Part shown: one piece after another, positions 1 through 64,000 of the stretch
How the letters are laid out: each line of letters starts with the position of its first letter
Position numbering within the stretch: the stretch's first letter is position 1
Assembly: GCF_014174275.1 (NCBI RefSeq)
Contig: NZ_JABEQK010000001.1
Coordinates: 124,001 to 188,000 of the forward strand
Direction: 5' to 3'
From: Gluconacetobacter takamatsuzukensis
GTDB lineage: Bacteria > Pseudomonadota > Alphaproteobacteria > Acetobacterales > Acetobacteraceae
DNA: 64,000 bases
Notes under the pieces: model-generated
The model's database searches: none
What the model saw: only the letters and a program-made list of their open reading frames with translations
What the model was told of the DNA's origin: nothing
Translations under genes and position numbers: made by a program

Positions 1-912
1 GTGATCGGGGCGCTGGGCCGTGCGCTGGGCGGAGGCGCGGGCGTGGCCGGGGTACGGCCGGGACTGTTGCAGTCACGGCCGTCGGCGCCGGCGCGGATCT
101 GGTATCCGCCGGCCGATCCCGCGCCTGCGCGGCCGGGGGTGCCGGTGTTTGCGGCGCCGGGGCCGGCGGGGTTCTCGGGCGCGCGACTCGATCTGGGCGA
201 CCGGCCGGCGGCGCGCGTGCTGGACGCAGCCTTGCCGGTTGCGCCGCCTCCATCGGGGAAGGGCGCCGGCCCGGCGGCGGTGGAGGATCGGGCCGTGCTG
301 GCCGATCCGGCGGATTATCCGCTGGGCGCGCCGGTGGCGCAGGTGATGGGCACCTATGTGATCGCGGTGTCGGGTGACGGGGCGCTGGTGCTGGTGGACC
401 AGCATGCCGCGCACGAACGGCTGACGCACGAGCGGCTGCGCGCCCAGTACCTGGACGGGACCCTGCGTGCCCAGCGCCTGCTGCTGCCCGAAGTGGTGAC
501 GCTGCCGCGCGGCGGGGCGGAGGCGGTGCTTTCGCGTGCCGGGACGCTGTCGGCCCTGGGGGTGGAGATCGAGCCGTTCGGCGGCGATGCGGTGCTGGTG
601 CGAGCACTGCCGGCGCTGCTGGGCACCGACGATCCGGCCGGGCTGCTGCGCGACATGGCCGAGGAAATGGCCGAGGACGATCTGGCCGGACCGGACGAGG
701 TCCAGGCGCTGGACGGGCGGCTGGATGCCATCCTGGCCCGCATGGCCTGTCATGGCAGCGTCCGGGCCGGGCGGAGCCTGACGCGGGCGGAGATGGACGC
801 GCTGCTGCGCGACATGGAACGGACCCCGCGCGCCGGCACCTGTTCGCACGGGCGGCCGACCTGGCTGAAGCTGAGCCGCGCGGACCTGGAGAGCCTGTTC
901 GGCCGGCGATAG
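1..912 (+). CDS. mutL: DNA mismatch repair protein MutL, C-terminal part (5' truncated by window)
   Basis: This is the C-terminal portion of MutL, the mismatch-repair coordinator that links MutS recognition to strand incision. The first codon in the window is internal; the N-terminal GHKL ATPase lies upstream. A Pro/Ala/Gly-rich linker (about residues 20-95) leads to the dimerisation domain, with QVMGTYVIAV and then DQHAAHERLTHE. The latter fits the DQHA-x2-E-x4-E metal-binding motif of endonuclease-type MutL, and the supporting motifs ACHGS, CSHGRPT and the terminal FGRR are present. The protein should therefore nick DNA itself, as expected in bacteria lacking MutH. Identification is secure; the missing N-terminus is only a window effect. 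Confidence 0.93.
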   Translation: MIGALGRALGGGAGVAGVRPGLLQSRPSAPARIWYPPADPAPARPGVPVFAAPGPAGFSGARLDLGDRPAARVLDAALPVAPPPSGKGAGPAAVEDRAVLADPADYPLGAPVAQVMGTYVIAVSGDGALVLVDQHAAHERLTHERLRAQYLDGTLRAQRLLLPEVVTLPRGGAEAVLSRAGTLSALGVEIEPFGGDAVLVRALPALLGTDDPAGLLRDMAEEMAEDDLAGPDEVQALDGRLDAILARMACHGSVRAGRSLTRAEMDALLRDMERTPRAGTCSHGRPTWLKLSRADLESLFGRR

Positions 913-1091
913 GCGGCGCGCCGGGCCGCGACGGGTGGAAAACGCGGGGCTGCTTCAACGTCAGCGCGGGGCCCGGGTTGCGTAAAGCGCTGAAAACCGA
1001 TGCTGCTCGGGAGAACGTGAGCGGTGCGTGGCTGGTCTCGGTGCCGGAACGGGGATAGGCTTCGCCATCTTTCACGGACGATGAGACCGAC

Positions 1092-2600
1092 GTGCATCCC
1101 ATCCTGCTCTCCCTGGTCACGTATCTGCCGCTGGGCGGCGCGCTTGCCATCTTCCTGATGCGCGGCACCTCCGAGGCGATCGAGACCGCATCGCGATGGG
1201 TGGCCCTGTGGACCAGCCTGCTGGTCTTTGCGCTGTCGGTGGTGATCTGGGCCGAATTCGATCCGCAGGTGCCGGGCTTCCAGTTCGTGCAGCAGGCGGA
1301 CTGGGCGGCCTCGTTCGGCGTGTCGTACCATACCGGGGTCGACGGGATCAGCCTGCTGTTCGTGCTGCTCTCGACCTTCCTGACCCCGCTGGCGGTGATC
1401 GGCGGCTGGAAGCTGGTGACGACGAGGGTGCGCGACTACATGGTCGCGCTGCTGCTGCTGGAAACCACGTTGGTCGGCCTGTTTTCGGCGCTGGACCTGG
1501 TTCTCTTCTACGTGTTCTACGAGGCGACGCTGATCCCGGGCAGCCTGATGATCGGCGTGTGGGGCGGCCCGAAACGGGTCTGGGCCTCGATGCAGTTCTT
1601 CCTGTTCACCTTCGGCGGTTCGCTGTTCATGCTGCTGGCGCTGCTGGCGATGTGGACCATGACGGGGACCACCGACATTCCCGTGCTGATGCACGCGAAT
1701 TTCGCGCCCGCCATGCAGTGCTGGCTGCTGCTGGGCTTTATCCTGGCCTTCGGGGTGAAGCTGCCGCTGTTCCCGCTGCATGCGTGGCTGCCGGATGCCT
1801 ATACCGAGGCCCCGACCCCGACGACGGCGCTGCTGTCGGGCGTGCTGTCCAAGGCCGGTGCATACGGGTTGCTGCGTTTCGGGGTGCTGATGTTCCCCGA
1901 CGCGGCCCGGCTGTTCGCGCCCTATGTGCTGACGCTGGGCGTGATCGCCGTCATCTACGCCGCCATCGTCGCGCTGGCGCAGACGGACATGAAGCGGTTG
2001 ATCGCCTATTCCTCGTTCTCGCACATGGGGGTGATCGCGGTCGGGCTGTTTACCCTGACGCCCGAGGGCATCGACGGTGCGATCTTCCAGATGTTGTCGC
2101 ACGGGGTGATCATCACCGCGCTGTTCTTCTGCGTGGCTGCCGTGTCGTGGCGGGCCGAGACGCGGTCGATCGACGCGTTCTCGGGCGTTGCGCACAAGAT
2201 GCCGGTGCTGGCGACGCTGGGCATGCTGTTCGTCATGGCCAATATCGGCCTGCCGGGCACCGGTGCCTTCGTCGGCGAATGGCTGGTGATGGTGGGGGCG
2301 ATCCATGTCTCGTTCTGGATCGCGTTCCTGGCGGGCAGCAGCATGATCCTGGGCGCGGTCTACATGCTGGTGCTTTATCGCCGGGTGATGTTCGGTGCGC
2401 CCGGGCGCGGGGTGGTGGCGATGCTGCGTGACCTGACCGGGCCGGAACTGGCGGTGCTGGTTCCGTGCGCGCTGGTCACGCTGTGGATGGGTATTCATCC
2501 GACCAGCTTCCTGCGGGTGTTCGACCCGGCGGTCGTCAATGCCGTCTCGGCCCCCCAGGCCCAGGCGGCCGCGGCGCCGGTGCATCTGGCGGCCCGCTGA
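1092..2600 (+). CDS. nuoM: NADH-quinone oxidoreductase chain M-like (antiporter-type) subunit, apparently outside a nuo operon
   Basis: A 502-residue polytopic membrane protein of the NuoM / Mrp antiporter family, the proton-pumping antiporter-like subunit of respiratory complex I. It has about 14 hydrophobic segments. The central conserved block contains VLFYVFYEATLIP (family Glu), KLPLFPLHAWLPDAYTEAPTP and MKRLIAYSSFSHMG, all hallmark NuoM sequences. Length matches the family. The start used is GTG at 1092; no in-frame ATG lies close upstream. Neighbours are mutL and a chemotaxis receptor, not nuoL or nuoN, so the gene is isolated within this window. It could be a duplicate of the operon copy, the sole copy displaced from the operon, or part of another antiporter-type complex; the sequence alone does not decide. 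Confidence 0.9.
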   Translation: MHPILLSLVTYLPLGGALAIFLMRGTSEAIETASRWVALWTSLLVFALSVVIWAEFDPQVPGFQFVQQADWAASFGVSYHTGVDGISLLFVLLSTFLTPLAVIGGWKLVTTRVRDYMVALLLLETTLVGLFSALDLVLFYVFYEATLIPGSLMIGVWGGPKRVWASMQFFLFTFGGSLFMLLALLAMWTMTGTTDIPVLMHANFAPAMQCWLLLGFILAFGVKLPLFPLHAWLPDAYTEAPTPTTALLSGVLSKAGAYGLLRFGVLMFPDAARLFAPYVLTLGVIAVIYAAIVALAQTDMKRLIAYSSFSHMGVIAVGLFTLTPEGIDGAIFQMLSHGVIITALFFCVAAVSWRAETRSIDAFSGVAHKMPVLATLGMLFVMANIGLPGTGAFVGEWLVMVGAIHVSFWIAFLAGSSMILGAVYMLVLYRRVMFGAPGRGVVAMLRDLTGPELAVLVPCALVTLWMGIHPTSFLRVFDPAVVNAVSAPQAQAAAAPVHLAAR

Positions 2601-3123
2601 CCGGCTGACCTTTCTTGTTTGCTGATCCATCCTGAAGGCTGGGTGGCGTACAGGGCGTGGCGGATTTCCGCCGCGCCGTGTTTCGTTCGAGGGGGCGGTG
2701 GTGCCCCGGCGAACGAGCGGCCGGATGATGTCCCGTGACGATAGCGCAATGGACTCCGTTCACGCTCTTGCGATATAGCGCCGTTATTGATATCGATAAT
2801 CAATCGTTTTTGGGAGCGCGCGCGGGGAGCGACGGGGCTGTCTGCCGTCGATCTGGTGTCCTTGCGAGGGAGAAGATCGTCGAGCTTCCGGGTGCCCGGG
2901 CCGGCGGCGGTGCGGGGTTGCTGCGCAGGTCCCGAGCGGGCTGAAGGCAGGGGGCCGGGTGCCTGCGCGACTGCGACTGTCGAGGATGGTCCGCGGACCG
3001 GCCTGCCGGGTTACATTCCGGATTCGATCCGGAACCGGCTTTGTCGGCAGCCTCGGTCCTGGTTTTCGGGCGGCTTTGGGTATGAACTGGTCTGATCTGA
3101 TCGGGGTAGAGGAAGCGGTATGA
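2601..3123. other. Non-coding gap between nuoM-like gene and chemotaxis receptor
   Basis: About 520 bases with no convincing gene; short ORFs here lack family features. A small AT-rich patch holds an inverted repeat ATTGAT (2786-2791), 7 bases, ATCAAT (2799-2804). It loosely resembles a Fur-type box but lies more than 300 bases before the next start codon. A purine-rich ribosome site (GAGGAAG, about 3111-3117) precedes the receptor. Confidence 0.5.
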
Positions 3124-4830
3124 ATGTTCGGCTTTCTGAAACGTAGTCTGGGGGATGCGGGGGCGACGCTTGCCGCCCTCGATCGGTCGCTGGCGATCAT
3201 CGAGTTCGATCTGGCGGGGCGGATACTGACCGCGAACAGGAATTTCTGTGAGGCGCTGGGCTATCGGCCGGAGGAACTCCGGGGGCGGCCTCATAGCATT
3301 TTTGTCGACCCGGCCTATGCCCGCAGCCCCGAATATGCGGCTTTCTGGGACAAGCTGCGGCGTGGCGAATTCGATGCCAGGGACTATGTGCGCATTGGAA
3401 AGGACGGGAGAGAGGTCTTTATCCAGGCATCCTACAACCCTGTGCGCAATTTTTTCGGAAAGCCGTACAAGGTCGTCAAGGTCGCGGTCGTCGTGACCGA
3501 CGAGGCGATGCGGGCCGCCGATTTCAAGGGCAAGATGGATGCCGTGTCCCGCGCCCAGGCGATCATCGAGTTTACGCCGGATGGCGAGATCCTGGATGCG
3601 AACGATCATTTCCTCGAATCCATGTCGTATCGCCTCGACGAGATCCAGGGCCGGCATCACCGGATGTTCGTCGAGCAGGATCTCGCCCGTTCGCCGGCAT
3701 ATACGGCCTTCTGGGAGAAGATGAGAGCGGGCGAATATGTTTCGGCCGAATTCAAGCGCATCGGCAAGGACGGCAAGGTCGTCTGGCTTCAGGCGTCGTA
3801 CAATCCGATTTTCGACCATCGGGGACGGGTCACGAAGGTCGTCAAGTTTGCGACCGACGTGACCAGCCGGGTCCAGGCCGTGGACGATGTCGCCGACGGG
3901 CTGGACAAGCTGGCCGCCAACAGGCTCAGCCATCGTCTGGTCAAGCCGATCGACCCTGCCTACGAGAAGCTGCGTCGCGACTTCAATGCCGCGATGGAGA
4001 CGCTGGAAAGCACGATGGGGGCGATTTCGGCCTCGGCCGGCAGTGTCGGCAACGGGGCGCAGGAGATCGCTTCGGCATCCAATGACCTGGCCCGGCGGAC
4101 CGAGGTCCAGGCCGCCAATCTGGAGCAGACCGCGGCGACCCTGGATGAAATCACGAATGCGGTGACGCGGAGTGCGGAGAGTGCCAGGGAGGCGTCCACC
4201 TCGGCCTCGGCCGCGCGCGCCGATGCCACGAAATCCGGCGAAGTGGTGCATGAGGCCATTGTTGCGATGGGGGAGATCAGGGGCTCGTCGCAGGAGATTT
4301 CCCAGATCATCGGCATGATCGACCAGATCGCGTTCCAGACCAATCTGCTGGCGCTCAATGCCGGGGTCGAGGCCGCGCGTGCGGGCGATGCCGGGCGGGG
4401 CTTTGCGGTGGTTGCGTCTGAAGTGCGTACCCTGGCGCAACGTTCGGCGGAAGCTGCCAGGGACATCAAGGGGCTGATTGTCAGGTCCGGCGCCCAGGTC
4501 GGGCGCGGGGCGAAGCTGGTCGAGGAGACTGGGGAGGTCCTGGGCGCGATCGTGACGAAGATCTCCCAGATCGACCTGCTGGTGGCCGAGATGGCCATGT
4601 CGACCCAGGAGCAGGCGATGGGGCTGGCGCAGGTCAACGCCGCGGTGACGCAACTGGATCAGGTGACCCAGCAGAACGCGGCGATGGTCGAGGAGGCCAC
4701 GGCCTCGTCCACCAGCCTGGGCCATGAAGCCCAGGAACTCATGAAGCTGATCGGCCAGTTCGAGACCAGGGACCGGACGCGGGTTCTGGAGACCCTGCTG
4801 CCCGTCATGGAATCGCGGCCGGCAGCCTAG
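3124..4830 (+). CDS. Soluble methyl-accepting chemotaxis protein with two PAS domains
   Basis: A 568-residue chemoreceptor that should control CheA kinase activity and so flagellar switching. Domains in order: PAS 1 (about 20-125) and PAS 2 (about 140-250), clearly duplicates of each other (each has SPxYxAFWxK, a GKDGxxVxxQASYNP block and a KVVK strand), a short HAMP-like stretch (about 255-300), then the MCP signalling coiled coil with the conserved hairpin tip [20 protein letters not shown] and [16 protein letters not shown]. No transmembrane segment or signal peptide is visible, so it should sense an internal cue, often redox or oxygen for PAS domains. There is no C-terminal CheR-tethering pentapeptide. 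Start ATG 3124 follows a good ribosome site. No che genes are adjacent. Confidence 0.93.
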
Positions 4831-4859
4831 CGCCCTGTCCGAGGGAGTCCTGGAGGAGT

Positions 4860-4876
4860 TTCCCGGCGTGCGGGAA
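4860..4876. terminator. Hairpin between convergent receptor and argP genes
   Basis: TTCCCG (4860-4865), 5-base loop, CGGGAA (4871-4876), located between the two convergent stop codons. There is no strong T-run, so efficiency is uncertain. Confidence 0.4.
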
Positions 4877-4877
4877 G

Positions 4878-5774
4878 CTAGAGCAGGCCGCCCTGTGCCG
4901 CCGCGACGACCTCGCGCGTCAGCGCGTCCAGCAGGCGGGTGCCGATGCGGGCATGCTGCCAGTAGAGCGGCACGTCCAGATGGTGATTCGGCGTCAGGCT
5001 GATCAGGCCGCCGGTTCGCAGGTGCGTGGCGACCAGGGGAATAGGGTTCATGCACCAGCCCATTCCTGCCAGGGCGGCGTCGATGAAGCCGTGCGTGGAG
5101 GGAATCCAGTGGGTGGGCATGTCCGGTTCGTGCCCGAACAGGGTGCGGGCCCAGCGGGCGTGCAGATCGTCCCGCCGGTCGAAGCGCAGGACCGGGGCCC
5201 GCGCCAGGGATGCGGCGTCGACACCCCTGGCAAACCACTGCGCCACGAAGGCGGGCGAGGCCGTGGCGGCATAGCGCAGGGCGCCCAGCGGAACGGTGCG
5301 GCATCCCTGGACGGGCGTGTGGTCGGTAGTGACGGCGGCCAGCACATCGCCCGAGCGCAGGCGTTCGGCCGTATGGTCCTCGCCCGCGATCACCAGGTCG
5401 ACCAGACGGTCGCCCCGCCCGGCAAAGGCGGCGATGGCGGGAATGAACCAGGTGGCCAGGCTGTCGGCATTGACCGCGACGCGGATCGTCGGCGGCCCGG
5501 ATTCGGCGATCTGGCTGGCCAGTCCCGGCAGGGCGGAGGCCATCTCGCCCTCCAGCAGGCGGACCCGTTCGACATGGGCGCACAGCCGGGCGCCGATCGT
5601 GGTGACGCCGCAGGGCTGGCCGCGGACGATCAGCACCGCGCCCAGGCGGTCTTCCAGCGTGCGCACGCGCTGCGACACCGCCGAGGCCGTGACGCCCAGC
5701 GCCGCCGCCGCGCGGTCGAAACTGCCTTCGCGCGCGACGGCGGCGACGGCGGCCAGGGCGGCGTAATCCAGCAT
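4878..5774 (-). CDS. argP: LysR-family regulator ArgP/LysG
   Basis: A 298-residue LysR-type regulator of the ArgP (IciA/LysG) branch, which senses lysine or arginine and activates the cognate exporter. The N-terminal winged HTH (about 3-60) reads DRAAAALGVTASAVSQRVRTLE, followed by the ArgP-type effector domain. The divergent neighbour is a LysE/ArgO exporter starting about 75 bases away, the classical lysG-lysE arrangement, so regulation of that exporter is the natural inference. Inverted repeats lie in the shared promoter, one overlapping this gene's own start codons, which suggests autoregulation. Length matches the family. Confidence 0.92.
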   Translation of the reverse strand: MLDYAALAAVAAVAREGSFDRAAAALGVTASAVSQRVRTLEDRLGAVLIVRGQPCGVTTIGARLCAHVERVRLLEGEMASALPGLASQIAESGPPTIRVAVNADSLATWFIPAIAAFAGRGDRLVDLVIAGEDHTAERLRSGDVLAAVTTDHTPVQGCRTVPLGALRYAATASPAFVAQWFARGVDAASLARAPVLRFDRRDDLHARWARTLFGHEPDMPTHWIPSTHGFIDAALAGMGWCMNPIPLVATHLRTGGLISLTPNHHLDVPLYWQHARIGTRLLDALTREVVAAAQGGLL

Positions 5775-5823
5775 CCGATTTAGCCTCTCTTAATCCGGTG
5801 AAGAGAATTAAGCTGGATTACGC
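5761..5823. promoter_or_regulatory. Divergent argP-lysE operator region with nested inverted repeats
   Basis: Two inverted repeats are visible. The outer is a perfect 12-bp pair, GCGTAATCCAGC (5761-5772) and GCTGGATTACGC (5812-5823); its left arm covers the first codons of argP. The inner is CTTAAT (5789-5794), 12 bases, ATTAAG (5807-5812), the dyad size expected for a LysR-type (T-N11-A class) site. Assignment to ArgP is inferred from position. Confidence 0.6.
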
Positions 5824-5849
5824 GATCGTCCACCGGCATGGAAGCGGCC

Positions 5850-6506
5850 ATGTTGATTCCTTCCGGCTTTGCCAGCGGGTTCGGCCTTGCGGCCGCCCTG
5901 ATCGTCGCCATCGGCGCCCAGAACCTGTTCGTCCTGCGTCAGGGATTGCTGCGGCGGCATGTCATGCCCGTGGTGATGTTCTGTACCCTGTCCGACGTGT
6001 TGCTGGTTTCGGCCGGTGTGCTGGGGATGGGCGTGATCGTGCAGAAAATGCCCGCGCTGATCTGGGTCATGTCGCTGGGCGGCGCGGTGTTTCTGGCGTG
6101 GTACGGGCTTGGCGCGCTGCGGCGCGCGTTTGCCCCCGCCGCGATGGTGGCCGATGGGGGCGGCGGGACGGACAGCCTGGCCGGTACGCTGGGGCGTGCG
6201 GCGGCGTTCACGTACCTGAATCCGCATGTCTATCTGGACACCGTGCTGCTGATGGGAGCGGTGGGCGGCGGCCTGCCGGGGGCGGCGCGGCCGCTGTTCG
6301 TGGCCGGGGCGGCGACGGCCAGCGTGCTGTGGTTCACCGGCCTGGGATTCGGAGCGCGCCTGCTGCGCCCGATCTTTGCCCGCCCGGCCGCGTGGCGGGT
6401 GCTGGACGGGATCGTGGCGGCGGTGATGCTAGGGCTGGCCGGCATGCTGGCGGTGCGCGGGCTTGGCGGCGCGGCGCCGTATCTGGCCACGTGGCACTGG
6501 CTCTGA
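5850..6506 (+). CDS. lysE: LysE/ArgO-family basic amino acid exporter
   Basis: A 218-residue membrane exporter of the LysE superfamily (ArgO/LysE branch), expected to expel excess lysine and/or arginine. It opens with the family signature GFASGFGLAAALIVAIGAQNLFVLRQGL and has about six hydrophobic segments, with NPHVYLDTVLL in the middle as in ArgO. ATG 5850 is chosen because GGAAG sits five bases before it; an in-frame ATG at 5838 would add four residues. It is transcribed divergently from argP and its leader contains the inverted repeats described there. Which amino acid is exported cannot be told from sequence. Confidence 0.9.
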   Translation: MLIPSGFASGFGLAAALIVAIGAQNLFVLRQGLLRRHVMPVVMFCTLSDVLLVSAGVLGMGVIVQKMPALIWVMSLGGAVFLAWYGLGALRRAFAPAAMVADGGGGTDSLAGTLGRAAAFTYLNPHVYLDTVLLMGAVGGGLPGAARPLFVAGAATASVLWFTGLGFGARLLRPIFARPAAWRVLDGIVAAVMLGLAGMLAVRGLGGAAPYLATWHWL

Positions 6507-6605
6507 GAGCCTGCCCGTAAATGCGGTCTGGCGGCGATCCGGCGCGCGTTTCCTGCGCGCCGGTGCTCACGGCCACATAGGCCGCTCCACGCCTGTTTCC
6601 ATGCT
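6507..6605 (+). repeat. Degenerate, right-truncated copy of the 165-bp inverted-end element
   Basis: The sequence from AGAGCCTGCCCGTAAATG through GGCGATCCGGCGCGCGTTTC to CGGTGCTCACGGCC closely follows the left half of the element at 21670-21834. The right inverted end is not recognisable. It sits directly after lysE and before the transporter gene. Confidence 0.65.
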
Positions 6606-6680
6606 CTTCGGGCTGGTCAGGCGCGATCATTCTGTGCTCCGATCGCTGCATGATCGTCCTGTGACGGGGAGTGCGCACGG

Positions 6681-8297
6681 ATGCCTGTCCAGCCATCGGG
6701 GCCGTGGTTTGCCGCGCGGCGTTATGGGGTGGGTTCGGGCCTGCCCATCGCATGGCAGGGCTGGGTGACGCTTCTGCTGTTTTTCGGGACGGTCCTGGCC
6801 GTTTCGGTGCTGCGGGTCCTCGTGCATTCCGTCATTGTGGTTTTTGCCGAAATCGTCATCATTCCCGTCCTCCTGGCTGTCTTCCTCGTGGTCTGCGCGG
6901 CGAAGACGGAGGGGGCTGGAGGTGGCGCTGGGGTGGTGACGACGCGTGACAGCGGCAATGCCGCGTTGGCGGATGCGATGCGGGACGGGGCGATTGTGAG
7001 CGGTGCCGGGGCCGGCATGGAGACGGCTGTCGCCACCGGTCCGGCTGGGACCTATGGCTGGCGGCCGGTCGTCATCATGGCGCTGCTGTTCTTCAGCATC
7101 GGGTTCGTCACCTGGCTGAACGGGCCGCTGATCACGTTCGTGCAGCTTGCCTTCAGCCTCAGCGACGTCGCGGCCTTTCTTGTCCCTTCATGCTTCTATC
7201 TGGCCTATTTCGTGTTTCCCCTGCCGGCCACGCTGCTGGCGCGCCGGACCGGGCTGAAGGCCGGCATGGCGATCGCGCTGATGGTGATGGCGGCCGGCAC
7301 GGCGCTGTTCGGGGAATGCGTGACCGGGCGCTGGTATCCCGGCGCGCTGGCAGGGTTGGGTGTGATCGGGGCCGGCCTGTCGCTGTTGCAGGTGACGGTC
7401 AACCCCTATGTCACGCTGCTGGGGCCGCATGAGCGCGCGGCGCAGCGGATCGCGATCATGGGGACCGCGAACAAGTTTGCCGGCATCCTGGCGCCGCTGG
7501 TCTTTGCCGCGCTGGTGATGCGCGATATCGGCGGCATCGCGACGCTGGTGCAGGCCGCGCCCTCGGCGGCGGCGCGGGATGCCGTGCTGGTGCATTTCAC
7601 CCGCGCGGTGCATGTGCCCTATCTGTCCATGGCCGTGCTGCTGATGGTGATGGCGGTGTGGATCCTGCGCTCGCGCCTGCCGGAGATCGCGATCGGGCCG
7701 GAGGTATCCGGGCCGGAAGACGCCCGCGATGGCGGCCTGTTTCTGCTGGCGCTCGGCGTATTCAGCACCTTTCTGTATGTCGGGGTGGAGGTCATGGCCG
7801 GGGATGCGATCGGCCTGTATGGCCGGTCCTTCGGCCTGTCGCTGGATGTGACCAAATATTTTACCGCCGTGACCCTGGCGGCGATGCTGGCGGGATATCT
7901 GGCCGGCATGCTGGTGGTGCCGCGCCTGGTCTCGCAATTGCGCTACATGGCGTTGTCGTGCGCCATGGGGCTGGGCCTGTGCGGGGCGGCGTGGATGACG
8001 ACGGGGCTGCCTTCGGTATTGTGCGTGGCGCTGCTCGGCTTTGCCAATGCGATGATCATGCCGGCGCTGTTCCCGGTGGTGATGCGGGCGATGGGGCGGT
8101 ATGCCGACCATGCCGCGTCGTTGCTGGTCATGGCATTCTGCGGCGGCGGCGTGCTGCCGCAGGTCTTTGTGCATCTGGCGCGACTGAGCGGGGCGCATGC
8201 GGCCTTCGTTGCGGTCGCGGCGCCGGCCTATCTGGTCATTCTGGTTTATTGCGGCCTGATGTTGCGTCATGACCGCCGGGCGGCGGCGGTGGCGTGA
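6681..8297 (+). CDS. FucP/GluP-type MFS sugar transporter fused to an N-terminal small membrane protein
   Basis: A 538-residue polytopic protein. Residues from about 125 to the end look like a complete 12-helix major facilitator of the fucose/glucose-galactose symporter (FHS) family, with VTVNPYVTLLGP and GTANKFAGILAPLV typical of FucP/GluP. Residues 1-75 form a separate unit: WQGW followed by two hydrophobic segments (about 24-42 and 48-73), resembling small stand-alone membrane proteins common in alphaproteobacteria. A low-complexity Gly/Ala linker (75-125) joins them. The frame is open throughout, so either a true fusion exists or the transporter starts at an internal Met. The 3' end overlaps the opposite-strand gene by 62 bases. 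The substrate is probably a hexose; this is inference. Confidence 0.8.
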   Translation: MPVQPSGPWFAARRYGVGSGLPIAWQGWVTLLLFFGTVLAVSVLRVLVHSVIVVFAEIVIIPVLLAVFLVVCAAKTEGAGGGAGVVTTRDSGNAALADAMRDGAIVSGAGAGMETAVATGPAGTYGWRPVVIMALLFFSIGFVTWLNGPLITFVQLAFSLSDVAAFLVPSCFYLAYFVFPLPATLLARRTGLKAGMAIALMVMAAGTALFGECVTGRWYPGALAGLGVIGAGLSLLQVTVNPYVTLLGPHERAAQRIAIMGTANKFAGILAPLVFAALVMRDIGGIATLVQAAPSAAARDAVLVHFTRAVHVPYLSMAVLLMVMAVWILRSRLPEIAIGPEVSGPEDARDGGLFLLALGVFSTFLYVGVEVMAGDAIGLYGRSFGLSLDVTKYFTAVTLAAMLAGYLAGMLVVPRLVSQLRYMALSCAMGLGLCGAAWMTTGLPSVLCVALLGFANAMIMPALFPVVMRAMGRYADHAASLLVMAFCGGGVLPQVFVHLARLSGAHAAFVAVAAPAYLVILVYCGLMLRHDRRAAAVA

Positions 8298-9213
8298 CCT
8301 CCCGATAGAACGGGGCGACCGGCTGGACGAAGAGCGCGTCCCGGGCCCTGGGAATCCAGACCCGGTGGCGGCGGAAGAATTCCGCGCCCAGCAGGCTGTG
8401 GTCGGTCTGGCCCACCGTCAGGACGGGATTGGAGAAGCGGAAGGGCCCGAGTTCCAGACTGTCGAACCGGTGCAGGAACCGGGTGCCTTTTTCGTCGTCG
8501 ATTCCGTAGCCGACGCCTTTGCGGTCGCCGGTGAGGTCGGATGTCCTGACGCCTGCCGCGGCGGCATCGTCGGTGGAAATCAGCGTTCGATGCGCGCCGC
8601 TGTCGAGAATCGCGTCCATGCCATGGCCGTTCAGCGTGACGTGGACGATGATCTTGGTCTGGTCCCAGCCGTCATGATTGATGGGGACCTTATAATAGGC
8701 CCCGGTCCAGTGCGGGATGGCGCCCTTGCAGCCATGGACGTCGTACAGATTGACCCGATGGTTCGGCAGGTCGAAGACGACATCGTAATTGGACAGGAAG
8801 TCGGCCCCCAGCAGCCCGACAATGGGGCGGTCGCCGATCATGTGGCCGTCCAGCAGCGTGCCCACGGAGACGAACGATACGTCCGACGCGGTCGCGCTGC
8901 CCAGGCCGAGGGTGTGGGCCGTGACGATCGTGCCCGTGGTCTCGCCGCCGACGCCGCGGAGGTGGACCTGCCGGGAACTGGCCTCCAGCCCCAGCCTGTC
9001 GATCTGCTGCGGCCAGATGCTGGTGATGACGGCGCCGGTATCGACGATGAGCGCCACCGGATGGCCGTTGAGGGTCGCCTTGACGATGGGCGAGCCCTGC
9101 GTGTTCAGGACGTTCAGGTCGCCGACCGAAGCGATGGTGCAGGCGCCGTCATCGGCGCAGGCGCTGAGGACGAAAGGGGTGCAGAGCAGCAGCCCACGCA
9201 GGGATCGGAACAT
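8236..9213 (-). CDS. Lipoprotein with two retropepsin-like aspartic protease domains
   Basis: A 325-residue predicted lipoprotein: the leader LLLCTPFVLSAC ends in a lipobox-like Cys near residue 19. Two pepsin/retropepsin-like domains follow in tandem. The first has ALIVDTGAVITSIWP (about residues 54-68) and a downstream GLLGADFLSNYDVVFDL; the second has DAILDSGAHRTLIS and SLLGAEFFRRHRVWI. Retroviral-type proteases act as dimers, so two copies in one chain could form a self-contained pseudo-dimer with both active-site Asp residues (DTGA and DSGA). It probably acts in the periplasm or at the envelope. Substrate unknown. The 3' end is antisense to the end of the MFS gene. Confidence 0.8.
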   Translation of the reverse strand: MFRSLRGLLLCTPFVLSACADDGACTIASVGDLNVLNTQGSPIVKATLNGHPVALIVDTGAVITSIWPQQIDRLGLEASSRQVHLRGVGGETTGTIVTAHTLGLGSATASDVSFVSVGTLLDGHMIGDRPIVGLLGADFLSNYDVVFDLPNHRVNLYDVHGCKGAIPHWTGAYYKVPINHDGWDQTKIIVHVTLNGHGMDAILDSGAHRTLISTDDAAAAGVRTSDLTGDRKGVGYGIDDEKGTRFLHRFDSLELGPFRFSNPVLTVGQTDHSLLGAEFFRRHRVWIPRARDALFVQPVAPFYREVTPPPPPGGHDATSGRNKPE

Positions 9214-9275
9214 GCGGTCAGGTTAGGACGCGCCGTGAAATCCTGACAAGGCGCCAATCGGGACGGGCTGCGCCT

Positions 9276-10421
9276 TCAGCGTTCCGCATTGCCTGCCCGG
9301 GCGAACCAGGGGACCATGCGCCGCAGGGCCTCTTCCAGCCGCTCGGTCGAGACCGCGAAGCTGAAGCGCATGAAGCGATTGCCTTCGACGGGGTCGAAAT
9401 CCAGCCCGGGCGCGGTGGCCACGCCGGTGTCGGCCAGTAGCCGGGCGCAGAAGGCCAGGCTGTCATTCGTCAGGTGCCCGATATCGGCATAGATGTAGAA
9501 GGCGCCGTCGGGCGGGGCAATGCGTTCGATCCCCAGTTCCGGCAGCCGTTCCAGCAGCAGGTCTCGGTTGTGGCGGTACATGCGGACATGGCCCTCCAGT
9601 TCCTCGCGGCAGTCGAAGGCCACCAGGCCGGCATGCTGGCTGAGGGAGGGCGGGGTCAGGAACATGCTGCCCACGCGCGCCTGCACCGCCTCGACCAGCG
9701 AGGGGGGCGCGACCAGCCAGCCCAGGCGCCAGCCGGCCATGCTGAAATATTTCGAGAAGCTGTTGACCACCAGCGCCTCGGGCTCGTCCTGCAGGATCGA
9801 GCGGACCGGCCCGATATAGCTGAGCCCGTGATAGATCTCGTCCGAGACAATGCGGATGCCGCGTTCGCGACAGATATCGACGATGGCCCGCAATTCGGCG
9901 TCCGACAGGATCGTGCCGGTGGGGTTGGCCGGGCTGGCGAGGATGACGCCGTCGGGCGGCGGGTCCAGCGCCGCGATGGCGGCGGCCGAAAGCTGGAAGC
10001 GTTCGGCGGGGCCGCAGGCGATCTCGACCGGTTCCATATACAGGGCGCGCAATGTGTTGCGGTAGGCGACATAGCCCGGGCGGGCCAGCGCGACCCGCGC
10101 GCCGGGCCCGAAGGCGCTGTTCAGCGCCAGGACGAAGGCCGGCGAGGCCCCGCAGGTCAGCCAGATCTGGTCGGGCTGGACGGTCGCGCCATAGGTTTCC
10201 AGATAATGGCGGGCGATGCGGGCCTTCAGCGGCGCGCTTTCCCAGTAGCCCATGGCGTCGCTGTCGAGGATGCGATGGGCCTCGGCGATCGCTGCCTTCG
10301 GCGCGCCGGTCGAGGGCTGGCCGAATTCCATATGCACGATATCGCGCCCTTCCGCCGCCATCTGGTGGGCCAGGGTGCTGAGCCCGACGGCATGGAAAGG
10401 ATCGATGCGGGGGATAGTCAT
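9276..10421 (-). CDS. PLP-dependent class I/II aminotransferase
   Basis: A 381-residue fold-type I aminotransferase of the aspartate/aromatic family. Visible motifs are ASPANPTGT (about 162-170), VSDEIYHGLSY (Asp that contacts the PLP pyridine N) and NSFSKYFSMAGWRLGW with the Schiff-base Lys at 224, followed by a C-terminal RFSF block. Start ATG at 10421 gives the canonical N-terminus near the LAHQMAAEGRDIVHMEFGQP motif. The longer open frame upstream crosses the next gene and is a shadow. A sugar porter lies upstream on the same strand, 95 bases away. Amino-acid specificity cannot be assigned. Confidence 0.88.
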   Translation of the reverse strand: MTIPRIDPFHAVGLSTLAHQMAAEGRDIVHMEFGQPSTGAPKAAIAEAHRILDSDAMGYWESAPLKARIARHYLETYGATVQPDQIWLTCGASPAFVLALNSAFGPGARVALARPGYVAYRNTLRALYMEPVEIACGPAERFQLSAAAIAALDPPPDGVILASPANPTGTILSDAELRAIVDICRERGIRIVSDEIYHGLSYIGPVRSILQDEPEALVVNSFSKYFSMAGWRLGWLVAPPSLVEAVQARVGSMFLTPPSLSQHAGLVAFDCREELEGHVRMYRHNRDLLLERLPELGIERIAPPDGAFYIYADIGHLTNDSLAFCARLLADTGVATAPGLDFDPVEGNRFMRFSFAVSTERLEEALRRMVPWFARAGNAER

Positions 10422-10516
10422 CGGGCAGGCCTCGTCCGGGTGGCAGGGCGACCCTTGTGGGCATAATCGCCATGCCGGCCCCCGGCAAGCTGTCGTGCGC
10501 CTGTTCGGCCGGGCCT

Positions 10517-11908
10517 CTAGCGTGCCCGGCCCAGCCCGCGACCGTCCGCGGTGCGCAGGAAGATGCCGGCACGCAGCCGGCCTTCGATTTCCTCGAGCGA
10601 CAGGCCGCGCGTTTCGGGGACGAAGCGCAGCACGAAGAGGAAGGCCAGGGCGTTGACCAGCCCGAACAGCAGGAAGGTGCCGCCTGCGCCGAAGCCCTGG
10701 ACCATCGACAGCGTCGTCAGGGAGATCAGCAGGTCGGCGGCCCAATGGGCGGCCGCCACCAGGCCCATGCCCTTGCCGCGCACCGACAGCGGAAAGACCT
10801 CGGCTCCGATGATCCAGATCGTGACCGACAGGCTGCCGACATTCAGTACCGCATAGCCCAGCAGGGCCGCCACCATCAGCAGGGGATGGGGCGTACCCGC
10901 GGCCTGGCTGTGGAACAGCTCGGCCAGGGCCAGCAGGCACAGGCTGGCCCCGGGGAGGAACCACAGCAGCAGGGCGCGCCTTCCGATGGCCTCGACCGCC
11001 CAGTTGCCGAACAGCGTCGCCACGATGATGGCCACCCCGACCGCGACCGAGGTGAGGAGCGCCGAGCCCTCGCCGAACCCGGCGCCGGAGAAGATGGTGG
11101 GGGCGTAATAGAGGACGGCATTGATGCCGCTGAGCTGGCAGAGCAGGGCGACGCCGATCGCGGCCACCAGGGCGGGGCGAATCCACGGGCGGCCGAGTTC
11201 CGACCACGGGGCCTGATGGTCATGCGCGTCGATGATGCTTTGCAGTTCCTCCTCGGCCGTGTGGTGGCTGGAGCGGACCCGGCGCAGGACAGTTCGCGCC
11301 CCTTCGAAATCGCCCCGCATGGCCAGCCAGCGCGGACTGTTGGGCAGGAATGCCATGCCCAGCAGCAGGATCACGGCGGGAATGATCCCGAGCCCGAACA
11401 TGAGGCGCCAGCTTTCGTGACGCAGCAGGTAGCCGGCGATGAACGAGACCAGGATCCCGGAGACCACCGCGAGCTGGAACAGCCCCACCAGGCGCCCGCG
11501 CCGGTGGGCGGGTGCCAGTTCGGAAATATAGAGCGGTACGATCTGCGAGGCCGCCCCCACCGCCAGGCCCAGCACGAAGCGGGCCACGGTGAGCATTCGC
11601 GTGCCGTCGGCCAGCGCGGCCACGAGCGTGCCGATGATGAAGATGGCGGCCGCCACCATCACGGTACGCCGGCGCCCGCAGCGGTCGGACAGCGGCGCCG
11701 CCCCCAGGCACCCCACCAGCGCGCCGGCGATGATGGCCGAGGTGACGATCTGCTGCCCGCCGATATCGAGATGGAATTGCGGGGTGATCTGCAGCAGGGC
11801 CGCCGAGATGATGCCGGTGTCGTAGCCGAACAGGAGGCCGCCAGCGGCGGAAATGCCCGCGATGACGTCGATGAGCAGCTTTGCCTGCGGATTTTCTTTT
11901 TCATTCAT
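10517..11908 (-). CDS. Sugar porter family MFS transporter (GalP/XylE type)
   Basis: A 463-residue, 12-helix proton-linked sugar transporter of the SP family. Diagnostic motifs: GLLFGYDTGIISAAL in helix 1, DRCGRRR between helices 2 and 3, RFVLGLAVG, PLYISELAP after helix 4, PNSPRWL in the central loop, QLSGINAVLYYAP in helix 7 and the terminal FVPETRGLSLEEIE. Likely substrates are galactose, xylose, arabinose or a related monosaccharide. It is divergent from pckA, with a 300-bp AT-richer intergenic region carrying repeated operator-like sequences, so the two genes may share control by carbon status. Confidence 0.92.
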   Translation of the reverse strand: MNEKENPQAKLLIDVIAGISAAGGLLFGYDTGIISAALLQITPQFHLDIGGQQIVTSAIIAGALVGCLGAAPLSDRCGRRRTVMVAAAIFIIGTLVAALADGTRMLTVARFVLGLAVGAASQIVPLYISELAPAHRRGRLVGLFQLAVVSGILVSFIAGYLLRHESWRLMFGLGIIPAVILLLGMAFLPNSPRWLAMRGDFEGARTVLRRVRSSHHTAEEELQSIIDAHDHQAPWSELGRPWIRPALVAAIGVALLCQLSGINAVLYYAPTIFSGAGFGEGSALLTSVAVGVAIIVATLFGNWAVEAIGRRALLLWFLPGASLCLLALAELFHSQAAGTPHPLLMVAALLGYAVLNVGSLSVTIWIIGAEVFPLSVRGKGMGLVAAAHWAADLLISLTTLSMVQGFGAGGTFLLFGLVNALAFLFVLRFVPETRGLSLEEIEGRLRAGIFLRTADGRGLGRAR

Positions 11909-12208
11909 TCAATTATTTTATGAAGCGAATTCGGAAAAATCAAAGAAAAGCAGGGAATCCGATGCAAAAAAGACGGTAGTCCGGAACGCGTTTGTGATAA
12001 TTTCCGGCGTCTTTCAAGAAACTTTCCGCCAATGCGATGCTCAGGCAGGTGGAAGGCAAGAGAAGGAGGGGGCAATACTGGAATGCGCTATCACGCATTT
12101 GTGATTTAGCGCGTGGAGGTCGATCGGGAAGTTGCCACGCTGATCGGATCACATTGGCCATCCCGGGACGACACATCGGGGAAACAATGATCAGGAAACG
12201 GAAAAAGA
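11909..12208. promoter_or_regulatory. Divergent sugar-porter / pckA control region with repeated GTGAT motifs
   Basis: A 300-base, relatively AT-rich intergenic region. Two direct repeats CGCGTTTGTGAT (11987-11998) and CGCATTTGTGAT (12094-12105) lie 107 bp apart. The second is half of an inverted repeat ATCAC, 6 bases, GTGAT (12090-12105), flanked by GCGCTA and TAGCGC. They look like binding sites for one dimeric regulator acting on pckA and possibly the porter; the regulator is not identifiable here. Confidence 0.5.
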
Positions 12209-13828
12209 ATGAACAGCAATAATATCTTCCGGCCTGCGGGTTCAGAAAAAGCAATAACGGGTACCGGCCTGCGCCATGCCGGCAGGGTGCATGCCAATCT
12301 TCATGCGCCCGAACTGATCGGGCATGCGATTCGCCGCGAGGAAGGCGCATTGTCTTCCGGCGGGGCGCTGATGGTGCGCACGGGGCTGCATACCGGCCGG
12401 TCGGTGCAGGACAAATTCATCGTCGACGAACCCTCGACGCGCGACGGCGTGTGGTGGGGGGCCATCAATGCCGCCCTTCCGCCGGAATCGTTCGTACGGG
12501 TCTGCGACCATGTGCGCGGCTATCTGGAAGGGCAGGAGCTGTTTACCCAGGACCTGTATGCGGGCGCCGACCCGGCCCATCGCATCCGTATCCGCCTGGT
12601 GACGACCCATGCGTGGCATGCGCTGTTCGCGCGCAACATGTTCATCCGCCCGCCGGCGTCGGAGCTGGCGGGATTCGTGCCGGATTTCGTGATCCTGCAT
12701 GCGCCGGACCTGGAACTCGACCCCGCCACGCATGGAGTGCGCAGCGGCACCGGCGTGATCCTGTCGCTGGAGCAGCGGCTGGTGGTGATTGCCGGCACCC
12801 AGTATGCGGGCGAGATCAAGAAATCGATCTTCACGGTCATGAACTGGCTGCTGCCGGAGCAGGACGTGATGCCCATGCATTGCTCGGCCAATATCGGGCC
12901 GGGCGGCGATGTGGCCTTGTTCTTCGGCCTGTCGGGCACCGGCAAGACCACGCTTTCCTCCGATGCCTCGCGCCAGTTGATCGGCGATGACGAGCATGGC
13001 TGGTCGAAGGACGGCGTGTTCAATGTCGAGGGCGGCTGCTATGCCAAGGTGATCGGCCTGAAGCGGGAGGCCGAGCCCGAGATCTGGGATGCCGCGCACC
13101 GGTTCGGCACCGTGCTGGAAAATGTGGTGGCCGACCGGGACGGCGTGCCGGACTTCATGCATGGCGGCCTGACGGAGAACACGCGCGCCTGCTACCCGAT
13201 CGATTTCGTGGCCAATGCCAGCCCGGACGGGCAGGGCGGCGTGCCGCGCCATGTGGTGATGCTGACGGCCGATGCGTTCGGCGTGCTGCCGCCCATCGCG
13301 CGGCTGACCCCGGCGCAGGCGGTCTATCATTTCCTGTCGGGCTATACGGCACGGATCGCGGGCACCGAGAAGGGGCTGGGCAAGGAGCCGCAGGCGACCT
13401 TCAGCGCCTGCTTCGGCGCGCCCTTCCTGCCGCGCCGGCCCGAACTGTATGGCGAGCAGTTGGCGGCCAGCCTGGCGCGGACGCCGGTGACCTGCTGGCT
13501 GGTGAATACCGGCTGGACCGGCGGGCCGTACGGGACCGGCCGGCGAATCGCGCTGGCGCAGACGCGTGCGCTGGTCAATGCGGCGCTGGATGGGCGGCTG
13601 GATGACGTGCCGTTTCGCGTCGAGCCGCATTTTGGCCTGTCGATCCCGACCCATGTGCCCGGTGTGCCGGACAGCCTGCTGGACCCGGCCTCGACCTGGG
13701 CCGAGCCGGCGGCCTATTCCCGTGCGGCGGCCGATCTGGCGGCGCGGTTCGAGAAGAACTTCGAGACCTTCCGGGAGGGCTGCGGGCCCGAGATCCGGGA
13801 GGCCGCGATTCGTCCCCCCGCATCGTGA
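12209..13828 (+). CDS. pckA: Phosphoenolpyruvate carboxykinase (ATP)
   Basis: Converts oxaloacetate plus ATP to phosphoenolpyruvate plus CO2, the entry step of gluconeogenesis from acids. The 539-residue length fits the ATP-dependent family. Visible are MVRTGLHTGRSVQDKFIVDE near the N-terminus, the kinase-1a P-loop GLSGTGKTTLS at about 240-250, and DDEHGWSKDGVFNVEGGCYAK carrying the metal-binding and catalytic acidic residues. Start ATG 12209 follows a purine-rich stretch. A strong hairpin follows the stop codon. For an organism that oxidises sugars incompletely, this gene would allow growth on accumulated organic acids. Confidence 0.96.
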   Translation: MNSNNIFRPAGSEKAITGTGLRHAGRVHANLHAPELIGHAIRREEGALSSGGALMVRTGLHTGRSVQDKFIVDEPSTRDGVWWGAINAALPPESFVRVCDHVRGYLEGQELFTQDLYAGADPAHRIRIRLVTTHAWHALFARNMFIRPPASELAGFVPDFVILHAPDLELDPATHGVRSGTGVILSLEQRLVVIAGTQYAGEIKKSIFTVMNWLLPEQDVMPMHCSANIGPGGDVALFFGLSGTGKTTLSSDASRQLIGDDEHGWSKDGVFNVEGGCYAKVIGLKREAEPEIWDAAHRFGTVLENVVADRDGVPDFMHGGLTENTRACYPIDFVANASPDGQGGVPRHVVMLTADAFGVLPPIARLTPAQAVYHFLSGYTARIAGTEKGLGKEPQATFSACFGAPFLPRRPELYGEQLAASLARTPVTCWLVNTGWTGGPYGTGRRIALAQTRALVNAALDGRLDDVPFRVEPHFGLSIPTHVPGVPDSLLDPASTWAEPAAYSRAAADLAARFEKNFETFREGCGPEIREAAIRPPAS

Positions 13829-13835
13829 CCAGTGC

Positions 13836-13861
13836 GGGCGGGCCGTGGTTGCGGCCCGCCC
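13836..13861 (+). terminator. Hairpin after pckA
   Basis: GGGCGGGCCG (13836-13845), 6-base loop, CGGCCCGCCC (13852-13861): a perfect 10-bp stem just after the pckA stop. No T-run follows. A second GC hairpin (about 13915-13933) precedes the riboswitch. Confidence 0.6.
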
Positions 13862-13951
13862 GTCGCGCGACAATGTGACGGGCCGTGCTGCCGGACGGCG
13901 CCGGTTGCACTTGACCCGGGCCCTTGGGCCCGGACTAAGATCGCTCCGTTC

Positions 13952-14042
13952 TCCGGGGAGTCGCATGCGAGCGGCTGAGAGAGGGGTGTTTTCCCCCTGA
14001 CCCGTCGAACCTGATCCGGGTCATGCCGGCGAAGGGATGGGA
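13952..14042 (+). promoter_or_regulatory. TPP riboswitch (THI element) upstream of thiC
   Basis: The conserved thiamine-pyrophosphate aptamer is plainly visible: GGGGAGTC, then GCGGCTGAGAGAGG, a variable P3-type stem with TTTTCCCCC, GACCCGTCGAACCTGATC, and finally CCGGCGAAGGGATGGGA. It ends about 80 bases before the thiC start, so ligand binding could act on translation or through a downstream hairpin. High thiamine pyrophosphate should repress thiC. Confidence 0.96.
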
Positions 14043-14077
14043 ATTGAGCGCGGCGCTGCGATGTGCCGCCGTCATGA

Positions 14078-16009
<1,932 letters not shown>

Positions 16010-16017
16010 GGTTTCTG

Positions 16018-16132
16018 TTTTTTTTGAAAAAAGAACCAAAAAACTTTTGATCTGTTGAAGGCTGCCCAGGAGGCTTCGTGATTCCCTAAACGGATAAAAG
16101 TCTTTTTTCTTCTTTTTCTTCAGAAAAAGAAG
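16018..16132. repeat. T/A-rich hairpin repeat, copy 1
   Basis: A low-GC segment after thiC: a T-run with GAAAAAAG, then GGATAAAAGTC and a perfect hairpin CTTCTTTTTCT (16109-16119), loop TC, AGAAAAAGAAG (16122-16132). The last approximately 45 bases nearly match 41943-41991. It supplies the stop codon and the last residues of the class V aminotransferase and probably terminates transcription in both directions. Confidence 0.75.
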
Positions 16133-17588
16133 ATTCTCCTGCCACCGCATGAAACCGTGCGGTGGCAGGGTCCACCTCGTAGGAATCGGCGACCGGATAG
16201 GGCGCGCGGGCCAGTGCGTCCACGGCGGCGACGATCTTTGCGGCTTTCACGTCGTCCATCAGCACGCTGAAATTCAATCGTGTCCAGCCGGGCTTGCGCA
16301 TTTCCGCACCGGACAGGATCGCGGCGCGCAGGGCGTCGGATTCCGTGCGGTCGATCCCCAGCAGCCGGTGGGCGTAGGGGCCGGCGCAGGCGCAGCCGCC
16401 CCGGGCCTGGATGCCGTAGCAATCGGACAGCATGCGGGTGAAGAGTTGCTGGTGGAGCATGCTGCCGTGCTGCCGGTCGTGGATCTGCATCGAGAAGATC
16501 GGCAGCCGGTGCGTGGCGCGCGGGTTGCCCAGGATCACGAGGTTGGGGTTGCGGTCCCAGACCGCCCGTGCCGCGTGGTACAGTGCGTCGTGGCGGGTAT
16601 TCATGACATCCTGGCCGATCGCGTCCTTGACCAGGAAGGCGAGGGCGGCACGGATATCGCCAATCACGTTGGGGGTGCCGGCTTCCTCGCGCGTTGCGAT
16701 GGCGTCGGCGTAATCATGGCCCCAGGGGGAGACAAAGCGTACCGTGCCGCCGCCGGTCACAACCGGACGGCGGAGCGCCACGGCGGCATCGCGGACGATC
16801 GTGATCCCCGAGGCGCCGGGGCCGCCGACGAATTTATGGGGCGAGACCACGATGGCGTCTTTTTCCCAAGCAGTGCCGGGCTTCATGTCGATCGGCAGGT
16901 AGGGGCCGCCGCCGGCATAGTCCCAGACCGCGAGGGCGCCGTTGGCTTTCAGGAGTGCCGTGACCGCGTCGATGTCGGTGATGATGCCGGTGACGTTGGA
17001 TGCGGCCGAGAAGGTGCCGATTTTCAGGCGTGACGGGCCGGCTGCCGCCAGGGCGGCCGCGAGATGCGCCAGATCGGGCCCGCCGTCGGGAGCCTCGTCG
17101 ATTTCGACGATCTCGGCGCCGCTTTCGCGCCAGGGCAAGATGTTGGAATGATGCTCGTAGGGGCCGATGAACACGATTGGCGCGGCACCGTTGCGTATCG
17201 CTTCCGGCACGCCCAGCAGGGACACCAGCCGGTTCAGCCCCGCCGTGGCACCGGAGCCGGTGAAGATGGTCGAAAACCCTTCGCCGGCGCCGCATGACCG
17301 GGCGATGGCGGCGCGTGCAGCATGGCGCAGGCGGCTGACATGCCGGCCGCAGAACGAGGCTTCGGTATGGCTGTTGGCGTACCAGGGCAGGACGTGAGTC
17401 ATCACGAATTCCTCGACCTGGCGCAGGGCGCGGCCCGAGGCCACGTAATCGGCGTAGATCAGCGCATGCGTGCCGAAGGGGCCGGGGATGGGGGCGCCCT
17501 CGCCGATCAGGCCGGCGCGGAGTCCGTCCAGGCCACCCGCGCGCAGGGACATCGTGAAATCGGGGAAGAGATCCTGTCCGTCGCGCAT
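16086..17588 (-). CDS. Class V aminotransferase / cysteine desulfurase-like enzyme with repeat-derived C-terminus
   Basis: A 500-residue PLP enzyme of fold-type I class V. DYVASGR is near the N-terminus, FTGSGATAGLNRL at about 109-121, YEHHSNILPW (144-153; the His that stacks on PLP), DYAGGGPY (Asp), and SPHKFVGGPGASG with the Schiff-base Lys at 252. There is a GGCACAGPY segment. It resembles the cysteine desulfurase / selenocysteine lyase-like group, but function and substrate are unassigned. The final residues, SSFSEEKEEKRLLSV, are encoded by the intergenic hairpin repeat rather than by enzyme sequence, so the original end has been lost or extended. It is divergent from an Lrp-type regulator, a likely controller. 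Confidence 0.8.
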   Translation of the reverse strand: MRDGQDLFPDFTMSLRAGGLDGLRAGLIGEGAPIPGPFGTHALIYADYVASGRALRQVEEFVMTHVLPWYANSHTEASFCGRHVSRLRHAARAAIARSCGAGEGFSTIFTGSGATAGLNRLVSLLGVPEAIRNGAAPIVFIGPYEHHSNILPWRESGAEIVEIDEAPDGGPDLAHLAAALAAAGPSRLKIGTFSAASNVTGIITDIDAVTALLKANGALAVWDYAGGGPYLPIDMKPGTAWEKDAIVVSPHKFVGGPGASGITIVRDAAVALRRPVVTGGGTVRFVSPWGHDYADAIATREEAGTPNVIGDIRAALAFLVKDAIGQDVMNTRHDALYHAARAVWDRNPNLVILGNPRATHRLPIFSMQIHDRQHGSMLHQQLFTRMLSDCYGIQARGGCACAGPYAHRLLGIDRTESDALRAAILSGAEMRKPGWTRLNFSVLMDDVKAAKIVAAVDALARAPYPVADSYEVDPATARFHAVAGESSFSEEKEEKRLLSV

Positions 17589-17695
17589 CGTCGCCTGCCT
17601 CCGTCAATGGATGGCTGGAAACTAGACGGGATTCGGCGGGAGAACTTTATCATTCTCTCGATTGAAATGGGTCAAATAGGGTCATATGATCGGGA

Positions 17696-18157
17696 ATGGC
17701 TGAAAAACTGGATCATTTTGACCGGGCATTGCTCCAGACCCTGCAACGCGATGCCGGATTGTCGCAGCGCGAGCTGGCCGAGCGGATCGGGCTGTCGCAG
17801 AATGCCTGCTGGCGGCGGCTGCATGCGCTGCGCGAACGCGGACTGATCCGCCATCAGACGGTGCTGCTCGATCCCGAATCCCTGGGGTTGGGACTGACGG
17901 TTTTTGTGATGGTGCGCACGCGCCACCATTCCCGGGACTGGCTGGACCGCTTTCGCGAGGCGGTGGTGTCGGTGCCCAATGTGATCGATTTCTACCGGAT
18001 TGCCGGCGACTACGATTACATGCTGAAGATCGTGACGACGGACATGAATGCGTTCGATGCCATCTATCGCACGCTGATCGCGCGGGTCGAACTGGATACC
18101 GTCACGTCTTATATGGCAATGGAAGCGATCTGCGATCGGCGGGACCTGCCGTTGTGA
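17696..18157 (+). CDS. Lrp/AsnC-family transcriptional regulator
   Basis: A 153-residue feast/famine regulator. The N-terminal HTH is DHFDRALLQTLQRDAGLSQRELAERIGLSQNACWRRLHALRERGLI (about 5-50); the C-terminal RAM (AsnC) ligand domain includes VPNVIDFYRIAGDYDYMLKIVTTDMNAF. Such proteins form octamers and respond to amino acids. The divergent class V aminotransferase, whose start lies 107 bases away, is the probable target. The intergenic region contains repeated GGGTCA sequences (GGGTCAAATA, GGGTCATATG) that could form part of the operator; this is inference. Confidence 0.93.
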   Translation: MAEKLDHFDRALLQTLQRDAGLSQRELAERIGLSQNACWRRLHALRERGLIRHQTVLLDPESLGLGLTVFVMVRTRHHSRDWLDRFREAVVSVPNVIDFYRIAGDYDYMLKIVTTDMNAFDAIYRTLIARVELDTVTSYMAMEAICDRRDLPL

Positions 18158-18185
18158 CAGGCCCCGGCGACCGTGTGCCTGAGGC

Positions 18186-18365
18186 TCAGAATTTGTTGAT
18201 GGTGCCCTTTACGGCGCCTTTGGCCTTTTCGGCGGTGCCTTTCAGCTTCTGCGCCTCGCCTTCGGCTTCGAGTTCGGTATTTTTGGTCGCCTTGCCGACG
18301 CCGCGCTTGATCTCGCCGACCACCGTATCCGCGTGGCCTTTGATCTTGTCCTTGAATTCACCCAT
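18186..18365 (-). CDS. CsbD family stress-response protein
   Basis: A 59-residue, highly charged small protein of the CsbD type: MGEFKDKIKGHADTVVGEIK, then GKATKNTELEAEGEAQKLKG and a C-terminal KGAVKGTINKF. Members are abundant, flexible proteins induced by general stress, with unknown biochemical role. ATG 18365 is chosen because the ribosome site GAAGGAGG lies just before it; the open frame runs further upstream but that part has no CsbD similarity. Confidence 0.9.
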   Translation of the reverse strand: MGEFKDKIKGHADTVVGEIKRGVGKATKNTELEAEGEAQKLKGTAEKAKGAVKGTINKF

Positions 18366-18488
18366 TTCGATGCCTCCTTCGTTTCGCGCCTCTCGGGCTG
18401 GACGCGGGCAGGAATCGAAACGCCGGGGGGCGGGGCCGGTTGCGTGCGGGCGTGGCAGGGCGGACAATGCAGGGATGTCCGGAGCGGG

Positions 18489-18842
18489 TCAGTGCTGCTC
18501 GTCGCCGATCGTCGCCTGATCGGGCGTGACCTCGCGCATCCGGGTGGGTGCGTTGCCTTTTGCGTGGCTGGAGGGCGCGCAGGGTGTGGAGGACGCGGAA
18601 TCGTCTCCGCCCATGCTGCCCATGCCGTGATGCATGCCGCCACCGCCGCCACCGAAGCCGCCGCCCATTCCCCCGCCCATGCCGCCCCCCATGCCGCCGC
18701 CAAATCCGTGGTGGCCGCCGAAGCCGTGCGAGCCGCCATGTCCCGAACGGCAGGCGCCATCGGAGTCATCGCCGCCGCAGGCGGCCAGCAGGGGCAGGCA
18801 GGCGACGAACAGGCAGGGCAGCAGGATTCGGGTCAATGGCAT
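18489..18842 (-). CDS. Gly/Met/His-rich lipoprotein
   Basis: A 117-residue predicted lipoprotein. The leader MPLTRILLPCLFVACLPLLAAC gives a lipobox LLAAC with the Cys near residue 22. The mature region is a low-complexity Gly/Met/His segment with GGGMGGG repeats and HHGFGG, GGGMHHGMG, then a polar tail. The Met- and His-rich composition suggests binding of copper or another soft metal at the envelope, but this is only an inference from composition. It is alone on its strand between csbD and cdaR. ATG 18842 is preferred over one 39 bases upstream because it begins directly with the leader. Confidence 0.65.
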   Translation of the reverse strand: MPLTRILLPCLFVACLPLLAACGGDDSDGACRSGHGGSHGFGGHHGFGGGMGGGMGGGMGGGFGGGGGGMHHGMGSMGGDDSASSTPCAPSSHAKGNAPTRMREVTPDQATIGDEQH

Positions 18843-18925
18843 GGTCGGCTCCGTGAATGGACTGGGGGCGATGATGGGCACGGGTGGGGCGGAGGGAAAG
18901 CAACAGTCTGTAACGGAACGCGGCG

Positions 18926-20164
18926 TTATGTGGCGTTTTCAGGAGGATCGTATTCGGGCGGCGCCATGTCCGGGGTCAGGTGCAGCGCCAGATAGAGGGC
19001 GACGATGTCCCTGCTGGATGCGAGGTCGACACCGCAGATGGTCTCGATCCGCCGGAGGCGGTAGTCCAGACTGTTGCGATGCAGCCCGAGGGCAGCGGCG
19101 GTGGGTTGCGGCCGCATGCCGTGGGCCAGCCATGTCCGCAGTGTGTGCAGCAGCATCGCATGGCCGGCGGTTTCGAGCAGCGGGCGCAGTGGGGCCCGTA
19201 GTTCCTGGGTTCGCCAGTCCTGGGACGGGGCGTCCAGCAGGACCGCCAGGCGCATCTCGTCATAGAACAGGAGGTCGCGCGCCGGGTGCAGGCGTCGGCC
19301 GACATCCAGCGTTGCCCGGGCGGTGTGGAAGGAACGGACCAGCCCGTCGGTCCCATCCACGAGGCCGCCCAGTGCCAGCCGCAGATCCAGCCCGGTGGCG
19401 GCGCGCGCGCGGGCCAGCAGGCGGTGCGCCCGCTCGCGGTGCCAGTCCAGGCTCCAGGCGCCCTTGGCGGTCAGGGCCGGTTTCAGCACCGCGATTTCGG
19501 CCAGCGACAGTGGTGCGACCAGGTTGCCGCGTTCCGGCTCGCAGAGCAGGTTGATCAACTGGTGCCGTTCGCCCAGCAAGGCGGCGGCGTCCGGCCCTTC
19601 GGACCGGATTTCGATGATCGCGGCCACCCGTGGCTGCCGCAGGTCTATGCCCAGGCGTGCTGCCGAGCGGGCCAGGGCTGGGGGCGTGGTGGCCTCGCGC
19701 ACCAAGCTCAGCACCAGTTCCTCGCGCAGGCGGGCGTCGCGCGACAGGGTGCGGTTCTGGCGCGCATGTTCCAGCATCGTCTCGGCGGCCATGCGGACCA
19801 GTTCGGCATAGGGGCGCAATGTGCCGGGCGCGCCGGTCAGCCCGACACAGCCCACGATCGTCCGGCCGATCCGCAGCGGCAGGTTGACGCCCGGCCGCGC
19901 GCCGCCGAACTGCCGGACGGCGCGGGCCTCGATCTCGACCGCGCTGCTGCGGGCCAGGACCAGTAGGGCGCCGTCATGCACCTGGCCCAGCCGCGCGGGA
20001 TCGCCGCTGGCGATGATGACGCCACGGGCGTCCATGACATTGATGTTGCAGCCGGTAATGGCCATCGAGCGGTCGACGATCGCCTGGGCGAGCGCCGGGT
20101 CGATGTCCGTGCGCCCGGTGCCGTCGCGGGCGGCGGTCTGGATCATGTGGTCCGGTGTGGCCAT
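18926..20164 (-). CDS. cdaR: CdaR-family sugar-diacid / glycerate regulator
   Basis: A 412-residue activator of the CdaR type. The N-terminal sugar-diacid recognition domain (about 20-150) includes ITGCNINVMDARGVIIASGDP and the GVNLPLRIGRTIVGCVGLTG block; a linker GGDEF-like domain follows; the C-terminal PucR-type HTH (HTH_30) reads PTAAALGLHRNSLDYRLRRIE. In E. coli CdaR activates glucarate, galactarate and glycerate genes. Here it is divergent from an MFS permease followed by glycerate kinase, so it probably senses glycerate or a sugar diacid and activates that pair. Start ATG 20164 gives the usual family length. Confidence 0.9.
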   Translation of the reverse strand: MATPDHMIQTAARDGTGRTDIDPALAQAIVDRSMAITGCNINVMDARGVIIASGDPARLGQVHDGALLVLARSSAVEIEARAVRQFGGARPGVNLPLRIGRTIVGCVGLTGAPGTLRPYAELVRMAAETMLEHARQNRTLSRDARLREELVLSLVREATTPPALARSAARLGIDLRQPRVAAIIEIRSEGPDAAALLGERHQLINLLCEPERGNLVAPLSLAEIAVLKPALTAKGAWSLDWHRERAHRLLARARAATGLDLRLALGGLVDGTDGLVRSFHTARATLDVGRRLHPARDLLFYDEMRLAVLLDAPSQDWRTQELRAPLRPLLETAGHAMLLHTLRTWLAHGMRPQPTAAALGLHRNSLDYRLRRIETICGVDLASSRDIVALYLALHLTPDMAPPEYDPPENAT

Positions 20165-20215
20165 GGTGTTTCTGTCATATGCCCGGAATTTTGTACCGAT
20201 TCTGGCATAATTATC

Positions 20216-20227
20216 GTGCATATGCAC
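20216..20227. promoter_or_regulatory. Palindrome in the cdaR / permease divergent promoter
   Basis: GTGCATATGCAC is a perfect 12-bp palindrome in an AT-rich patch, 52 bases upstream of cdaR and 127 bases upstream of the permease start. By position it is a candidate CdaR operator; no consensus was checked. Confidence 0.45.
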
Positions 20228-20353
20228 CAAGACGGCGGGTCGATTCTGCCCGTAGGGTCGATCCAATGGCGCGGACACCGCATGGTGACGTGCCCCCCGC
20301 CCGCATCCCGCCCCGGGACGTGGCCGGGCAAGAAGAACAAGCATCGGGGAAGA

Positions 20354-21670
20354 ATGATGCACGCAGCCTCCGCACTCTCGTCGCCGGCCGTGGACCGGCT
20401 GGATGCGACCTTTCGCAAGGTCGCAGGCAGGGTGGTGCCCTATATTTTCGTCTGTTACCTGTTCAATTACCTGGACCGGGTGAATGTCGGCTTTGCCAAG
20501 CTGGACATGCTCGATGCGCTGCATATGTCCGAGCGTGCCTATGGCCTCGGGGCCGGGATCTTCTTTCTTGGCTATATCGCTTTCGGCGTGCCCAGCAACC
20601 TGATGTTGCAGCGCGTGGGGGCGCGGCGGTGGCTGGCTATGATCATGGTCGTGTGGGGCCTGCTGTCGGCGGCACAGATGTTCGTGGCCGGGCCGGCCAG
20701 TTTCTATCTGCTGCGCTTCGTGACCGGGGCGGCGGAGGCGGGGTTCTTCCCCGGGCTGGTGTTGTATCTGACGCGTTGGTTTCCCTCCGACCGGCAGGGG
20801 CGGGCGCTGACCCTGTTCATGTCCGCGATTCCGCTTTCCGGCGTGGTGGGCGGCCCGCTTTCGGGGTGGATGCTGTCGCATTTCGCCTCCGCGCCCGGTG
20901 GGCTGGCGGCGTGGCAGTGGCTGTTCCTGCTCCAGGGGCTGCCGACCGTGGCCCTGGGCATCGGCATGGTGATGCTGCTGAGCGACACGATCGAGCAGGC
21001 GGGCTGGCTGGCGCCGGAGGAACGGGCTGCGGTCGGCGAGGCGTTGCGGCGCGACCGGCTGGCGCAGCCGCAGAAGCTGGCCGACAGTTTCGGCGCCGTG
21101 CTGCGCAATCCGGCCGTCTGGATGCTGGGGCTGCTGTATTTCTGCATCCAGGCCGGGGTCTATGCGATCAATTTCTGGCTGCCCACGATCATCCGCTCCA
21201 GCGGCATCCACGATGCGGCGACGATCGGCTGGCTGAGTGCCGTGCCGTATGTGGGGGCCAGCCTGTTCATGATCGTCATGGGGCGTTCGGCCGACCGGAT
21301 GCGCGAGCGGCGGTGGCATCTGGCGGTTCCGCTGCTGATGGCGGCGGGCGGGCTGGCCCTGGCGGCGCGGTTTCCGGACTCGATGCCCATTGCGCTGGGG
21401 GCCCTGACGGTGGCGACCGCCGGCGCGCTGACCGGCCTGCCGATGTTCTGGCCGCTTTGCAGCGGATATCTGAGCCCGGCGGCGGCGGCCGGCGGTCTGG
21501 CGCTGATCAATTCGATGGGCCAGCTGGCGGGGTTCGTCAGCCCGTATCTGGTCGGCTGGGTGAAGGACGCGACGCATCGGACCGACGGGGCGCTGGCCCT
21601 GCTGGCGGCGATGGCGGTGCTGGGCGTGGTGTTGGTGCTGCGCATGCCCCCCACCCGCGTCAACCGCTGA
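20354..21670 (+). CDS. MFS transporter, anion:cation symporter family (probable glycerate / sugar-acid permease)
   Basis: A 438-residue, 12-helix transporter of the ACS branch (GudP/GarP/tartrate-transporter relatives). Family marks: LFNYLDRVNVGFAKL in helix 1, FFLGYIAFGVPSNLML, RFVTGAAEAGFFPGLVLYLTRWFP around helix 4, and GQLAGFVSPYLVGWVKDAT near helix 11. With divergent CdaR and downstream glycerate kinase, D-glycerate or a sugar acid is the best guess for substrate. Start ATG 20354 follows GGGGA; ATG 20357 is equally possible. The terminal palindrome of the downstream repeat element begins at its stop codon. Confidence 0.88.
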   Translation: MMHAASALSSPAVDRLDATFRKVAGRVVPYIFVCYLFNYLDRVNVGFAKLDMLDALHMSERAYGLGAGIFFLGYIAFGVPSNLMLQRVGARRWLAMIMVVWGLLSAAQMFVAGPASFYLLRFVTGAAEAGFFPGLVLYLTRWFPSDRQGRALTLFMSAIPLSGVVGGPLSGWMLSHFASAPGGLAAWQWLFLLQGLPTVALGIGMVMLLSDTIEQAGWLAPEERAAVGEALRRDRLAQPQKLADSFGAVLRNPAVWMLGLLYFCIQAGVYAINFWLPTIIRSSGIHDAATIGWLSAVPYVGASLFMIVMGRSADRMRERRWHLAVPLLMAAGGLALAARFPDSMPIALGALTVATAGALTGLPMFWPLCSGYLSPAAAAGGLALINSMGQLAGFVSPYLVGWVKDATHRTDGALALLAAMAVLGVVLVLRMPPTRVNR

Positions 21671-21834
21671 AAGCCTGCTTGGAAATGCGCGCTGGTGGCG
21701 ATCCGACGCGCGTTTCCTGTGCTTCGGTGCTCACGGCCATCAAGGCCGCTCCGCTCCGATGCTCGGAAACCCGCGCCGGACGTGCCGCTTGCGCGGCACT
21801 CTCGCTCACCAGCCCACATTTCCAGGCAGGCTTT
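21670..21834. mobile_element. 165-bp MITE-like element with inverted ends
   Basis: The element starts AAAGCCTGCTTGGAAATG (21670-21687) and ends CATTTCCAGGCAGGCTTT (21817-21834), which is the inverse complement with one mismatch. Similarity continues inward through CTGGTG and CACCAG, giving imperfect inverted ends of about 30 bp. It has no coding capacity. The left half recurs, degenerated, at 6507-6605. It sits between the permease and glycerate kinase genes. No target-site duplication was established. Confidence 0.7.
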
Positions 21835-21871
21835 GAGGTTCGGCCGGTACAGAAAAAATAAAAGACGGGGA

Positions 21872-23029
21872 ATGGCGATGAAGATCGTGATCGTGTGTGA
21901 TTCCTTCAAGGAAAGCCTGTCGGCGCTTCAGGTGGCCGATGCGATCGAGGATGGGTTTCGCGAGATCTATCCGGACGCGACCTATGTGAAGCTGCCGGCG
22001 GCCGATGGGGGCGAAGGGACGGCGGAATCGCTGGTTCTGGCGACCGGGGGGCGGATGTTGACCCGCGAGGTGATCGGGCCGCTGGGTGAACCCGTGACCG
22101 CCGCGTTCGGCATCCTGGGCGACGGGCGGACGGCGGTGGTGGAGATGGCCGCCGCCGCCGGACTGATGCTGGTGCCGCGTGACCGGCGCGACCCGATGGC
22201 GGCCACCACCTATGGCGTGGGGCAGTTGATCCTGGCGGCGCTCGACGAAGGGTGCCGGCATGTCATTCTCGGGCTCGGCGGCAGCGCCACCAATGATGGC
22301 GGGGCCGGCATGGCCCAGGCGCTGGGTGTGTCGCTGCGCGACCGTGACGATGTGGAACTGCCCTTTGGCGGCGGTGGGCTGGGGCGGCTGGCCCGCGTCG
22401 AGCTGACGGGGCTGGATGCCCGTCTGGGCAGATGCCGGATCGAAGTGGCGTGCGATGTCGACAATCCGCTGACGGGTCCATCGGGAGCCTCTGCGATCTT
22501 TGGCCCGCAGAAGGGGGCGACGCCAGAGATGGTGCGCGTGCTGGACGACGCGCTGGCGGGATATGGGCGGCAGGTCGCGGCCGTGACGGGGCGCGCGGTC
22601 GATGCCGTTGCCGGCGCCGGTGCGGCGGGCGGACTGGGGGCGGCGGCGCTGGCGTTCCTGGATGCCACCCTGCGGCCCGGGGTGGAGATCGTGATGGAGG
22701 CGCTGGGGCTGGATGCCATCCTGTCCGACGCCGACCTGGTGATCACGGGCGAGGGACGGATCGACGGGCAGACCGTGCATGGCAAGGCGCCGATCGGCGT
22801 GGCCCGGGTGGCCCGCCGCCACGGACGGCCGGTGATCGGCATTGCCGGGTCGCTTGGCCATGATGCGGCCCGGGTGCATGCCCATGGAATCGATGCCGTC
22901 TTCAGCGTCGTCAACCGGCCCTGCACGCTGGAGGAGGCTCTGGCGGAGGCGGCGGCGAATGTCCGTGTGACGGCGCGCAATGTGGCCGCCGCGACCGCGA
23001 TTTTTCACGGCCGGGCGGTAAAAATGTAA
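21872..23029 (+). CDS. glxK: Glycerate kinase
   Basis: A 385-residue kinase of the GarK/GlxK family, phosphorylating D-glycerate (to 2-phosphoglycerate in most bacterial members) for entry into lower glycolysis. Motifs: CDSFKESLSALQVADAI at the N-terminus, KLPAADGGEGTAESLV, GLGGSATNDGGAGMAQALG and DLVITGEGRIDGQT near the C-terminus. ATG 21872 and 21878 are both in frame; GACGGGG before the first serves as ribosome site. It lies downstream of the CdaR-linked permease with the palindromic element in between, so it may be co-transcribed. No glucarate or galactarate dehydratase is present, pointing to glycerate itself as the nutrient. Confidence 0.94.
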   Translation: MAMKIVIVCDSFKESLSALQVADAIEDGFREIYPDATYVKLPAADGGEGTAESLVLATGGRMLTREVIGPLGEPVTAAFGILGDGRTAVVEMAAAAGLMLVPRDRRDPMAATTYGVGQLILAALDEGCRHVILGLGGSATNDGGAGMAQALGVSLRDRDDVELPFGGGGLGRLARVELTGLDARLGRCRIEVACDVDNPLTGPSGASAIFGPQKGATPEMVRVLDDALAGYGRQVAAVTGRAVDAVAGAGAAGGLGAAALAFLDATLRPGVEIVMEALGLDAILSDADLVITGEGRIDGQTVHGKAPIGVARVARRHGRPVIGIAGSLGHDAARVHAHGIDAVFSVVNRPCTLEEALAEAAANVRVTARNVAAATAIFHGRAVKM

Positions 23030-23034
23030 CCGGC

Positions 23035-23060
23035 CCGCCGGGTTGCGGCGGAGATTGATT
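23035..23060 (+). terminator. Terminator after glycerate kinase
   Basis: CCGCC (23035-23039), 7-base loop, GGCGG (23047-23051), followed by AGATTGATTTTATTTTA. Short stem, then a T-rich tract. Confidence 0.55.
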
Positions 23061-23588
23061 TTATTTTATGTCAAATATGACAGAACGAAGACAGTGTCCT
23101 TGCGGCATGTTTGTTTTTTGTAAGCCGATGGATTTTCTATAACATTCTGTTTTTATTTGACTAGTTTGGATAGTTGTTCGACCCTCCGGGCGAGGAAAGC
23201 GCTTTTTTAATCAATAAAGATTAATTTAATTTAACTAAAAGCCCATCGGTGTCTGTAACATAAGCAGCGGAATGAGACCGCGCCGGCCCATGGGCGCGAC
23301 CGACGGGCGCGCTGGACGCCGGTGGAGGGGGAATCGGACAGGGACGCATTCTTGATCTGGCGCCGGATTTCCCCGATGCTCGCGGGTGAGAGAGCAGGTG
23401 GCTGGTGGCGATCGGCGCGGATCACACCAGAGAGTGCGTGCGGCACGGCTATCGACAGGGTCCGCTGCCGCGCCGCGTGCCGATACCGGATCTGTTCAGG
23501 CGACAATGTGCGTTTTTGATTCGTCGTGCGGCCGGCGGCCGGTGCGACTGTTGGTTTATTATGGTCTCGAAGAGGGCAGGGAAAGATT
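23061..23588. other. AT-rich intergenic region upstream of the inositol operon
   Basis: About 530 bases without a convincing gene. The first approximately 180 bases are strikingly AT-rich compared with the surroundings and contain an inverted repeat TTAATC, 6 bases, GATTAA (23207-23224) and a TATAAC box-like sequence near 23139. The rest returns to high GC. It probably holds the promoter of the inositol operon, far from the start codon; a long leader or small RNA is possible. Confidence 0.4.
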
Positions 23589-24716
23589 ATGAAGACTAAG
23601 GGCGGTATCCGTATCGCGATCGTGGGCGTCGGCAACTGTGCCAGTGCCCTGATCCAGGGCATTCATTATTATGGCCCGAACCGCCACAACGAGGAAGTCA
23701 TCGGACTGATGCACGAAAGCCTCGGCGGTTATCGTCCCAGCGACATCGAGGTGGTGGCTGCGTTCGATATCGACGCGCGCAAGGTCGGCACCGATGTCAG
23801 CCGTGCCATCTTCGCTGCCCCCAACTGCGTGGTGAAGTTCGAGCCGAACATCCCCGACAGCGGCGTGACCGTGCGCATGGGCGCGGTGCTGGACGGCATG
23901 TCCGAGCACATGGCCAATCATGACGAGAAGCGCAGCTTCGTGCGGGCCGGCGCCCCGGAGCCGAGCCGCGAGGACGTGGTGGCGGAACTGCGCCGCAGCG
24001 GCGCCGAGATCCTGGTGAACTACCTGCCGGTCGGGTCGGAAAAGGCCACGCGCTTCTATGCCGAGTGCGCGCTGGAAGCCGGTGTCGGCTTTATCAACAA
24101 CATTCCGGTCTTTATCGCCAGCGATCCGGAATATGCCGCCCGTTTCGCCGAGCGGAACGTGCCGATCATCGGTGACGACATCAAGTCGCAGCTGGGCGCG
24201 ACCATCGTCCATCGCGTGCTGACCGACCTGTTCGCCAAGCGCGGCGTCAAGATGCTGCACACGTACCAGCTGAATACGGGCGGCAACACCGACTTCCTGA
24301 ACATGAAGAACCAGGAGCGCCTGGCGTCGAAGAAGACCTCGAAGACCGAGGCCGTGCAGGCCGTCGCGAAGACGCGGATGGAGAACGAGGACATCCATGT
24401 CGGCCCCAGCGACTATGTGCCGTGGCAGAACGACAACAAGGTCTGCTTCATCCGCATGGAAGGCCATGCCTTCGGCAACGTGCCGCTGGAACTGGAACTG
24501 CGCCTGTCGGTGCAGGACTCGCCGAACTCGGCGGGTGTCGCCATCGACATGATCCGCTGCTGCAAGTTGGCGCTCGATTCCGGCGTCGGCGGCGTGCTGG
24601 CGGCGCCCAGTGCGTATTTCTGCAAGCATCCGCTGGTCCAGTACACGGATGACGAAGCGCACAAGATGGTCGAGGATTTCATCGCCACCCACTCGACTGA
24701 GGCCGTTCCCGCCTGA
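23589..24716 (+). CDS. ino1: Inositol-3-phosphate (myo-inositol-1-phosphate) synthase
   Basis: A 375-residue NAD-dependent synthase converting glucose 6-phosphate to myo-inositol 1(3)-phosphate, the first step of inositol synthesis. The N-terminal Rossmann motif is [16 protein letters not shown] (about 10-25). The catalytic region includes [17 protein letters not shown] and [26 protein letters not shown], diagnostic for MIPS; length resembles the compact actinobacterial/archaeal type. ATG 23589 follows AGGGAAAG. The stop overlaps the start of the next gene by one base (TGATG), implying translational coupling with the nucleotidyltransferase. Confidence 0.95.
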
Positions 24717-25432
24717 TGAAGTGCCTGATCGTCGCCGCGGGGCAGGGCAGCCGCCTGCGTGACAAGGGGCCGCTCAAGCCCCTGGTCACGATCAGGGGGC
24801 GGCCCCTGATCGCCGAGGTCATCGACCGCGCCCGTCGTGGCGGGGTCGATGAATTCGTCATCATCAACGGCTATCGCGGCGGCGAATTGCGTGAGGCCCT
24901 GGACGGGATGGCGGAATGTGACGGGGTGCGGGTGACGCATGTCGCCAATCCGGCATGGGACCGGGCCAACGGGGTTTCGGTCCTGGCTGCCCGGCCGTTC
25001 CTTGACGGACCGTTTCTGCTGACCATGTGCGACCATGTGCTGGACCCGCAGATCAATCGCCTGATGGCATCCGTCCCCGTCGGCCGGGACGGGGTGACGC
25101 TGGGCATCGACAGCAATGTCGAGCGCATGCTGAACGATCCGGACGACGTGACGCGGGTGCTGTGCCGGGACGACCGGATTGCGCGCATTGGCAAGTCGCT
25201 GACGGATTACAATGCCTTCGATACCGGCATCTTCCATTGTACACCGGTGATGTTCGACGCCCTGGAGAGCAGCCAGGCCGAGGGCGAGGACAGTATTTCC
25301 GGCGCGATGAACACGCTGGCCCGCTGGCACAAGGCCTATGTCCTCGATATCGGCGAGCGTCTGTGGATCGATGTCGATGACCCGGTGGCGTACGACAAGG
25401 CCGAGCGCCTGATGGCCCAGGGGCAGCTTTGA
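24716..25432 (+). CDS. Nucleotidyltransferase, probable inositol-1-phosphate cytidylyltransferase
   Basis: A 238-residue NTP-transferase fold protein. The N-terminus LIVAAGQGSRLRDKGPLKPL is the nucleotide-binding signature. The central TMCDHVLDP (residues about 102-110) supplies the metal-binding Asp, and FDTGIF is also typical. LWIDVDDPVAYDKAE near the end resembles the archaeal IPCT domain of IPCT/DIPPS enzymes. Lying between inositol-phosphate synthase and a CDP-alcohol phosphotransferase, it is predicted to make CDP-inositol from inositol-1-phosphate and CTP. The fold is certain; the substrate rests on context. It is translationally coupled to the synthase. Confidence 0.82.
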   Translation: MKCLIVAAGQGSRLRDKGPLKPLVTIRGRPLIAEVIDRARRGGVDEFVIINGYRGGELREALDGMAECDGVRVTHVANPAWDRANGVSVLAARPFLDGPFLLTMCDHVLDPQINRLMASVPVGRDGVTLGIDSNVERMLNDPDDVTRVLCRDDRIARIGKSLTDYNAFDTGIFHCTPVMFDALESSQAEGEDSISGAMNTLARWHKAYVLDIGERLWIDVDDPVAYDKAERLMAQGQL

Positions 25433-25488
25433 CAGGAACCGCCCGACCCTTGCCGGTCGGGAGGATTTGAGGAAACAAGGGCGCCATC

Positions 25489-26445
25489 GTGTTGCAGCAG
25501 ACAGACCCCGTGCGGCGCACGTCGGAAATCGAGGAACTGACCAACCTGCACGTCATCCATCCCGTTTCGGGGTGGTTGACGCGGCATTTCGCTCGCCTGG
25601 GCGTGGCGCCCAATGCCGTGTCGCTGGGCGGGATGGCGGCGGGCGTGCTGGCTGGGGTGGCCTATCATCATGTCGGCGATCCGCGTTTTGCGGTGGCAGG
25701 CTTTCTGCTGATGGTCGTCTGGCATGTCATGGACGGGGCCGACGGCCAGCTGGCGCGCCTGACGGGCAAGCAGTCGCAGACCGGCAAGATTCTCGACGGT
25801 ATCTGCGATTACGTGACGTTCGTGTCGGTCTATGTCGGGTTGGCGCTGGCCCTTTCCGCCCTGTACGGGGCGTGGGTCTGGGCGCTGGTCGTGCTGGCCG
25901 GCATGTGCCACGCGGTGCAGTCCGCCGCCTATGAACGGCAGCGGCAGGATTATAATTTCTGGGGCTGGCAGCGTGGATCGCCGCCGATGGCGCGGGCGAA
26001 GGTTCGGTCGGGGCGGCGCATGGGGGACCTGCTGTTTGGGCTGTATAACCGGCTCGAGTCGCTGACCGCGCCTGGTGGGGAGGCGGGGCTGAACCAGCGC
26101 CTGGCGGGACTGCTGGCTGCGTATCCCGACCGGGCGCCGGTCGTGCGGCTGGCCTATCGCGAGGCCTTTGCGCCGCTGCTGCGCGGCTGGTCGATCCTGT
26201 CGGCCAATTATCGGACGATCGGCATCTTTCTGTGTGTTTTCTGCCAGGTGCCGCTGGCTTATTTCACGTTCGAGATCGTGGGCTTTACCGCGATCCTGAT
26301 GCTGCTGCTGGCACGGCAGCGCGTGTGCGACGCCGCGTTCGCGTCCGGGCTGGATGGGTTGGCCGGCGATCCGCCGGGTGGCGGCGACCGTCGCCGCGAG
26401 CAGCCGGTCTTTGTGGTCGAGGTCGAAGCGCCCCTCGTGCCGTGA
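25489..26445 (+). CDS. CDP-alcohol phosphotransferase, probable CDP-inositol-using membrane enzyme
   Basis: A 318-residue integral membrane enzyme. Residues about 83-110 contain the complete CDP-alcohol phosphotransferase motif, D-x2-DG-x2-AR-x8-G-x3-D-x3-D: VMDGADGQLARLTG through to KILDGICDY. It transfers a phospho-alcohol from a CDP-linked donor to an acceptor hydroxyl with loss of CMP. With the upstream genes the donor should be CDP-inositol. The acceptor could be inositol-phosphate (as in thermophile DIPP synthase), diacylglycerol or ceramide; this cannot be decided from sequence. About six hydrophobic helices are visible. A GTG start at 25489 is used, with a weak ribosome site. Confidence 0.85.
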   Translation: MLQQTDPVRRTSEIEELTNLHVIHPVSGWLTRHFARLGVAPNAVSLGGMAAGVLAGVAYHHVGDPRFAVAGFLLMVVWHVMDGADGQLARLTGKQSQTGKILDGICDYVTFVSVYVGLALALSALYGAWVWALVVLAGMCHAVQSAAYERQRQDYNFWGWQRGSPPMARAKVRSGRRMGDLLFGLYNRLESLTAPGGEAGLNQRLAGLLAAYPDRAPVVRLAYREAFAPLLRGWSILSANYRTIGIFLCVFCQVPLAYFTFEIVGFTAILMLLLARQRVCDAAFASGLDGLAGDPPGGGDRRREQPVFVVEVEAPLVP

Positions 26446-26453
26446 CGGGGCAC

Positions 26454-26476
26454 CCCCGCCTTCTGGCGGGGCTTTT
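26454..26476 (+). terminator. Rho-independent terminator of the inositol operon
   Basis: CCCCGCC (26454-26460), loop TTCT, GGCGGGG (26465-26471), then CTTTTG. It lies between the operon and the convergent lptG. Confidence 0.75.
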
Positions 26477-26487
26477 GAAGCGGCCGC

Positions 26488-27555
26488 TTATTCCCTCGTG
26501 TGGATGAACAAATAGGCCGCCGACAGCATCAGCAGGACGGGAGGGGTGAGGGCTGTGATCGCCGGGTTCAGGTCCAGCAGCAGGCCCAGCCGGTTGGTGA
26601 TTTCCTGCCCCAGCGAGAACACGATGGCGATCGCGATGCCGACCGCCATGCGATAGCCGAGGCTCTGCGAACGGGGCGGCCCGAAGACAAAGGGGGCGGC
26701 GCAGGCGATCAGCGCGATCATGGCGAAGGGCGTGCTGATGCGCGACCAGAGTTCCTGCTCGTAGCGCGTGGCCGGCAGGTGGTGGCGTTTCAGGTCGCGG
26801 ATGTAGCGGTAGAGCGCGATCGGCGGCACGCTCTCGGGCGGCAGGCTGAGGAAACGGATCTGCCGTGACGACAGGAAGGCATGCCACGTCATGCTGTCCT
26901 GATGGCTCGTGTGGAACTGGTCGGCGACGATGTCCTTGCGTGTGACATCGGCCAGGAGCCAGTCATCGTCCGCGCCGATCGTGGCGTGGGCCGCGTGCAG
27001 ATATTGCGTCAGCGCGCCCTGGTCGTCGAAACGGTAGATGTCGATATCCTCGGCCAGCGTCTCGCTTGCGAAGCGATGGACGCCGAGGAACTGCTGGTCG
27101 CCATGGGCCCAGAAGGCCGTGTTGTCGCCGGCATTCGCCGATGTCAGGGCGGCGGTGCGGCGTTCCTGCGCCATGTGGCGGGCCGAGGGGACGATGAATT
27201 GCCCGACCAGGAACAGCATCACGATCGTCGGCACGATCAGGCGCAGCACCGCACCGATGATCTGCATCTCCGACAGTCCGATCCCTTGCAGCGCCGTGAG
27301 TTCGGAATGTTTGGCCAGGCCGCCCAGGCCCAGCAGGCAGGCCAGCAGCAGGGCGATCGGGGTGACCTGCATGAAGCGTGCGGGGGCGAGCAGGGCGGTG
27401 TAGGCGGCGGCGTCGGCCAGATGGTAGTGGCCCTGGCCGACGAAGGAGAGCTGGTCCACGAATTCCAGCAGGCTGAACAGCGCCGTCAGCCCGACGGCCA
27501 CCAGCACGAAGGCGCGCAGCGTGACGAGCTGGATATAGCGATCGAAGCGTTTCAT
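26488..27555 (-). CDS. lptG: LPS export permease LptG
   Basis: A 355-residue YjgP/YjgQ-family membrane protein. With LptF it forms the permease of the LptB2FG ABC exporter that extracts lipopolysaccharide from the inner membrane. Three N-terminal helices, including LEFVDQLSF and a TPIALLLACLLGLGGLAKHSELTALQ segment, are followed by a periplasmic beta-jellyroll region (about 135-265) and three C-terminal helices. The start ATG at 27555 overlaps the lptF stop in an ATGA, so the two are coupled. Assignment as LptG rather than LptF rests on order and the MKRFDRYI N-terminus. Confidence 0.88.
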   Translation of the reverse strand: MKRFDRYIQLVTLRAFVLVAVGLTALFSLLEFVDQLSFVGQGHYHLADAAAYTALLAPARFMQVTPIALLLACLLGLGGLAKHSELTALQGIGLSEMQIIGAVLRLIVPTIVMLFLVGQFIVPSARHMAQERRTAALTSANAGDNTAFWAHGDQQFLGVHRFASETLAEDIDIYRFDDQGALTQYLHAAHATIGADDDWLLADVTRKDIVADQFHTSHQDSMTWHAFLSSRQIRFLSLPPESVPPIALYRYIRDLKRHHLPATRYEQELWSRISTPFAMIALIACAAPFVFGPPRSQSLGYRMAVGIAIAIVFSLGQEITNRLGLLLDLNPAITALTPPVLLMLSAAYLFIHTRE

Positions 27556-28649
27556 GCCGCGCGCGCCCGCCGCTGGGACAGCAGGTCGGCGATCTGGCCG
27601 CGCAGCATGAACGCCGTCAGGGCCGCCAGCAGGACGGGTGCCCACCAGATGCCGGGAAAAGATGCCACCATGCCGTGCTGCACCCAGGTGCGGGCGGAGG
27701 TGTAGAGCAGGTAATAGACGAAGAAGATCAGGATCGCGGTCCCCAGTTTGCCGTAGCGGTTCTGGCGGGGGCGCCCGCGCGCCAGCGGCACGGCGAGCAT
27801 CGCCAGCAGGATGGTGGTCAGGGGCGTGGACAGGCGCCACTGGAATTCGGCCACATCCGCCGGCTTGTGCGAGAGGGCGAGGCGCAGGCTGCCGGCCGTC
27901 ACCGAACTGTAGTTTGGTGCTTCCGCGACGTGGCGGTTCGGGTCCTGCGTGATTTCGCGCACGGTCAGGATCTGGTCGTGCGCCCCCGGCGCGGTGCCGA
28001 TATCGTAGATATGGGCGTTCTTCAGACGCACATAGAGGTCGGTGCGGCCATTGCTGTCTTCAGCCACCGGATAGCCGAGTTCGGCATGGATGATCCTGGT
28101 ATCGGTGGCGCGGTGCAGCTGGACGAAGATATCGCGTGCCGGGCCGTTGGGGCCCTGGCGCCGGGTCAGGAAGATGACGCGTGCGCCGTTCTGCACGACA
28201 TAGAAGGTGCCGGCCTGCATCGCATCGACGTCCAGCGTCAGTTCGGCGCTGCGCGACAGGGCATGCAGGCGGTCGTAAGCCCAGGGGCGTACCACCAGCG
28301 ACAGGAGGCCGACCCCGATGGCGACGCAGCCGGCGAGAATCATGACATGGCGCAGCAGCATGCCGGGGGTGACCCGCAGGGCATGCAGCGCCGTGATTTC
28401 GGAATTGCCGTACAGGGTACCCAGCGCCAGCACGATCGACAGGTACAGCGCCACCGGCACCAGCACTTCCAGGCTGATCAGGAGCTTGAGCGTGATCAGT
28501 TCCAGGATCGTGTTGGTGGACAGCAAGCCGTTTACCGCGTCCGACAGGAAGTCGGCGGCGCTGTAGCCGGCGAACAGCGCCATGCAGACGACCAGCATGG
28601 CCGCCAGGGGCTTCCCGATTTCGCGCAGAAGATAGGTGCGAATGATCAA
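27552..28649 (-). CDS. lptF: LPS export permease LptF
   Basis: A 365-residue YjgP/YjgQ-family protein, the partner of LptG in the LPS export complex. It begins IIRTYLLREIGKPLAAML; the segment YGNSEITALHALRVTPGMLLRH is the conserved cytosolic coupling region that contacts the LptB ATPase, followed by a periplasmic domain and C-terminal helices. The only start that keeps the conserved N-terminus is TTG at 28649; no ATG lies in frame nearby and no clear ribosome site is seen. First gene of a two-gene operon with lptG. Confidence 0.87.
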   Translation of the reverse strand: MIIRTYLLREIGKPLAAMLVVCMALFAGYSAADFLSDAVNGLLSTNTILELITLKLLISLEVLVPVALYLSIVLALGTLYGNSEITALHALRVTPGMLLRHVMILAGCVAIGVGLLSLVVRPWAYDRLHALSRSAELTLDVDAMQAGTFYVVQNGARVIFLTRRQGPNGPARDIFVQLHRATDTRIIHAELGYPVAEDSNGRTDLYVRLKNAHIYDIGTAPGAHDQILTVREITQDPNRHVAEAPNYSSVTAGSLRLALSHKPADVAEFQWRLSTPLTTILLAMLAVPLARGRPRQNRYGKLGTAILIFFVYYLLYTSARTWVQHGMVASFPGIWWAPVLLAALTAFMLRGQIADLLSQRRARAA

Positions 28650-28817
28650 GGTATGAAAACCGTCTGTCGGGGACGCGTGTCGCGTCGGGGCGCACGAGTT
28701 GTTTCCTCCGTCCCGTCACGCCGGACGGGCGCGGCCTGCGCCGCGTGTGAACGCACCCCTGATCGCGCAAGGATAAAAGAGGGGTCCGCTTTCGTCAAAT
28801 CGGTGGTGCCGGCCGGT

Positions 28818-30101
28818 TCAGGAGCCGGAGGGCGGGAGGATCGGCGAGCCGGTGCGCAGCAGGTGTTTCAACCAGCGCCAGGATTGACGTCGATACAGGC
28901 GCCATTGGGGGGCCTTCCACCCTTCGACGGGAGCGGGCGGGGCGGCCAGGCGTTCGGAGATCGCGGCCATGATCCGCGTGGCGCGGGCCTCCCATGTCAG
29001 GGTGCGGCTTTCCGCCAGCGCCGCTTCGGCGAGGCGCGCGCACAGGGCAGGGTCGTCGGTCATGCGCCGCACTGCATCCGCCAGGGCCTGGGGGGAATCG
29101 GGGCGGCAGAGATAGGCATTGTCCGCGTGGCGCAGGACTTCGCACACGTCGGGGGTGTCGCCGGCCAGGATCGGGCGGCCCGATGCCATGTAGAAGAACA
29201 GCTTGAGCGGCAGCACCGTCGACCCGAAGCGCGTCAGGGGCTGAAGCGAGGGCGGGATCAGCAGGACATCGGCGGCCGTGACATACAGGCCCAGGGTTTC
29301 CGACGGCTGGAAGGGAACGATCCGCACGTTGGACAGGGAGCGGGCCTGCTCCTCGATGGGGCCTTCGCCATAGGACCCGACCAGGATGAAGAGGCGGTCG
29401 GGCAGCAGGCGTGCGGCCTCGATGACCACCTCCAGCCCCTTTCGCTGGTTGATCCGGCCCGTATAGACGATGGTCCGCGCGGCCGCGGGGATGGAGAGAG
29501 CCTGTCGGGCGGCGTCCGGCGCCGGGGCGGCATCCAGCCGTCCGGGCTCGAAGCCGTTATGGATGCAGCGCAGTTTTGCGGCGGGTACGCCCAGTTCCAG
29601 ATATTTCTGCCGCGTATAGTCCGAATGGCAGATATTGAGGATGAAGCGGGGATGGCTCATCAGCCGGTGGAGCCAGCGGCGCAGCGGCGGGATCTGGTCG
29701 GGCCACGGGCGATAATGGTCGAAGACCACGCGCTGGCCGAACCGGATGGCCATCCAGGCGATCCACAGATTGCGGGTATAGACCAGATCGGCCCGGCGGA
29801 AGGCGCTGCGGCAGACGATGGTCAGGCCGCACATCAGATGCCTCAGGATGGCGGGGCCGAGCGGTGCCCAGGCCCGCACCACCGTCAGGCCCGTGGACGC
29901 GCGCAGGGCCGCGCAGGCCGCCTGGTCGCGCATGGGAACGTGCAGCCGCGCACGAGGCGCCAGGCGGGCCAGGTAGCGGGCAGTGGTAATGAAGACTTCG
30001 GCGTCGGCTTCGGCACTTGGGAGCGGATTTTCGAACGCGAAAAGGATTCCGATCCCCGCATCCGGGTTTCCGGCATGGCCGCTCTGTCTCACTGGTCGCA
30101 T
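28818..30101 (-). CDS. Glycosyltransferase family 4-type enzyme
   Basis: A 427-residue GT-B-fold glycosyltransferase. The C-terminal nucleotide-sugar domain has TIVYTGRINQRKGLEVVIEAARLLPD (about 232-257), followed by the FVGSYGE-like strand and the PLKLFFYMASGRPILAGDTPDVCEVL region, with the Glu of the E-x7-E type motif less regular than usual. It is probably cytoplasmic or membrane-associated and may make a surface polysaccharide or LPS sugar; its position downstream of the lptFG operon on the same strand is suggestive only. The start at 30101 is uncertain because the frame lacks a clear ribosome site. Confidence 0.82.
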   Translation of the reverse strand: MRPVRQSGHAGNPDAGIGILFAFENPLPSAEADAEVFITTARYLARLAPRARLHVPMRDQAACAALRASTGLTVVRAWAPLGPAILRHLMCGLTIVCRSAFRRADLVYTRNLWIAWMAIRFGQRVVFDHYRPWPDQIPPLRRWLHRLMSHPRFILNICHSDYTRQKYLELGVPAAKLRCIHNGFEPGRLDAAPAPDAARQALSIPAAARTIVYTGRINQRKGLEVVIEAARLLPDRLFILVGSYGEGPIEEQARSLSNVRIVPFQPSETLGLYVTAADVLLIPPSLQPLTRFGSTVLPLKLFFYMASGRPILAGDTPDVCEVLRHADNAYLCRPDSPQALADAVRRMTDDPALCARLAEAALAESRTLTWEARATRIMAAISERLAAPPAPVEGWKAPQWRLYRRQSWRWLKHLLRTGSPILPPSGS

Positions 30102-30287
30102 CCATCAGGCTTTTGTCCGGGCGCTGGCCCGCCGATGGCGCATATGACCGGGAACGTCCGCGGCTGTCCAGAAGGAGGCCGCCATGCCGGGGGCGGGTGG
30201 CGGATGCAACCATCATGGGCATGGCGCGCTACGAAGTCGGGTGACGGCCCGCCTTTGGGGGGCCTGTCCGGTTCGGAGGAAATCGTC

Positions 30288-30608
30288 ATGCGTGATCTGA
30301 CCGACATCGAGATCCTGTCGCATCTGACCGCGCTGCGCGCGCAGGTGTCGGGCTTGTGTTCGGCCTTGCAGATGCCACGGACCACCCAGGAGCCTCCGCC
30401 GGCACGGAAGGCGGCGGACGGTGAAATCGTGGCGGTTACGCTGAACGATTCCGTTCTGCGCCGTGTCGCGGACTGGCAGGCGCGGCAGGCGGACCTGCCG
30501 AATCGCGCGATCGCGCTGGAGCGGATGATCGAGGCTTTTCTCGATCTGGATGCCTGGTCCCGGCGCCCTGGCCTGAACGGGGCGGGCTCGGAGGGCGCCG
30601 GAGCCTAG
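30288..30608 (+). CDS. Small protein with ribbon-helix-helix-like segment
   Basis: A 106-residue protein with no family recognised with certainty. ATG 30288 follows an excellent ribosome site (GGAGGA), which supports it as a real gene. The N-terminus (MRDLTDIEILSHLTALRAQVSGL) looks helical; residues about 45-85, EIVAVTLNDSVLRRVADWQ then NRAIALERMIEAFL, have the strand, helix, turn, helix pattern of MetJ/Arc-type DNA-binding proteins. It could therefore be a small repressor. It is divergent from the glycosyltransferase and convergent with the next gene. Confidence 0.55.
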   Translation: MRDLTDIEILSHLTALRAQVSGLCSALQMPRTTQEPPPARKAADGEIVAVTLNDSVLRRVADWQARQADLPNRAIALERMIEAFLDLDAWSRRPGLNGAGSEGAGA

Positions 30609-30626
30609 CCCCGGCGCCGCGGTGGG

Positions 30627-30962
30627 TTACGGCCAGCCGGTCGCCGGAATATCGAAATGATGGATCAGTTCATGGTCCGGCAGCTGTGCCAGTTCCTTGG
30701 GTACGGCCAGGATCAGCCTGTCCTGGGTGGTGGCGGCCAGTTCCGCCCGGATTGCGTGCAGGAGATGGCCCGGCGCGGCCAGGATGAAGCGGCTGATCGT
30801 GCCGTCCGTCACGCGGCGATTCAGCGTCTCGGCGATCGTGGTCGCGAAATGTTCGGTGGTCGCGATGTGCTCGATCGTGTGCAGCGCGTGTCCTTCGTGG
30901 CGTAGCAGGCGCGCCGTGTGTGCGTCGGCGACGACATATGTCACGGGGTCGATCGTTGTCAT
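30627..30962 (-). CDS. Host-attachment-like (baeRF-type) small protein
   Basis: A 111-residue protein resembling the family annotated as required for attachment to host cells. It has TYVVADAHTARLLRHEG at the start, then a FATTIAETLNRRVTDG helix and LILAAPGHLLHAIRAEL, ending in strands with the DHELIHHFDIP segment. These domains are related to archaeo-eukaryotic release-factor folds; biochemical function is unknown. ATG 30962 is used, with GGGAGAAGAAG before it; a GTG 39 bases upstream is also in frame. It lies close downstream of the tyrA-like gene and may be co-transcribed. Confidence 0.75.
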   Translation of the reverse strand: MTTIDPVTYVVADAHTARLLRHEGHALHTIEHIATTEHFATTIAETLNRRVTDGTISRFILAAPGHLLHAIRAELAATTQDRLILAVPKELAQLPDHELIHHFDIPATGWP

Positions 30963-30997
30963 GATCTTCTTCTCCCTCTCGAAGAGCTCTTCATCTT

Positions 30998-31786
30998 TCA
31001 CTGGAACGCCGTTTCGGGGAAGAGGGCTGCGTCGTGCGCGTCATCACTTTCCGCGATCCGGCCGGCGATAGTGAAGAATCGCCGGCGGACTGCCCCCGCA
31101 TGGGGGTTGAGATGCGCGATGGCGTGCGAGACCTCCGGTGCGTCGTTCTGCACCATGGCGGCGGCGGTGCGGATCAGGTCGAAGCTGCTGGTGCTGATCC
31201 GCTCGGGCATCGGGCCCATTTCGGAGAGGATGCGCGCGAGCAGGTGCGTCAGGCCTTGCGCCATCGCGGCGTCGCGGTCGTGGGCGTCGGGCGTGGTCAG
31301 GATGACGTCCAGGCCCAGGGTCCGGCGCAGGAACGCAGAGAGCGGGGCGGCGCTGGTGCCGCGCAGGGGGCAGAGCACGATCCGGTGGCCGGCGATGCCG
31401 TTCCTTGCGCTCTGCGGGCCGAACAGGGGGTGGGTGGCGATGATGCGGACATGCGGCGGCAGTTCGCGGCACAGGATGTCCGCCGGCAGGATCTTGACCG
31501 ATCCGACATCGGCCACCAGCGCACGATGCGGCAGGTGGGGGCCGATGGCGCGCGCGGCCGCCTGCATCCGTGCGACCGGAACCGCTAGGATCACGATCGG
31601 GCAGCGTGCCGCGTCTTCCAGCGTCGTTGCCGTGATTCCGGGCTGGAGGGGGCCCGGCGAAAGCAAAGGATCGTGGACGCGGATGGGGCAGTGGGGGGCA
31701 AGGTGGGTGGCGATCAGCCGGCCGAAGGCGCCGAAGCCGAACAGGCCGACCAGGGGAGGGGAAGGAAGAGACGATCTGTCTGACAT
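30998..31786 (-). CDS. tyrA: Prephenate dehydrogenase family protein
   Basis: A 262-residue Rossmann-fold dehydrogenase with GLFGFGAFGRLIATHL (about residues 14-29) binding NAD(P), VIILAVPV, LVADVGSVKI and IIATHPLFGPQSARNGIAG. The last corresponds to the prephenate dehydrogenase His-Pro-x-FGP motif. The C-terminal helical dimer domain follows, short compared with many TyrA proteins. The usual role is oxidative decarboxylation of prephenate or arogenate for tyrosine synthesis. No chorismate mutase domain or ACT domain is present. Symbol assigned with moderate certainty, since TyrA-like proteins also serve other pathways. Confidence 0.82.
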   Translation of the reverse strand: MSDRSSLPSPPLVGLFGFGAFGRLIATHLAPHCPIRVHDPLLSPGPLQPGITATTLEDAARCPIVILAVPVARMQAAARAIGPHLPHRALVADVGSVKILPADILCRELPPHVRIIATHPLFGPQSARNGIAGHRIVLCPLRGTSAAPLSAFLRRTLGLDVILTTPDAHDRDAAMAQGLTHLLARILSEMGPMPERISTSSFDLIRTAAAMVQNDAPEVSHAIAHLNPHAGAVRRRFFTIAGRIAESDDAHDAALFPETAFQ

Positions 31787-31875
31787 GACACGGCTTTCGG
31801 GAAGCTGCGTTGCCAGGTGACGTCTTGAATGTTCGACCGCTGACGACGCAGCGGTTGAACAGAATAATACGCCCC

Positions 31876-31894
31876 CGCCGCTATGAGTGCGGCG
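31876..31894 (-). terminator. Hairpin at the end of the oxidase operon
   Basis: CGCCGC (31876-31881), 7-base loop, GCGGCG (31889-31894), between the last oxidase-operon gene and tyrA; read on the minus strand it is followed by GGGGGCGTATTATT. Confidence 0.45.
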
Positions 31895-31939
31895 CGTAAT
31901 ACAGTCCAGACAGGAAGGACGGGGTGATCATGGAGGCAA

Positions 31940-32668
31940 CTAAGGGGATTTGGCGGGGTCGGTCAAGGGTGTTGCCTGGGCCGCGACCAGGAGCCATGTC
32001 CCGACGACCTGGAGGGGCAGGCCGGCTACCAGCATGACGAAGCCTGCCCAGTGCTGGTCTTCGAGCGGGGTCAGGTCCCACCGGCAGAGAACGTCCAGAT
32101 AGGGTGCGTAGAGTACGTGCGGCGCCGTCATCCACACCACCGCCACCACCGTCATGGGCAGGCTGCCCAGCAGCGCATAGGCGCCGGCCAGCGGCGCGCG
32201 CCGGATGACCCGGCTGCCGGGCATCAGCTGGGCCCAGAAGAGCAGGCCGGCCAGCAGGTCCAGCAGGCCCAGGGGTGCGCTGAACAGGGCGTTGGCCAAG
32301 GATCGGTCGAGGATCGCGGGCAGGCCGGTCGCCACCGCCAGACCGCCGAACAGGGCGGCGGCCACGCCGGGGTCGCGGGTCCAGCCTGCCACATGGGCCG
32401 GGCGTGGGGCAGGGGCGGGGATGGCCAGCAGCAGGAAGGGCGGGACGACCTGCCCCAGCGTCATCAGGGCGAGCGTGTATTGGGTCATCGAGGTCAGCGG
32501 GTCGCGCAGGCCCAGGCAGGAGGCCGCCAGCAGGGCCGTGCCGGTGGCCCCGGCCGCCAGCCGCCATGCCGGCCGCCGGTGCCGGGCGGCCAGGAGCAGG
32601 ATCGCGGTGCCGCCGAGCAGCCCGGCGGCGATCCAGCCGGCCTGGAAGAGGGGGCTCCAGCCCCTCAT
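31940..32668 (-). CDS. ctaG: CtaG-type (caa3-family) cytochrome c oxidase assembly membrane protein
   Basis: A 242-residue, probably seven-helix membrane protein of the caa3_CtaG family, which helps assemble copper centres of terminal oxidases. Conserved features: DPLTSMTQYTLALMTLGQVVPPFLLLAIPAP, HVLYAPY and EDQHWAGFVML, all in the usual order. It overlaps the upstream SCO gene in an ATGA and ends the oxidase operon. This is the helical Bacillus-type CtaG, not the Cox11-type protein that carries the same name. Confidence 0.87.
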   Translation of the reverse strand: MRGWSPLFQAGWIAAGLLGGTAILLLAARHRRPAWRLAAGATGTALLAASCLGLRDPLTSMTQYTLALMTLGQVVPPFLLLAIPAPAPRPAHVAGWTRDPGVAAALFGGLAVATGLPAILDRSLANALFSAPLGLLDLLAGLLFWAQLMPGSRVIRRAPLAGAYALLGSLPMTVVAVVWMTAPHVLYAPYLDVLCRWDLTPLEDQHWAGFVMLVAGLPLQVVGTWLLVAAQATPLTDPAKSP

Positions 32669-33270
32669 GGGGACAGGGCCGCATGGATGTCGGCGGCCAT
32701 GGATGCGGGATCGTTCAGTTGGGTCATGCCGTAGCGCGCGCGCATCCGCCCGTCCGGGCCGACCAGCGTCAGGACCGAATTGTGGTTGATGTGGCCGTCG
32801 GTGCCCGTCCAGCCGATTCCCCAGGCGCGGGCGGCCCGGGCCATTTCGGCCGGGCGGCCGGTCAGGCCGGTAGGGGTGGGCTGGAAGTGGGAGAGGAAGG
32901 CATGCAGCACGGCGGGGGTGTCGTGCGTGGGGTCCAGCGTGACGAACAGGACCCCGGTCCGCGCCGCATCCGGGCCCAGGCGGGCGAAGAGCGGTTCCAG
33001 CGCCGCGAGGACGGTCGGGCAGACATCGGGGCAGCGCACATAGCCGAAATAGACCAGCGTTGCCCGTCCATGCAGCGTGGCCGGGTCGAACGCGCGGCCC
33101 AGATCGTCGCGCAAGGCCAGGCCGGGGGCCGGGACCGGCGGGACGGGAGAGCCGAAGCGGCCGAAGTTGCCGCTCCAGCCCGCATAAAGCGCCAGCAGGG
33201 CCAGGATGGCGGCCACCGTGCAGGCGGCGCGCCGCAGCGACTGGCGGACCGGTGGGGCGAGCGCCGTCAC
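32665..33270 (-). CDS. SCO1/SenC/PrrC copper chaperone
   Basis: A 201-residue membrane-anchored thioredoxin-fold protein that delivers copper to the CuA site of oxidase subunit II. An N-terminal signal anchor (about 15-30) precedes the core, with YFGYVRCPDVCPTVLA (Cu-binding C-x3-C), FVTLDPTHDTPAVLHAFL, and the third ligand His in DGHINHNS. Ten bases separate it from the oxidase subunit I stop, and its stop overlaps ctaG. All SCO copper ligands are present. Confidence 0.92.
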   Translation of the reverse strand: MTALAPPVRQSLRRAACTVAAILALLALYAGWSGNFGRFGSPVPPVPAPGLALRDDLGRAFDPATLHGRATLVYFGYVRCPDVCPTVLAALEPLFARLGPDAARTGVLFVTLDPTHDTPAVLHAFLSHFQPTPTGLTGRPAEMARAARAWGIGWTGTDGHINHNSVLTLVGPDGRMRARYGMTQLNDPASMAADIHAALSP

Positions 33271-33280
33271 GCGGCCTGTC

Positions 33281-35026
33281 CTACCAGAGGATCCAGCCCG
33301 GTGCCCGCGTCACATGGTGCAGGAAGGGCCACAGGATGGGAATGTAGGCGGCGACGGTCGCCAGCGCCGTGACCCCGGTGAGCAGCCATATGTGATCCAG
33401 CGCGCGGATCAGGGGCGAGGCCGACTGTGCCGGGTTGGGCGGCGAGTCGATGGTGGAGCTGGCCGGGCCGCCGAAGGACTGGGCGAAGGGTATCGGCGGC
33501 GGGGCCGTGCGCCGGCCGAACAGGATGGTGCCGAAGAAGACGGCGAAGAACGTGTAGCTGGCCACCCACAGCAGGACGCCGCCCAGTGCGACCAGGGCCA
33601 GCGGGACCGACGCCATGCCGTACAGCGCATGATAGGTCTCGTGCGGGAGGGCGGACACCCAGGCCCGGCGCGGCACGCCGTAGAGGCCAGCCCATGTCAT
33701 GCCGATGGCGAAGATCGTCATGCCGACGAACCAGGTCCAGACGGAGAACAGCGCCAGCCGGCGGCTGACCAGCTGGCGGCCGGTCAGGTGCGGCACCATC
33801 CAGAAGCTGATTGCCATGAAGGTCATGGCGGTGACGCTGCCCACGGTGACATGGAAATGGCCGGGGATGAACGTGGTGTTATGGACGATGGCGTTGAGCT
33901 GCCAGCTGCCGTTGACGACGCCCGTGGCGCCGCCGAGGATGAAGGTGACGGCGGCGAGAACCTGTGCCGCCACGCTGGGATCGCCCCAGGGCAGGGCGCT
34001 GAACCAGCCGAACCAGCCCCTTCCGCCACGCAGGCGGCCGGCATATTCCAGGCTGAGCCCGATGGTGAAGGCCGTGACCAGGCTGGGGGTTGCCACCGAC
34101 ATGGTCAGCACCACCAGGATGCCGCGCCAGATGGACGAGAAGCCCGGGTCGGAGAATTGGTGGTGCGTGCCCACGGGCAGCGAGAAGATCATCAGCAGGG
34201 CGAAGGTGATCCGCGCCATCGGGTCCGAGATCAGCTTGCCGCCGACCTGGCGCGACAGCAGGCCGTACCACGAGACATAGGCCGGCATCAGCCAGAAATA
34301 GACGATCGGGTGGCCCGTCAGCCAGAACAGGGTGCGGTTGACGATCGGGTCGACGGTGCCGATCAGCCCCAGCGACCATGGGTCGAGCTGGAGCACCAGC
34401 TCGGCCACCACGCCCACGCCGGCCAGGCCCCACATCAGCATGGTGGTGAGCGACATGTAGGTGACCAGCGGCGTGATTTCGCCGGGACGGTGCCGGCGCC
34501 AGGTCGCGCGCATTTTCAGCAGGATCGGCAGCGGCATCGTGCTGCCGAGGGCCAGGAGCGTGATGCCGATATAGAAGAACGGGCTGCCCTTCAGCGGTGG
34601 ATAGAATGTCCACAGCACCGACGAGGAATTGTCGGCCATGGCATAGAACACGCACAGCGTGCCCAGGGCCATGACCGCGAAACAGGCGCGCCACATCGCG
34701 AGATTGGGCGCGACGCCCAGTTCGCGGGCCGGCAGGTAGACCAGCAGGCCGCAGGTGACGAAGAAGGTGAAGACGTAGCCGTTCATCACCCCATGGATGG
34801 TCAGGCCCTGGTAATAGCTTTGCAGCAGCGGGCGCAGGGCGGGGTAGGCGTCGATCCCGCCGTAGTTCAGCGCCTGGAGGGGGCCGATCGTCGCCCCGAC
34901 CAGCAGGGCGGAGAAACCCATGACCAGGAACGCCAGCATCAGCCGGCGCATGCTGGTGGCCGCGCGGTCGGAGTCGGACCGCGGAAGGGCGGAGGGAATT
35001 GTGTCGGCCGTGATGTCCATGCTCAT
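33281..35026 (-). CDS. ba3-type cytochrome c oxidase subunit I
   Basis: A 581-residue catalytic subunit of a B-family heme-copper oxidase (Thermus ba3-like), reducing O2 to water and pumping protons. Ligands visible: YYQGLTIHGVMNGYVFT (low-spin heme His), GHPIVYFWLMPAYV (CuB His and cross-linking Tyr; GHPIVY instead of the A-family GHPEVY), GTHHQFSDPG (two CuB His) and HNTTFIPGHFHVTVG (heme His). About 13 helices. Start ATG 35026 overlaps the stop of subunit II as ATGA. Acetic acid bacteria rely mainly on quinol oxidases, so a complete cytochrome c oxidase operon is notable. Confidence 0.95.
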   Translation of the reverse strand: MSMDITADTIPSALPRSDSDRAATSMRRLMLAFLVMGFSALLVGATIGPLQALNYGGIDAYPALRPLLQSYYQGLTIHGVMNGYVFTFFVTCGLLVYLPARELGVAPNLAMWRACFAVMALGTLCVFYAMADNSSSVLWTFYPPLKGSPFFYIGITLLALGSTMPLPILLKMRATWRRHRPGEITPLVTYMSLTTMLMWGLAGVGVVAELVLQLDPWSLGLIGTVDPIVNRTLFWLTGHPIVYFWLMPAYVSWYGLLSRQVGGKLISDPMARITFALLMIFSLPVGTHHQFSDPGFSSIWRGILVVLTMSVATPSLVTAFTIGLSLEYAGRLRGGRGWFGWFSALPWGDPSVAAQVLAAVTFILGGATGVVNGSWQLNAIVHNTTFIPGHFHVTVGSVTAMTFMAISFWMVPHLTGRQLVSRRLALFSVWTWFVGMTIFAIGMTWAGLYGVPRRAWVSALPHETYHALYGMASVPLALVALGGVLLWVASYTFFAVFFGTILFGRRTAPPPIPFAQSFGGPASSTIDSPPNPAQSASPLIRALDHIWLLTGVTALATVAAYIPILWPFLHHVTRAPGWILW

Positions 35027-35553
35027 GGCGTGCCTGCCGGATCGACGATGATGCGGGCCACCATGGCATGGTGGAACATGCCGCAATATTCGTTGCAGAG
35101 GATGCGGAACAGTCCGGCATGCCGGAATGTGTATCTGACCGTGCCGACCACGCCCGGCACCGCCGTGAGGTTGACCGGCGTGCCCTGGATTTCGAAACCG
35201 TGCAGCACGTCGGCGCTGGTGACGTAGAAGGTGATCTCGGCGCCTTCGGGCACATGGATCACGTCCGGCGACCAGTGCCAGGCGCGGCCGACTACATATA
35301 CCGCATAGGCGTTAGGGCCGGTGCGTACCACCTTGCCGTCCTGGAACGCGGCTTCGCGCGCCGGGGCCTGCGGGTCGGTCGCGTAGGAATGGGTGCCGGT
35401 CACCAGGCCGTAATCATGGACGACGTAGAACATCGTCCCGATCGTGAGCAGTACCAGCATGACGAGTACGCCGAAGATCCAGAATCGCTCGTGCCGTTCG
35501 GCCGAGGCATGGAAGGCGGCTTCGAAAGGGCTCATGCCCGTATTATTGTCCAT
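35023..35553 (-). CDS. ba3-type cytochrome c oxidase subunit II (CuA)
   Basis: A 176-residue subunit with a single N-terminal transmembrane helix (about 25-45) and a periplasmic cupredoxin domain. CuA ligands are complete: the early His in SADVLHGFEIQG and the cluster CNEYCGMFHHAM, which provides Cys, Cys, His and Met plus the Glu carbonyl. It accepts electrons from cytochrome c and passes them to subunit I. Short size with one helix is typical of ba3 rather than aa3 enzymes. It overlaps subunit I by 4 bases; the small subunit gene is 16 bases upstream. Confidence 0.94.
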   Translation of the reverse strand: MDNNTGMSPFEAAFHASAERHERFWIFGVLVMLVLLTIGTMFYVVHDYGLVTGTHSYATDPQAPAREAAFQDGKVVRTGPNAYAVYVVGRAWHWSPDVIHVPEGAEITFYVTSADVLHGFEIQGTPVNLTAVPGVVGTVRYTFRHAGLFRILCNEYCGMFHHAMVARIIVDPAGTP

Positions 35554-35569
35554 AACCGTTCCTCTCCCG

Positions 35570-35728
35570 TCACGCGCGATGCAGGAAGATCACCGAGACC
35601 AGGATCCAGACCGCCAGCACCGCCACCAGCAGCACGCCGCTGACGACCCAGGTGCCGACGGGCCGGACCTCCATCACGGGTGGGCCGTTGCCCGCGTCCG
35701 TGTCGCCCTGTTCGGTCGGTGTGCTCAT
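35570..35728 (-). CDS. Small single-helix oxidase-associated subunit
   Basis: A 52-residue protein with a polar acidic N-terminus and one transmembrane helix (WVVSGVLLVAVLAVWILVSVIFL). Its place between the cytochrome c gene (ATGA overlap) and subunit II suggests a subunit IIa/CbaD-like accessory polypeptide, as ba3 oxidases carry a single-helix third subunit. Sequence similarity is not decisive at this length. Confidence 0.75.
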   Translation of the reverse strand: MSTPTEQGDTDAGNGPPVMEVRPVGTWVVSGVLLVAVLAVWILVSVIFLHRA

Positions 35729-36435
35729 TTCGTGCCTCCTGCGTTCGGGGCTGGCAGGCTTTGCACGTAGGCCGCCACGGCCTGCATGTCGGCATCGGCC
35801 ATGGCGTGGGTTTCCGTCACCATCATCTTGCCCATCGGGTCGCGATCCTTGCCCTGGTGCCATTGCCGCAGCTGTTCCAGCAGGTAGGGGGCGGATTGTC
35901 CGGCCAGGTGCGGGGCGAAGGCGCCCATGCCTTGGCCCGCCGGGCCGTGGCAGCCGCCGCACGGCATGACGCCGTGGGCCATGTCCCCTTTCTGGAACAC
36001 CTCCTTGCCGCGTGCGCGCAGCGCGTCGCCGGCCGGGTCGTTCTCGGCCGGGGGCGGTTCGGGCAGGGCGGCGTAATAGGCCGCGACATCCTGCATCTGC
36101 CTGGGCGTCAGCATCCGCGCATAGGGGGCCATCCAGCTGTTGCTGCGCTTGTCGGAGGCGAAGAAATCCAGCTGCTGGGCGATGTACGCGGCCGAGAAGC
36201 CCGCCAGGCGGGGGATGCCCACGTCGGGCTGTCCGGCACCGTTCATCAGATGGCAGGCCGAGCAGCCGACATGGCCGGTCAGCACGCCGCTTTCCGCGAT
36301 CGTGCGCCCTGCCGCCGGGTCGGGCGTGTCGGCCGCGTGGGACGGTTGCGCGGCCAGCAGGGTGAGTCCCAAGAGCGTCAGTACGCCAGCCCGTTGCCGG
36401 CCTGGACGGATGATGCTTCCCGCCGCCTGGTGCAT
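35725..36435 (-). CDS. Diheme cytochrome c, probable electron donor of the ba3 oxidase
   Basis: A 236-residue exported cytochrome c4/c-553-like protein. A signal peptide (about 1-35, ending QPSHA-A) is followed by two class I cytochrome domains, each with one heme motif: VGCSACHLMNGAG and MPCGGCHGPAGQG. Distal Met candidates are YARMLTPRQM and GKMM. ATG 36435 is chosen because GGGAGAAAGG lies just upstream and the signal peptide starts there; the frame is open a further 75 bases. First gene of the oxidase operon, divergent from the PQQ dehydrogenase, so it likely carries electrons from periplasmic alcohol oxidation to the oxidase. Confidence 0.93.
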   Translation of the reverse strand: MHQAAGSIIRPGRQRAGVLTLLGLTLLAAQPSHAADTPDPAAGRTIAESGVLTGHVGCSACHLMNGAGQPDVGIPRLAGFSAAYIAQQLDFFASDKRSNSWMAPYARMLTPRQMQDVAAYYAALPEPPPAENDPAGDALRARGKEVFQKGDMAHGVMPCGGCHGPAGQGMGAFAPHLAGQSAPYLLEQLRQWHQGKDRDPMGKMMVTETHAMADADMQAVAAYVQSLPAPNAGGTK

Positions 36436-36624
36436 GCCTTTCTCCCGTTCGGGTTTCTTGCCGATATGATACGCTATAGGCGATTGCCGGGGGGTGGGCA
36501 CATTCCGCAACCCCCGGCATCGCGGTTCGTGTTCTTGCTTATGGTCCCGCTCGCTCTTCGGCTGCGACTTTCCGATGTTGCCGGCGGCCTGTCACGGGGG
36601 CGGTTCCGATCCGGATATCCGACC

Positions 36625-36642
36625 TGTCGCAGAATTGAGACA
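36625..36642. promoter_or_regulatory. Operator copy A, TGTCGCA-type palindrome
   Basis: TGTCGCAGAATTGAGACA: the same 18-bp pattern as copies at 36838 and 48198, with one mismatch in the right arm. It is nearest to the ba3 oxidase operon start. Probable binding site of the AcoR-like regulator encoded at 48250-49239 (inference). Confidence 0.55.
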
Positions 36643-36837
36643 GGAGCGCGCGGCCGGGGCATGGAAATGCGAAATATAAAGACAGGAATACGGGCGCTTT
36701 CATCGTGCCGGCCATAATCTCTGAAACGTGATTATAGTCAATCCGTATCGATGACAGCGCGGGGGAAAGCGCCCCGCGGGATTTTCTGCATCGCACCATG
36801 GGTTTTCGGCCCTGTTTTTCCCGGGTGGCACCGCACT

Positions 36838-36855
36838 TGTCGCAGTTTTGCGACA
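36838..36855. promoter_or_regulatory. Operator copy B, TGTCGCA-type palindrome
   Basis: TGTCGCAGTTTTGCGACA, a perfect palindrome of TGTCGCA and TGCGACA separated by four bases. It lies upstream of the PQQ dehydrogenase. Confidence 0.65.
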
Positions 36856-37134
36856 GTCTGCCCGCACCATGCCTTTTCGACAGCGTGACAGAACCGGTGG
36901 AACCGGCAAATGCTGAGGGGCCTGACACATAAGAACGACAACGTGCAGGTGGAGCATCGTCATGAACACTATTGCCCGGGATGCGTGATGGATCCTGCGC
37001 CCGGATCCGCCGTTATACCGTCCCGCCCCTGCTGGGCGGTATTCCGGCCGATCGGGCGCGAGCGTCATCATTTCCTGGAAGCAGAACCGTTGTTCGGACG
37101 ATCCCTACCGGAAGAGTGTTGCGGGAGATCCAAG

Positions 37135-38886
37135 ATGAAGTTTGCTTACCGTACCAGCGCCCCCCGGCGGCCCCTGCATCGGGCGATGCTGGCCCTGCCG
37201 GTTGCCCTGGCGTGCGCGACCGCGCTGACGGTTGCATCCCCGGTGCGGGCCGACGAGCCGGCTGGCCCCTACCAGCCGGTGACGAGCGAGCGGCTGGGCC
37301 ATGCGGCGCAGGATGATGGCTGGCTGATGTACCGGCACGATTATGCCAGCACGGGCTATTCGGTCCTGGAGGGGGTCAATGCGGGCAATGTCGCCCAGCT
37401 GAAGCCCGTCTGGGATTACGAGACGGGCTCGAAGAGCGGGCATGAGGCGCCGCCGATCGTCAATGGCGACTACATGTTCATCACCACCCCGAAGAACGGG
37501 TTGCTGGCCTTTCAGGCCAGTACGGGAAAGCTGCTGTGGAAATACCAGCGCGACCTGTCCGACGTGGGGCTGAAGACGATCTGCTGCGACGTGGTCAATC
37601 GCGGAGTCGCGCTGTACGGCACCAATGTCTACATGGCCACGCTGGACAATCACGTGCTGGCGCTGGATGCCACGACCGGCAAGGTGGTGTGGGACCAGGC
37701 GCTGGAAGCGCCGGACCTGGGCTATGCGATGACGCTGGCGCCGCTGGTGGTCAAGGGCCATGTCATTGTCGGCGTTTCGGGCGGCGAATATGGAGGGCGG
37801 GGCTTTATCGCATCGCTGGACGCCAAGACCGGCAAGCAGATCTGGCGGCAATCGACGATTCCGGCACCGGGGGAACCGGGTGGCGAGACCTGGCCCAAGG
37901 GTGCCTACAAGACCGGTGGCGGCGCCACCTGGCTGACCGGCAGCTACGACCCGCAGACCGATTCGCTGATCTGGGGCGTGGGTAATCCGGGGCCGTGGCT
38001 GGCGGTGCTGCGGCCGGGCGACAACCTGTATACCGACAGCGTGATCGCGCTGAATCCCGCGACCGGCAAGATCAAGTGGCATTACCAGTACACGCCGAAC
38101 GATACGTGGGATTACGACGGCACCAACGAGCCGGTCCTGACCGACCTGACCTATGAGGGCAAGGCGTACAAGGCGCTGGTCAGCGCCAGCCGCAACGGCT
38201 GGTTCTATGCGGTCGACCGTACGAACGGAAAGCTGATCTATGCCGAAAAATTCGCGCACGCGACATCGGTTTCCGGATTCAAGGACGGCAGGCCCGTCAC
38301 GGACCCCGCCATGCGGCCGGACGTGGACAAGGAGGTCTTTACCTGCCCCAGCTTCCTGGGCGGCAAGAACTGGTGGCCGATCGCCGTCGATCCGCAGACC
38401 CATTTCGCCTATGTGCCGACATTGCATACCTGCATGAAGATGAAGGGGGCCTCGGTCTCGTACAAGGCGGGCCTGCCGTTCCTGGGCGAGACCTTTACCG
38501 TCATGCGCGATCCGGAGCATCCGGATGAGTGGGGTTCGGTCCAGGCCATCGACCTGAATTCCGGCAAGCAGGCCTGGTCGTTCAAATCCGCCCTGCCGTG
38601 GAACGGCGGCATGCTGGCGACGGCGGGCGGGCTGGTCTTCTCGGGCAGCGCCGACGGATACCTGTATGCCTTCGATGCAAAAACGGGTTCCGTGCTGTGG
38701 AAGAGTCCGAAAATGTCGTCGGGCGTGCTGGGTGTGCCCAGCACCTGGAAGGTCGGCGACAAGCAGTATGTCGGCGTCTATGCCGGGTGGGGCGGCGGCG
38801 TGCCGATCTGGGGTGGCGACATGGCGAAGGACGCGCGTGTCCGCTCCATTCCGCTGGGTGGCCATCTGTATGTCTTCGCGCTGTAA
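37135..38886 (+). CDS. PQQ-dependent alcohol dehydrogenase with lanthanide-type metal site
   Basis: A 583-residue periplasmic quinoprotein of the methanol/ethanol dehydrogenase family, oxidising a primary alcohol to the aldehyde (or further). Signal peptide about 1-42 (ending PVRA-D), then an eight-bladed propeller with tryptophan-docking repeats (TGKLLWKYQ, TGKVVWDQ, TGKQIWRQ). The vicinal disulfide Cys150-Cys151 is present (TICCDVV). Metal and catalytic residues can be placed at Glu218 (GGEYGGRG), Asn284 (GVGNPGPW), Asp326 and an additional Asp328 in WDYDGTNE. The extra Asp two residues after the catalytic Asp is the hallmark of lanthanide-dependent XoxF/PedH-type enzymes; calcium enzymes have a small residue there. 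No heme domain is fused. Followed 10 bases later by its probable cytochrome partner. Confidence 0.93.
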   Translation: MKFAYRTSAPRRPLHRAMLALPVALACATALTVASPVRADEPAGPYQPVTSERLGHAAQDDGWLMYRHDYASTGYSVLEGVNAGNVAQLKPVWDYETGSKSGHEAPPIVNGDYMFITTPKNGLLAFQASTGKLLWKYQRDLSDVGLKTICCDVVNRGVALYGTNVYMATLDNHVLALDATTGKVVWDQALEAPDLGYAMTLAPLVVKGHVIVGVSGGEYGGRGFIASLDAKTGKQIWRQSTIPAPGEPGGETWPKGAYKTGGGATWLTGSYDPQTDSLIWGVGNPGPWLAVLRPGDNLYTDSVIALNPATGKIKWHYQYTPNDTWDYDGTNEPVLTDLTYEGKAYKALVSASRNGWFYAVDRTNGKLIYAEKFAHATSVSGFKDGRPVTDPAMRPDVDKEVFTCPSFLGGKNWWPIAVDPQTHFAYVPTLHTCMKMKGASVSYKAGLPFLGETFTVMRDPEHPDEWGSVQAIDLNSGKQAWSFKSALPWNGGMLATAGGLVFSGSADGYLYAFDAKTGSVLWKSPKMSSGVLGVPSTWKVGDKQYVGVYAGWGGGVPIWGGDMAKDARVRSIPLGGHLYVFAL

Positions 38887-38896
38887 GGAGGATTGC

Positions 38897-40087
38897 ATGC
38901 GCCTGAACATTACCCGCCTGTCGCGCCGCGCCCTGGTCTGCGCCGTCGCGGCCGGCGCCGTGCTTGCCGCCCGGCCGGCCGGGGCCACGGTCTCGGTCTG
39001 CATCGATTCCTCCAACCCGGCCCATGCGATGGATCGCCGGGTCGTCCAGGCGGTTGCCCGCCAGCAGGGTACCGATGCCGCGATCTATACGTTCGACGGC
39101 AGCGGCGCGGGGGACGACGATGGATTCGACGTCAAGAAGTTCGGCACGCTCGCGGCCTCGCGCTGCGCGCTGGTGCTGGGCTTTCCCGTGGACGCCACGC
39201 ATGGGGCGGTGCCCGAGGGGATGCGGGCGACGGCCCCCTATGCGCGGATGGGATTCGTGCTGGTGACGCCCCGTAGCCATGATGCGGAAACCCTGGCGGC
39301 CCTGCCGCACGGGACCGACGTGGCCGTGACCTACCTGACGGCGCCGAACCTGTATTTCGTGAAGCATCCCAACGTCCAGGCCGATATCTACCCGACCGAT
39401 GCGCAGACCATTGCGAGCGTGGTTCACCATACGGACCGGGCGGCGATGGTCTGGCGTGCCAGTGCGGTTGCCTATCTGCCCGGTGGGGAAAAGGCGCGCG
39501 ACTATTGCATCCATGCGCTGAACGAGCCCCATGCGGCCTGGGACGTGGTGGCGCTGTATGGTCCGCACGGCGCGGCGGCGGCGGCTTCGTTCCAGAAGAG
39601 CGTCGAGGCGCTGCGGCGGTCCGGCCAGTTGGCGGCCCTGCTGAGCCCCTATGCCATGTCGCCGGCCAATCCGGTCGTTCTGGCTGCGGCGGAGGCGCCG
39701 GCGGCCGCCCCTGCGGCTGCACCGGCCGCTCCGGCTGCCGGTGGGGAGAAGCCCGCGCTGTTTACGGCGGCGCAGGCCGATGCGGGCAAGAAGGCCTATG
39801 CCGACAATTGCGCGCAATGCCATGGCGACAATCTGGAGGGGATGGCCGGGCCGGCGCTGAAGGGCAAGAATTTCGCCTCGCCCAAGGCGAATTTCCATGT
39901 CGGCGATGTCTTTACCATCGTGTCGCAGAACATGCCCGCGACCCAGCCGGCCAGCCTGCCGCATGACGTGTATGTGAACATCATGGCCTTCCTGCTCCAG
40001 CAGAACGGGATGCCCGCCGGTTCGGCCGAACTGACCTTCGATGGGGCCAAGGCCTCGACCGTGCCGCTGGTCTATAGCGGCGAATAG
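38897..40087 (+). CDS. Fused MxaJ/XoxJ-like periplasmic binding protein and cytochrome c
   Basis: A 396-residue exported protein with two parts. After a signal peptide (about 1-31) residues 32-260 resemble the amino-acid-binding-type periplasmic proteins MxaJ/XoxJ that accompany PQQ methanol dehydrogenases (VCIDSSNPAH, SRCALVLGFPVD, DVAVTYLTAPNLYF, VWRASAVAYLP). An Ala/Pro-rich linker (about 270-292) leads to a class I cytochrome c domain with heme motif Cys305-x2-Cys308-His309 (NCAQCHGD) and a later Met candidate in QNMPATQP. In methylotrophs XoxJ and the cytochrome XoxG are separate genes. The fusion implies a dedicated electron acceptor physically tied to the binding protein. ATG 38897 has an ideal AAGGAGG site. 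Confidence 0.87.
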   Translation: MRLNITRLSRRALVCAVAAGAVLAARPAGATVSVCIDSSNPAHAMDRRVVQAVARQQGTDAAIYTFDGSGAGDDDGFDVKKFGTLAASRCALVLGFPVDATHGAVPEGMRATAPYARMGFVLVTPRSHDAETLAALPHGTDVAVTYLTAPNLYFVKHPNVQADIYPTDAQTIASVVHHTDRAAMVWRASAVAYLPGGEKARDYCIHALNEPHAAWDVVALYGPHGAAAAASFQKSVEALRRSGQLAALLSPYAMSPANPVVLAAAEAPAAAPAAAPAAPAAGGEKPALFTAAQADAGKKAYADNCAQCHGDNLEGMAGPALKGKNFASPKANFHVGDVFTIVSQNMPATQPASLPHDVYVNIMAFLLQQNGMPAGSAELTFDGAKASTVPLVYSGE

Positions 40088-40095
40088 GCCGGGGA

Positions 40096-40129
40096 GGCCG
40101 GTCCGGCCGGGTTTCCGGCCGGACCGGCC
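40096..40129 (+). terminator. Strong hairpin after the PQQ dehydrogenase operon
   Basis: GGCCGGTCCGGCCGG (40096-40110), loop GTTT, CCGGCCGGACCGGCC (40115-40129): a perfect 15-bp stem. No T-run follows. Confidence 0.7.
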
Positions 40130-40260
40130 CACGGCGCGGGAGCGGCCATTGGCCACGCCCCGACATTGCCCGGGCCTGTGGCGGCACGGTGTAATTGGTC
40201 GTTCGCGCCATAGAGGCGAACGCGTTATAATAAAAAATAAGAAACAACGGAGTTTGTCAG

Positions 40261-41868
40261 ATGTCAGCAAGACATTGGGCGCAGGTGGGTTTGACGGCCG
40301 TTCTGGCTGCTGGTGGTGTGTCCATGCTGTCGGCCCGTTGTGCCCGGGCTGATGATTACAGTGATCTTCTGGATATCCTGCGGGCCAAGGGGGCGCTGAC
40401 GCAGGTCGAATATTCGACCCTGCTGGCCAAGCATCGGCATCATGCGGCGGAGCCGGCATCGGCCGAGGGGCCGCGACGGGGACGGGGCGCGGCCGGGCGG
40501 CATGCCGGGGTTGCGACGGCCGAGGCCGCTTCGGACGGTGCGGTGATGCCGGCGGTGGTGGCCGCCCAGCGCGCGGCCGACAGCGCGGCGGCCAGCGCCC
40601 GTGCCGCCGAGGCCTCGATGCTGGCGGCGCGCAGCACGATCGACAGCCCCAGCGTGGTGCGGGTCGACCCCTATGTTTCGGGCAAGGGGCTGACTTTCAA
40701 GGCCGGGCAGATCGATATCAATTTCTCCGGGTTCATCAACGGGTTCTACAGCTACAACTCGCCTGGGCGCGGGCAGGCGGTGGCGGGCGGGCTGTCGAGC
40801 GGGGGCAGCGGGTTCGATTCGTCGGCGGTGCGCAACGGCCTGCTGCCGGCAGGCTTCATCCTCAAACTGTCCACGACGCAGTCGGGGATCGACATGTCGG
40901 CCGTGCTGGGCATGTATCCCGGCCTTAACAATGCCAATCCGGGGGCCTTCAACGCCAATTCCGGCGGCAGCCCGGTCGGGCTGGGCACCGCGGGCATCGA
41001 TCTTCGTCAGGTTTACCTGACGGCGGGGACGAAGACCTTCGGCACCGTCAAGCTGGGCCGCGACCTGGCGCTGTTCGGGTCGGACGCGATCCTGAACGAT
41101 GCGACGCTGTTGAGTGTGGGCTCGACGGGCAGCAATACCGCGCCGGCCAATACGTCGCTGGGCCGTATCGGCCTGGGGTATGTCTATGCCGACTGGATTC
41201 CGCAGATTTCCTATGCCTCGCCGGTCGTCAAGGGCTTCCAGGGATCGGTTGGTGTCTTCCAGCCGCTGGATGCGTTCAATTTCGCCGGGGGGGGCCTGTC
41301 GGCGCAGTCGACGCAGCACAGTTCGCCGATGGTGCAGGGCAAGATCACCTACGATTTCAAGATCGGCGAACTGAGCACGCGGATCTGGTCCAGCTTCCTG
41401 ATCCAGCATCAGCAGGGCCTGACGAGCACGCTGCTGTCGGAAGAGGAGCGTCGGGGTGCCATGGCCGAGGCCGGCGAAATCGGTGCCAAGCTGACCTATG
41501 GCGCGGCGCAGGCCGTGGTCTATTACTATCGCGGCAGCGGGCTTGGCACGACGGGCCTGTTCTTCGACGGTGTTGCCGCGAACGGGCACAAGCGTGATTC
41601 GGAAGGCTATTACGTGCAGGGGGCCTATAACTTCACCAAGCGCTTCAAGCTGGTGGGCAGTTATGGCGTCAGCAATCTCTACCTGGCGTCGGGCGATACG
41701 GCGGTCGGGCTGGTGCGCCGCAATGAATCGGAAGTCGGGGCGGCTTACTACGACCTGACGGACTGGTTGAAGCTGGTGGCCGAATTCGCCCATACCGATG
41801 CAGCCGCGCATAACGGCAACGCGGCGCGGGACAACACGGTCTCGGGCGGCGCGATCCTGTTCTTCTGA
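40261..41868 (+). CDS. Outer-membrane porin with N-terminal SHOCT-like helix
   Basis: A 535-residue exported beta-barrel protein. A signal peptide (about 1-30, ending ARA-D) is followed by DLLDILRAKGALTQVEYSTLLAKH, a short SHOCT-like motif often seen at the start of porins in this group, then an Ala-rich spacer (about 60-130) and a barrel beginning near VRVDPYVSGKGLTFKAGQIDINFSGFINGFYSY. Alternating aromatic strands continue to the C-terminal aromatic residue (GGAILFF), typical of barrel proteins. It probably admits alcohols, sugars or acids to the periplasm. Its promoter region has an inverted repeat TTCGC/GCGAA near 40200. Located within the alcohol oxidation cluster. Confidence 0.82.
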   Translation: MSARHWAQVGLTAVLAAGGVSMLSARCARADDYSDLLDILRAKGALTQVEYSTLLAKHRHHAAEPASAEGPRRGRGAAGRHAGVATAEAASDGAVMPAVVAAQRAADSAAASARAAEASMLAARSTIDSPSVVRVDPYVSGKGLTFKAGQIDINFSGFINGFYSYNSPGRGQAVAGGLSSGGSGFDSSAVRNGLLPAGFILKLSTTQSGIDMSAVLGMYPGLNNANPGAFNANSGGSPVGLGTAGIDLRQVYLTAGTKTFGTVKLGRDLALFGSDAILNDATLLSVGSTGSNTAPANTSLGRIGLGYVYADWIPQISYASPVVKGFQGSVGVFQPLDAFNFAGGGLSAQSTQHSSPMVQGKITYDFKIGELSTRIWSSFLIQHQQGLTSTLLSEEERRGAMAEAGEIGAKLTYGAAQAVVYYYRGSGLGTTGLFFDGVAANGHKRDSEGYYVQGAYNFTKRFKLVGSYGVSNLYLASGDTAVGLVRRNESEVGAAYYDLTDWLKLVAEFAHTDAAAHNGNAARDNTVSGGAILFF

Positions 41869-41942
41869 TGCGTCTTTTCATCCGGGGGTGCCTCTCTGCC
41901 CCCGGATGGTTCCGACTGGCCGCGCTCCAGACAACGGCCCAA

Positions 41943-41991
41943 ACGAATAAAAGTCTTTTTGCTTCTTTTTCTTCAGAAAAAGAAGAATCCA
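41943..41991. repeat. T/A-rich hairpin repeat, copy 2
   Basis: ACGAATAAAAGTC followed by hairpin CTTCTTTTTCT (41962-41972), loop TC, AGAAAAAGAAG (41975-41985), nearly identical to 16092-16135. It lies between the convergent porin and response-regulator genes and probably serves as a bidirectional terminator. Confidence 0.75.
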
Positions 41992-42000
41992 CGGCGAGCG

Positions 42001-42669
42001 TCAGAGTATCTCCGGACGCAGTGCCCGTGTCCCGGCATTCTCCCGCCCATCGAAGGTCCCGCCCGCCTGCGTGGCGATGGCCAGCCGGATCAGGTCGGCG
42101 GTGCGGGCCACGCCCAGCTTGGTCTTGATCATGCCCGCCGTGTTGGCGACCGTCTTGTAGCTGACGCCCAGCGTTGCCGCGATGTCCGACAGGCTGCGGC
42201 CCTCGCCCAGAAAGCGCATGATATCCAGGTCGCGTGCCGTCAGGCGGCCGAAATCGCGGCCCAGTATGTCGTGATGTTCGCTGAGCATGGAGGCGATTCC
42301 GGCTTCGACATAGCATTGTCCGTTCATGGCCTGCCGGATGGCGTCCAGCAGGTCGTCGGGCCCAATTGTCTTGGACACATAGCCGGTTGCCCCGGCATCG
42401 AGCGCCCGGCGTGCGTAGATCGGGTCGGCATGCATGCTCAGTACCAGCACGCGCAGGCCGGCGTCGCGCAGGCGGGGCAGCAGCCACAGGCCGCCGGCGC
42501 CGGGCAGGCCCAGGTCGAGCACCACCAGGTCCGGCCGTGCGTGCAGGGCCAGGTCGAGGGCGGTCGGGGTGTCCGCGGCTTCGAGGATCGTGGCGTCCAG
42601 CGCCGTTGCCAGCAATTGCCCGAGGCCGGCGCGCACCACCGTATGGTCGTCTACCAGAAGGATGTTCAT
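42001..42669 (-). CDS. LuxR/NarL-type response regulator
   Basis: A 222-residue regulator. The receiver domain (about 1-118) carries acidic residues at 7-8, phosphoacceptor Asp52 (LVVLDLGLPG), and SKTIGPDDL with the conserved Lys. The LuxR-type HTH (about 150-210) reads LTARDLDIMRFLGEGRSLSDIAATLGVSYKTVANTAGMIKTKLG. It is coupled by an ATGA overlap to the upstream histidine kinase. Similar kinase-regulator pairs control PQQ alcohol dehydrogenases in other bacteria (for example the Exa/Erb and FlhSR/MxcQE types), so control of the nearby dehydrogenase operon is plausible. Confidence 0.92.
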   Translation of the reverse strand: MNILLVDDHTVVRAGLGQLLATALDATILEAADTPTALDLALHARPDLVVLDLGLPGAGGLWLLPRLRDAGLRVLVLSMHADPIYARRALDAGATGYVSKTIGPDDLLDAIRQAMNGQCYVEAGIASMLSEHHDILGRDFGRLTARDLDIMRFLGEGRSLSDIAATLGVSYKTVANTAGMIKTKLGVARTADLIRLAIATQAGGTFDGRENAGTRALRPEIL

Positions 42670-44090
42670 GCGTCGTGCGCCTCCGGCGCCCTAGTGCGGT
42701 TGAGGGGGGATGGCGGAGCCGGATGGGCGTCCGGGTCGGGCAGGCTGGCGGTGACGGTCCAGCCCCGGTCGCGCGTGATGTCCAGGGATCCGCCCAGGTC
42801 GGACAGACGGCGGCGCATGCCGGCAAGGCCGAAGCCCGGCGCGGGCGTGCCCGTCGTGCCGTCGTCATGGACCGACAGGGCGATGCGGCCGCCGGCGCGC
42901 GTGGCCCGCAGCGTGATGTGCGAGGGGTGTCCGTGGCGGGCGGCGTTGCAGACGGCTTCCTGTGCCACGTGAAACAAGGCGTCGCGCGTTGCGTCGTCCA
43001 GCGCGCCGAGCGCGGGATCGCAGGAAAGCGTGAAGACGATGTGTGGTGCGACACTGTTCCAGAACAGGACAATGCCCTCCAGGGCTTCGGGGAGCGCGCG
43101 CCCGGGGGTGCCGTGCAGCCGTTGCAGGATGGCGCGCAGGGTGCGCTGGATGGACCCGGTGGCGTCCTGTATGGCGCGGACCTGGGCCGGGATGGCGTCG
43201 TGGCGGCCCTCGGCGGCGGAGCGGGCGAGGGTAGCCGCGAAGGTTGTGATGCCGAACAGCAGGGGGCCGACCTCGTCATGCAGGTCGCGCGCGATGTCGG
43301 CGCGTTCTTCTTCGGCCACGCGGGCGATCTGGTCCTGGAGGTGGCGGTTCTGCGCGGTCGCGGCGCGCAGGGCGCGGGCCATGCGATTGAAGGATGCGGC
43401 CTGCCCTGCGATGTCGGCCGGGCCGTGTTCGGGCAGGTCCGCGATTTCTTCGCCCGCCGCGATCCGGGCATAGCCGTCGGAGAGGGTGGCCAGCGGGCGC
43501 AGGCCGCGTATCACGATGACGCAGCAGGAGCCGGCGACCAGCAGGACCAGCAGCGCGATGGTGGCGATCTGTACCCGGAGTTCGCCCCAGCGTTCCGCTG
43601 CCTCGTTGGTCGCATCGGCTTGCAGGCGCAGCCGCCACCCCGTGGGCAGGCCGGCGGGGGCGAGTGTCAGCGGAGCCATGGCCGGTGCGGTGGCGCGCAG
43701 GAACCAGGCGGGCGGGCGGGGGCCGGTGGCCAGGCGGGACTGGCGGAGCACCCGGCCGGCCGGGTCGACGATCCGGGCCTGGATATGACGGTTGCCGTCG
43801 AAACTGTCGCACATCTCCGCCAGCCAGGCGGCGGCGGAGGCGGCGGGGGGTGGCGGTGTCGCGGCGATGTCGGCGCGGGCATTGGCCAGGGCGGCGGCCA
43901 GTTCCACCCGGATCGAGCGGCCTGCCTGCCACGCTGCGAGGCCGGAGCCGGCGGCCAGGCCGATGAGTGCCGCCACCGCGAGCGCCAGCAGCAGGCGCTC
44001 CAGCAGCCGCAGGCGCGCGCCGGGGGGGCGGAACGGGAAGAATGAAGTGTCGGCCCAATGATTTTTATGACGTTCGGGAAAATGTCCCAT
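42666..44090 (-). CDS. Sensor histidine kinase (NarX/HisKA_3 type)
   Basis: A 474-residue membrane kinase. A first transmembrane helix (about 28-50) is followed by a periplasmic sensor region (about 50-155), a second helix (IATIALLVLLVAGSCCVIVI), HAMP (about 175-225), then HisKA_3 with EEERADIARDLHDEVGPLLFG carrying the phosphorylated His, and a HATPase domain (QEAVCNAARHGHPSHI, DDGTTG, GFGLAGMRRRLSDLGGS). ATG 44090 is chosen because AGGGAAG sits before it; the frame stays open to a TTG further upstream. It lies divergent from the TonB receptor. The periplasmic sensor could detect an alcohol, aldehyde or metal; none is proven. Confidence 0.9.
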   Translation of the reverse strand: MGHFPERHKNHWADTSFFPFRPPGARLRLLERLLLALAVAALIGLAAGSGLAAWQAGRSIRVELAAALANARADIAATPPPPAASAAAWLAEMCDSFDGNRHIQARIVDPAGRVLRQSRLATGPRPPAWFLRATAPAMAPLTLAPAGLPTGWRLRLQADATNEAAERWGELRVQIATIALLVLLVAGSCCVIVIRGLRPLATLSDGYARIAAGEEIADLPEHGPADIAGQAASFNRMARALRAATAQNRHLQDQIARVAEEERADIARDLHDEVGPLLFGITTFAATLARSAAEGRHDAIPAQVRAIQDATGSIQRTLRAILQRLHGTPGRALPEALEGIVLFWNSVAPHIVFTLSCDPALGALDDATRDALFHVAQEAVCNAARHGHPSHITLRATRAGGRIALSVHDDGTTGTPAPGFGLAGMRRRLSDLGGSLDITRDRGWTVTASLPDPDAHPAPPSPLNRTRAPEAHDA

Positions 44091-44158
44091 CGACTTCCCT
44101 AGTCCCGTTCGATCTGATGAACCGCGTGGCATGCCAATCAAATGAGAAGAATAAACGC

Positions 44159-46510
44159 ATGTTTGAAAAGATGATCGGGCGGCGGGCCATGTATCTGGCC
44201 TCCGCCGCGCTCTGCCTTCTGCCCGTCCGCGCGGTGTCGGCGCAGACGGTGCCGGTATCGGGCGGTGGGTCGGCTGGCGTGCAGTCGGAGGACATCACCG
44301 TTATTGGAACCTCGCCACTGCCCGGTTCGGGCATCGACCGCGACCGTCTTCCGGCGGCGACCGCCATCGTGACCGCGCATGACCTGCAACTGACCGGCAC
44401 GGCCGACCTGCTGCATGCGCTGGATAGCCGGCTGGCGGGTGTCAGCCTCAATTCGCCTGCCGGGAATCCCTATCAGCCCACCATCGTCATGAACGGCTTC
44501 CAGGCGTCGCCGTTGCAGGGCACGTCGCAGGGTGTCGCGGTCTATCTGGATGGTGTCCGCTTCAACCAGGCTTTCGGCGACACGGTGAACTGGGACCTGA
44601 TCCCGGACCTGGCGATCGAGCGGGTGGCGGTGGAGGGGTCGAACCCCGTCTTTGGTCTGAACGCGCTGGGCGGGTCGCTGAATGCGCGGATGAAGAACGC
44701 GTTCAATACCGTGGCCGGCGGCGAGGCGGACCTGTCCGGCGGGTCGTTCGGGCGCATCGTGGCGCAGGGCGATTATGCGGCGCGGCGGGGCAATTGGGGC
44801 TTTTATGTCGCTGGCCGGGAGGTGCACGAGGATGGGTGGCGGGATCTGCAAAGCACCGACATCCAGAGCCTGTATGCCGATCTGGGCTGGAAGGGGCAGG
44901 CGACGGAGGTGCATGGCAGCCTGGACCTGGCCAATTCGGTGCTGAATGGGCCGGGGACGTCGCCGGTCGAGCTTCTGCGGGCGGACCCGCGGGCGCAGTT
45001 TACCGCGCCCAACCAGATGGCGAACAAATTCATCCAGTTTGCCGTGAACGGCCGGCACAGCTTTACCGACACGCTGTCGGTACAGGGGCAGGTTCATTAC
45101 GATTATTTCCAGCAGCGGGTGATCAACGGCAACGCGCCCAACGATGCGCCGTGCGACGACGGATCGGGCCTGATGTGCTCCGACGATGGCGACCCTTCGA
45201 CCACGCGGGGCGGGGCGACGATTCCCGATTTCCTGAATGGCGGCCCGTATTCGGAGTTGGATCTGCAAACGACCAATACCAACGGCTATGGCGTATCCAT
45301 GCAGGAGACCGAAACCCGTTCGGTGTTCGGCCTGCGCAATCATGAGGTCGCGGGCGTCAGTTTCGACGGTGCGCAGACGATGTTCACCGGTGAGGCCCTG
45401 CTGGGCGGCCTGACGCCGGTGACGCGTGCCTATTACGGGCCCGGCTATGTGATCGACGAACCGGGCGAGACCGTGCCGGTGCGGGTGCGGGTGAACGATG
45501 CCTATGTCGGCGTGTTCGCGACCGACACGATCGATCTGACGGACCGCCTCTCGCTGACCGGATCGATGCGCTACAATTTCGCGCAGATCAATCTCGCCGA
45601 CCAGAATGGCGGGGATTTGAGCGGCCGCCATGCCTATTCGGCAATCAATCCGGGGGGTGGGATCAGCTATCGCCTGACGCGCTGGGCCACGATCTATGGC
45701 GGCTATGCCGAGGCGAACCGTGCGCCGACCCCGGCCGAACTGTCCTGCGCCGGACCGCAGAACGCGTGCAGCCTGGCCAATTTCTTTGTCGGCGACCCGG
45801 AGCTGAAGCAGGTGAGGGCCCATACGTTCGAGGCCGGGCTGCGCGGCGGCTTTGCCATCGGCATCGCCGGCCGCCTGAGCTACGATCTGGGCCTGTTTCG
45901 TACCGATGCCGACGATGACATCGTCTTTATCAACAGCGAGACGCTGAACCGTGCGTTCTTCGCCAATATCGGCGCTACCCGCCGGCAGGGCGGCAAGGTG
46001 CATCTGGCCTGGCAGGCGGATGGCTGGTCGGCCTGGCTGAACTATACCCATACCGATGCGACCTATCGCAGCGGTTTCGTCGAGGATGCGGGCAGCAATC
46101 CTGCCGGCGACGATGACGGCGACATCACCGTGCGCCGGGGCAACCGCCTGCCGGGCATTCCGCTGGACAAGCTGACCGGCGGGGTGGATGTGCGCATCAC
46201 GCCCATCTGGAGTGTCGGCGGCGATTTCGATTTGCAGGGCGGGCAGTATCTCTATGGCGACGAAGCCAATCTGACGCCGCGCCTGCCGGGATTCTTCGTG
46301 CTGAACCTCCATACTTCCGTCCAGGTGACGCATTCCCTGCAACTGTTCGGCAGCATCTCGAATGTGACCGACCGGCATTATTATACCTATGGCACGTTCT
46401 CGCCGACCAATTCGGTCTATCTGGTGCAGGCGCCGGGGGCGAGCAATCCGCGCAGCTACAGCCCCGCCGCGCCGATCGGCGGCTTTGGAGGTGTGCGCGT
46501 GACGTTCTGA
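44159..46510 (+). CDS. TonB-dependent outer-membrane receptor
   Basis: A 783-residue receptor. A signal peptide (ending VSA-Q near residue 27) is followed by a TonB-box-like EDITVIG, the plug domain (DLLHALDSRLAGVSLN, GVAVYLDGVRFNQAFGDTVNWDLIP, NALGGSLNARMKNAF) and a 22-strand barrel ending in a terminal Phe. Acidic clusters such as DDGSGLMCSDDGDPS and DADDDIVF occur in predicted loops. Substrates of this class are siderophores, vitamin B12, sugars or other chelates. Its location beside a predicted lanthanide-dependent dehydrogenase and a kinase-regulator pair makes a lanthanide-chelate (LutH-like) role a testable guess; sequence alone does not prove it. Confidence 0.9.
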   Translation: MFEKMIGRRAMYLASAALCLLPVRAVSAQTVPVSGGGSAGVQSEDITVIGTSPLPGSGIDRDRLPAATAIVTAHDLQLTGTADLLHALDSRLAGVSLNSPAGNPYQPTIVMNGFQASPLQGTSQGVAVYLDGVRFNQAFGDTVNWDLIPDLAIERVAVEGSNPVFGLNALGGSLNARMKNAFNTVAGGEADLSGGSFGRIVAQGDYAARRGNWGFYVAGREVHEDGWRDLQSTDIQSLYADLGWKGQATEVHGSLDLANSVLNGPGTSPVELLRADPRAQFTAPNQMANKFIQFAVNGRHSFTDTLSVQGQVHYDYFQQRVINGNAPNDAPCDDGSGLMCSDDGDPSTTRGGATIPDFLNGGPYSELDLQTTNTNGYGVSMQETETRSVFGLRNHEVAGVSFDGAQTMFTGEALLGGLTPVTRAYYGPGYVIDEPGETVPVRVRVNDAYVGVFATDTIDLTDRLSLTGSMRYNFAQINLADQNGGDLSGRHAYSAINPGGGISYRLTRWATIYGGYAEANRAPTPAELSCAGPQNACSLANFFVGDPELKQVRAHTFEAGLRGGFAIGIAGRLSYDLGLFRTDADDDIVFINSETLNRAFFANIGATRRQGGKVHLAWQADGWSAWLNYTHTDATYRSGFVEDAGSNPAGDDDGDITVRRGNRLPGIPLDKLTGGVDVRITPIWSVGGDFDLQGGQYLYGDEANLTPRLPGFFVLNLHTSVQVTHSLQLFGSISNVTDRHYYTYGTFSPTNSVYLVQAPGASNPRSYSPAAPIGGFGGVRVTF

Positions 46511-46527
46511 ACCTTTGTCGTTGCGGT

Positions 46528-46549
46528 CCGGGTGCCTGTCGGCACCCGG
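46528..46549. terminator. Bidirectional hairpin between TonB receptor and aldehyde dehydrogenase
   Basis: CCGGGTGCC (46528-46536), loop TGTC, GGCACCCGG (46541-46549): perfect 9-bp stem, followed by ATTGTCGTG. Confidence 0.65.
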
Positions 46550-46569
46550 ATTGTCGTGTGGAGTGTGGG

Positions 46570-48096
46570 TCAGAAGAAGCCAAGTTTCTTCGGGGCGTAG
46601 CTGACCAGCAGGTTCTTGGTCTGCTGGTAATGGTCGAGCATCATCCGGTGGTTTTCACGCCCGATGCCGGACTGCTTGTAGCCGCCGAAGGCAGCGTGGG
46701 CCGGGTAGGCGTGGTAACAGTTCGTCCACACCCGGCCGGCCTTGATGGCGCGCCCGACGCGATAGGCGCGGGTGCCGTCGCGGGTCCAGATGCCCGCACC
46801 CAGGCCGAACAGCGTGTCGTTGGCCAGTTTCACCGCCTCGGCATCGTCGCGGAAGGTGGTGACGGAGACGACGGGGCCGAAGATTTCCTCCTGGAAGATC
46901 CGCATCCGGTTGTCGCCCTTGAAGACGGTGGGCTGGATGTAGCAGCCGTTCGACAGGCTGCCGCCCACATCGGCCCGGCCGCCGCCGATGAGCAGTTTCG
47001 CCCCTTCCTGCCGCCCGATATCGATATAAGACAGGATCTTGTTCATCTGGTCGACAGAGGCCTGGGCGCCGACCATCGTGTTGAGATCGAGCGGGTTGCC
47101 CTGTTTGATCGCCGCGACCCGGCGCAGCGCGCGTTCCATGAACCGGTCGTAGATGGATTCGTGGATCAGGGCGCGCGACGGGCAGGTGCAGACCTCGCCC
47201 TGGTTGAAGGCGAACAGGACGAAGCCTTCGATCGCCTTGTCGAGAAAATCGTCGTCCTCGGCGGCAATGTCGGAAAAGAAGACGTTGGGGGACTTGCCGC
47301 CCAGTTCCAGCGTCGCGGGGATGAGGTTGTCGGCCGCCGCGTGGGCGATCATCTTGCCTGTCGGCGTCGAGCCGGTGAAGGCGATCTTGGCGATGCGGCT
47401 GTTGGAGGCCAGCGCCGTACCGGCCTCGCGCCCGAAGCCGTTGACGATGTTCAGCACGCCGGCCGGCAGGATGTCGGCGATCAGTTCTGCCAGGACCAGG
47501 ATCGAGGCCGGCGTCTGCTCGGCCGGCTTCATCACCACGCAATTGCCCGCGGCCAGGGCCGGCGCGAGTTTCCAGGCGGCCATCAACAGCGGGAAGTTCC
47601 AGGGGATGATCTGGCCGACCACGCCCAGCGGTTCGTGGAAATGGTAGGCGACGGTGTCGTGGTCGATTTCCGACAGGGCGCCTTCCTGCGCGCGGATGCA
47701 GGAGGCGAAATAGCGGAAATGATCGACGCACAAGGGAAGGTCGGCGTTGAGCGTTTCGCGCAGGGGCTTGCCGTTGTCCCAGCTTTCGGCGCGGGCCAGC
47801 AGTTCCAGATTCTCCTCGATCCGGTCGGCGATGCGGTTGAGCAGCAGCGCGCGCTGGGCCGCGCTGGTTTCGCCCCAGGCATCGCGCGCGGCGTGGGCGG
47901 CGTCGAGCGCGCGCTCCACATCCTCGGCCCTGGAGCGCGCCACCTTGCACAGGATGCGCCCGTCGACCGGGGACGGGTCGTCGAAATATTCCCCGGCGAA
48001 GGGGGGTACCCATTTTCCGCCGATGAAATTGTCGTACTGCGCCTTGAACGGTGACGACATGTCGATTCGATGGCTTTCCAGCGAGTCCATGGTCAT
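46570..48096 (-). CDS. NAD(P)-dependent aldehyde dehydrogenase (AcoD/ExaC type)
   Basis: A 508-residue class I aldehyde dehydrogenase, oxidising acetaldehyde or another small aldehyde to the acid in the cytoplasm. It has [24 protein letters not shown], the nucleotide-binding FTGSTPTG, the catalytic base in LELGGKSPN and the nucleophile in [12 protein letters not shown], followed by [12 protein letters not shown]. The sequence is of the group regulated by AcoR-type proteins. ATG 48096 follows AAGGAGA. The promoter region contains the TGTCGCA palindrome, and an AcoR-like regulator is encoded just upstream on the same strand. It would detoxify the aldehyde made by the periplasmic dehydrogenase. 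Confidence 0.94.
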
Positions 48097-48197
48097 TCTC
48101 CTTCTTGGTCGCCGCGGACGGAGCGCGGTCAACGTTTGGAAGAGTGGCGATGGGGACTGGATTTGTCAGCCGGTTGCGGGCGGTATGGCCACCGATC

Positions 48198-48215
48198 TGT
48201 CGCAGTTCCGCGACA
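48198..48215. promoter_or_regulatory. Operator copy C, TGTCGCA-type palindrome
   Basis: TGTCGCAGTTCCGCGACA lies between the AcoR-like gene and the aldehyde dehydrogenase, about 100 bases upstream of the latter. It matches the copies at 36625 and 36838. Confidence 0.65.
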
Positions 48216-48249
48216 GATGGCGGGGTGGGCCGAACGGCGGCGAAAGGGC

Positions 48250-49239
48250 CTAGTGGACGTCGTGGCGCTTCAGGCGGCGATGCAGCGTGGCGCGGCTGAC
48301 GCCCAGTTCGCGCGCGGCCGCCGAGATGTTTCCGTTGCAGCGTTTCAGCACGCGTTGCAGGGCGGCGTGGGCGGCGCGGGCGGGATCTTCGTGGCCGGTA
48401 TCGGACAGCAGGTCGGGGAGCGTCATGGGCTTGCCCGCGCGCAGGCCGAACAGGGTGCGGGCGGCCTTGTTGGTGCCGACGATCACCTCGTTCTCGTCCA
48501 CGGCCAGCAGGGCCTGTGCCTCGTTGCCCAGCGAGATGATGCGGTGGTCGGCGAAGGCTTCGCCGAACAGGCGGGTTTCGATCCGCCGGGCGGCGTCCTC
48601 GACCACCAGGGACAGGAAGGAGAGTGTCGCCGTGTCGCAATCGTTGCGGCAGGAGGAAATGTCGATCCCGCCGATCGGGCTGCCCGACGGGTCGTGGATC
48701 GGTGCCATGGTGCAGCTGAGCCCGGCATTGCGGGAAAAGAAATGCTGGTCGCGATGGATCGTCAGCACCCGGTCTTCGGCCAGGCAGGTGCCGATGCCGT
48801 TGGTGCCCTCGTGGGCTTCGTCCCATATGGCGCCCAGGTTCAGGCCCCAGGCGCTGAAGATTTCCTCGTCTCCGGCCATGCATCGCTGCTCCAGCGCGAC
48901 GCCGCGCGCGTCGCTGAGCAGCATGCAGAAGCCGCCGCGCCGGACCGCCGAGGCCAGCCGGTCCAGAACGGGCTGGGCCGCGTGGAGCAGCAGGGCGCTG
49001 CGCTCGCGGGCCTCGCGGTAGGCCTGGGCGTCGAGACGGCGTGGGGGTTCGTCATGGTTCGGGCTCAGGCCGTAATGACGCAGCGAACGGGACCACGAGG
49101 CCGCGAGCGCCGAGCGGCCGGAGGCGGATTCGTCTCGCAGCATGCTGTAGACGCGATCCGCGTGGTGAATGCTCACTGGAGCGTGATGATTATCGAGTGA
49201 TCTGGCTTTCGTCACTCTTGGCCTCTGCATTTCAGGCAT
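48250..49239 (-). CDS. AcoR-like GAF-Fis regulator lacking the AAA+ domain
   Basis: A 329-residue regulator resembling AcoR (acetoin catabolism activator). The N-terminus has the AcoR-type SWSRSLRHYGLSP helix, then a GAF sensor domain (about 60-205) with WDEAHEGTNGIGTCLAE and PIHDPSGSPIGGIDIS, a short PAS-like linker, and a C-terminal Fis-type HTH, RCNGNISAAARELGVSRATLHRRLKRH. No Walker A/B or GAFTGA sequence exists between them, so it cannot activate sigma-54 in the usual way and must act as a conventional activator or repressor. It probably binds the TGTCGCA palindromes. Start at 49239 uncertain; ATG at 49230 is possible. Confidence 0.85.
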   Translation of the reverse strand: MPEMQRPRVTKARSLDNHHAPVSIHHADRVYSMLRDESASGRSALAASWSRSLRHYGLSPNHDEPPRRLDAQAYREARERSALLLHAAQPVLDRLASAVRRGGFCMLLSDARGVALEQRCMAGDEEIFSAWGLNLGAIWDEAHEGTNGIGTCLAEDRVLTIHRDQHFFSRNAGLSCTMAPIHDPSGSPIGGIDISSCRNDCDTATLSFLSLVVEDAARRIETRLFGEAFADHRIISLGNEAQALLAVDENEVIVGTNKAARTLFGLRAGKPMTLPDLLSDTGHEDPARAAHAALQRVLKRCNGNISAAARELGVSRATLHRRLKRHDVH

Positions 49240-49394
49240 ATGTGTTATGCCCAGACGCTAATCATGTAAGGCCGGTCAGGGCAATCATGTCGTGTTCACA
49301 AACGCGCGGGAAGCGGCGGAGTGCCCTGTTCGCGGGCGGTGCGGAAACCCGCGCGGGGGCACGCGGTTGAATCGCCGTTGCGGTGGAGGGTGCG

Positions 49395-49547
49395 ATGTCC
49401 ATGCGTGAACATGACCGTTCCGGGCCCCGGCGGCCGATGCCGACGCCGGCCCCCGGGCCGTTCGATCCGAACGACCCGATCCCCGGAGACGTCCCGGACG
49501 AGGATCCGTTCGAGCCCGACGATGACGATGAGGGACCTGTTTTATAG
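49395..49547 (+). CDS. Small acidic Pro/Asp-rich protein
   Basis: A 50-residue ORF preceded by a good ribosome site (GGAGGG, about 8 bases before ATG 49395). It encodes a proline-rich stretch (RRPMPTPAPGPFDPNDPIPG) and a very acidic tail (FEPDDDDEGPVL). It is too short to assign a family. Pro/Asp composition suggests a disordered or cation-binding peptide. It stands alone upstream of the convergent TSUP gene. Confidence 0.45.
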   Translation: MSMREHDRSGPRRPMPTPAPGPFDPNDPIPGDVPDEDPFEPDDDDEGPVL

Positions 49548-49583
49548 GCGAGTCGGCTGGGGGGGGCGTGCCCAGGCGGATTT

Positions 49584-50369
49584 TCAGATCATGCGGATGC
49601 CGACGATGGTGAGGACGGTGGCCAGGACCGCGCGCTGGACATTTTCGCGGACCATGCCGACAAACAGGCTGCCTAGGATGATGCCGGGAATCGATCCGAC
49701 CAGCAGGGACAGCAGCATGCCGCCATTGACCGAGCCCAGGAGCCAGTGGCCCAGGCCGGCGACCAGGGTGAGCGGCACGGCATGCGCGATATCGGCCGCG
49801 ACGATGCGGGCCGTCGACAGGCGGGGATACAGGACCAGCAGGACCGTGACCCCGATGGCACCCGCGCCGACGGACGACAGCGAGACCAGGAGGCCGAGCA
49901 GCGCGCCCACGGCAATGGTCAGGATATGGGTCCGGCGATCGGACAGGCCGGCGGAGAAGCCGGCCAGGCGCTGCATGAGGGCGGCGCGAAACAGGATGCA
50001 GGGCGCGGTCAGCAGCAGGGCGACGCCCAGGCTGCGGGTGATCAGGTGGGTGGTGATCAGGGACGGGGCGCCCATCGTATGCAGTACCACGAGCGCCAGG
50101 GCCGAGGCGGGGATGCTGCCGCTGGCCAGGCGGCGGACCACTTTCCAGTCCACCCCGCCGGAGAAGCCGTGCACGCCGGTGCCGACCGCCTTGGTGATGG
50201 CGGCGTAAAGCAGGTCGGTGCCCACCGCTGTCTGGGGATGCACGCCGAACAGCAGGATCAGCAGGGGGGTCATCAGCGATCCGCCGCCGACCCCGGTGAG
50301 ACCAACCAGAAACCCCACACCCAGACCGGACAGCGAATATAACGGCTGGATCGTGTCAATAAAACTCAT
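49584..50369 (-). CDS. TSUP-family (TauE/SafE) sulfite/sulfonate exporter
   Basis: A 261-residue membrane protein with about eight hydrophobic segments and two internally related halves. The N-terminal GVGFLVGLTGVGGGSLMTPLLILLFGVHPQTAVGTDL and the C-terminal VSLSSVGAGAIGVTVLLVLYP show the family G-x-G-G-x-x-x-x-P repeat. TSUP members export or import sulfite, thiosulfate, sulfoacetate or other organosulfur anions. No sulfur-metabolism gene is adjacent, so the substrate is unknown. Confidence 0.87.
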   Translation of the reverse strand: MSFIDTIQPLYSLSGLGVGFLVGLTGVGGGSLMTPLLILLFGVHPQTAVGTDLLYAAITKAVGTGVHGFSGGVDWKVVRRLASGSIPASALALVVLHTMGAPSLITTHLITRSLGVALLLTAPCILFRAALMQRLAGFSAGLSDRRTHILTIAVGALLGLLVSLSSVGAGAIGVTVLLVLYPRLSTARIVAADIAHAVPLTLVAGLGHWLLGSVNGGMLLSLLVGSIPGIILGSLFVGMVRENVQRAVLATVLTIVGIRMI

Positions 50370-50622
50370 TACGGGAATTCCGGATGGTTAAAACCGCCAT
50401 TCAAGGTCGATATGTGCCGAATGGGCAGGCCTTCGAAGCGCAGCGCATCATAGTGCGGTATTTATTTTAATCAACGATCAAATATGGTGATAAAATTCGC
50501 CCTCCCGGTCCAGGCGGGCGATCATCCCGGCTTGTTCATCTTCTTGTATCGATGTCATGATTATTTGTGGCCGGTGCGTGCGGATCGGAAACGGGGGATG
50601 CCACGGGCATGCGGAGGGGGCG

Positions 50623-51333
50623 GTGATCATTCTTCTTCCGCTGCTGGTCCTGTGTGGCCTGCTGTTCTCCGCCCTGTTCGCGGGGCAGAAATTGCCCGCC
50701 AACGGCCCGCTATGGGATATCGCCATGGCTTGCGGCTTCATGGGCTATGGGCTGGTGGCGTTTCTGTTTCTTCTGACCGGGCGCCCGCTGCGGATTCCCT
50801 TCAATGACGGTAAGTTCTTCACGGTCGCCCATCGTCTGTTCGGGTGTGTCGCGGGGCTGCTGATCGGGCTTCATGTCGGCCTGTCGCTTTGGGCCGAGCC
50901 GCTGACGGCCCGTTACCTGCTGCCGGGTGGCCCGGGCTATATGCTGGCGGGGCTGGCTGGAGTGCTGCTGGCCATTCTGGCCATCGGGCCGTCCTTCCAT
51001 GTCGTGCGCGGGCGGATCTGGCGGACGGCGACGCGGTTTCGGCAGGCGCATGGGCTGGTGGCGCTGGGGCTGCTGGGAATGGCCAGCTTTCATATCACGG
51101 GCGCGCGGCTGCATGTGCAGGGGCGGGGCCAGATGGTCGCCATTGCGGTGATTGCCGGGTTCTGCGCCATCCTGCCGTGGGTGGGACGGCATGGCCGGCT
51201 GCCGCGGCCTTCCGGCCATCGGCGTCGCAATACCGCGCCGGTGGCCGTGCGGCTTGCGGTGGGGGTTGGCGGTGGCGCGCTGGGGGGCTGTCTTGCCTAC
51301 GGACTGTATGGCAGCCAGTGGCTGGCGCCATGA
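50623..51333 (+). CDS. Ferric-reductase-like b-type cytochrome membrane protein
   Basis: A 236-residue protein with about six transmembrane helices. Two helices carry paired His residues: VAHRLFGCVAGLLIGLHVG and QAHGLVALGLLGMASFHITGARLH, the layout of bis-His b-heme proteins of the ferric-reductase-like transmembrane family. There is no FAD or NAD domain. GTG 50623 is preferred because GGAGGGGG precedes it and the protein then begins with a helix; ATG 50557 is in frame but adds a polar Cys-rich stub. The stop overlaps the start of a tetraheme cytochrome gene (ATGA), so the two probably form a membrane electron-transfer unit. Confidence 0.7.
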   Translation: MIILLPLLVLCGLLFSALFAGQKLPANGPLWDIAMACGFMGYGLVAFLFLLTGRPLRIPFNDGKFFTVAHRLFGCVAGLLIGLHVGLSLWAEPLTARYLLPGGPGYMLAGLAGVLLAILAIGPSFHVVRGRIWRTATRFRQAHGLVALGLLGMASFHITGARLHVQGRGQMVAIAVIAGFCAILPWVGRHGRLPRPSGHRRRNTAPVAVRLAVGVGGGALGGCLAYGLYGSQWLAP

Positions 51334-51710
51334 AGGGCCGGCTTGCTGCCTGCATGCTGGCCGTGACGCTGGGCGTCGGGGCCGGGGGGATCTGGTGGTG
51401 CGAATCGGGCATCAGCCACGCGATGCCGATCCCGGTCGTGTTCATGCATCGCGACCATGCGGCGTATAATTGCGTGCAGTGCCATCATGACGTGATGGAA
51501 CCCGCACTGGCATCGTCCCCCAACCGGACATGTATTGGGTGTCATCGGACGCGGCCGGACCAGGCGGACCTGTCCTTGTCGACGTTCCATGATTTCTGCG
51601 AAACCTGTCATCTGGCGCGTCGCCGCGACCATGGTAAGGCTGGTCCGGTCCGGGAGTGCCATGGCTGCCATGTGCCGCCGCATGGCAGGAAAGGGCAGGA
51701 TATTTTCTGA
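51330..51710 (+). CDS. Tetraheme cytochrome c3-like periplasmic protein
   Basis: A 126-residue protein with an N-terminal signal sequence or anchor (MKGRLAACMLAVTLGVGAGGIWW) and four heme-binding CxxCH motifs in about 90 residues: CVQCHHD, CIGCHR, CETCHLA and CHGCHVP. The opening PVVFMHRDHAAYNCVQCHHD is the class III cytochrome c (c3/c7) pattern, with extra His residues as distal ligands. Such cytochromes are known mainly from anaerobic metal- and sulfate-reducers. It is translationally coupled to the b-type membrane cytochrome, which should supply or withdraw electrons. Possible roles are metal reduction or a periplasmic redox link; not determined. Confidence 0.88.
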   Translation: MKGRLAACMLAVTLGVGAGGIWWCESGISHAMPIPVVFMHRDHAAYNCVQCHHDVMEPALASSPNRTCIGCHRTRPDQADLSLSTFHDFCETCHLARRRDHGKAGPVRECHGCHVPPHGRKGQDIF

Positions 51711-51764
51711 GCCGGTGCGCGCCGTTTGAAACGCCCCAGGGAAATGGCGGTGTTGGGGCGTGGT

Positions 51765-53201
51765 TCAGGTCCGCGTGGGGCGGGGGCGCTTTGCCAGGGT
51801 CCGCAGGTCGGTGCGGATGCGTCGGACCGGGTCCGACCAGTCGAGGGGGGCGGTCTGCTGATACAGGCGCAGGCTGTCGTACCAGGGGGAATCGGTGCGG
51901 CCCGACAGCCAGCGCCAGCATTGATCGTAGCGGGACAGCATCCAGACCGGTTTCCCCAGGCCGGCCGCCACATGGGCGGTCGATGTGTCGACGGCGATCA
52001 CCAGGTCCAGCGCGTTGATCAGCGCCGCGGTATCGCTGAAATCGCGCAGGAGGGGGGTGTGGTCGATCAGGTGCATCCCGGCCGGCGGCGTTTTGGCCTG
52101 GGATGATTTTTCGCCGATCTGGAGACTGTAGAACAGGATGTCCGGTGCCGACCCGGCAAGCGGTGCGAAGGTCGAAAGATCGGTCGAACGCCGCCGATCG
52201 GCCAGTTCGGCGGCCTGGATTTCGGGATGCGGAGCGCCGGCCCAGACGAGGCCGACCCGGAGGGAGGGGGGGCGGCCGCCGCGTTTCGCCACATCCTGTT
52301 GCAGTGTCTCGCGCCAGAAGGATGTTTTCTGCGCGTCCGCATGCAGGAAGCCGGCGGCGGACGGAATGGTCGCGACCGTCGTGCCCAGCGCGAAGGGCAG
52401 GCTGAGGACCGGGCATTGAAGATCGTGCGGAGGGAGCGCGTCGTCTTCCGAAACAATGAGCTGTTCCGGGAAAGACTGCCGGAGCAGGGTCAGCAATTCC
52501 CGTCTTGCCCGCACCACGATGCGACCGCCCCGTTGCGCGGCAATGGGAATGAAGCGTGAGAACTGGATCATGTCCCCGAACCCGCCCTCGGTATGGATCA
52601 TGAGGGTGCGGCCGGGGAATGGCTCGCCCTTCCATTGCGGCACCGTCTTGCCGTAGCTGTGGGAACTGGGCGTTGTCCACCGCCACTCATATTCCCGGAA
52701 GCCGGCCAGGTAGTCGCCTTGCAACAGGAGGGAGATGGCGTAGTTGGTGCGGGTTTTCGGATTGGCGGGGGTCAGGCGGATGGCCGCCTGGTGAAATTTC
52801 TGGGCCAGCGTGTGCTGGCTGCGATGGTCGAGAACCACGCCGAGATTGCTCAGTGCGAGCGCATGCGTGGGCTGGCGTTGCAGGCAGGCCTTGTACGCGG
52901 CGATCGCTTCGTCGTAATGCTGGAGATACATGTGGGCGTTGCCGAGATTCGACCATGCGTCGGGCAGTGTCGGATCGCAGGCCACGGCGCGGGTCAGCAT
53001 CTTCAGCGCATCGTCGAAACGGCTGAACGCGCAGAGCAATCCGCCGTAATTGCTCAGGGTTCTGGCATCGTCCGGGTTCTGTGCCAGCCGGGTCTGATAG
53101 GCGGCGGCGGCCTCGTGCAGATGTCCGGCGAGCTGAAGATCTTCGGCGTTGTCCTCGGGACGCGATACCTGATCCGGGATCGACCCGGCGGTTTGGGACA
53201 T
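51765..53201 (-). CDS. TPR-containing glycosyltransferase-like protein, probable flagellin modification
   Basis: A 478-residue cytoplasmic protein. The N-terminal half holds about four tetratricopeptide repeats (DDARTLSNYGGLLCAFSRFDDALKMLTRAVACDPTLPDAWSNLGNAHMYLQHYDEAIAAYKACLQRQP and following). The C-terminal half is a GT-B-like domain (LMIHTEGGFGDMIQFSRFIPIA, VGLVWAG, ALDLVIAVDTSTAHVAAGLGKPVW). Proteins of this TPR-plus-glycosyltransferase design next to flagellar genes in alphaproteobacteria, such as FlmG, glycosylate flagellin. It directly follows the flagellar hook-associated genes on the same strand, separated by a hairpin. No flagellin gene is in the window. Function is inferred from architecture and position. 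Confidence 0.8.
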   Translation of the reverse strand: MSQTAGSIPDQVSRPEDNAEDLQLAGHLHEAAAAYQTRLAQNPDDARTLSNYGGLLCAFSRFDDALKMLTRAVACDPTLPDAWSNLGNAHMYLQHYDEAIAAYKACLQRQPTHALALSNLGVVLDHRSQHTLAQKFHQAAIRLTPANPKTRTNYAISLLLQGDYLAGFREYEWRWTTPSSHSYGKTVPQWKGEPFPGRTLMIHTEGGFGDMIQFSRFIPIAAQRGGRIVVRARRELLTLLRQSFPEQLIVSEDDALPPHDLQCPVLSLPFALGTTVATIPSAAGFLHADAQKTSFWRETLQQDVAKRGGRPPSLRVGLVWAGAPHPEIQAAELADRRRSTDLSTFAPLAGSAPDILFYSLQIGEKSSQAKTPPAGMHLIDHTPLLRDFSDTAALINALDLVIAVDTSTAHVAAGLGKPVWMLSRYDQCWRWLSGRTDSPWYDSLRLYQQTAPLDWSDPVRRIRTDLRTLAKRPRPTRT

Positions 53202-53364
53202 GAGGCGTGGACCCTTATCGTGGAAAAGAAAGGCGGACCTGCCAGGGTCACGAAGGGGCGGTTCCGCGAGGCAGGTCTTGGTCCGCCTTGCTGAAAGGCG
53301 CTGTCTCCCCCGGTGGGGCGCCTTGCGAATCTCGTATGTCCTGGATGAGGAAATCCGGCCTGAA

Positions 53365-53410
53365 CCTCTCGAGATCGCGCTATTTCCCGGCGAAGGGCGA
53401 TATCGAGAGG
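53365..53410. terminator. Long hairpin downstream of flgL
   Basis: CCTCTCGAGATCGC (53365-53378), 18-base loop, GCGATATCGAGAGG (53397-53410), one mismatch in 14 bp, followed on the + strand by GGTATTTTTG. It lies 40 bases after the flgL stop and probably ends the flagellar transcript. Confidence 0.6.
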
Positions 53411-53450
53411 GGTATTTTTGATCCGATGGACGATCCGGAAGGCGGAAAGA

Positions 53451-54545
53451 TCAGAGATAATTGGCCAGTGTCATGTCCTTCATGTCGGCAATCAGCGTAT
53501 AGGATGCCTTGAGCTGGGTCTGGAGGTTGATCTGTTCCGTGGCCGTGGTCGCCACGTCGGCGCCCCAGGCGCTCTGCAACTGGTCTTCCAGCGAAGACTG
53601 GACGTTGGTCAGCAGGTTGGATTGCGACGTCAGGCTGTTCTGGGCGGTGCCGACCGTCGTTTCCATGTTGACCAGTTGCTGGATGGTGGTTTGCAGCGAC
53701 GTGTAGAGGTCATTCGAGAAACTCTGCGTCGACGCCGATGAACCGCTCATGGACGATACGATCATCATGTCGCGCATCAGGTCGCGGATCGGCGAGCCCG
53801 ACGATGTCGAGGACGCGGAGGAGTCGCCCGAGCTTTGCGTCGCGACGACCCCGACGGAGATTGCGGAACTGCTGCCTGCCACGATCTTGCTTTGGGAAGA
53901 GGATGCGGCATCGAGATTGCCGGCCGCCGTCGACGTGGTCAGGTTGGTCGAAAAGACGGACAGCGAAGAATCGTTGGAAGCGGTCGTGGCCTGCGACAGG
54001 ACGTTGGACGTATCGCCGCCGTTATTGACCACGCTGACGATCGAGGCGATCTGCTGCGCGAGGGCGCTGTCCGACAACGAGGACGTCGTAACGGGGGGAT
54101 TGTTCGAATCGCTTCCGGAAAAGACGTATGCCGCGCCGGTGCTTGTATTGAGCGCGCTCTGCAATTGCGTCAGCGCCGCCTGGGCCTGCGCGGAGGCGGC
54201 GGTCACTGTCGAGGTGCTGAGCGTACTGTTGTTGGAGGCGATGCTCAGCAGGTTGGTGGACAGGCTCTGGGCCAGCGACACGATCTGCGACAGGGCGGAG
54301 GCCGTGACATTCAGGTTGGTCTGGGCCGTCTGGATATTCGACTGCCAGGCATTCACCTGCGTGATTTTCGGGGTCACGTTGAAAACTGTCGTGCGTCCGG
54401 ACCCAAGATCGGCATAGGTCGCAGCCAGCGTGCCGTTCGTGTTTTGCCAGGTCAGGACGTTTTCAGCCGCGTTCAGGGAATTGATACCGGCATTCAGGAT
54501 CACGGAGGCGGCGCCGCCCCCGTACTGATTGATTGATGTACTCAT
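53451..54545 (-). CDS. flgL: Flagellar hook-filament junction protein FlgL
   Basis: A 364-residue flagellin-like protein (HAP3) joining hook-associated FlgK to the filament. The N-terminal helical region includes VNAWQSNIQTAQTNLNVTASALSQIVSLAQ and the C-terminal region TIQQLVNMETTVGTAQNSLTSQSNLL with ATTATEQINLQTQLKASYTLIADM, the two coiled-coil D0/D1 segments; the middle is Ser/Thr/Ala-rich. It follows flgK by 21 bases. FlgL is preferred over flagellin because of this order and the weakly conserved N-terminus. Confidence 0.85.
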   Translation of the reverse strand: MSTSINQYGGGAASVILNAGINSLNAAENVLTWQNTNGTLAATYADLGSGRTTVFNVTPKITQVNAWQSNIQTAQTNLNVTASALSQIVSLAQSLSTNLLSIASNNSTLSTSTVTAASAQAQAALTQLQSALNTSTGAAYVFSGSDSNNPPVTTSSLSDSALAQQIASIVSVVNNGGDTSNVLSQATTASNDSSLSVFSTNLTTSTAAGNLDAASSSQSKIVAGSSSAISVGVVATQSSGDSSASSTSSGSPIRDLMRDMMIVSSMSGSSASTQSFSNDLYTSLQTTIQQLVNMETTVGTAQNSLTSQSNLLTNVQSSLEDQLQSAWGADVATTATEQINLQTQLKASYTLIADMKDMTLANYL

Positions 54546-54566
54546 CGCTTTTCCTCCGACCCCGAA

Positions 54567-56300
54567 TTATTGGATGGCATCCAGGAGTGACGTGAACATC
54601 GACTGCACGGCACTGACGATCTTGGCATTGGCGGTGTAGGCGTTTTGCAGGGCGACGACCTTGGCCATCTCGTCGTTGACGTTGACGCCGGATACGTTGG
54701 AGACCTGCGTCTGCAGGATCGTCTGGAAAGACGAGCTGGAGGTCAGGCTGCTGCTGGCCGCCGCGATGGTCGCCCCCTGATCGGATGTCAGGGAGGTGGA
54801 CAGCTGGAGCAGGCCCTCGGTGCCGGTATAGCCCGTGGACAGGGTTCCGGTCGGGCCGAGATTGTTGGTCGGCGCGGCGAGTGAGCCGCTGACATTGCTG
54901 GTCGCGGTGCCGAGCGCTGTGCCGAGGACGTTGGTGAGGACGGATGTGTCGCCGGTCTTGGTGGCGTCGGCGACGGATGTGGCCGCTGTCGTCGTGCCAG
55001 TCGTGCTGTCGGTGGTGCTCATCGTCAGCAGCGAGGGGGTGCCGCTATAGATGGCGTTGACGCCCAGGAGGGACGAGAGCCCGACGATTCCGCTCGGCGG
55101 TGTCGTCGTTACCGTTACCGCGCCGGTCGTGCTGTCGACACTGGTTGTCGTCGTCGGGCTGGCCGAGCCGGAATAGGCGCCGCTGGCCGTTACGCCGTTC
55201 TGCACGTCCGTGAGGTAATTCGTGACTTCCGAGGCGTCGGTCGAGCTGGCATCGTTCGTGAACAGGCTGAGGCCGGCACTGTTGAAACGGTTGATCAGCG
55301 TGTACGAAAACGAATCGAGCTGCGCCTGCATCTTCGGGTAGGTGTCGTCGCGCAGGGTGATGTTGGCGCCCAGCGTGCCGCCGGTCAGGGACGTCGTGAT
55401 GTCCTTGCCGTTCAGCATGATCCCCGGGATCGTCGAACCGGAATCGTTGGCGGCGTAATACGTCGATGCGGAGATTTCGGAGGACGTAAAGCTGCTGTCG
55501 GACAGGCTCAGCGGCCAAGTGGAGCTGGGGAGCGTCTGCGAGCTGTCGCTTTGTCCGATCTGGTCGGGACGGGTGGGAAGCTGGACGCCGTTCGCGGTCT
55601 TGACGATCATGTCGCCGTTCGGCGTCTGGGTGAATGTGACCGAAAGCTCGGACGACAGGCTGGTCATGAGGCCGAGCCGCTGGTTTTCGAGATCGGCCGT
55701 GTCGGAGCCGACGCTCTGGAGCTTGACGATCTGCTGCGACAGAACCCCGATCTGGGTCAGGTCGCTGTTGATGTCGGAGAGCGACGAGGTGACGTTGTCC
55801 TGCGCCTGCTGGCGCTGGGTCGTGTAGGTCGAGCTCAGCGTGTGGATGGTATCGACCAGCGACTGTGCGTCACCGATGACCGCCGATTGCGCGGAGCTTT
55901 CGAGCGGGGTGGAAACCAGCGAGGTCAGGGCGCTCTGCACATTGCCCAGCTGGTCGGACAGCGTGGCCGTGGTGCCTGCCGAGTCTGTCGTGGAATCGGT
56001 CGCCGTCGTGCCCTGGACGGCGGAGACGGAGGCCAGGGAGTTGCTGGTCGCGGTATAGGCCGCGACCTGGGCATTCTGCGCGTACAGGCTGTTCTGCAGG
56101 GCCTGGCTGACGTTCAGGACAGTCTTGCCGATCTGGACGCCGTTGGCAGTGCTGCCTGTTGCGGCGGACGTGACGACGGCGGTTTCGCTGACATATCCCG
56201 CCGTGGTCTGGTTGGCGACATTCTGGGACGTCACGGAGTATTGATATTCGATCGCGTTCAGGCTGCTCGTGGCTATCGAGAGAGACGATAACAGATCCAT
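54567..56300 (-). CDS. flgK: Flagellar hook-associated protein FlgK
   Basis: A 577-residue HAP1. It starts LLSSLSIATSSLNAIEYQYSVTSQNVANQTTAGYVSE, the rod/hook/HAP N-terminal signature, with later LNDQLGN-type coiled coils, a variable Ser/Thr-rich middle with DSTTGAVTVTTTPPSG, and the C-terminal QTQVSNVSGVNVNDEMAKVVALQNAYTANAKIVSAVQSMFTSLLDAI, diagnostic of FlgK. ATG 56300 fits the conserved N-terminus; the longer frame upstream adds unrelated residues. It is co-oriented with flgL and probably in the same operon. Confidence 0.92.
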   Translation of the reverse strand: MDLLSSLSIATSSLNAIEYQYSVTSQNVANQTTAGYVSETAVVTSAATGSTANGVQIGKTVLNVSQALQNSLYAQNAQVAAYTATSNSLASVSAVQGTTATDSTTDSAGTTATLSDQLGNVQSALTSLVSTPLESSAQSAVIGDAQSLVDTIHTLSSTYTTQRQQAQDNVTSSLSDINSDLTQIGVLSQQIVKLQSVGSDTADLENQRLGLMTSLSSELSVTFTQTPNGDMIVKTANGVQLPTRPDQIGQSDSSQTLPSSTWPLSLSDSSFTSSEISASTYYAANDSGSTIPGIMLNGKDITTSLTGGTLGANITLRDDTYPKMQAQLDSFSYTLINRFNSAGLSLFTNDASSTDASEVTNYLTDVQNGVTASGAYSGSASPTTTTSVDSTTGAVTVTTTPPSGIVGLSSLLGVNAIYSGTPSLLTMSTTDSTTGTTTAATSVADATKTGDTSVLTNVLGTALGTATSNVSGSLAAPTNNLGPTGTLSTGYTGTEGLLQLSTSLTSDQGATIAAASSSLTSSSSFQTILQTQVSNVSGVNVNDEMAKVVALQNAYTANAKIVSAVQSMFTSLLDAIQ

Positions 56301-56472
56301 TCCCAAGTTCCCTGTGCGTAAGCCACTATCAGCGGAGCATCGATCGAGACTCACAGCAGCCTGGATAGAGTAGCGACGGCGCTCTAATGCGTTTGCTATC
56401 TGTTAATGGTTTCTAAAAGGTTTCAAGAGCAGCGGGGGCTGCGCGGTTGCGGGCGTTTCCGACCTGTCGGGG

Positions 56473-57216
56473 TCAGCTTGAGGCTTCCGCCGTGATCTTG
56501 TCGATGGCGTTCAGGTGGCGGGTCGATTCGGTCTGGATAAGCTGGAATGTCAAATCGTAGGCGCGCTGGATTTCGACCATGCGAGTTGTCTCGGACACCG
56601 CGTTGACGTTGCTGGCTTCCAGCATGCCCTGGCGGATTTCCGGACGGGCAACCTGATGCGTCTGCGTGGTCGGGCGCAGGAGGAAGGCCCCTTCGGCCAC
56701 CAGGGTATTGGGATTGTCGACCGTGAGGAGGCCGATGATGCCGATCGGGCCGGTCTGGGTCGAGAGAGTGCCGTCGGATGCGGCGGACAGGAGATCGCTC
56801 TCCTGCTGCAGGACCAGGTTCCGGCCGTTATTGTCCAGGATCGGGTTGCCCGTTCCGTCCACGATCGTGCCGTCCATGCGACGGTGGAACTGACCGTTGC
56901 GCGTCAGCCTGATCCCCTGCGTCGTGCGGACGGCGAAATAACCTTCGCCGTTGATGGCGAAATCGGTCAGGTTGCCCGTGGTATGCATCGGACCCTGCAA
57001 ATGGTCCCGATAGGTCGATTTGTCTTCAGTGAAGGCCTGGTCCTTGTCACCCGGCAGGGTGTTGGCGCCCTTCTGATGGACGAGATAGTCGGAAAAAAGC
57101 TCCTTGGATGCCTTGAAGCCGTCCGTGTTGACGTTGGCGAGATTGTTCGCGCTTACGTCCAGGGCGCGTGTCAACACGTCAATGCGTGACAGGGCGATAT
57201 AGGTCGTATTTTCCAT
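56473..57216 (-). CDS. flgF: Flagellar basal-body rod protein FlgF
   Basis: A 247-residue proximal rod protein. The N-terminus TYIALSRIDVLTRALDVSANNLANVNTDGFKASKELF is the rod signature with the ANNxAN motif, the centre has TGNLTDFAINGEGYFAVRT (FlgE/F/G-type), and the C-terminus VNAVSETTRMVEIQRAYDLTFQLIQTE is the matching helix. Length and the ENTTYIALS start favour FlgF over FlgG. ATG follows AAAAGGAG. It lies between flgC and flgK with a 234-base gap before flgC and no flgG in the window. Confidence 0.88.
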   Translation of the reverse strand: MENTTYIALSRIDVLTRALDVSANNLANVNTDGFKASKELFSDYLVHQKGANTLPGDKDQAFTEDKSTYRDHLQGPMHTTGNLTDFAINGEGYFAVRTTQGIRLTRNGQFHRRMDGTIVDGTGNPILDNNGRNLVLQQESDLLSAASDGTLSTQTGPIGIIGLLTVDNPNTLVAEGAFLLRPTTQTHQVARPEIRQGMLEASNVNAVSETTRMVEIQRAYDLTFQLIQTESTRHLNAIDKITAEASS

Positions 57217-57450
57217 GGTCGCTCCTTTTGAAGGAACCGGAGGCTTGTGTGATCAGGGCTTCGCCACGCCTGCTGTCCGGTTGTCATCCTCCGACCAGGG
57301 CACACGACCCAGTCTGCTGATGTGAAGACTACCGACTTACGTACGAAACGGCAACAAAACTGGTAACGTCGCGCGACGATCGCGCTGTGGTCACAATACC
57401 GGCGCGCAAGCGCGGGAAATATGGCCACCGGGTGATTATTCCCGGCTGTT

Positions 57451-57858
57451 TTATTTCATCAGGTTGATCGTGCGGGTCAGCATGGAGCGCGTGAGCTGCA
57501 TTGTATTGAGGTTGGCCTCGTAGGAATGCTGCGCCTCGTGCGTGTCCATGATTTCGACCGTCATGTTGACGTTCGGCATCTTGACCTGCCCTTGGGCATT
57601 GGCCGCGGGATGGGACGGGTCGTACCGCGTCTCGAACGGAGACTGATCCTGCCCGACGCCCTTGATGACAACGCTGGATACCCCGGATGTGCGGTTCAGC
57701 GCTTCCTTGAAGGTGATCGTCTTGCGCCGGTACGGATCGGAGCCGGGGGTCGATCCGGTCGTTTCCGCATTGGCGATGTTCTCGGCCGCGACCTGAAGGC
57801 GCTTCGCCTGCGCGCGCATGCCGGCGGCGGAGACATCTATCGTGTTCGAAAAATCCAT
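57451..57858 (-). CDS. flgC: Flagellar basal-body rod protein FlgC
   Basis: A 135-residue proximal rod protein. The start MDFSNTIDVSAAGMRAQAKRLQVAAENIANAETT is the rod signature; YDPSHPAANAQGQVKMPNVNMTVEIMDTHEAQHSYEANL is diagnostic of FlgC, and the C-terminal helix closes the protein. It lies 14 bases downstream of flgB. The usual third partner, fliE, does not follow; the next gene is flgF after a 234-base gap. Confidence 0.94.
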   Translation of the reverse strand: MDFSNTIDVSAAGMRAQAKRLQVAAENIANAETTGSTPGSDPYRRKTITFKEALNRTSGVSSVVIKGVGQDQSPFETRYDPSHPAANAQGQVKMPNVNMTVEIMDTHEAQHSYEANLNTMQLTRSMLTRTINLMK

Positions 57859-57872
57859 GGTGACTCACACAC

Positions 57873-58292
57873 TCAGGAACCGGAGCTGCCCAGCGCGATG
57901 TTGAACATCGACATGTAGACGCTGTAGGCGTTGGTCGCGAAACGCTGCTGGTCGTTGGTGTCGGCCACCTTTTCCAGCTCGTCCTCGAGTTCGACCTGAT
58001 TGCCGTCGGGGGAGGAATTGACCCCCGATACGCTTTTGGTACCGTTCGCACCGCCATGTCCGGACAGATGGCCGGCGTCGGTCTGTGCCAGGGTTACGGC
58101 CATCTGGTTCTGCAGGACGCCCTGGAAGGCCGTGATGTCCTTGGAGACGTAGCCGGGCGTGTTGGCGTTGGCGACATTGCCGGCCAGAAGGGATTCGCGG
58201 GCCTGAAGCCATTGCAGGCGTCGACCGGCCAGGGCAAGCACGTCCGTGCCGCCATTGACCTGTGACATATGAGCTGACAATGCTTCCAGCAT
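57873..58292 (-). CDS. flgB: Flagellar basal-body rod protein FlgB
   Basis: A 139-residue rod protein at the base of the flagellar axle. It has RRLQWLQARESLLAGNVANANTPGYVSKDITAFQGVLQ near the N-terminus and ELEDELEKVADTNDQQRFATNAYSVYMSMFNIALG at the C-terminus, both typical of FlgB. First gene of the flgBC pair; it is divergent from an A24-like membrane protein gene. Confidence 0.93.
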   Translation of the reverse strand: MLEALSAHMSQVNGGTDVLALAGRRLQWLQARESLLAGNVANANTPGYVSKDITAFQGVLQNQMAVTLAQTDAGHLSGHGGANGTKSVSGVNSSPDGNQVELEDELEKVADTNDQQRFATNAYSVYMSMFNIALGSSGS

Positions 58293-58488
58293 GCGATGTC
58301 AATTCTCTTGGTTGGTGCGCCTGTAATCGCGGCACATTGTGTGGAGCGCAGGACTCTGCCGTTGTTTGAATAGCGCGCCGTCAGGATGAGGGCTATAGTT
58401 TTTTCCGTGTTCCTATTCTCTTTGTCGCATCATGCGCGATCCGGGTCTGCTGCCGGAACGGACAGGATGTGATCGCGGCCGGGAGCGG

Positions 58489-59295
58489 ATGATCAGGATG
58501 AGTGGCAAGCGGATGCGGAAGTCCGAACTGTCCGACGGGTTCGTACTGGCCGCGGCCACGACCGGCATGGTCCTGTGGAGCCTGCTGGCGCGTGACGGCC
58601 GGACGTCGCTTATCGGGCTGGGCGCCGCGGCCTGGTTTCCGGTCTCGGTCGTACTGTACCGGATCGTGCTGCGCTGGATGCCGGTGATCGGTGGCCTTTA
58701 TGGCCGCCCCGTGCAGCCGGGGCCGCAGCGCAGACGGGAAATCATCGCGGGATGTCTGCTGACCGCGTCGTTTTCCATCGTGTTCCTGGGCTGCATGCCG
58801 GGGCAAGTCGCAGTGGCGGATATGGTCGCGCTCAATTTCGCCTGTCTCGCGGCGTTGCTTGATCGCAGCGAGCGGTGGATGCCGACCCATATCCTTATTC
58901 CGATGCTGCTGCTGGGGCTGATGAACGGGATCTGGAAAGGGAATGCGGACAATGCCGTTCTCGGGGCTGCCGCTGCCTGGGGCTGTACGCTTCTGGTACT
59001 GGTCTTCATCGCTGTCTCGGCGCGGGTCAGCGTTCTGTCGAGCGATGATGTCACCCTGGCCGCCGCGTGTGGCGCATGGGTGGGGATCGGCGGTCTTTCG
59101 ACCTTTCTGTTGCTGACAGGCTTCCTGTACTGGGTGTCGTGCATGCTGGCGCGATATTCTTCCACCTCGCGGGCGGAGGGGGCGGGCCGTCACCGGTCCG
59201 AAACGATATGGATCCGCTCGACCGGGCTTTCCTTCGCCGTCAGCCTGGCGGTCACGATGTTGTTGCGGGACGGTGGGCAGATCCTGCCGGGCTGA
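58489..59295 (+). CDS. Membrane protein with A24 (prepilin-peptidase-like) motifs
   Basis: A 268-residue hydrophobic protein with about seven membrane segments. Two aspartate motifs resemble type IV prepilin peptidase: ALLDRSERWMPTHILIPMLLLG (like D-x6-P) and SSDDVTLAAACGAWVGIG (like GxGD-xx-L-x4-G-x3-G, but with SSDD in place of GxGD). It could be a divergent peptidase or an inactive relative. No pilin or tad genes are nearby; the neighbours are flagellar. The start is uncertain: ATG 58489, 58498 and an upstream ATG 58432 are all in frame. Confidence 0.55.
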   Translation: MIRMSGKRMRKSELSDGFVLAAATTGMVLWSLLARDGRTSLIGLGAAAWFPVSVVLYRIVLRWMPVIGGLYGRPVQPGPQRRREIIAGCLLTASFSIVFLGCMPGQVAVADMVALNFACLAALLDRSERWMPTHILIPMLLLGLMNGIWKGNADNAVLGAAAAWGCTLLVLVFIAVSARVSVLSSDDVTLAAACGAWVGIGGLSTFLLLTGFLYWVSCMLARYSSTSRAEGAGRHRSETIWIRSTGLSFAVSLAVTMLLRDGGQILPG

Positions 59296-59374
59296 CCCCG
59301 GTCGGCCGGGTTCGCCCGGGGGCTGTGCATCAGCGGGGACTATAGTGACGGCGAAACGCTCTGTTTATTACTGA

Positions 59375-61963
59375 TTACTGGGAGACCGCGAGGGTCGGGC
59401 TGACCGGTTTCGTCAACAGGTTGAACAGGGCCTGGCGGTCGCCATCCAGGGGCCTGCCCCCGATCCGGCTGGTGATCCAGTCCAGCAGCGGGCGATCGGC
59501 GGCCTGCGATGCATCCGAAGCCACGCGAAGGGCCAGGGCCTGCTGGTCGTCGCTCAGGGAGCCGCTTTCAGGAATGGTGGCCTCGGCGAGGCGGCGCACG
59601 TCCCGCGCCGCGGCGGCCCATTCGCCTTTGCCTTCATGAATGCGGGCGGTGATATCGAGCGATTGCGGGCTGGTATCGTTGTGCAGAACGGAGAGTGTCT
59701 TCGTGGTGTCGCCGTTGGCCAGGGCGATCTGGGCCGTCATGATCCGTCTGGTAGTCTTGATATCGTCCGGCAGGTTTGGATCATCCGTGACATCCAGAAC
59801 CTTCAGGGCGTCCTGCGGCAGTTTGCGCTCGAGATCGACCTGTGCGAGGGCGATGCCGGCCGCCGCGCGCAGGGCTGGCGATTCAAGCAGAGGGATCGCA
59901 TCGGAAAAAGCCAGGGCCGCATCATCCGGCAGCCCGAGTGCCGAGAGCATCCGGCCATAAGCAACCAGAATATCGGCCCGTTTCTCGCCAGGCGGCAGGT
60001 CGGATACATGGGCCTTCAGCATTGCCGCGGCGCGCAGAAGGCTTTCCTTGTCTTCGGTCGAGGGCGGGGTCTGGGCGACCCCGGACAGGGCCTGGAACAA
60101 GGCGGGGGCTATCGCGCTCGGCGGCGCCGGCTGAGGAACGGACCGGGCGGCGTCGATCGACTGGAGCGCGTCGCTCCATCGGCGGTCGCGCATGTAAGCA
60201 TCGGCGAGGAGCAGGCGCACCGCGGCCTCGCGGCCGGCCAGGCGTGCGTCGGGCAGCAGGGTGCTGAAGAGATTGGCCGCGGCGCCCGGCGTGATATGGC
60301 CGCTGGCCAGGTCCATTGATGCTTTCTGCTCGATGGCCTTCTCGGCGACGAGCGGATTTCTGTTGTCCTCGAGTTTCTGGAATGTTGCGTAGGCCGCGTT
60401 CCGATTGCCGGAGCGAAGCTGCCTGAATGCGTCGACGAGCTGATATTGCGCATCGGGCGGCAGGGAATTGAGCACCGTGAGGTCTTCGGGTGTGCCGTAG
60501 CGGGCGATTTCTTCTGCCGCGACCGGCAGGATGACCTCGCGAACCGGTTGCGGATAGGATTTTATACGGGTGAAATCGCGCGCCAGCAGGCGGGCGGCGG
60601 TATCGTGATCGTCTCGCAGGGCTGCGAGATACAGGCCGCGCCAGAACTGGGTGGCCCGTTTGTCGTTCTGCGGCCACGGACCGGTGAGCAGGGATGCGCC
60701 GTCTACGTCCCCGCACAACAATTCGGCGGCGGCCAGCAGGAAACGGACGTCCGGCCGCGATGCTTCTTCCGGGTCGTCCTGCAGCGCGATCGTCATGATG
60801 CCGCGTGTTTCGACGAAGGAACCGAGATTGAAGGCGGCTTTCGCGGCATCCAGGCGCCGGTCGAAACGATCGGCCGGGGTGGAATCCGCCGCCGCGTGCA
60901 GCGCCGTATTATAGCGCGCCATCAGGGCATCGAGGGGGAGGTCCCGCAGGCCGAGCCATTTCAGGTCGACGTCGCTGGCATACACGGCCCGGCCGTGATC
61001 GAGGAAGGCCTTGCCATCTTCGGTCAGGAGCATGCCGTTCGGCACGGGGCGCAGATCGATACGCGGGGACTGGGCCGAAATGACGACGCCTTCGGTCGTC
61101 GGCCAGACTTCGTACCCGTCGCCCTCGCGCAGGGACAGGATCCCGCCATCGTCCATGGTGGACGTGCCCACCAGCAGCCGCCGGCCGGACGTGGGGTCGG
61201 TGATCGAGATGACGCGGCCCGACCGGCGCATCGGATAAAGGGTGCCGTCCTCGACATATTGCGGGTTGATGACGCGTCGGTCTTCGTAATCGATCGCCGG
61301 CGGCGGCTTGTCGCCCAATACCCAGCCTTCGGCCTGTTGCGAAAGATACAGGCGGCGTGTGTCGGGAACGCGAAGCTGGATCAGGGTCGCATCGGGAAGG
61401 GTGTTGACGGTGAGCGTCGAGAAAATGCCGGTCCCGCGCAATGCGCTGGTATCCATCGGCTCGGCATTGTCGATGACGATGATGAAGCGGCTTCCGCTCT
61501 GGAACGCGGCGAGTCCCATGCGGGGCGGCACCGGCAACAGGATGCGATCCATGGACGGCGTATCGGGGGAAGACGCGTTCGCATCGGACTGTTGGGAAGA
61601 GGGCGTGGGGGGAGGCGGCGGCCGGCCTGATGCTGATGCTGTGCTCGGGGCTGGTCCCGATGAAGTCTTCGTCGTGGCCGACGGCGGGTCCATGAGCGTT
61701 GCCCGCCAGGATGAGGGCAGGCCCTGGAGCAGGACCGCGTCGGGCAACCCGGTCTCGGTCTGCGGCGACTGCGCGACGGCGGGCGGAAGGGCAGCGGTCG
61801 GCGGAGCCTGGGGCGTGGGCGCGGGCGTGTGTGAATTGCCGTGATGGCGGGCGTTACCGTGCCGGTCCGCCGCCATGGCGGGCGTAATGGCGGAGCAGGA
61901 CAGGAGCATGAGGGCCGAAAGCGTGACGGAGCATCTCATGCGGGATGTGCTGCTGAAAGGCAC
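59375..61963 (-). CDS. Large exported TPR-like protein in the flagellar region
   Basis: An 862-residue protein with no family recognised with certainty. A signal peptide (about 1-31, ending PAMA-A) is followed by a His-rich stretch and a Pro/Ser/Thr-rich linker (to about 140), a beta-rich region (about 145-320, with FIIVIDNAEPMDTSALRG and repeated short strands), and a long helical part (about 340-850) with the regular hydrophobic pattern of tetratricopeptide-like repeats (AAAMLKAHVSDLPPGEKRADILVAYGRMLSALG, AAGIALAQVDLERKLPQDALKVLD). It is probably a periplasmic scaffold. Its place among flagellar genes suggests a role in flagellar assembly, motor stability or polarity; this is inference. Confidence 0.65.
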   Translation of the reverse strand: MPFSSTSRMRCSVTLSALMLLSCSAITPAMAADRHGNARHHGNSHTPAPTPQAPPTAALPPAVAQSPQTETGLPDAVLLQGLPSSWRATLMDPPSATTKTSSGPAPSTASASGRPPPPPTPSSQQSDANASSPDTPSMDRILLPVPPRMGLAAFQSGSRFIIVIDNAEPMDTSALRGTGIFSTLTVNTLPDATLIQLRVPDTRRLYLSQQAEGWVLGDKPPPAIDYEDRRVINPQYVEDGTLYPMRRSGRVISITDPTSGRRLLVGTSTMDDGGILSLREGDGYEVWPTTEGVVISAQSPRIDLRPVPNGMLLTEDGKAFLDHGRAVYASDVDLKWLGLRDLPLDALMARYNTALHAAADSTPADRFDRRLDAAKAAFNLGSFVETRGIMTIALQDDPEEASRPDVRFLLAAAELLCGDVDGASLLTGPWPQNDKRATQFWRGLYLAALRDDHDTAARLLARDFTRIKSYPQPVREVILPVAAEEIARYGTPEDLTVLNSLPPDAQYQLVDAFRQLRSGNRNAAYATFQKLEDNRNPLVAEKAIEQKASMDLASGHITPGAAANLFSTLLPDARLAGREAAVRLLLADAYMRDRRWSDALQSIDAARSVPQPAPPSAIAPALFQALSGVAQTPPSTEDKESLLRAAAMLKAHVSDLPPGEKRADILVAYGRMLSALGLPDDAALAFSDAIPLLESPALRAAAGIALAQVDLERKLPQDALKVLDVTDDPNLPDDIKTTRRIMTAQIALANGDTTKTLSVLHNDTSPQSLDITARIHEGKGEWAAAARDVRRLAEATIPESGSLSDDQQALALRVASDASQAADRPLLDWITSRIGGRPLDGDRQALFNLLTKPVSPTLAVSQ

Positions 61964-62186
61964 GTGTCTTTGATCCTAAAGAGGGACGGAAACCCGTTGC
62001 CCTGGAGTGTCGTCTCTGAACCGGTTCGCAACCGTCGATGGTCGATGCGCATGGGGTGGATGGGGTGCACGGTTGGACGGGGGGGCTTCCGGACGGGCGG
62101 GCATGAAGCCCGCGACGCTGGATGGTCATCTTCTGGACGCCACCGCCGGAAGCCTATCTTTGATATTCAGTTGGCCGGATTGTTGG

Positions 62187-62438
62187 TCAGGCGAAAAGAT
62201 TCAGGGCGCTCGCGGTTGCCGATTCCTTCTTGCTGGTGTTCCCGGTGGGGATGATCTGCCCGGATGCGTCGAACTGCATGGAGGAGGAAGAGCCGTCGAT
62301 GCTGTTGGAGACGATGTTGACACCGGCTGCCGCCGCATGGGCCGGCCGGGCATTGTGGTATGCCGTCTGGGACGCGGCCGAGGTCGCCTGGCGGATGCTG
62401 GACGCGAGAACCGAGGCGGCCGTGATGATGTCACTCAT
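62187..62438 (-). CDS. Small hypothetical protein with rod-protein-like N-terminus
   Basis: An 83-residue protein, not recognised. The opening SDIITAASVLASSIRQATSAAS loosely resembles the amphipathic start of flagellar axial proteins, and the rest is Ser/Ala/Asn-rich with no membrane segment. Position upstream of the exported repeat protein on the same strand and near flagellar genes supports it as a real gene; its role is unknown. Confidence 0.5.
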   Translation of the reverse strand: MSDIITAASVLASSIRQATSAASQTAYHNARPAHAAAAGVNIVSNSIDGSSSSMQFDASGQIIPTGNTSKKESATASALNLFA

Positions 62439-62997
62439 GTTTGTCGTCTTTCAGATTGAAGGCTGGAAAGCATTGTATCGACAACGTGCCTGCAAGAACA
62501 CTGGGTAAAGAAGCAGATATATGCCATGGGGGCTGATTCACCTGTCCCAATTCCTGTCGGCGGATGTGACGGCAAAGACACGGTGAGGTGACGGGTCGGA
62601 CTATCGTGACCGGTGCATTGCATTTTCCTTGGCACCATCCGGAAAGACAGTCGCAAATAACGACGCCCGTTCCCGGGGATTTTCCATGTCAACTTGCTTG
62701 GGAATGATTGATCTCTTGTGTATAAAGATAAAAATATACCACATCCATTCTAGGAGATGGAAAGGCTTTCGCCAAGGTGCTTTTTTCGCCTCGGGGACTT
62801 GTCATTGATCTTTATCGGGGCGGAGGACTGGGCAGTCGTCGCAGTCTGTGGCAAGAACAGAGTGGCGGGGGCGTACGCTCCTCTTTCACGCGCATGGCAC
62901 CTGTGCCGTCTTCAAAAGGATATCGGGAAAAAGACGGGACAAGAATAGTCCTGTATCTTTTTCTGCTGGCAGCCATGCGCTTTTGATGGAAGTAAAG
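62439..62997. other. Non-coding region before the CtrA-like regulator
   Basis: About 560 bases without a credible gene. An AT-rich patch near 62715-62750 (TGTATAAAGATAAAAATATA) may hold a promoter for the regulator; the stretch between holds no repeat or hairpin that I could support. GGAAG lies shortly before ATG 62998. Confidence 0.4.
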
Positions 62998-63801
62998 ATG
63001 CGCGTACTTTGCATTGCCGATGGATCGGAACAGCGCAACGGCTTGCCCTATGACGGGCTCTCGAAGGCCGCGCTGGGGGGCTCCGTTTCAATCACGATGT
63101 CCGGCCCGGAAGGGATCGTGGAGACGGTGCGGCGATCGCATTTCGATATCGTGGTCATCCAGCAATCCGTGCCGGACATGAAACTGGTGCGTCATATACG
63201 CAAGAGTCGCGTGCCGACGCCGGTCATGATTCTTGTCCGGCAGTCCACGCCGCACGCGGTGGCGGAGCTTCTGAGTATCGGTGCCGATGATTGCGTGCCG
63301 GCATCGGTTGATCCCATTGAACTCCTGGCCCGCTTGCAGGCCATTGTCAGGCGGGTCAGCGGGCATGACAGCCGAACCCTGCATATCGGCCGCATGACCG
63401 TGGGCGTCGACCGACGCGAGGTGCATATCGATTCCAAGCTGGTTCCGCTGACCCGCAGGGAATATGACCTGCTGGAACTGCTGGCGCTGCGCAAAACGCA
63501 GGTGCTCAGCAAGGAAACGGTGCTGGACAGCCTGTACGCCGGGGAAAGTGAGCCTTACGGCAAGGTCATTGACGTCATGATCTGCAAGATACGCAAGAAG
63601 ATGCGTAATTTCGGCGTTGATGAGCCGTTCACGACGCTATGGGGAATCGGGTATCGCCTGAATGAAAAGGCCTTCGCCCCCCTGGGCGCGCGCAATCATG
63701 CGGCCGAGGCGCTGGGCGACCGCTCGGCGAAGGAATCCTGCCTTCCGGTGATGCCCGGCATCAATATCATGACATCCTCGACGATACTCGACCTGACCTG
63801 A
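62998..63801 (+). CDS. CtrA-family response regulator with degenerate receiver domain
   Basis: A 267-residue OmpR-type regulator. The C-terminal winged helix (about 125-220) is strongly CtrA-like: VPLTRREYDLLELLALRKTQVLSKETVLDSLYAGESEPYGKVIDVMICKIRKKM and TLWGIGYRL. The receiver (about 1-115) is recognisable (FDIVVIQQSVPDM, GADDCVPASVDPIELLARL), but the phosphoacceptor Asp is Gln55, the N-terminal acidic pair is reduced (IADGSE), and the conserved Lys is missing (PASVDP). It should work without phosphorylation, like atypical regulators such as FtcR. The flagellar genes nearby are the natural targets. ATG 62998 is used; an in-frame ATG lies 12 bases earlier. A polar tail of about 45 residues follows the DNA-binding domain. 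Confidence 0.88.
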   Translation: MRVLCIADGSEQRNGLPYDGLSKAALGGSVSITMSGPEGIVETVRRSHFDIVVIQQSVPDMKLVRHIRKSRVPTPVMILVRQSTPHAVAELLSIGADDCVPASVDPIELLARLQAIVRRVSGHDSRTLHIGRMTVGVDRREVHIDSKLVPLTRREYDLLELLALRKTQVLSKETVLDSLYAGESEPYGKVIDVMICKIRKKMRNFGVDEPFTTLWGIGYRLNEKAFAPLGARNHAAEALGDRSAKESCLPVMPGINIMTSSTILDLT

Positions 63802-63878
63802 TCTTTGCCTCCGTGATGCGTATTCGGGCAGCACGGGACGGCTGAGGACAGCCGTTTCGCATTTGGTATGGCGGGCCT

Positions 63879-63906
63879 GCCCCCGGAGGCGATGATCTCC
63901 GGGGGC
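63879..63906. terminator. Hairpin between regulator and the partial flagellar gene
   Basis: GCCCCCGGAG (63879-63888), 8-base loop, CTCCGGGGGC (63897-63906): perfect 10-bp stem between two convergent stop codons. Confidence 0.65.
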
Positions 63907-63912
63907 AGCGAT

Positions 63913-63999
63913 TCACGATCCGGCGTCGCTGGTGCTGCTTCCCGTGGCCGAAGACAGGTTCGTGATGTCGGACAGGGGGATGGTGGCATCCCCCATCTG
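63913..63999 (-). CDS. Partial C-terminus, possibly flagellar hook-cap protein FlgD
   Basis: The last 28 codons of a gene entering from beyond the window, ending GDATIPLSDITNLSSATG then SSTSDAGS. A G-D-x-x-IPL-x-x-IT pattern at the extreme C-terminus resembles FlgD proteins of alphaproteobacteria, and the flagellar context fits. The fragment is too short for certainty. Confidence 0.4.
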   Translation of the reverse strand, partial: QMGDATIPLSDITNLSSATGSSTSDAGS

Positions 64000-64000
64000 G

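Follow-up and report, generated by a model that had tools for sequence, protein, structure and literature searches.

AcoR, the activator of acetoin catabolism, is built from a GAF domain and a Fis-type helix-turn-helix (HTH). The regulator P0001 described here has the same two parts, and a paralog in the same genome lies beside acoABC with the same palindrome, but P0001 and its three paralogs lack the AAA+ domain for interaction with sigma-54. DhaR of Escherichia coli is the best structural match of the P0001 sensor part (4lry), whereas P0001 falls far below the DhaR family cut-off, is devoid of an AAA+ domain and has other predicted targets. EatR of Pseudomonas aeruginosa, an AAA+ protein, is an acetaldehyde sensor that regulates an ExaC-like gene, according to the accessible text of the report (PMC5821096). 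In the EatR-PA4022-eat-eutBC system, as far as that text describes it, the regulator adjoins an ExaC-like acetaldehyde dehydrogenase, and this is also the case here (PMC5821096). EatR acts at a -24/-12 promoter as a sigma-54 enhancer-binding protein, whereas the P0001 system has neither an AAA+ domain nor a conserved sigma-54 promoter, and its predicted targets also include an alcohol dehydrogenase and a terminal oxidase.

The ped/exa system of Pseudomonas (PedH, PedS2-PedR2) resembles our locus in its cluster of a lanthanide-type PQQ alcohol dehydrogenase, a two-component pair and a porin-like protein (PMC12997753, accessible text). In the same text cbb3 oxidase genes are up-regulated under methanol stress, but no shared cluster or operator is described for them (PMC12997753). 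The oxidase encoded here is similar to the ba3-type cytochrome c oxidase 1ehk in the alignment of subunit I and in a CuA-type motif of subunit II; it differs in that its genes follow an alcohol-type operator and stand together with those for SCO and CtaG-like proteins. According to the accessible part of a review on acetic acid bacteria, the main oxidases of oxidative fermentation are quinol oxidases and those of bd type (PMC9171043). A literature search, covering largely papers outside subscription and these partly in excerpt, found no description of the operator, of AAA-less AcoR regulators or of an alcohol regulon that includes an oxidase of its own.

Predicted operators and promoters in the window

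The preliminary description had placed the palindrome TGTCGCAGNNNNGMGACA between genes at 36625-36642, 36838-36855 and 48198-48215. The positions are exact, these are the only zero-mismatch matches in the window (the whole 64,000-nucleotide stretch analysed), and the flanking gene coordinates confirm that all three are intergenic. The first two are spaced by 213 bp within the 699-bp gap between the divergent genes for a cytochrome c (ATG at 36435, minus strand) and an alcohol dehydrogenase (ATG at 37135, plus strand). The third is flanked by the ATG of an aldehyde dehydrogenase gene (48096 or 48090) and the stop of the regulator gene (48250). In the oxidase-side palindrome (minus-strand reading TGTCTCAATTCTGCGACA) one of the halves is imperfect and reads GAGACA on the plus strand. 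The palindrome at 36838 is read on the plus strand and that at 48198 on the minus strand, the latter with counterparts at the equivalent position in genus mates and many other Alphaproteobacteria.

All three palindromes also match a larger, bipartite promoter: the palindrome is followed by a gap of 29-30 bp, TGACA as part of the -35 element, 17 bp and a weak -10. In 58 of 89 unique sites TGACA stands exactly 30 or 31 bases beyond the palindrome, while every other offset occurs at most three times. By this conserved offset, the -35 elements are GTGACA at 36590..36595 (minus strand) for the oxidase operon, GTGACA at 36885..36890 (plus strand) for the alcohol dehydrogenase and CTGACA at 48164..48169 (minus strand) for the aldehyde dehydrogenase. 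The predicted -10 elements, assigned by the position of the -10-like block, are GAAAGT (36567..36572, minus strand, 17 bp past the -35), AAATGC (36908..36913, plus strand) and CACTCT (48141..48146, minus strand), respectively. The side on which the -35 lies assigns the 36625 site to the cytochrome c/ba3-oxidase operon, the 36838 site to the PQQ alcohol dehydrogenase and the 48198 site to the ExaC-type aldehyde dehydrogenase, so that the same oriented element precedes each of the three operons, and these are the only three in the genome.

A footprint over seven Gluconacetobacter genomes agrees with this architecture. The palindromes are invariant at 17/18 (oxidase) and 18/18 (alcohol dehydrogenase) positions, both -35 hexamers at 6/6, and the -10 regions at 7/8 (36566-36573) and 8/8 (36907-36914), while about half of the flanking positions are invariant (85/171, 104/196 and 64/111), as are 18/29 and 14/29 positions of the gaps between palindrome and -35. 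Judged by their elements, the promoters look like sigma-70 promoters. The single match to a -24/-12 promoter in the window, TGGCACCGCACTTGTC at 36826, has two mismatches and is not conserved in six genus mates; it was rejected as a sigma-54 promoter of the alcohol dehydrogenase.

A genome scan, as suggested in the preliminary description, demonstrated the specificity of the bipartite form: the loose pattern TGTC-N10-GACA-N29/30-TGACA has exactly three matches in the 3.78 Mb genome, all of them the window sites, and none in the control. The bare exact palindrome, TGTCGC-N6-G(C/A)GACA, is less selective, with six places in the genome versus about 0.9 expected from base composition in a simple model that assumes 64-68 % GC (P ~3e-4). 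Of the other three, one lies in the acoR-like/acoABC intergenic region (with an inferred start of the acoR-like gene), and two precede the genes for an acetoin reductase and a membrane PQQ dehydrogenase; the genes marked in this way may be under paralogous regulators. Mismatched palindromes were dropped as a means of finding the regulon: genome-wide, up to one mismatch gave 49+47 matches against 39+42 for the reversed-pattern control, and up to two gave 33+38 against 40+38. Since mismatches leave little or no excess over the control, only exact matches to the palindrome carry information on their own. Among three one-mismatch palindromes whose surroundings were inspected, the one inside rpoC (L021) and the one within a small open frame that precedes a TonB receptor (L022) were taken as chance; the third precedes a further aldehyde dehydrogenase gene (L020). 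A scoring matrix built from 31 thinned promoters, all outside Gluconacetobacter, gave 49.7, 46.1 and 39.5 for the three sites. In the 155 kb of the own genome that were scored, the next values were 27.3 and 20.9, from these palindromes in the opposite orientation, then 16.3, and five random 64-kb sequences, scored on one strand, peaked at 3.1.

As the genome contains three more exact palindromes and encodes three paralogs of P0001, one of these paralogs could bind the sites. The AcoR-type paralogs (C3, C7, C6) would then tie alcohol, acetoin and sugar-type PQQ genes into one overlapping network, with no private three-promoter regulon. We consider this unlikely. The recognition helices look much alike, as read from the sequences, and the membrane PQQ dehydrogenase gene with its palindrome has the gene of a paralogous regulator downstream. 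However, none of the three extra palindromes has TGACA at the conserved offset, their bipartite matrix scores do not exceed 16.3, and a genome with an acoR-like paralog (G042) has no bipartite site. No TGTC-N10-GACA was found in the 16 kb surrounding the fourth paralog (C6). Furthermore, P0001 tracks the sites over 12 Gluconacetobacter genomes (the paralogs were traced in part of the 12): seven have the regulator, the oxidase and three sites, two with the regulator but not the oxidase have one site, and three with neither have none.

The regulator P0001 and its relatives

P0001 (329 aa; 48250..49239, minus strand) consists of a GAF sensor domain (PF01590, E 1.1e-8), a PAS-like region below the Pfam cut-off and a Fis-type HTH (HTH_8, PF02954, E 3.8e-12). 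GAF and HTH are both as in sigma-54 enhancer-binding proteins of the AcoR/NtrC type, but Pfam detected no AAA+ sigma-54 interaction domain (Sigma54_activat, PF00158) in P0001 and its three paralogs; it is present in all four long relatives scanned. An AlphaFold2 model of P0001 has a mean pLDDT of 84.3, and its sensor part matches DhaR(N), 4lry, with E 7.5e-11 and a TM score of 0.52 on the query. DhaR is also the sole NCBIfam match (E 1e-10; 76.4 bits versus a cut-off of 551). The AcoR-like regulator proposed earlier thus does adjoin the 48198 site and has the GAF/Fis-HTH make-up, but without the AAA+ domain it is not a canonical AcoR. As this domain is missing, P0001 would open no sigma-54 promoter. 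We read it as an AAA-less AcoR derivative that activates sigma-70 promoters from about -73, and that probably senses acetaldehyde.

That P0001 is instead a repressor relieved by aldehyde appears quite improbable to us: GAF-type ligand domains are found in repressors too, and IclR-family proteins are among the weaker fold-search matches, but poorly matching -10 elements and an operator placed well upstream of the -35, at a constant distance, are what would be expected of an activated promoter.

The reading of P0001 as a sigma-70 activator is in agreement with the promoters of its relatives. We compared 91 loci of short regulators and four of full-length AAA+ regulators; an aldehyde dehydrogenase gene passed the filter in 83 and four, respectively. 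At the short-regulator loci the palindrome, one-base variants (TGTCKC, GAGACA) included, precedes this gene in 75/83 cases and a sigma-54 promoter (up to one mismatch, within 260 bp) in 0/83; the palindrome is missing in 8/83 and the bipartite form in 25/83. The four AAA+ loci, which come from two genera with three in one genus, have the reverse pattern. One set of relatives comprises the best 80 of 591 confirmed loci; its regulators were called short because the match covers GAF through HTH within 891-999 bases, too little to accommodate an AAA+ domain. The Pfam scan among short regulators covered P0001, its three paralogs and L156. At 13 of 30 family regulator loci the exact palindrome is missing. 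The regulator matches behind a count of 13/15 (E up to 1e-30) take in some long open frames. A regulator tree (43 loci given, 34 proteins past the filter) holds no AAA+ proteins and is therefore silent on when this domain was lost.

Genes of the cluster and their occurrence

The preliminary description had assigned the genes behind the sites to one pathway, and both gene identities and promoter directions agree with this. The acetaldehyde dehydrogenase (46570..48096, minus strand) is of ExaC type (NF050026, 930.5 bits, above the equivalog cut-off of 900). The PQQ alcohol dehydrogenase (37135..38886, plus strand; TIGR03075, 601 bits; nearest solved structure 6zcw) has an Asp two residues past the catalytic Asp, within a WDYDG signature that aligns with WDFDG in 6zcw and WDYDG in 4mae, while 1flg has WDFSG. 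We take this Asp to be the mark of lanthanide-dependent PQQ alcohol dehydrogenases of the PedH/ExaF/XoxF type, and by this signature the enzyme appears to be lanthanide-type. Downstream are encoded a 397-aa protein with a C-terminal cytochrome c domain (38894..40087, plus strand; Pfam Cytochrome_CBB3), a likely electron acceptor partner that follows the alcohol dehydrogenase in several genera, a conserved neighbour named porin-like by appearance (40261..41868, plus strand; no Pfam match), and a histidine kinase/LuxR-type response regulator pair (42001-44117) conserved in the cluster.

The oxidase operon, on the minus strand, starts with a two-domain cytochrome c (35725..36435; two stretches of Pfam Cytochrom_C). 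Subunit II (35023..35553; COX2, PF00116) contains in its translation the CuA-type motif CNEYCGMFHHAM. Subunit I (33281..35026) matches 1ehk with E 1.6e-153 and aligns to it over 27-581, with homology along the chain to this ba3-type, B-family oxidase. A SCO1/SenC copper-delivery protein (32665..33270; PF02630) and a CtaG-like oxidase assembly protein (31940..32668; PF09678) follow.

The regulator-operator-aldehyde dehydrogenase unit recurs across Alphaproteobacteria. In 299 genomes drawn by order, a tighter bipartite form was present in 19, with 0 for the control among the results listed; one genome (G098) has a bipartite match and no regulator. Related genomes are not independent samples in these comparisons, and the locus sets, which overlap, include related strains, among them many Mesorhizobium and Bradyrhizobium. 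Two genomes of another genus have the whole cluster, with a bipartite site before the cytochrome c/oxidase genes and a weaker site before the alcohol dehydrogenase, and one of the two has a regulator that clusters with those of Gluconacetobacter at 100/100 in the tree of 34 proteins. A genome of another genus (G037) keeps the divergent oxidase/alcohol dehydrogenase pair; it has no close P0001 relative, the best match (36 %) being an acoR-like paralog, and the gap between the pair contains no palindrome of up to one mismatch and no matrix match, only one site with two core mismatches. The enzymes can thus be run otherwise.

The occurrence of the oxidase in other genomes without a close P0001 relative, and the location of two sites within one divergent gap, would also fit a view in which both sites serve the alcohol dehydrogenase and the oxidase operon is a mere neighbour. 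This is very unlikely, as the 36625 site has -35 and -10 elements toward the oxidase that are nearly invariant in seven genomes, and the stronger bipartite site in the second genus is the oxidase one. Just as improbable is control of alcohol dehydrogenase and oxidase by the conserved two-component pair with the palindrome as its site, on the model of PedS2-PedR2, which controls PQQ dehydrogenases in Pseudomonas (PMC12997753, accessible text): the palindrome follows the GAF/Fis regulator where a 17-kb locus has only this regulator and the aldehyde dehydrogenase of the reference genes, and in G178 a response regulator adjoins the alcohol dehydrogenase without such a palindrome.

A proposed alcohol regulon

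Shared bipartite promoters, their direction, conservation and genome-wide specificity, and their co-occurrence with the regulator were demonstrated by sequence comparison. The earlier proposal of a single regulon is supported by this specificity, by presence and absence in the 12 genus members, by the footprint, by the second genus and by the alphaproteobacterial regulator-operator-aldehyde dehydrogenase unit. That oxidase, alcohol dehydrogenase and aldehyde dehydrogenase form one regulon tied to the neighbouring regulator is, on these grounds, a well supported prediction. With a probability of roughly three in four, the three sites are the operators of a small regulon run by P0001, with sigma-70-type activation, an aldehyde signal and a full route from alcohol to O2.

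We infer operator binding and activation rather than repression as follows. A P0001 dimer would bind the palindrome TGTCKC-N6-GCGACA, whose centre lies about 73 bp before the predicted start. It would bring RNA polymerase of the ordinary sigma-70 type to a weak promoter (STGACA, 17 bp, xAxxxT). Acetaldehyde, or a related short aldehyde, is the probable signal: the periplasmic dehydrogenase would produce it and the GAF domain would sense it. Electrons would pass from the lanthanide-type PQQ alcohol dehydrogenase via cytochrome c and the CuA ba3-type oxidase to O2, and the ExaC-type aldehyde dehydrogenase would clear aldehyde in the cytoplasm.

A wider view, for which we see the balance as even, is a change of sigma factor among AcoR-type regulators. 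A widespread alphaproteobacterial branch without the AAA+ motor would activate sigma-70 promoters in class-I fashion, and sigma-54 would be retained by its long relatives. This branch, taken to sense aldehyde, would have recruited in two genera of acetic acid bacteria a complete private chain of lanthanide-type PQQ alcohol dehydrogenase, cytochrome c and ba3 oxidase, with alcohol inducing its own terminal oxidase.

The promoters provide a defined code of operator and promoter, open to testing, for the large group of short AcoR-type regulators, and a natural experiment on how sigma-54 promoters give way to sigma-70 promoters within one regulator family. In acetic acid bacteria, the locus points to a separate respiratory branch for alcohol that runs via cytochrome c and not via quinol oxidases. 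If the regulon is true, alcohol would get a private respiratory chain in some vinegar-type bacteria, with a dedicated O2-consuming oxidase under the same switch as the alcohol and aldehyde enzymes.

Three palindromes with a shared promoter element

A pattern search of the window placed the 18-bp palindromes exactly where the preliminary description had them, at 36625–36642, 36838–36855 and 48198–48215, and found no further mismatch-free match in this stretch. The first two both lie inside the 699-bp gap between the minus-strand cytochrome c gene of the oxidase operon and the plus-strand gene for a PQQ alcohol dehydrogenase (ADH, 37135–38886). The third is located between the gene for an aldehyde dehydrogenase (ALDH, 46570–48096, minus strand) and the gene for the 329-aa regulator P0001 (48250–49239, minus strand).

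We compared 89 unique palindromes (exact or one-base variants, from the loci under comparison). On one side of 58 of them the motif TGACA starts 30 (17 sites) or 31 (41 sites) bases past the palindrome; any other offset was seen at three sites at most. Alignment of 35 thinned rows on TGACA revealed a second block, xAxxCT(T), 22–28 bases further on. Judged by sequence, the two blocks are a putative −35/−10 pair with a 17-bp spacer. The geometry computed from these positions puts the palindrome centre at about −73, a position typical of class-I type activators. The bipartite element is present at all three window sites, and the side that carries the −35/−10 element gives each its direction: the predicted targets are the cytochrome c/oxidase operon for 36625, ADH for 36838 and ALDH for 48198. 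When the oxidase/ADH gaps of the seven Gluconacetobacter genomes with regulator and oxidase were aligned, both palindromes, the −35s and the −10s were invariant or nearly so, versus about half of the flanking positions.

The predicted ADH leader (36914–37134, about 215 nt) contains a short open frame of nine codons including the stop (ATG at 36962). The sequence CCTGACACAT, 3′ of the ADH −10, is identical in seven genomes.

Specificity and distribution of the sites

The 3.78 Mb genome contains six copies of the exact palindrome, versus about 0.9 expected at an assumed GC content of 64–68%. The fourth copy separates an acoR-like gene from an acoABC operon (L017 7351; AcoC matched NF011457 with 484.9 versus 307 bits), the fifth lies 5′ of an acetoin reductase gene (L018 7109; TIGR02415, 358.5 versus 304.35), and the sixth 5′ of a membrane PQQ dehydrogenase gene with a regulator paralog downstream (L019 7571). 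None of these three has a −35 at the conserved offset, and they possibly represent an overlapping network of paralogous regulators. Genome-wide, palindromes with one or two mismatches showed little or no excess over the reversed-pattern control. A one-mismatch copy (CGTCGCAAAAATGCGACA, L020 5163–5180) was seen in the gap 5′ of another ALDH gene (5445–6944) of the same genome, where the bipartite score nowhere exceeds 10. In genome G043, a second palindrome with one base changed (TGTCGCAACCCTGAGACA, L080 16241) precedes a second PQQ dehydrogenase gene.

The loose bipartite pattern TGTC-N10-GACA-N29/30-TGACA matched the whole genome only at the three window sites (control, 0). A tighter form, applied to 299 genomes drawn by order, gave 33 matches in 19 of them, with 0 for the control in every row shown. 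By neighbouring gene, 9 matches were assigned to the oxidase, 7 to ADH and 15 to ALDH, two of the last being weaker assignments: in G329 the match was placed by the adjoining regulator gene, and in G316 ALDH was recognised solely via its antisense open frame. One further element precedes an AdhP-type Zn alcohol dehydrogenase gene (G107, L268 4568; NF006940, 365.2 versus 344 bits), and one, in G098, is unexplained and lies within a coding stretch. Among 12 Gluconacetobacter genomes, seven have the regulator, the oxidase and exactly three sites, two have the regulator without the oxidase and one site, and three have neither and zero sites.

Two genomes of a second genus, G299 and G276, contain the cluster as in the window: ADH points away from cytochrome c and the oxidase operon, and is followed by genes for a cytochrome-c-domain protein, a porin-like protein, a response regulator, a kinase and a TonB receptor; the regulator gene adjoins the cluster. 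Their regulators are 63–64% identical to P0001, and that of G276 clusters with the Gluconacetobacter regulators at 100/100 in the tree. An exact bipartite site is present on the oxidase side and a weaker one (CGTCGCAGATTTGCGACA) on the ADH side, where G276 has GTGACA and G299 has GTGACT; no scoring site was found near the regulator genes (loci L274, L275). In G037, from a third genus, oxidase and ADH are again divergent, yet no near-exact site and no close relative of P0001 were found, which counts against a universal link of the pair to site and regulator.

The regulator family and the sigma factor

A tight palindrome form was found in 15 of 249 family genomes (control, 2 genomes). A regulator match at E up to 1e-30 was present in 13 of these 15 versus 34 of the 234 others (Fisher P 6.7e-9). 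Around regulator relatives in the family, the exact palindrome at spacer 6 occurred at 17 of 30 loci, and 12 other spacers together gave three sites. For the best 80 of 591 loci, all from named genomes and mostly Rhizobiales and other Alphaproteobacteria, the numbers were 47 and 2, and nearly all of the 47 lie between the regulator stop and the ALDH gene. These counts tie the palindrome to the regulator family.

P0001 combines a GAF with a Fis-HTH domain and lacks an AAA+ domain. Its AlphaFold2 model (mean pLDDT 84.3) is structurally best matched by the sensor part of DhaR, and its closest named relative among the best 80 of 591 loci is from Gluconacetobacter dulcium (94% identical). In G. dulcium LMG 1728 (L155), the portion of the cluster made up of regulator, operator and ALDH is present. 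The genome encodes four strong regulator matches, none with an AAA+ domain, and one weak match covering the HTH part only. P0001 itself is likely to be the protein that binds the three predicted operators. A fourth short AcoR-type paralog (L040 7198–12311) has as neighbours an aldehyde dehydrogenase and a C-terminally extended PQQ alcohol dehydrogenase; its surroundings contain no palindrome of the form TGTC-N10-GACA.

In four further genomes of the family (L141, L142, L143, L154), from two genera and three of them from one genus, ALDH/ADH genes adjoin those of full-length AAA+ relatives, which have a sigma-54 domain. The sigma-54 promoter motif TGGCAC-N5-TTGCW (up to one mismatch, up to 260 bp upstream of ALDH) was present at all four of these loci and the palindrome at none. 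With the same search, the motif was found at 0 of 83 ALDH genes accompanied by short regulators, of which 75 have the palindrome or a one-base variant and 58 the bipartite form. This reversal of promoter types is the best indication that a sigma factor other than sigma-54 would serve the short branch. Activation through sigma-70 at the three promoters is probable.

Electron path and signal

ALDH is of the ExaC type. The nearest structure to ADH is 6zcw, and ADH has the additional Asp that is usual in lanthanide enzymes. The oxidase is of the ba3 type with SCO and CtaG-like helpers, and the CuA-type motif in subunit II identifies it as a cytochrome c oxidase. Judging from gene content, electrons would pass from ADH via cytochrome c to the ba3 oxidase. 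Next to the lanthanide-signature ADH (37135–38886) are a two-component system and a TonB receptor (42001–46510), which may serve lanthanide uptake and sensing; TonB receptors 44–45% identical are also encoded near ADH in L145 and L153.

EatR, which is reported to sense acetaldehyde, is an AAA+ protein controlling an ExaC-like gene (PMC5821096). By this account EatR resembles P0001 in its ExaC-type partner gene and differs from it in having an AAA+ domain. Because of this precedent and the ALDH neighbour, acetaldehyde or a related aldehyde may be the signal, with roughly even chances. That the three promoters form one regulon has, in our estimate, a probability of about 0.9.
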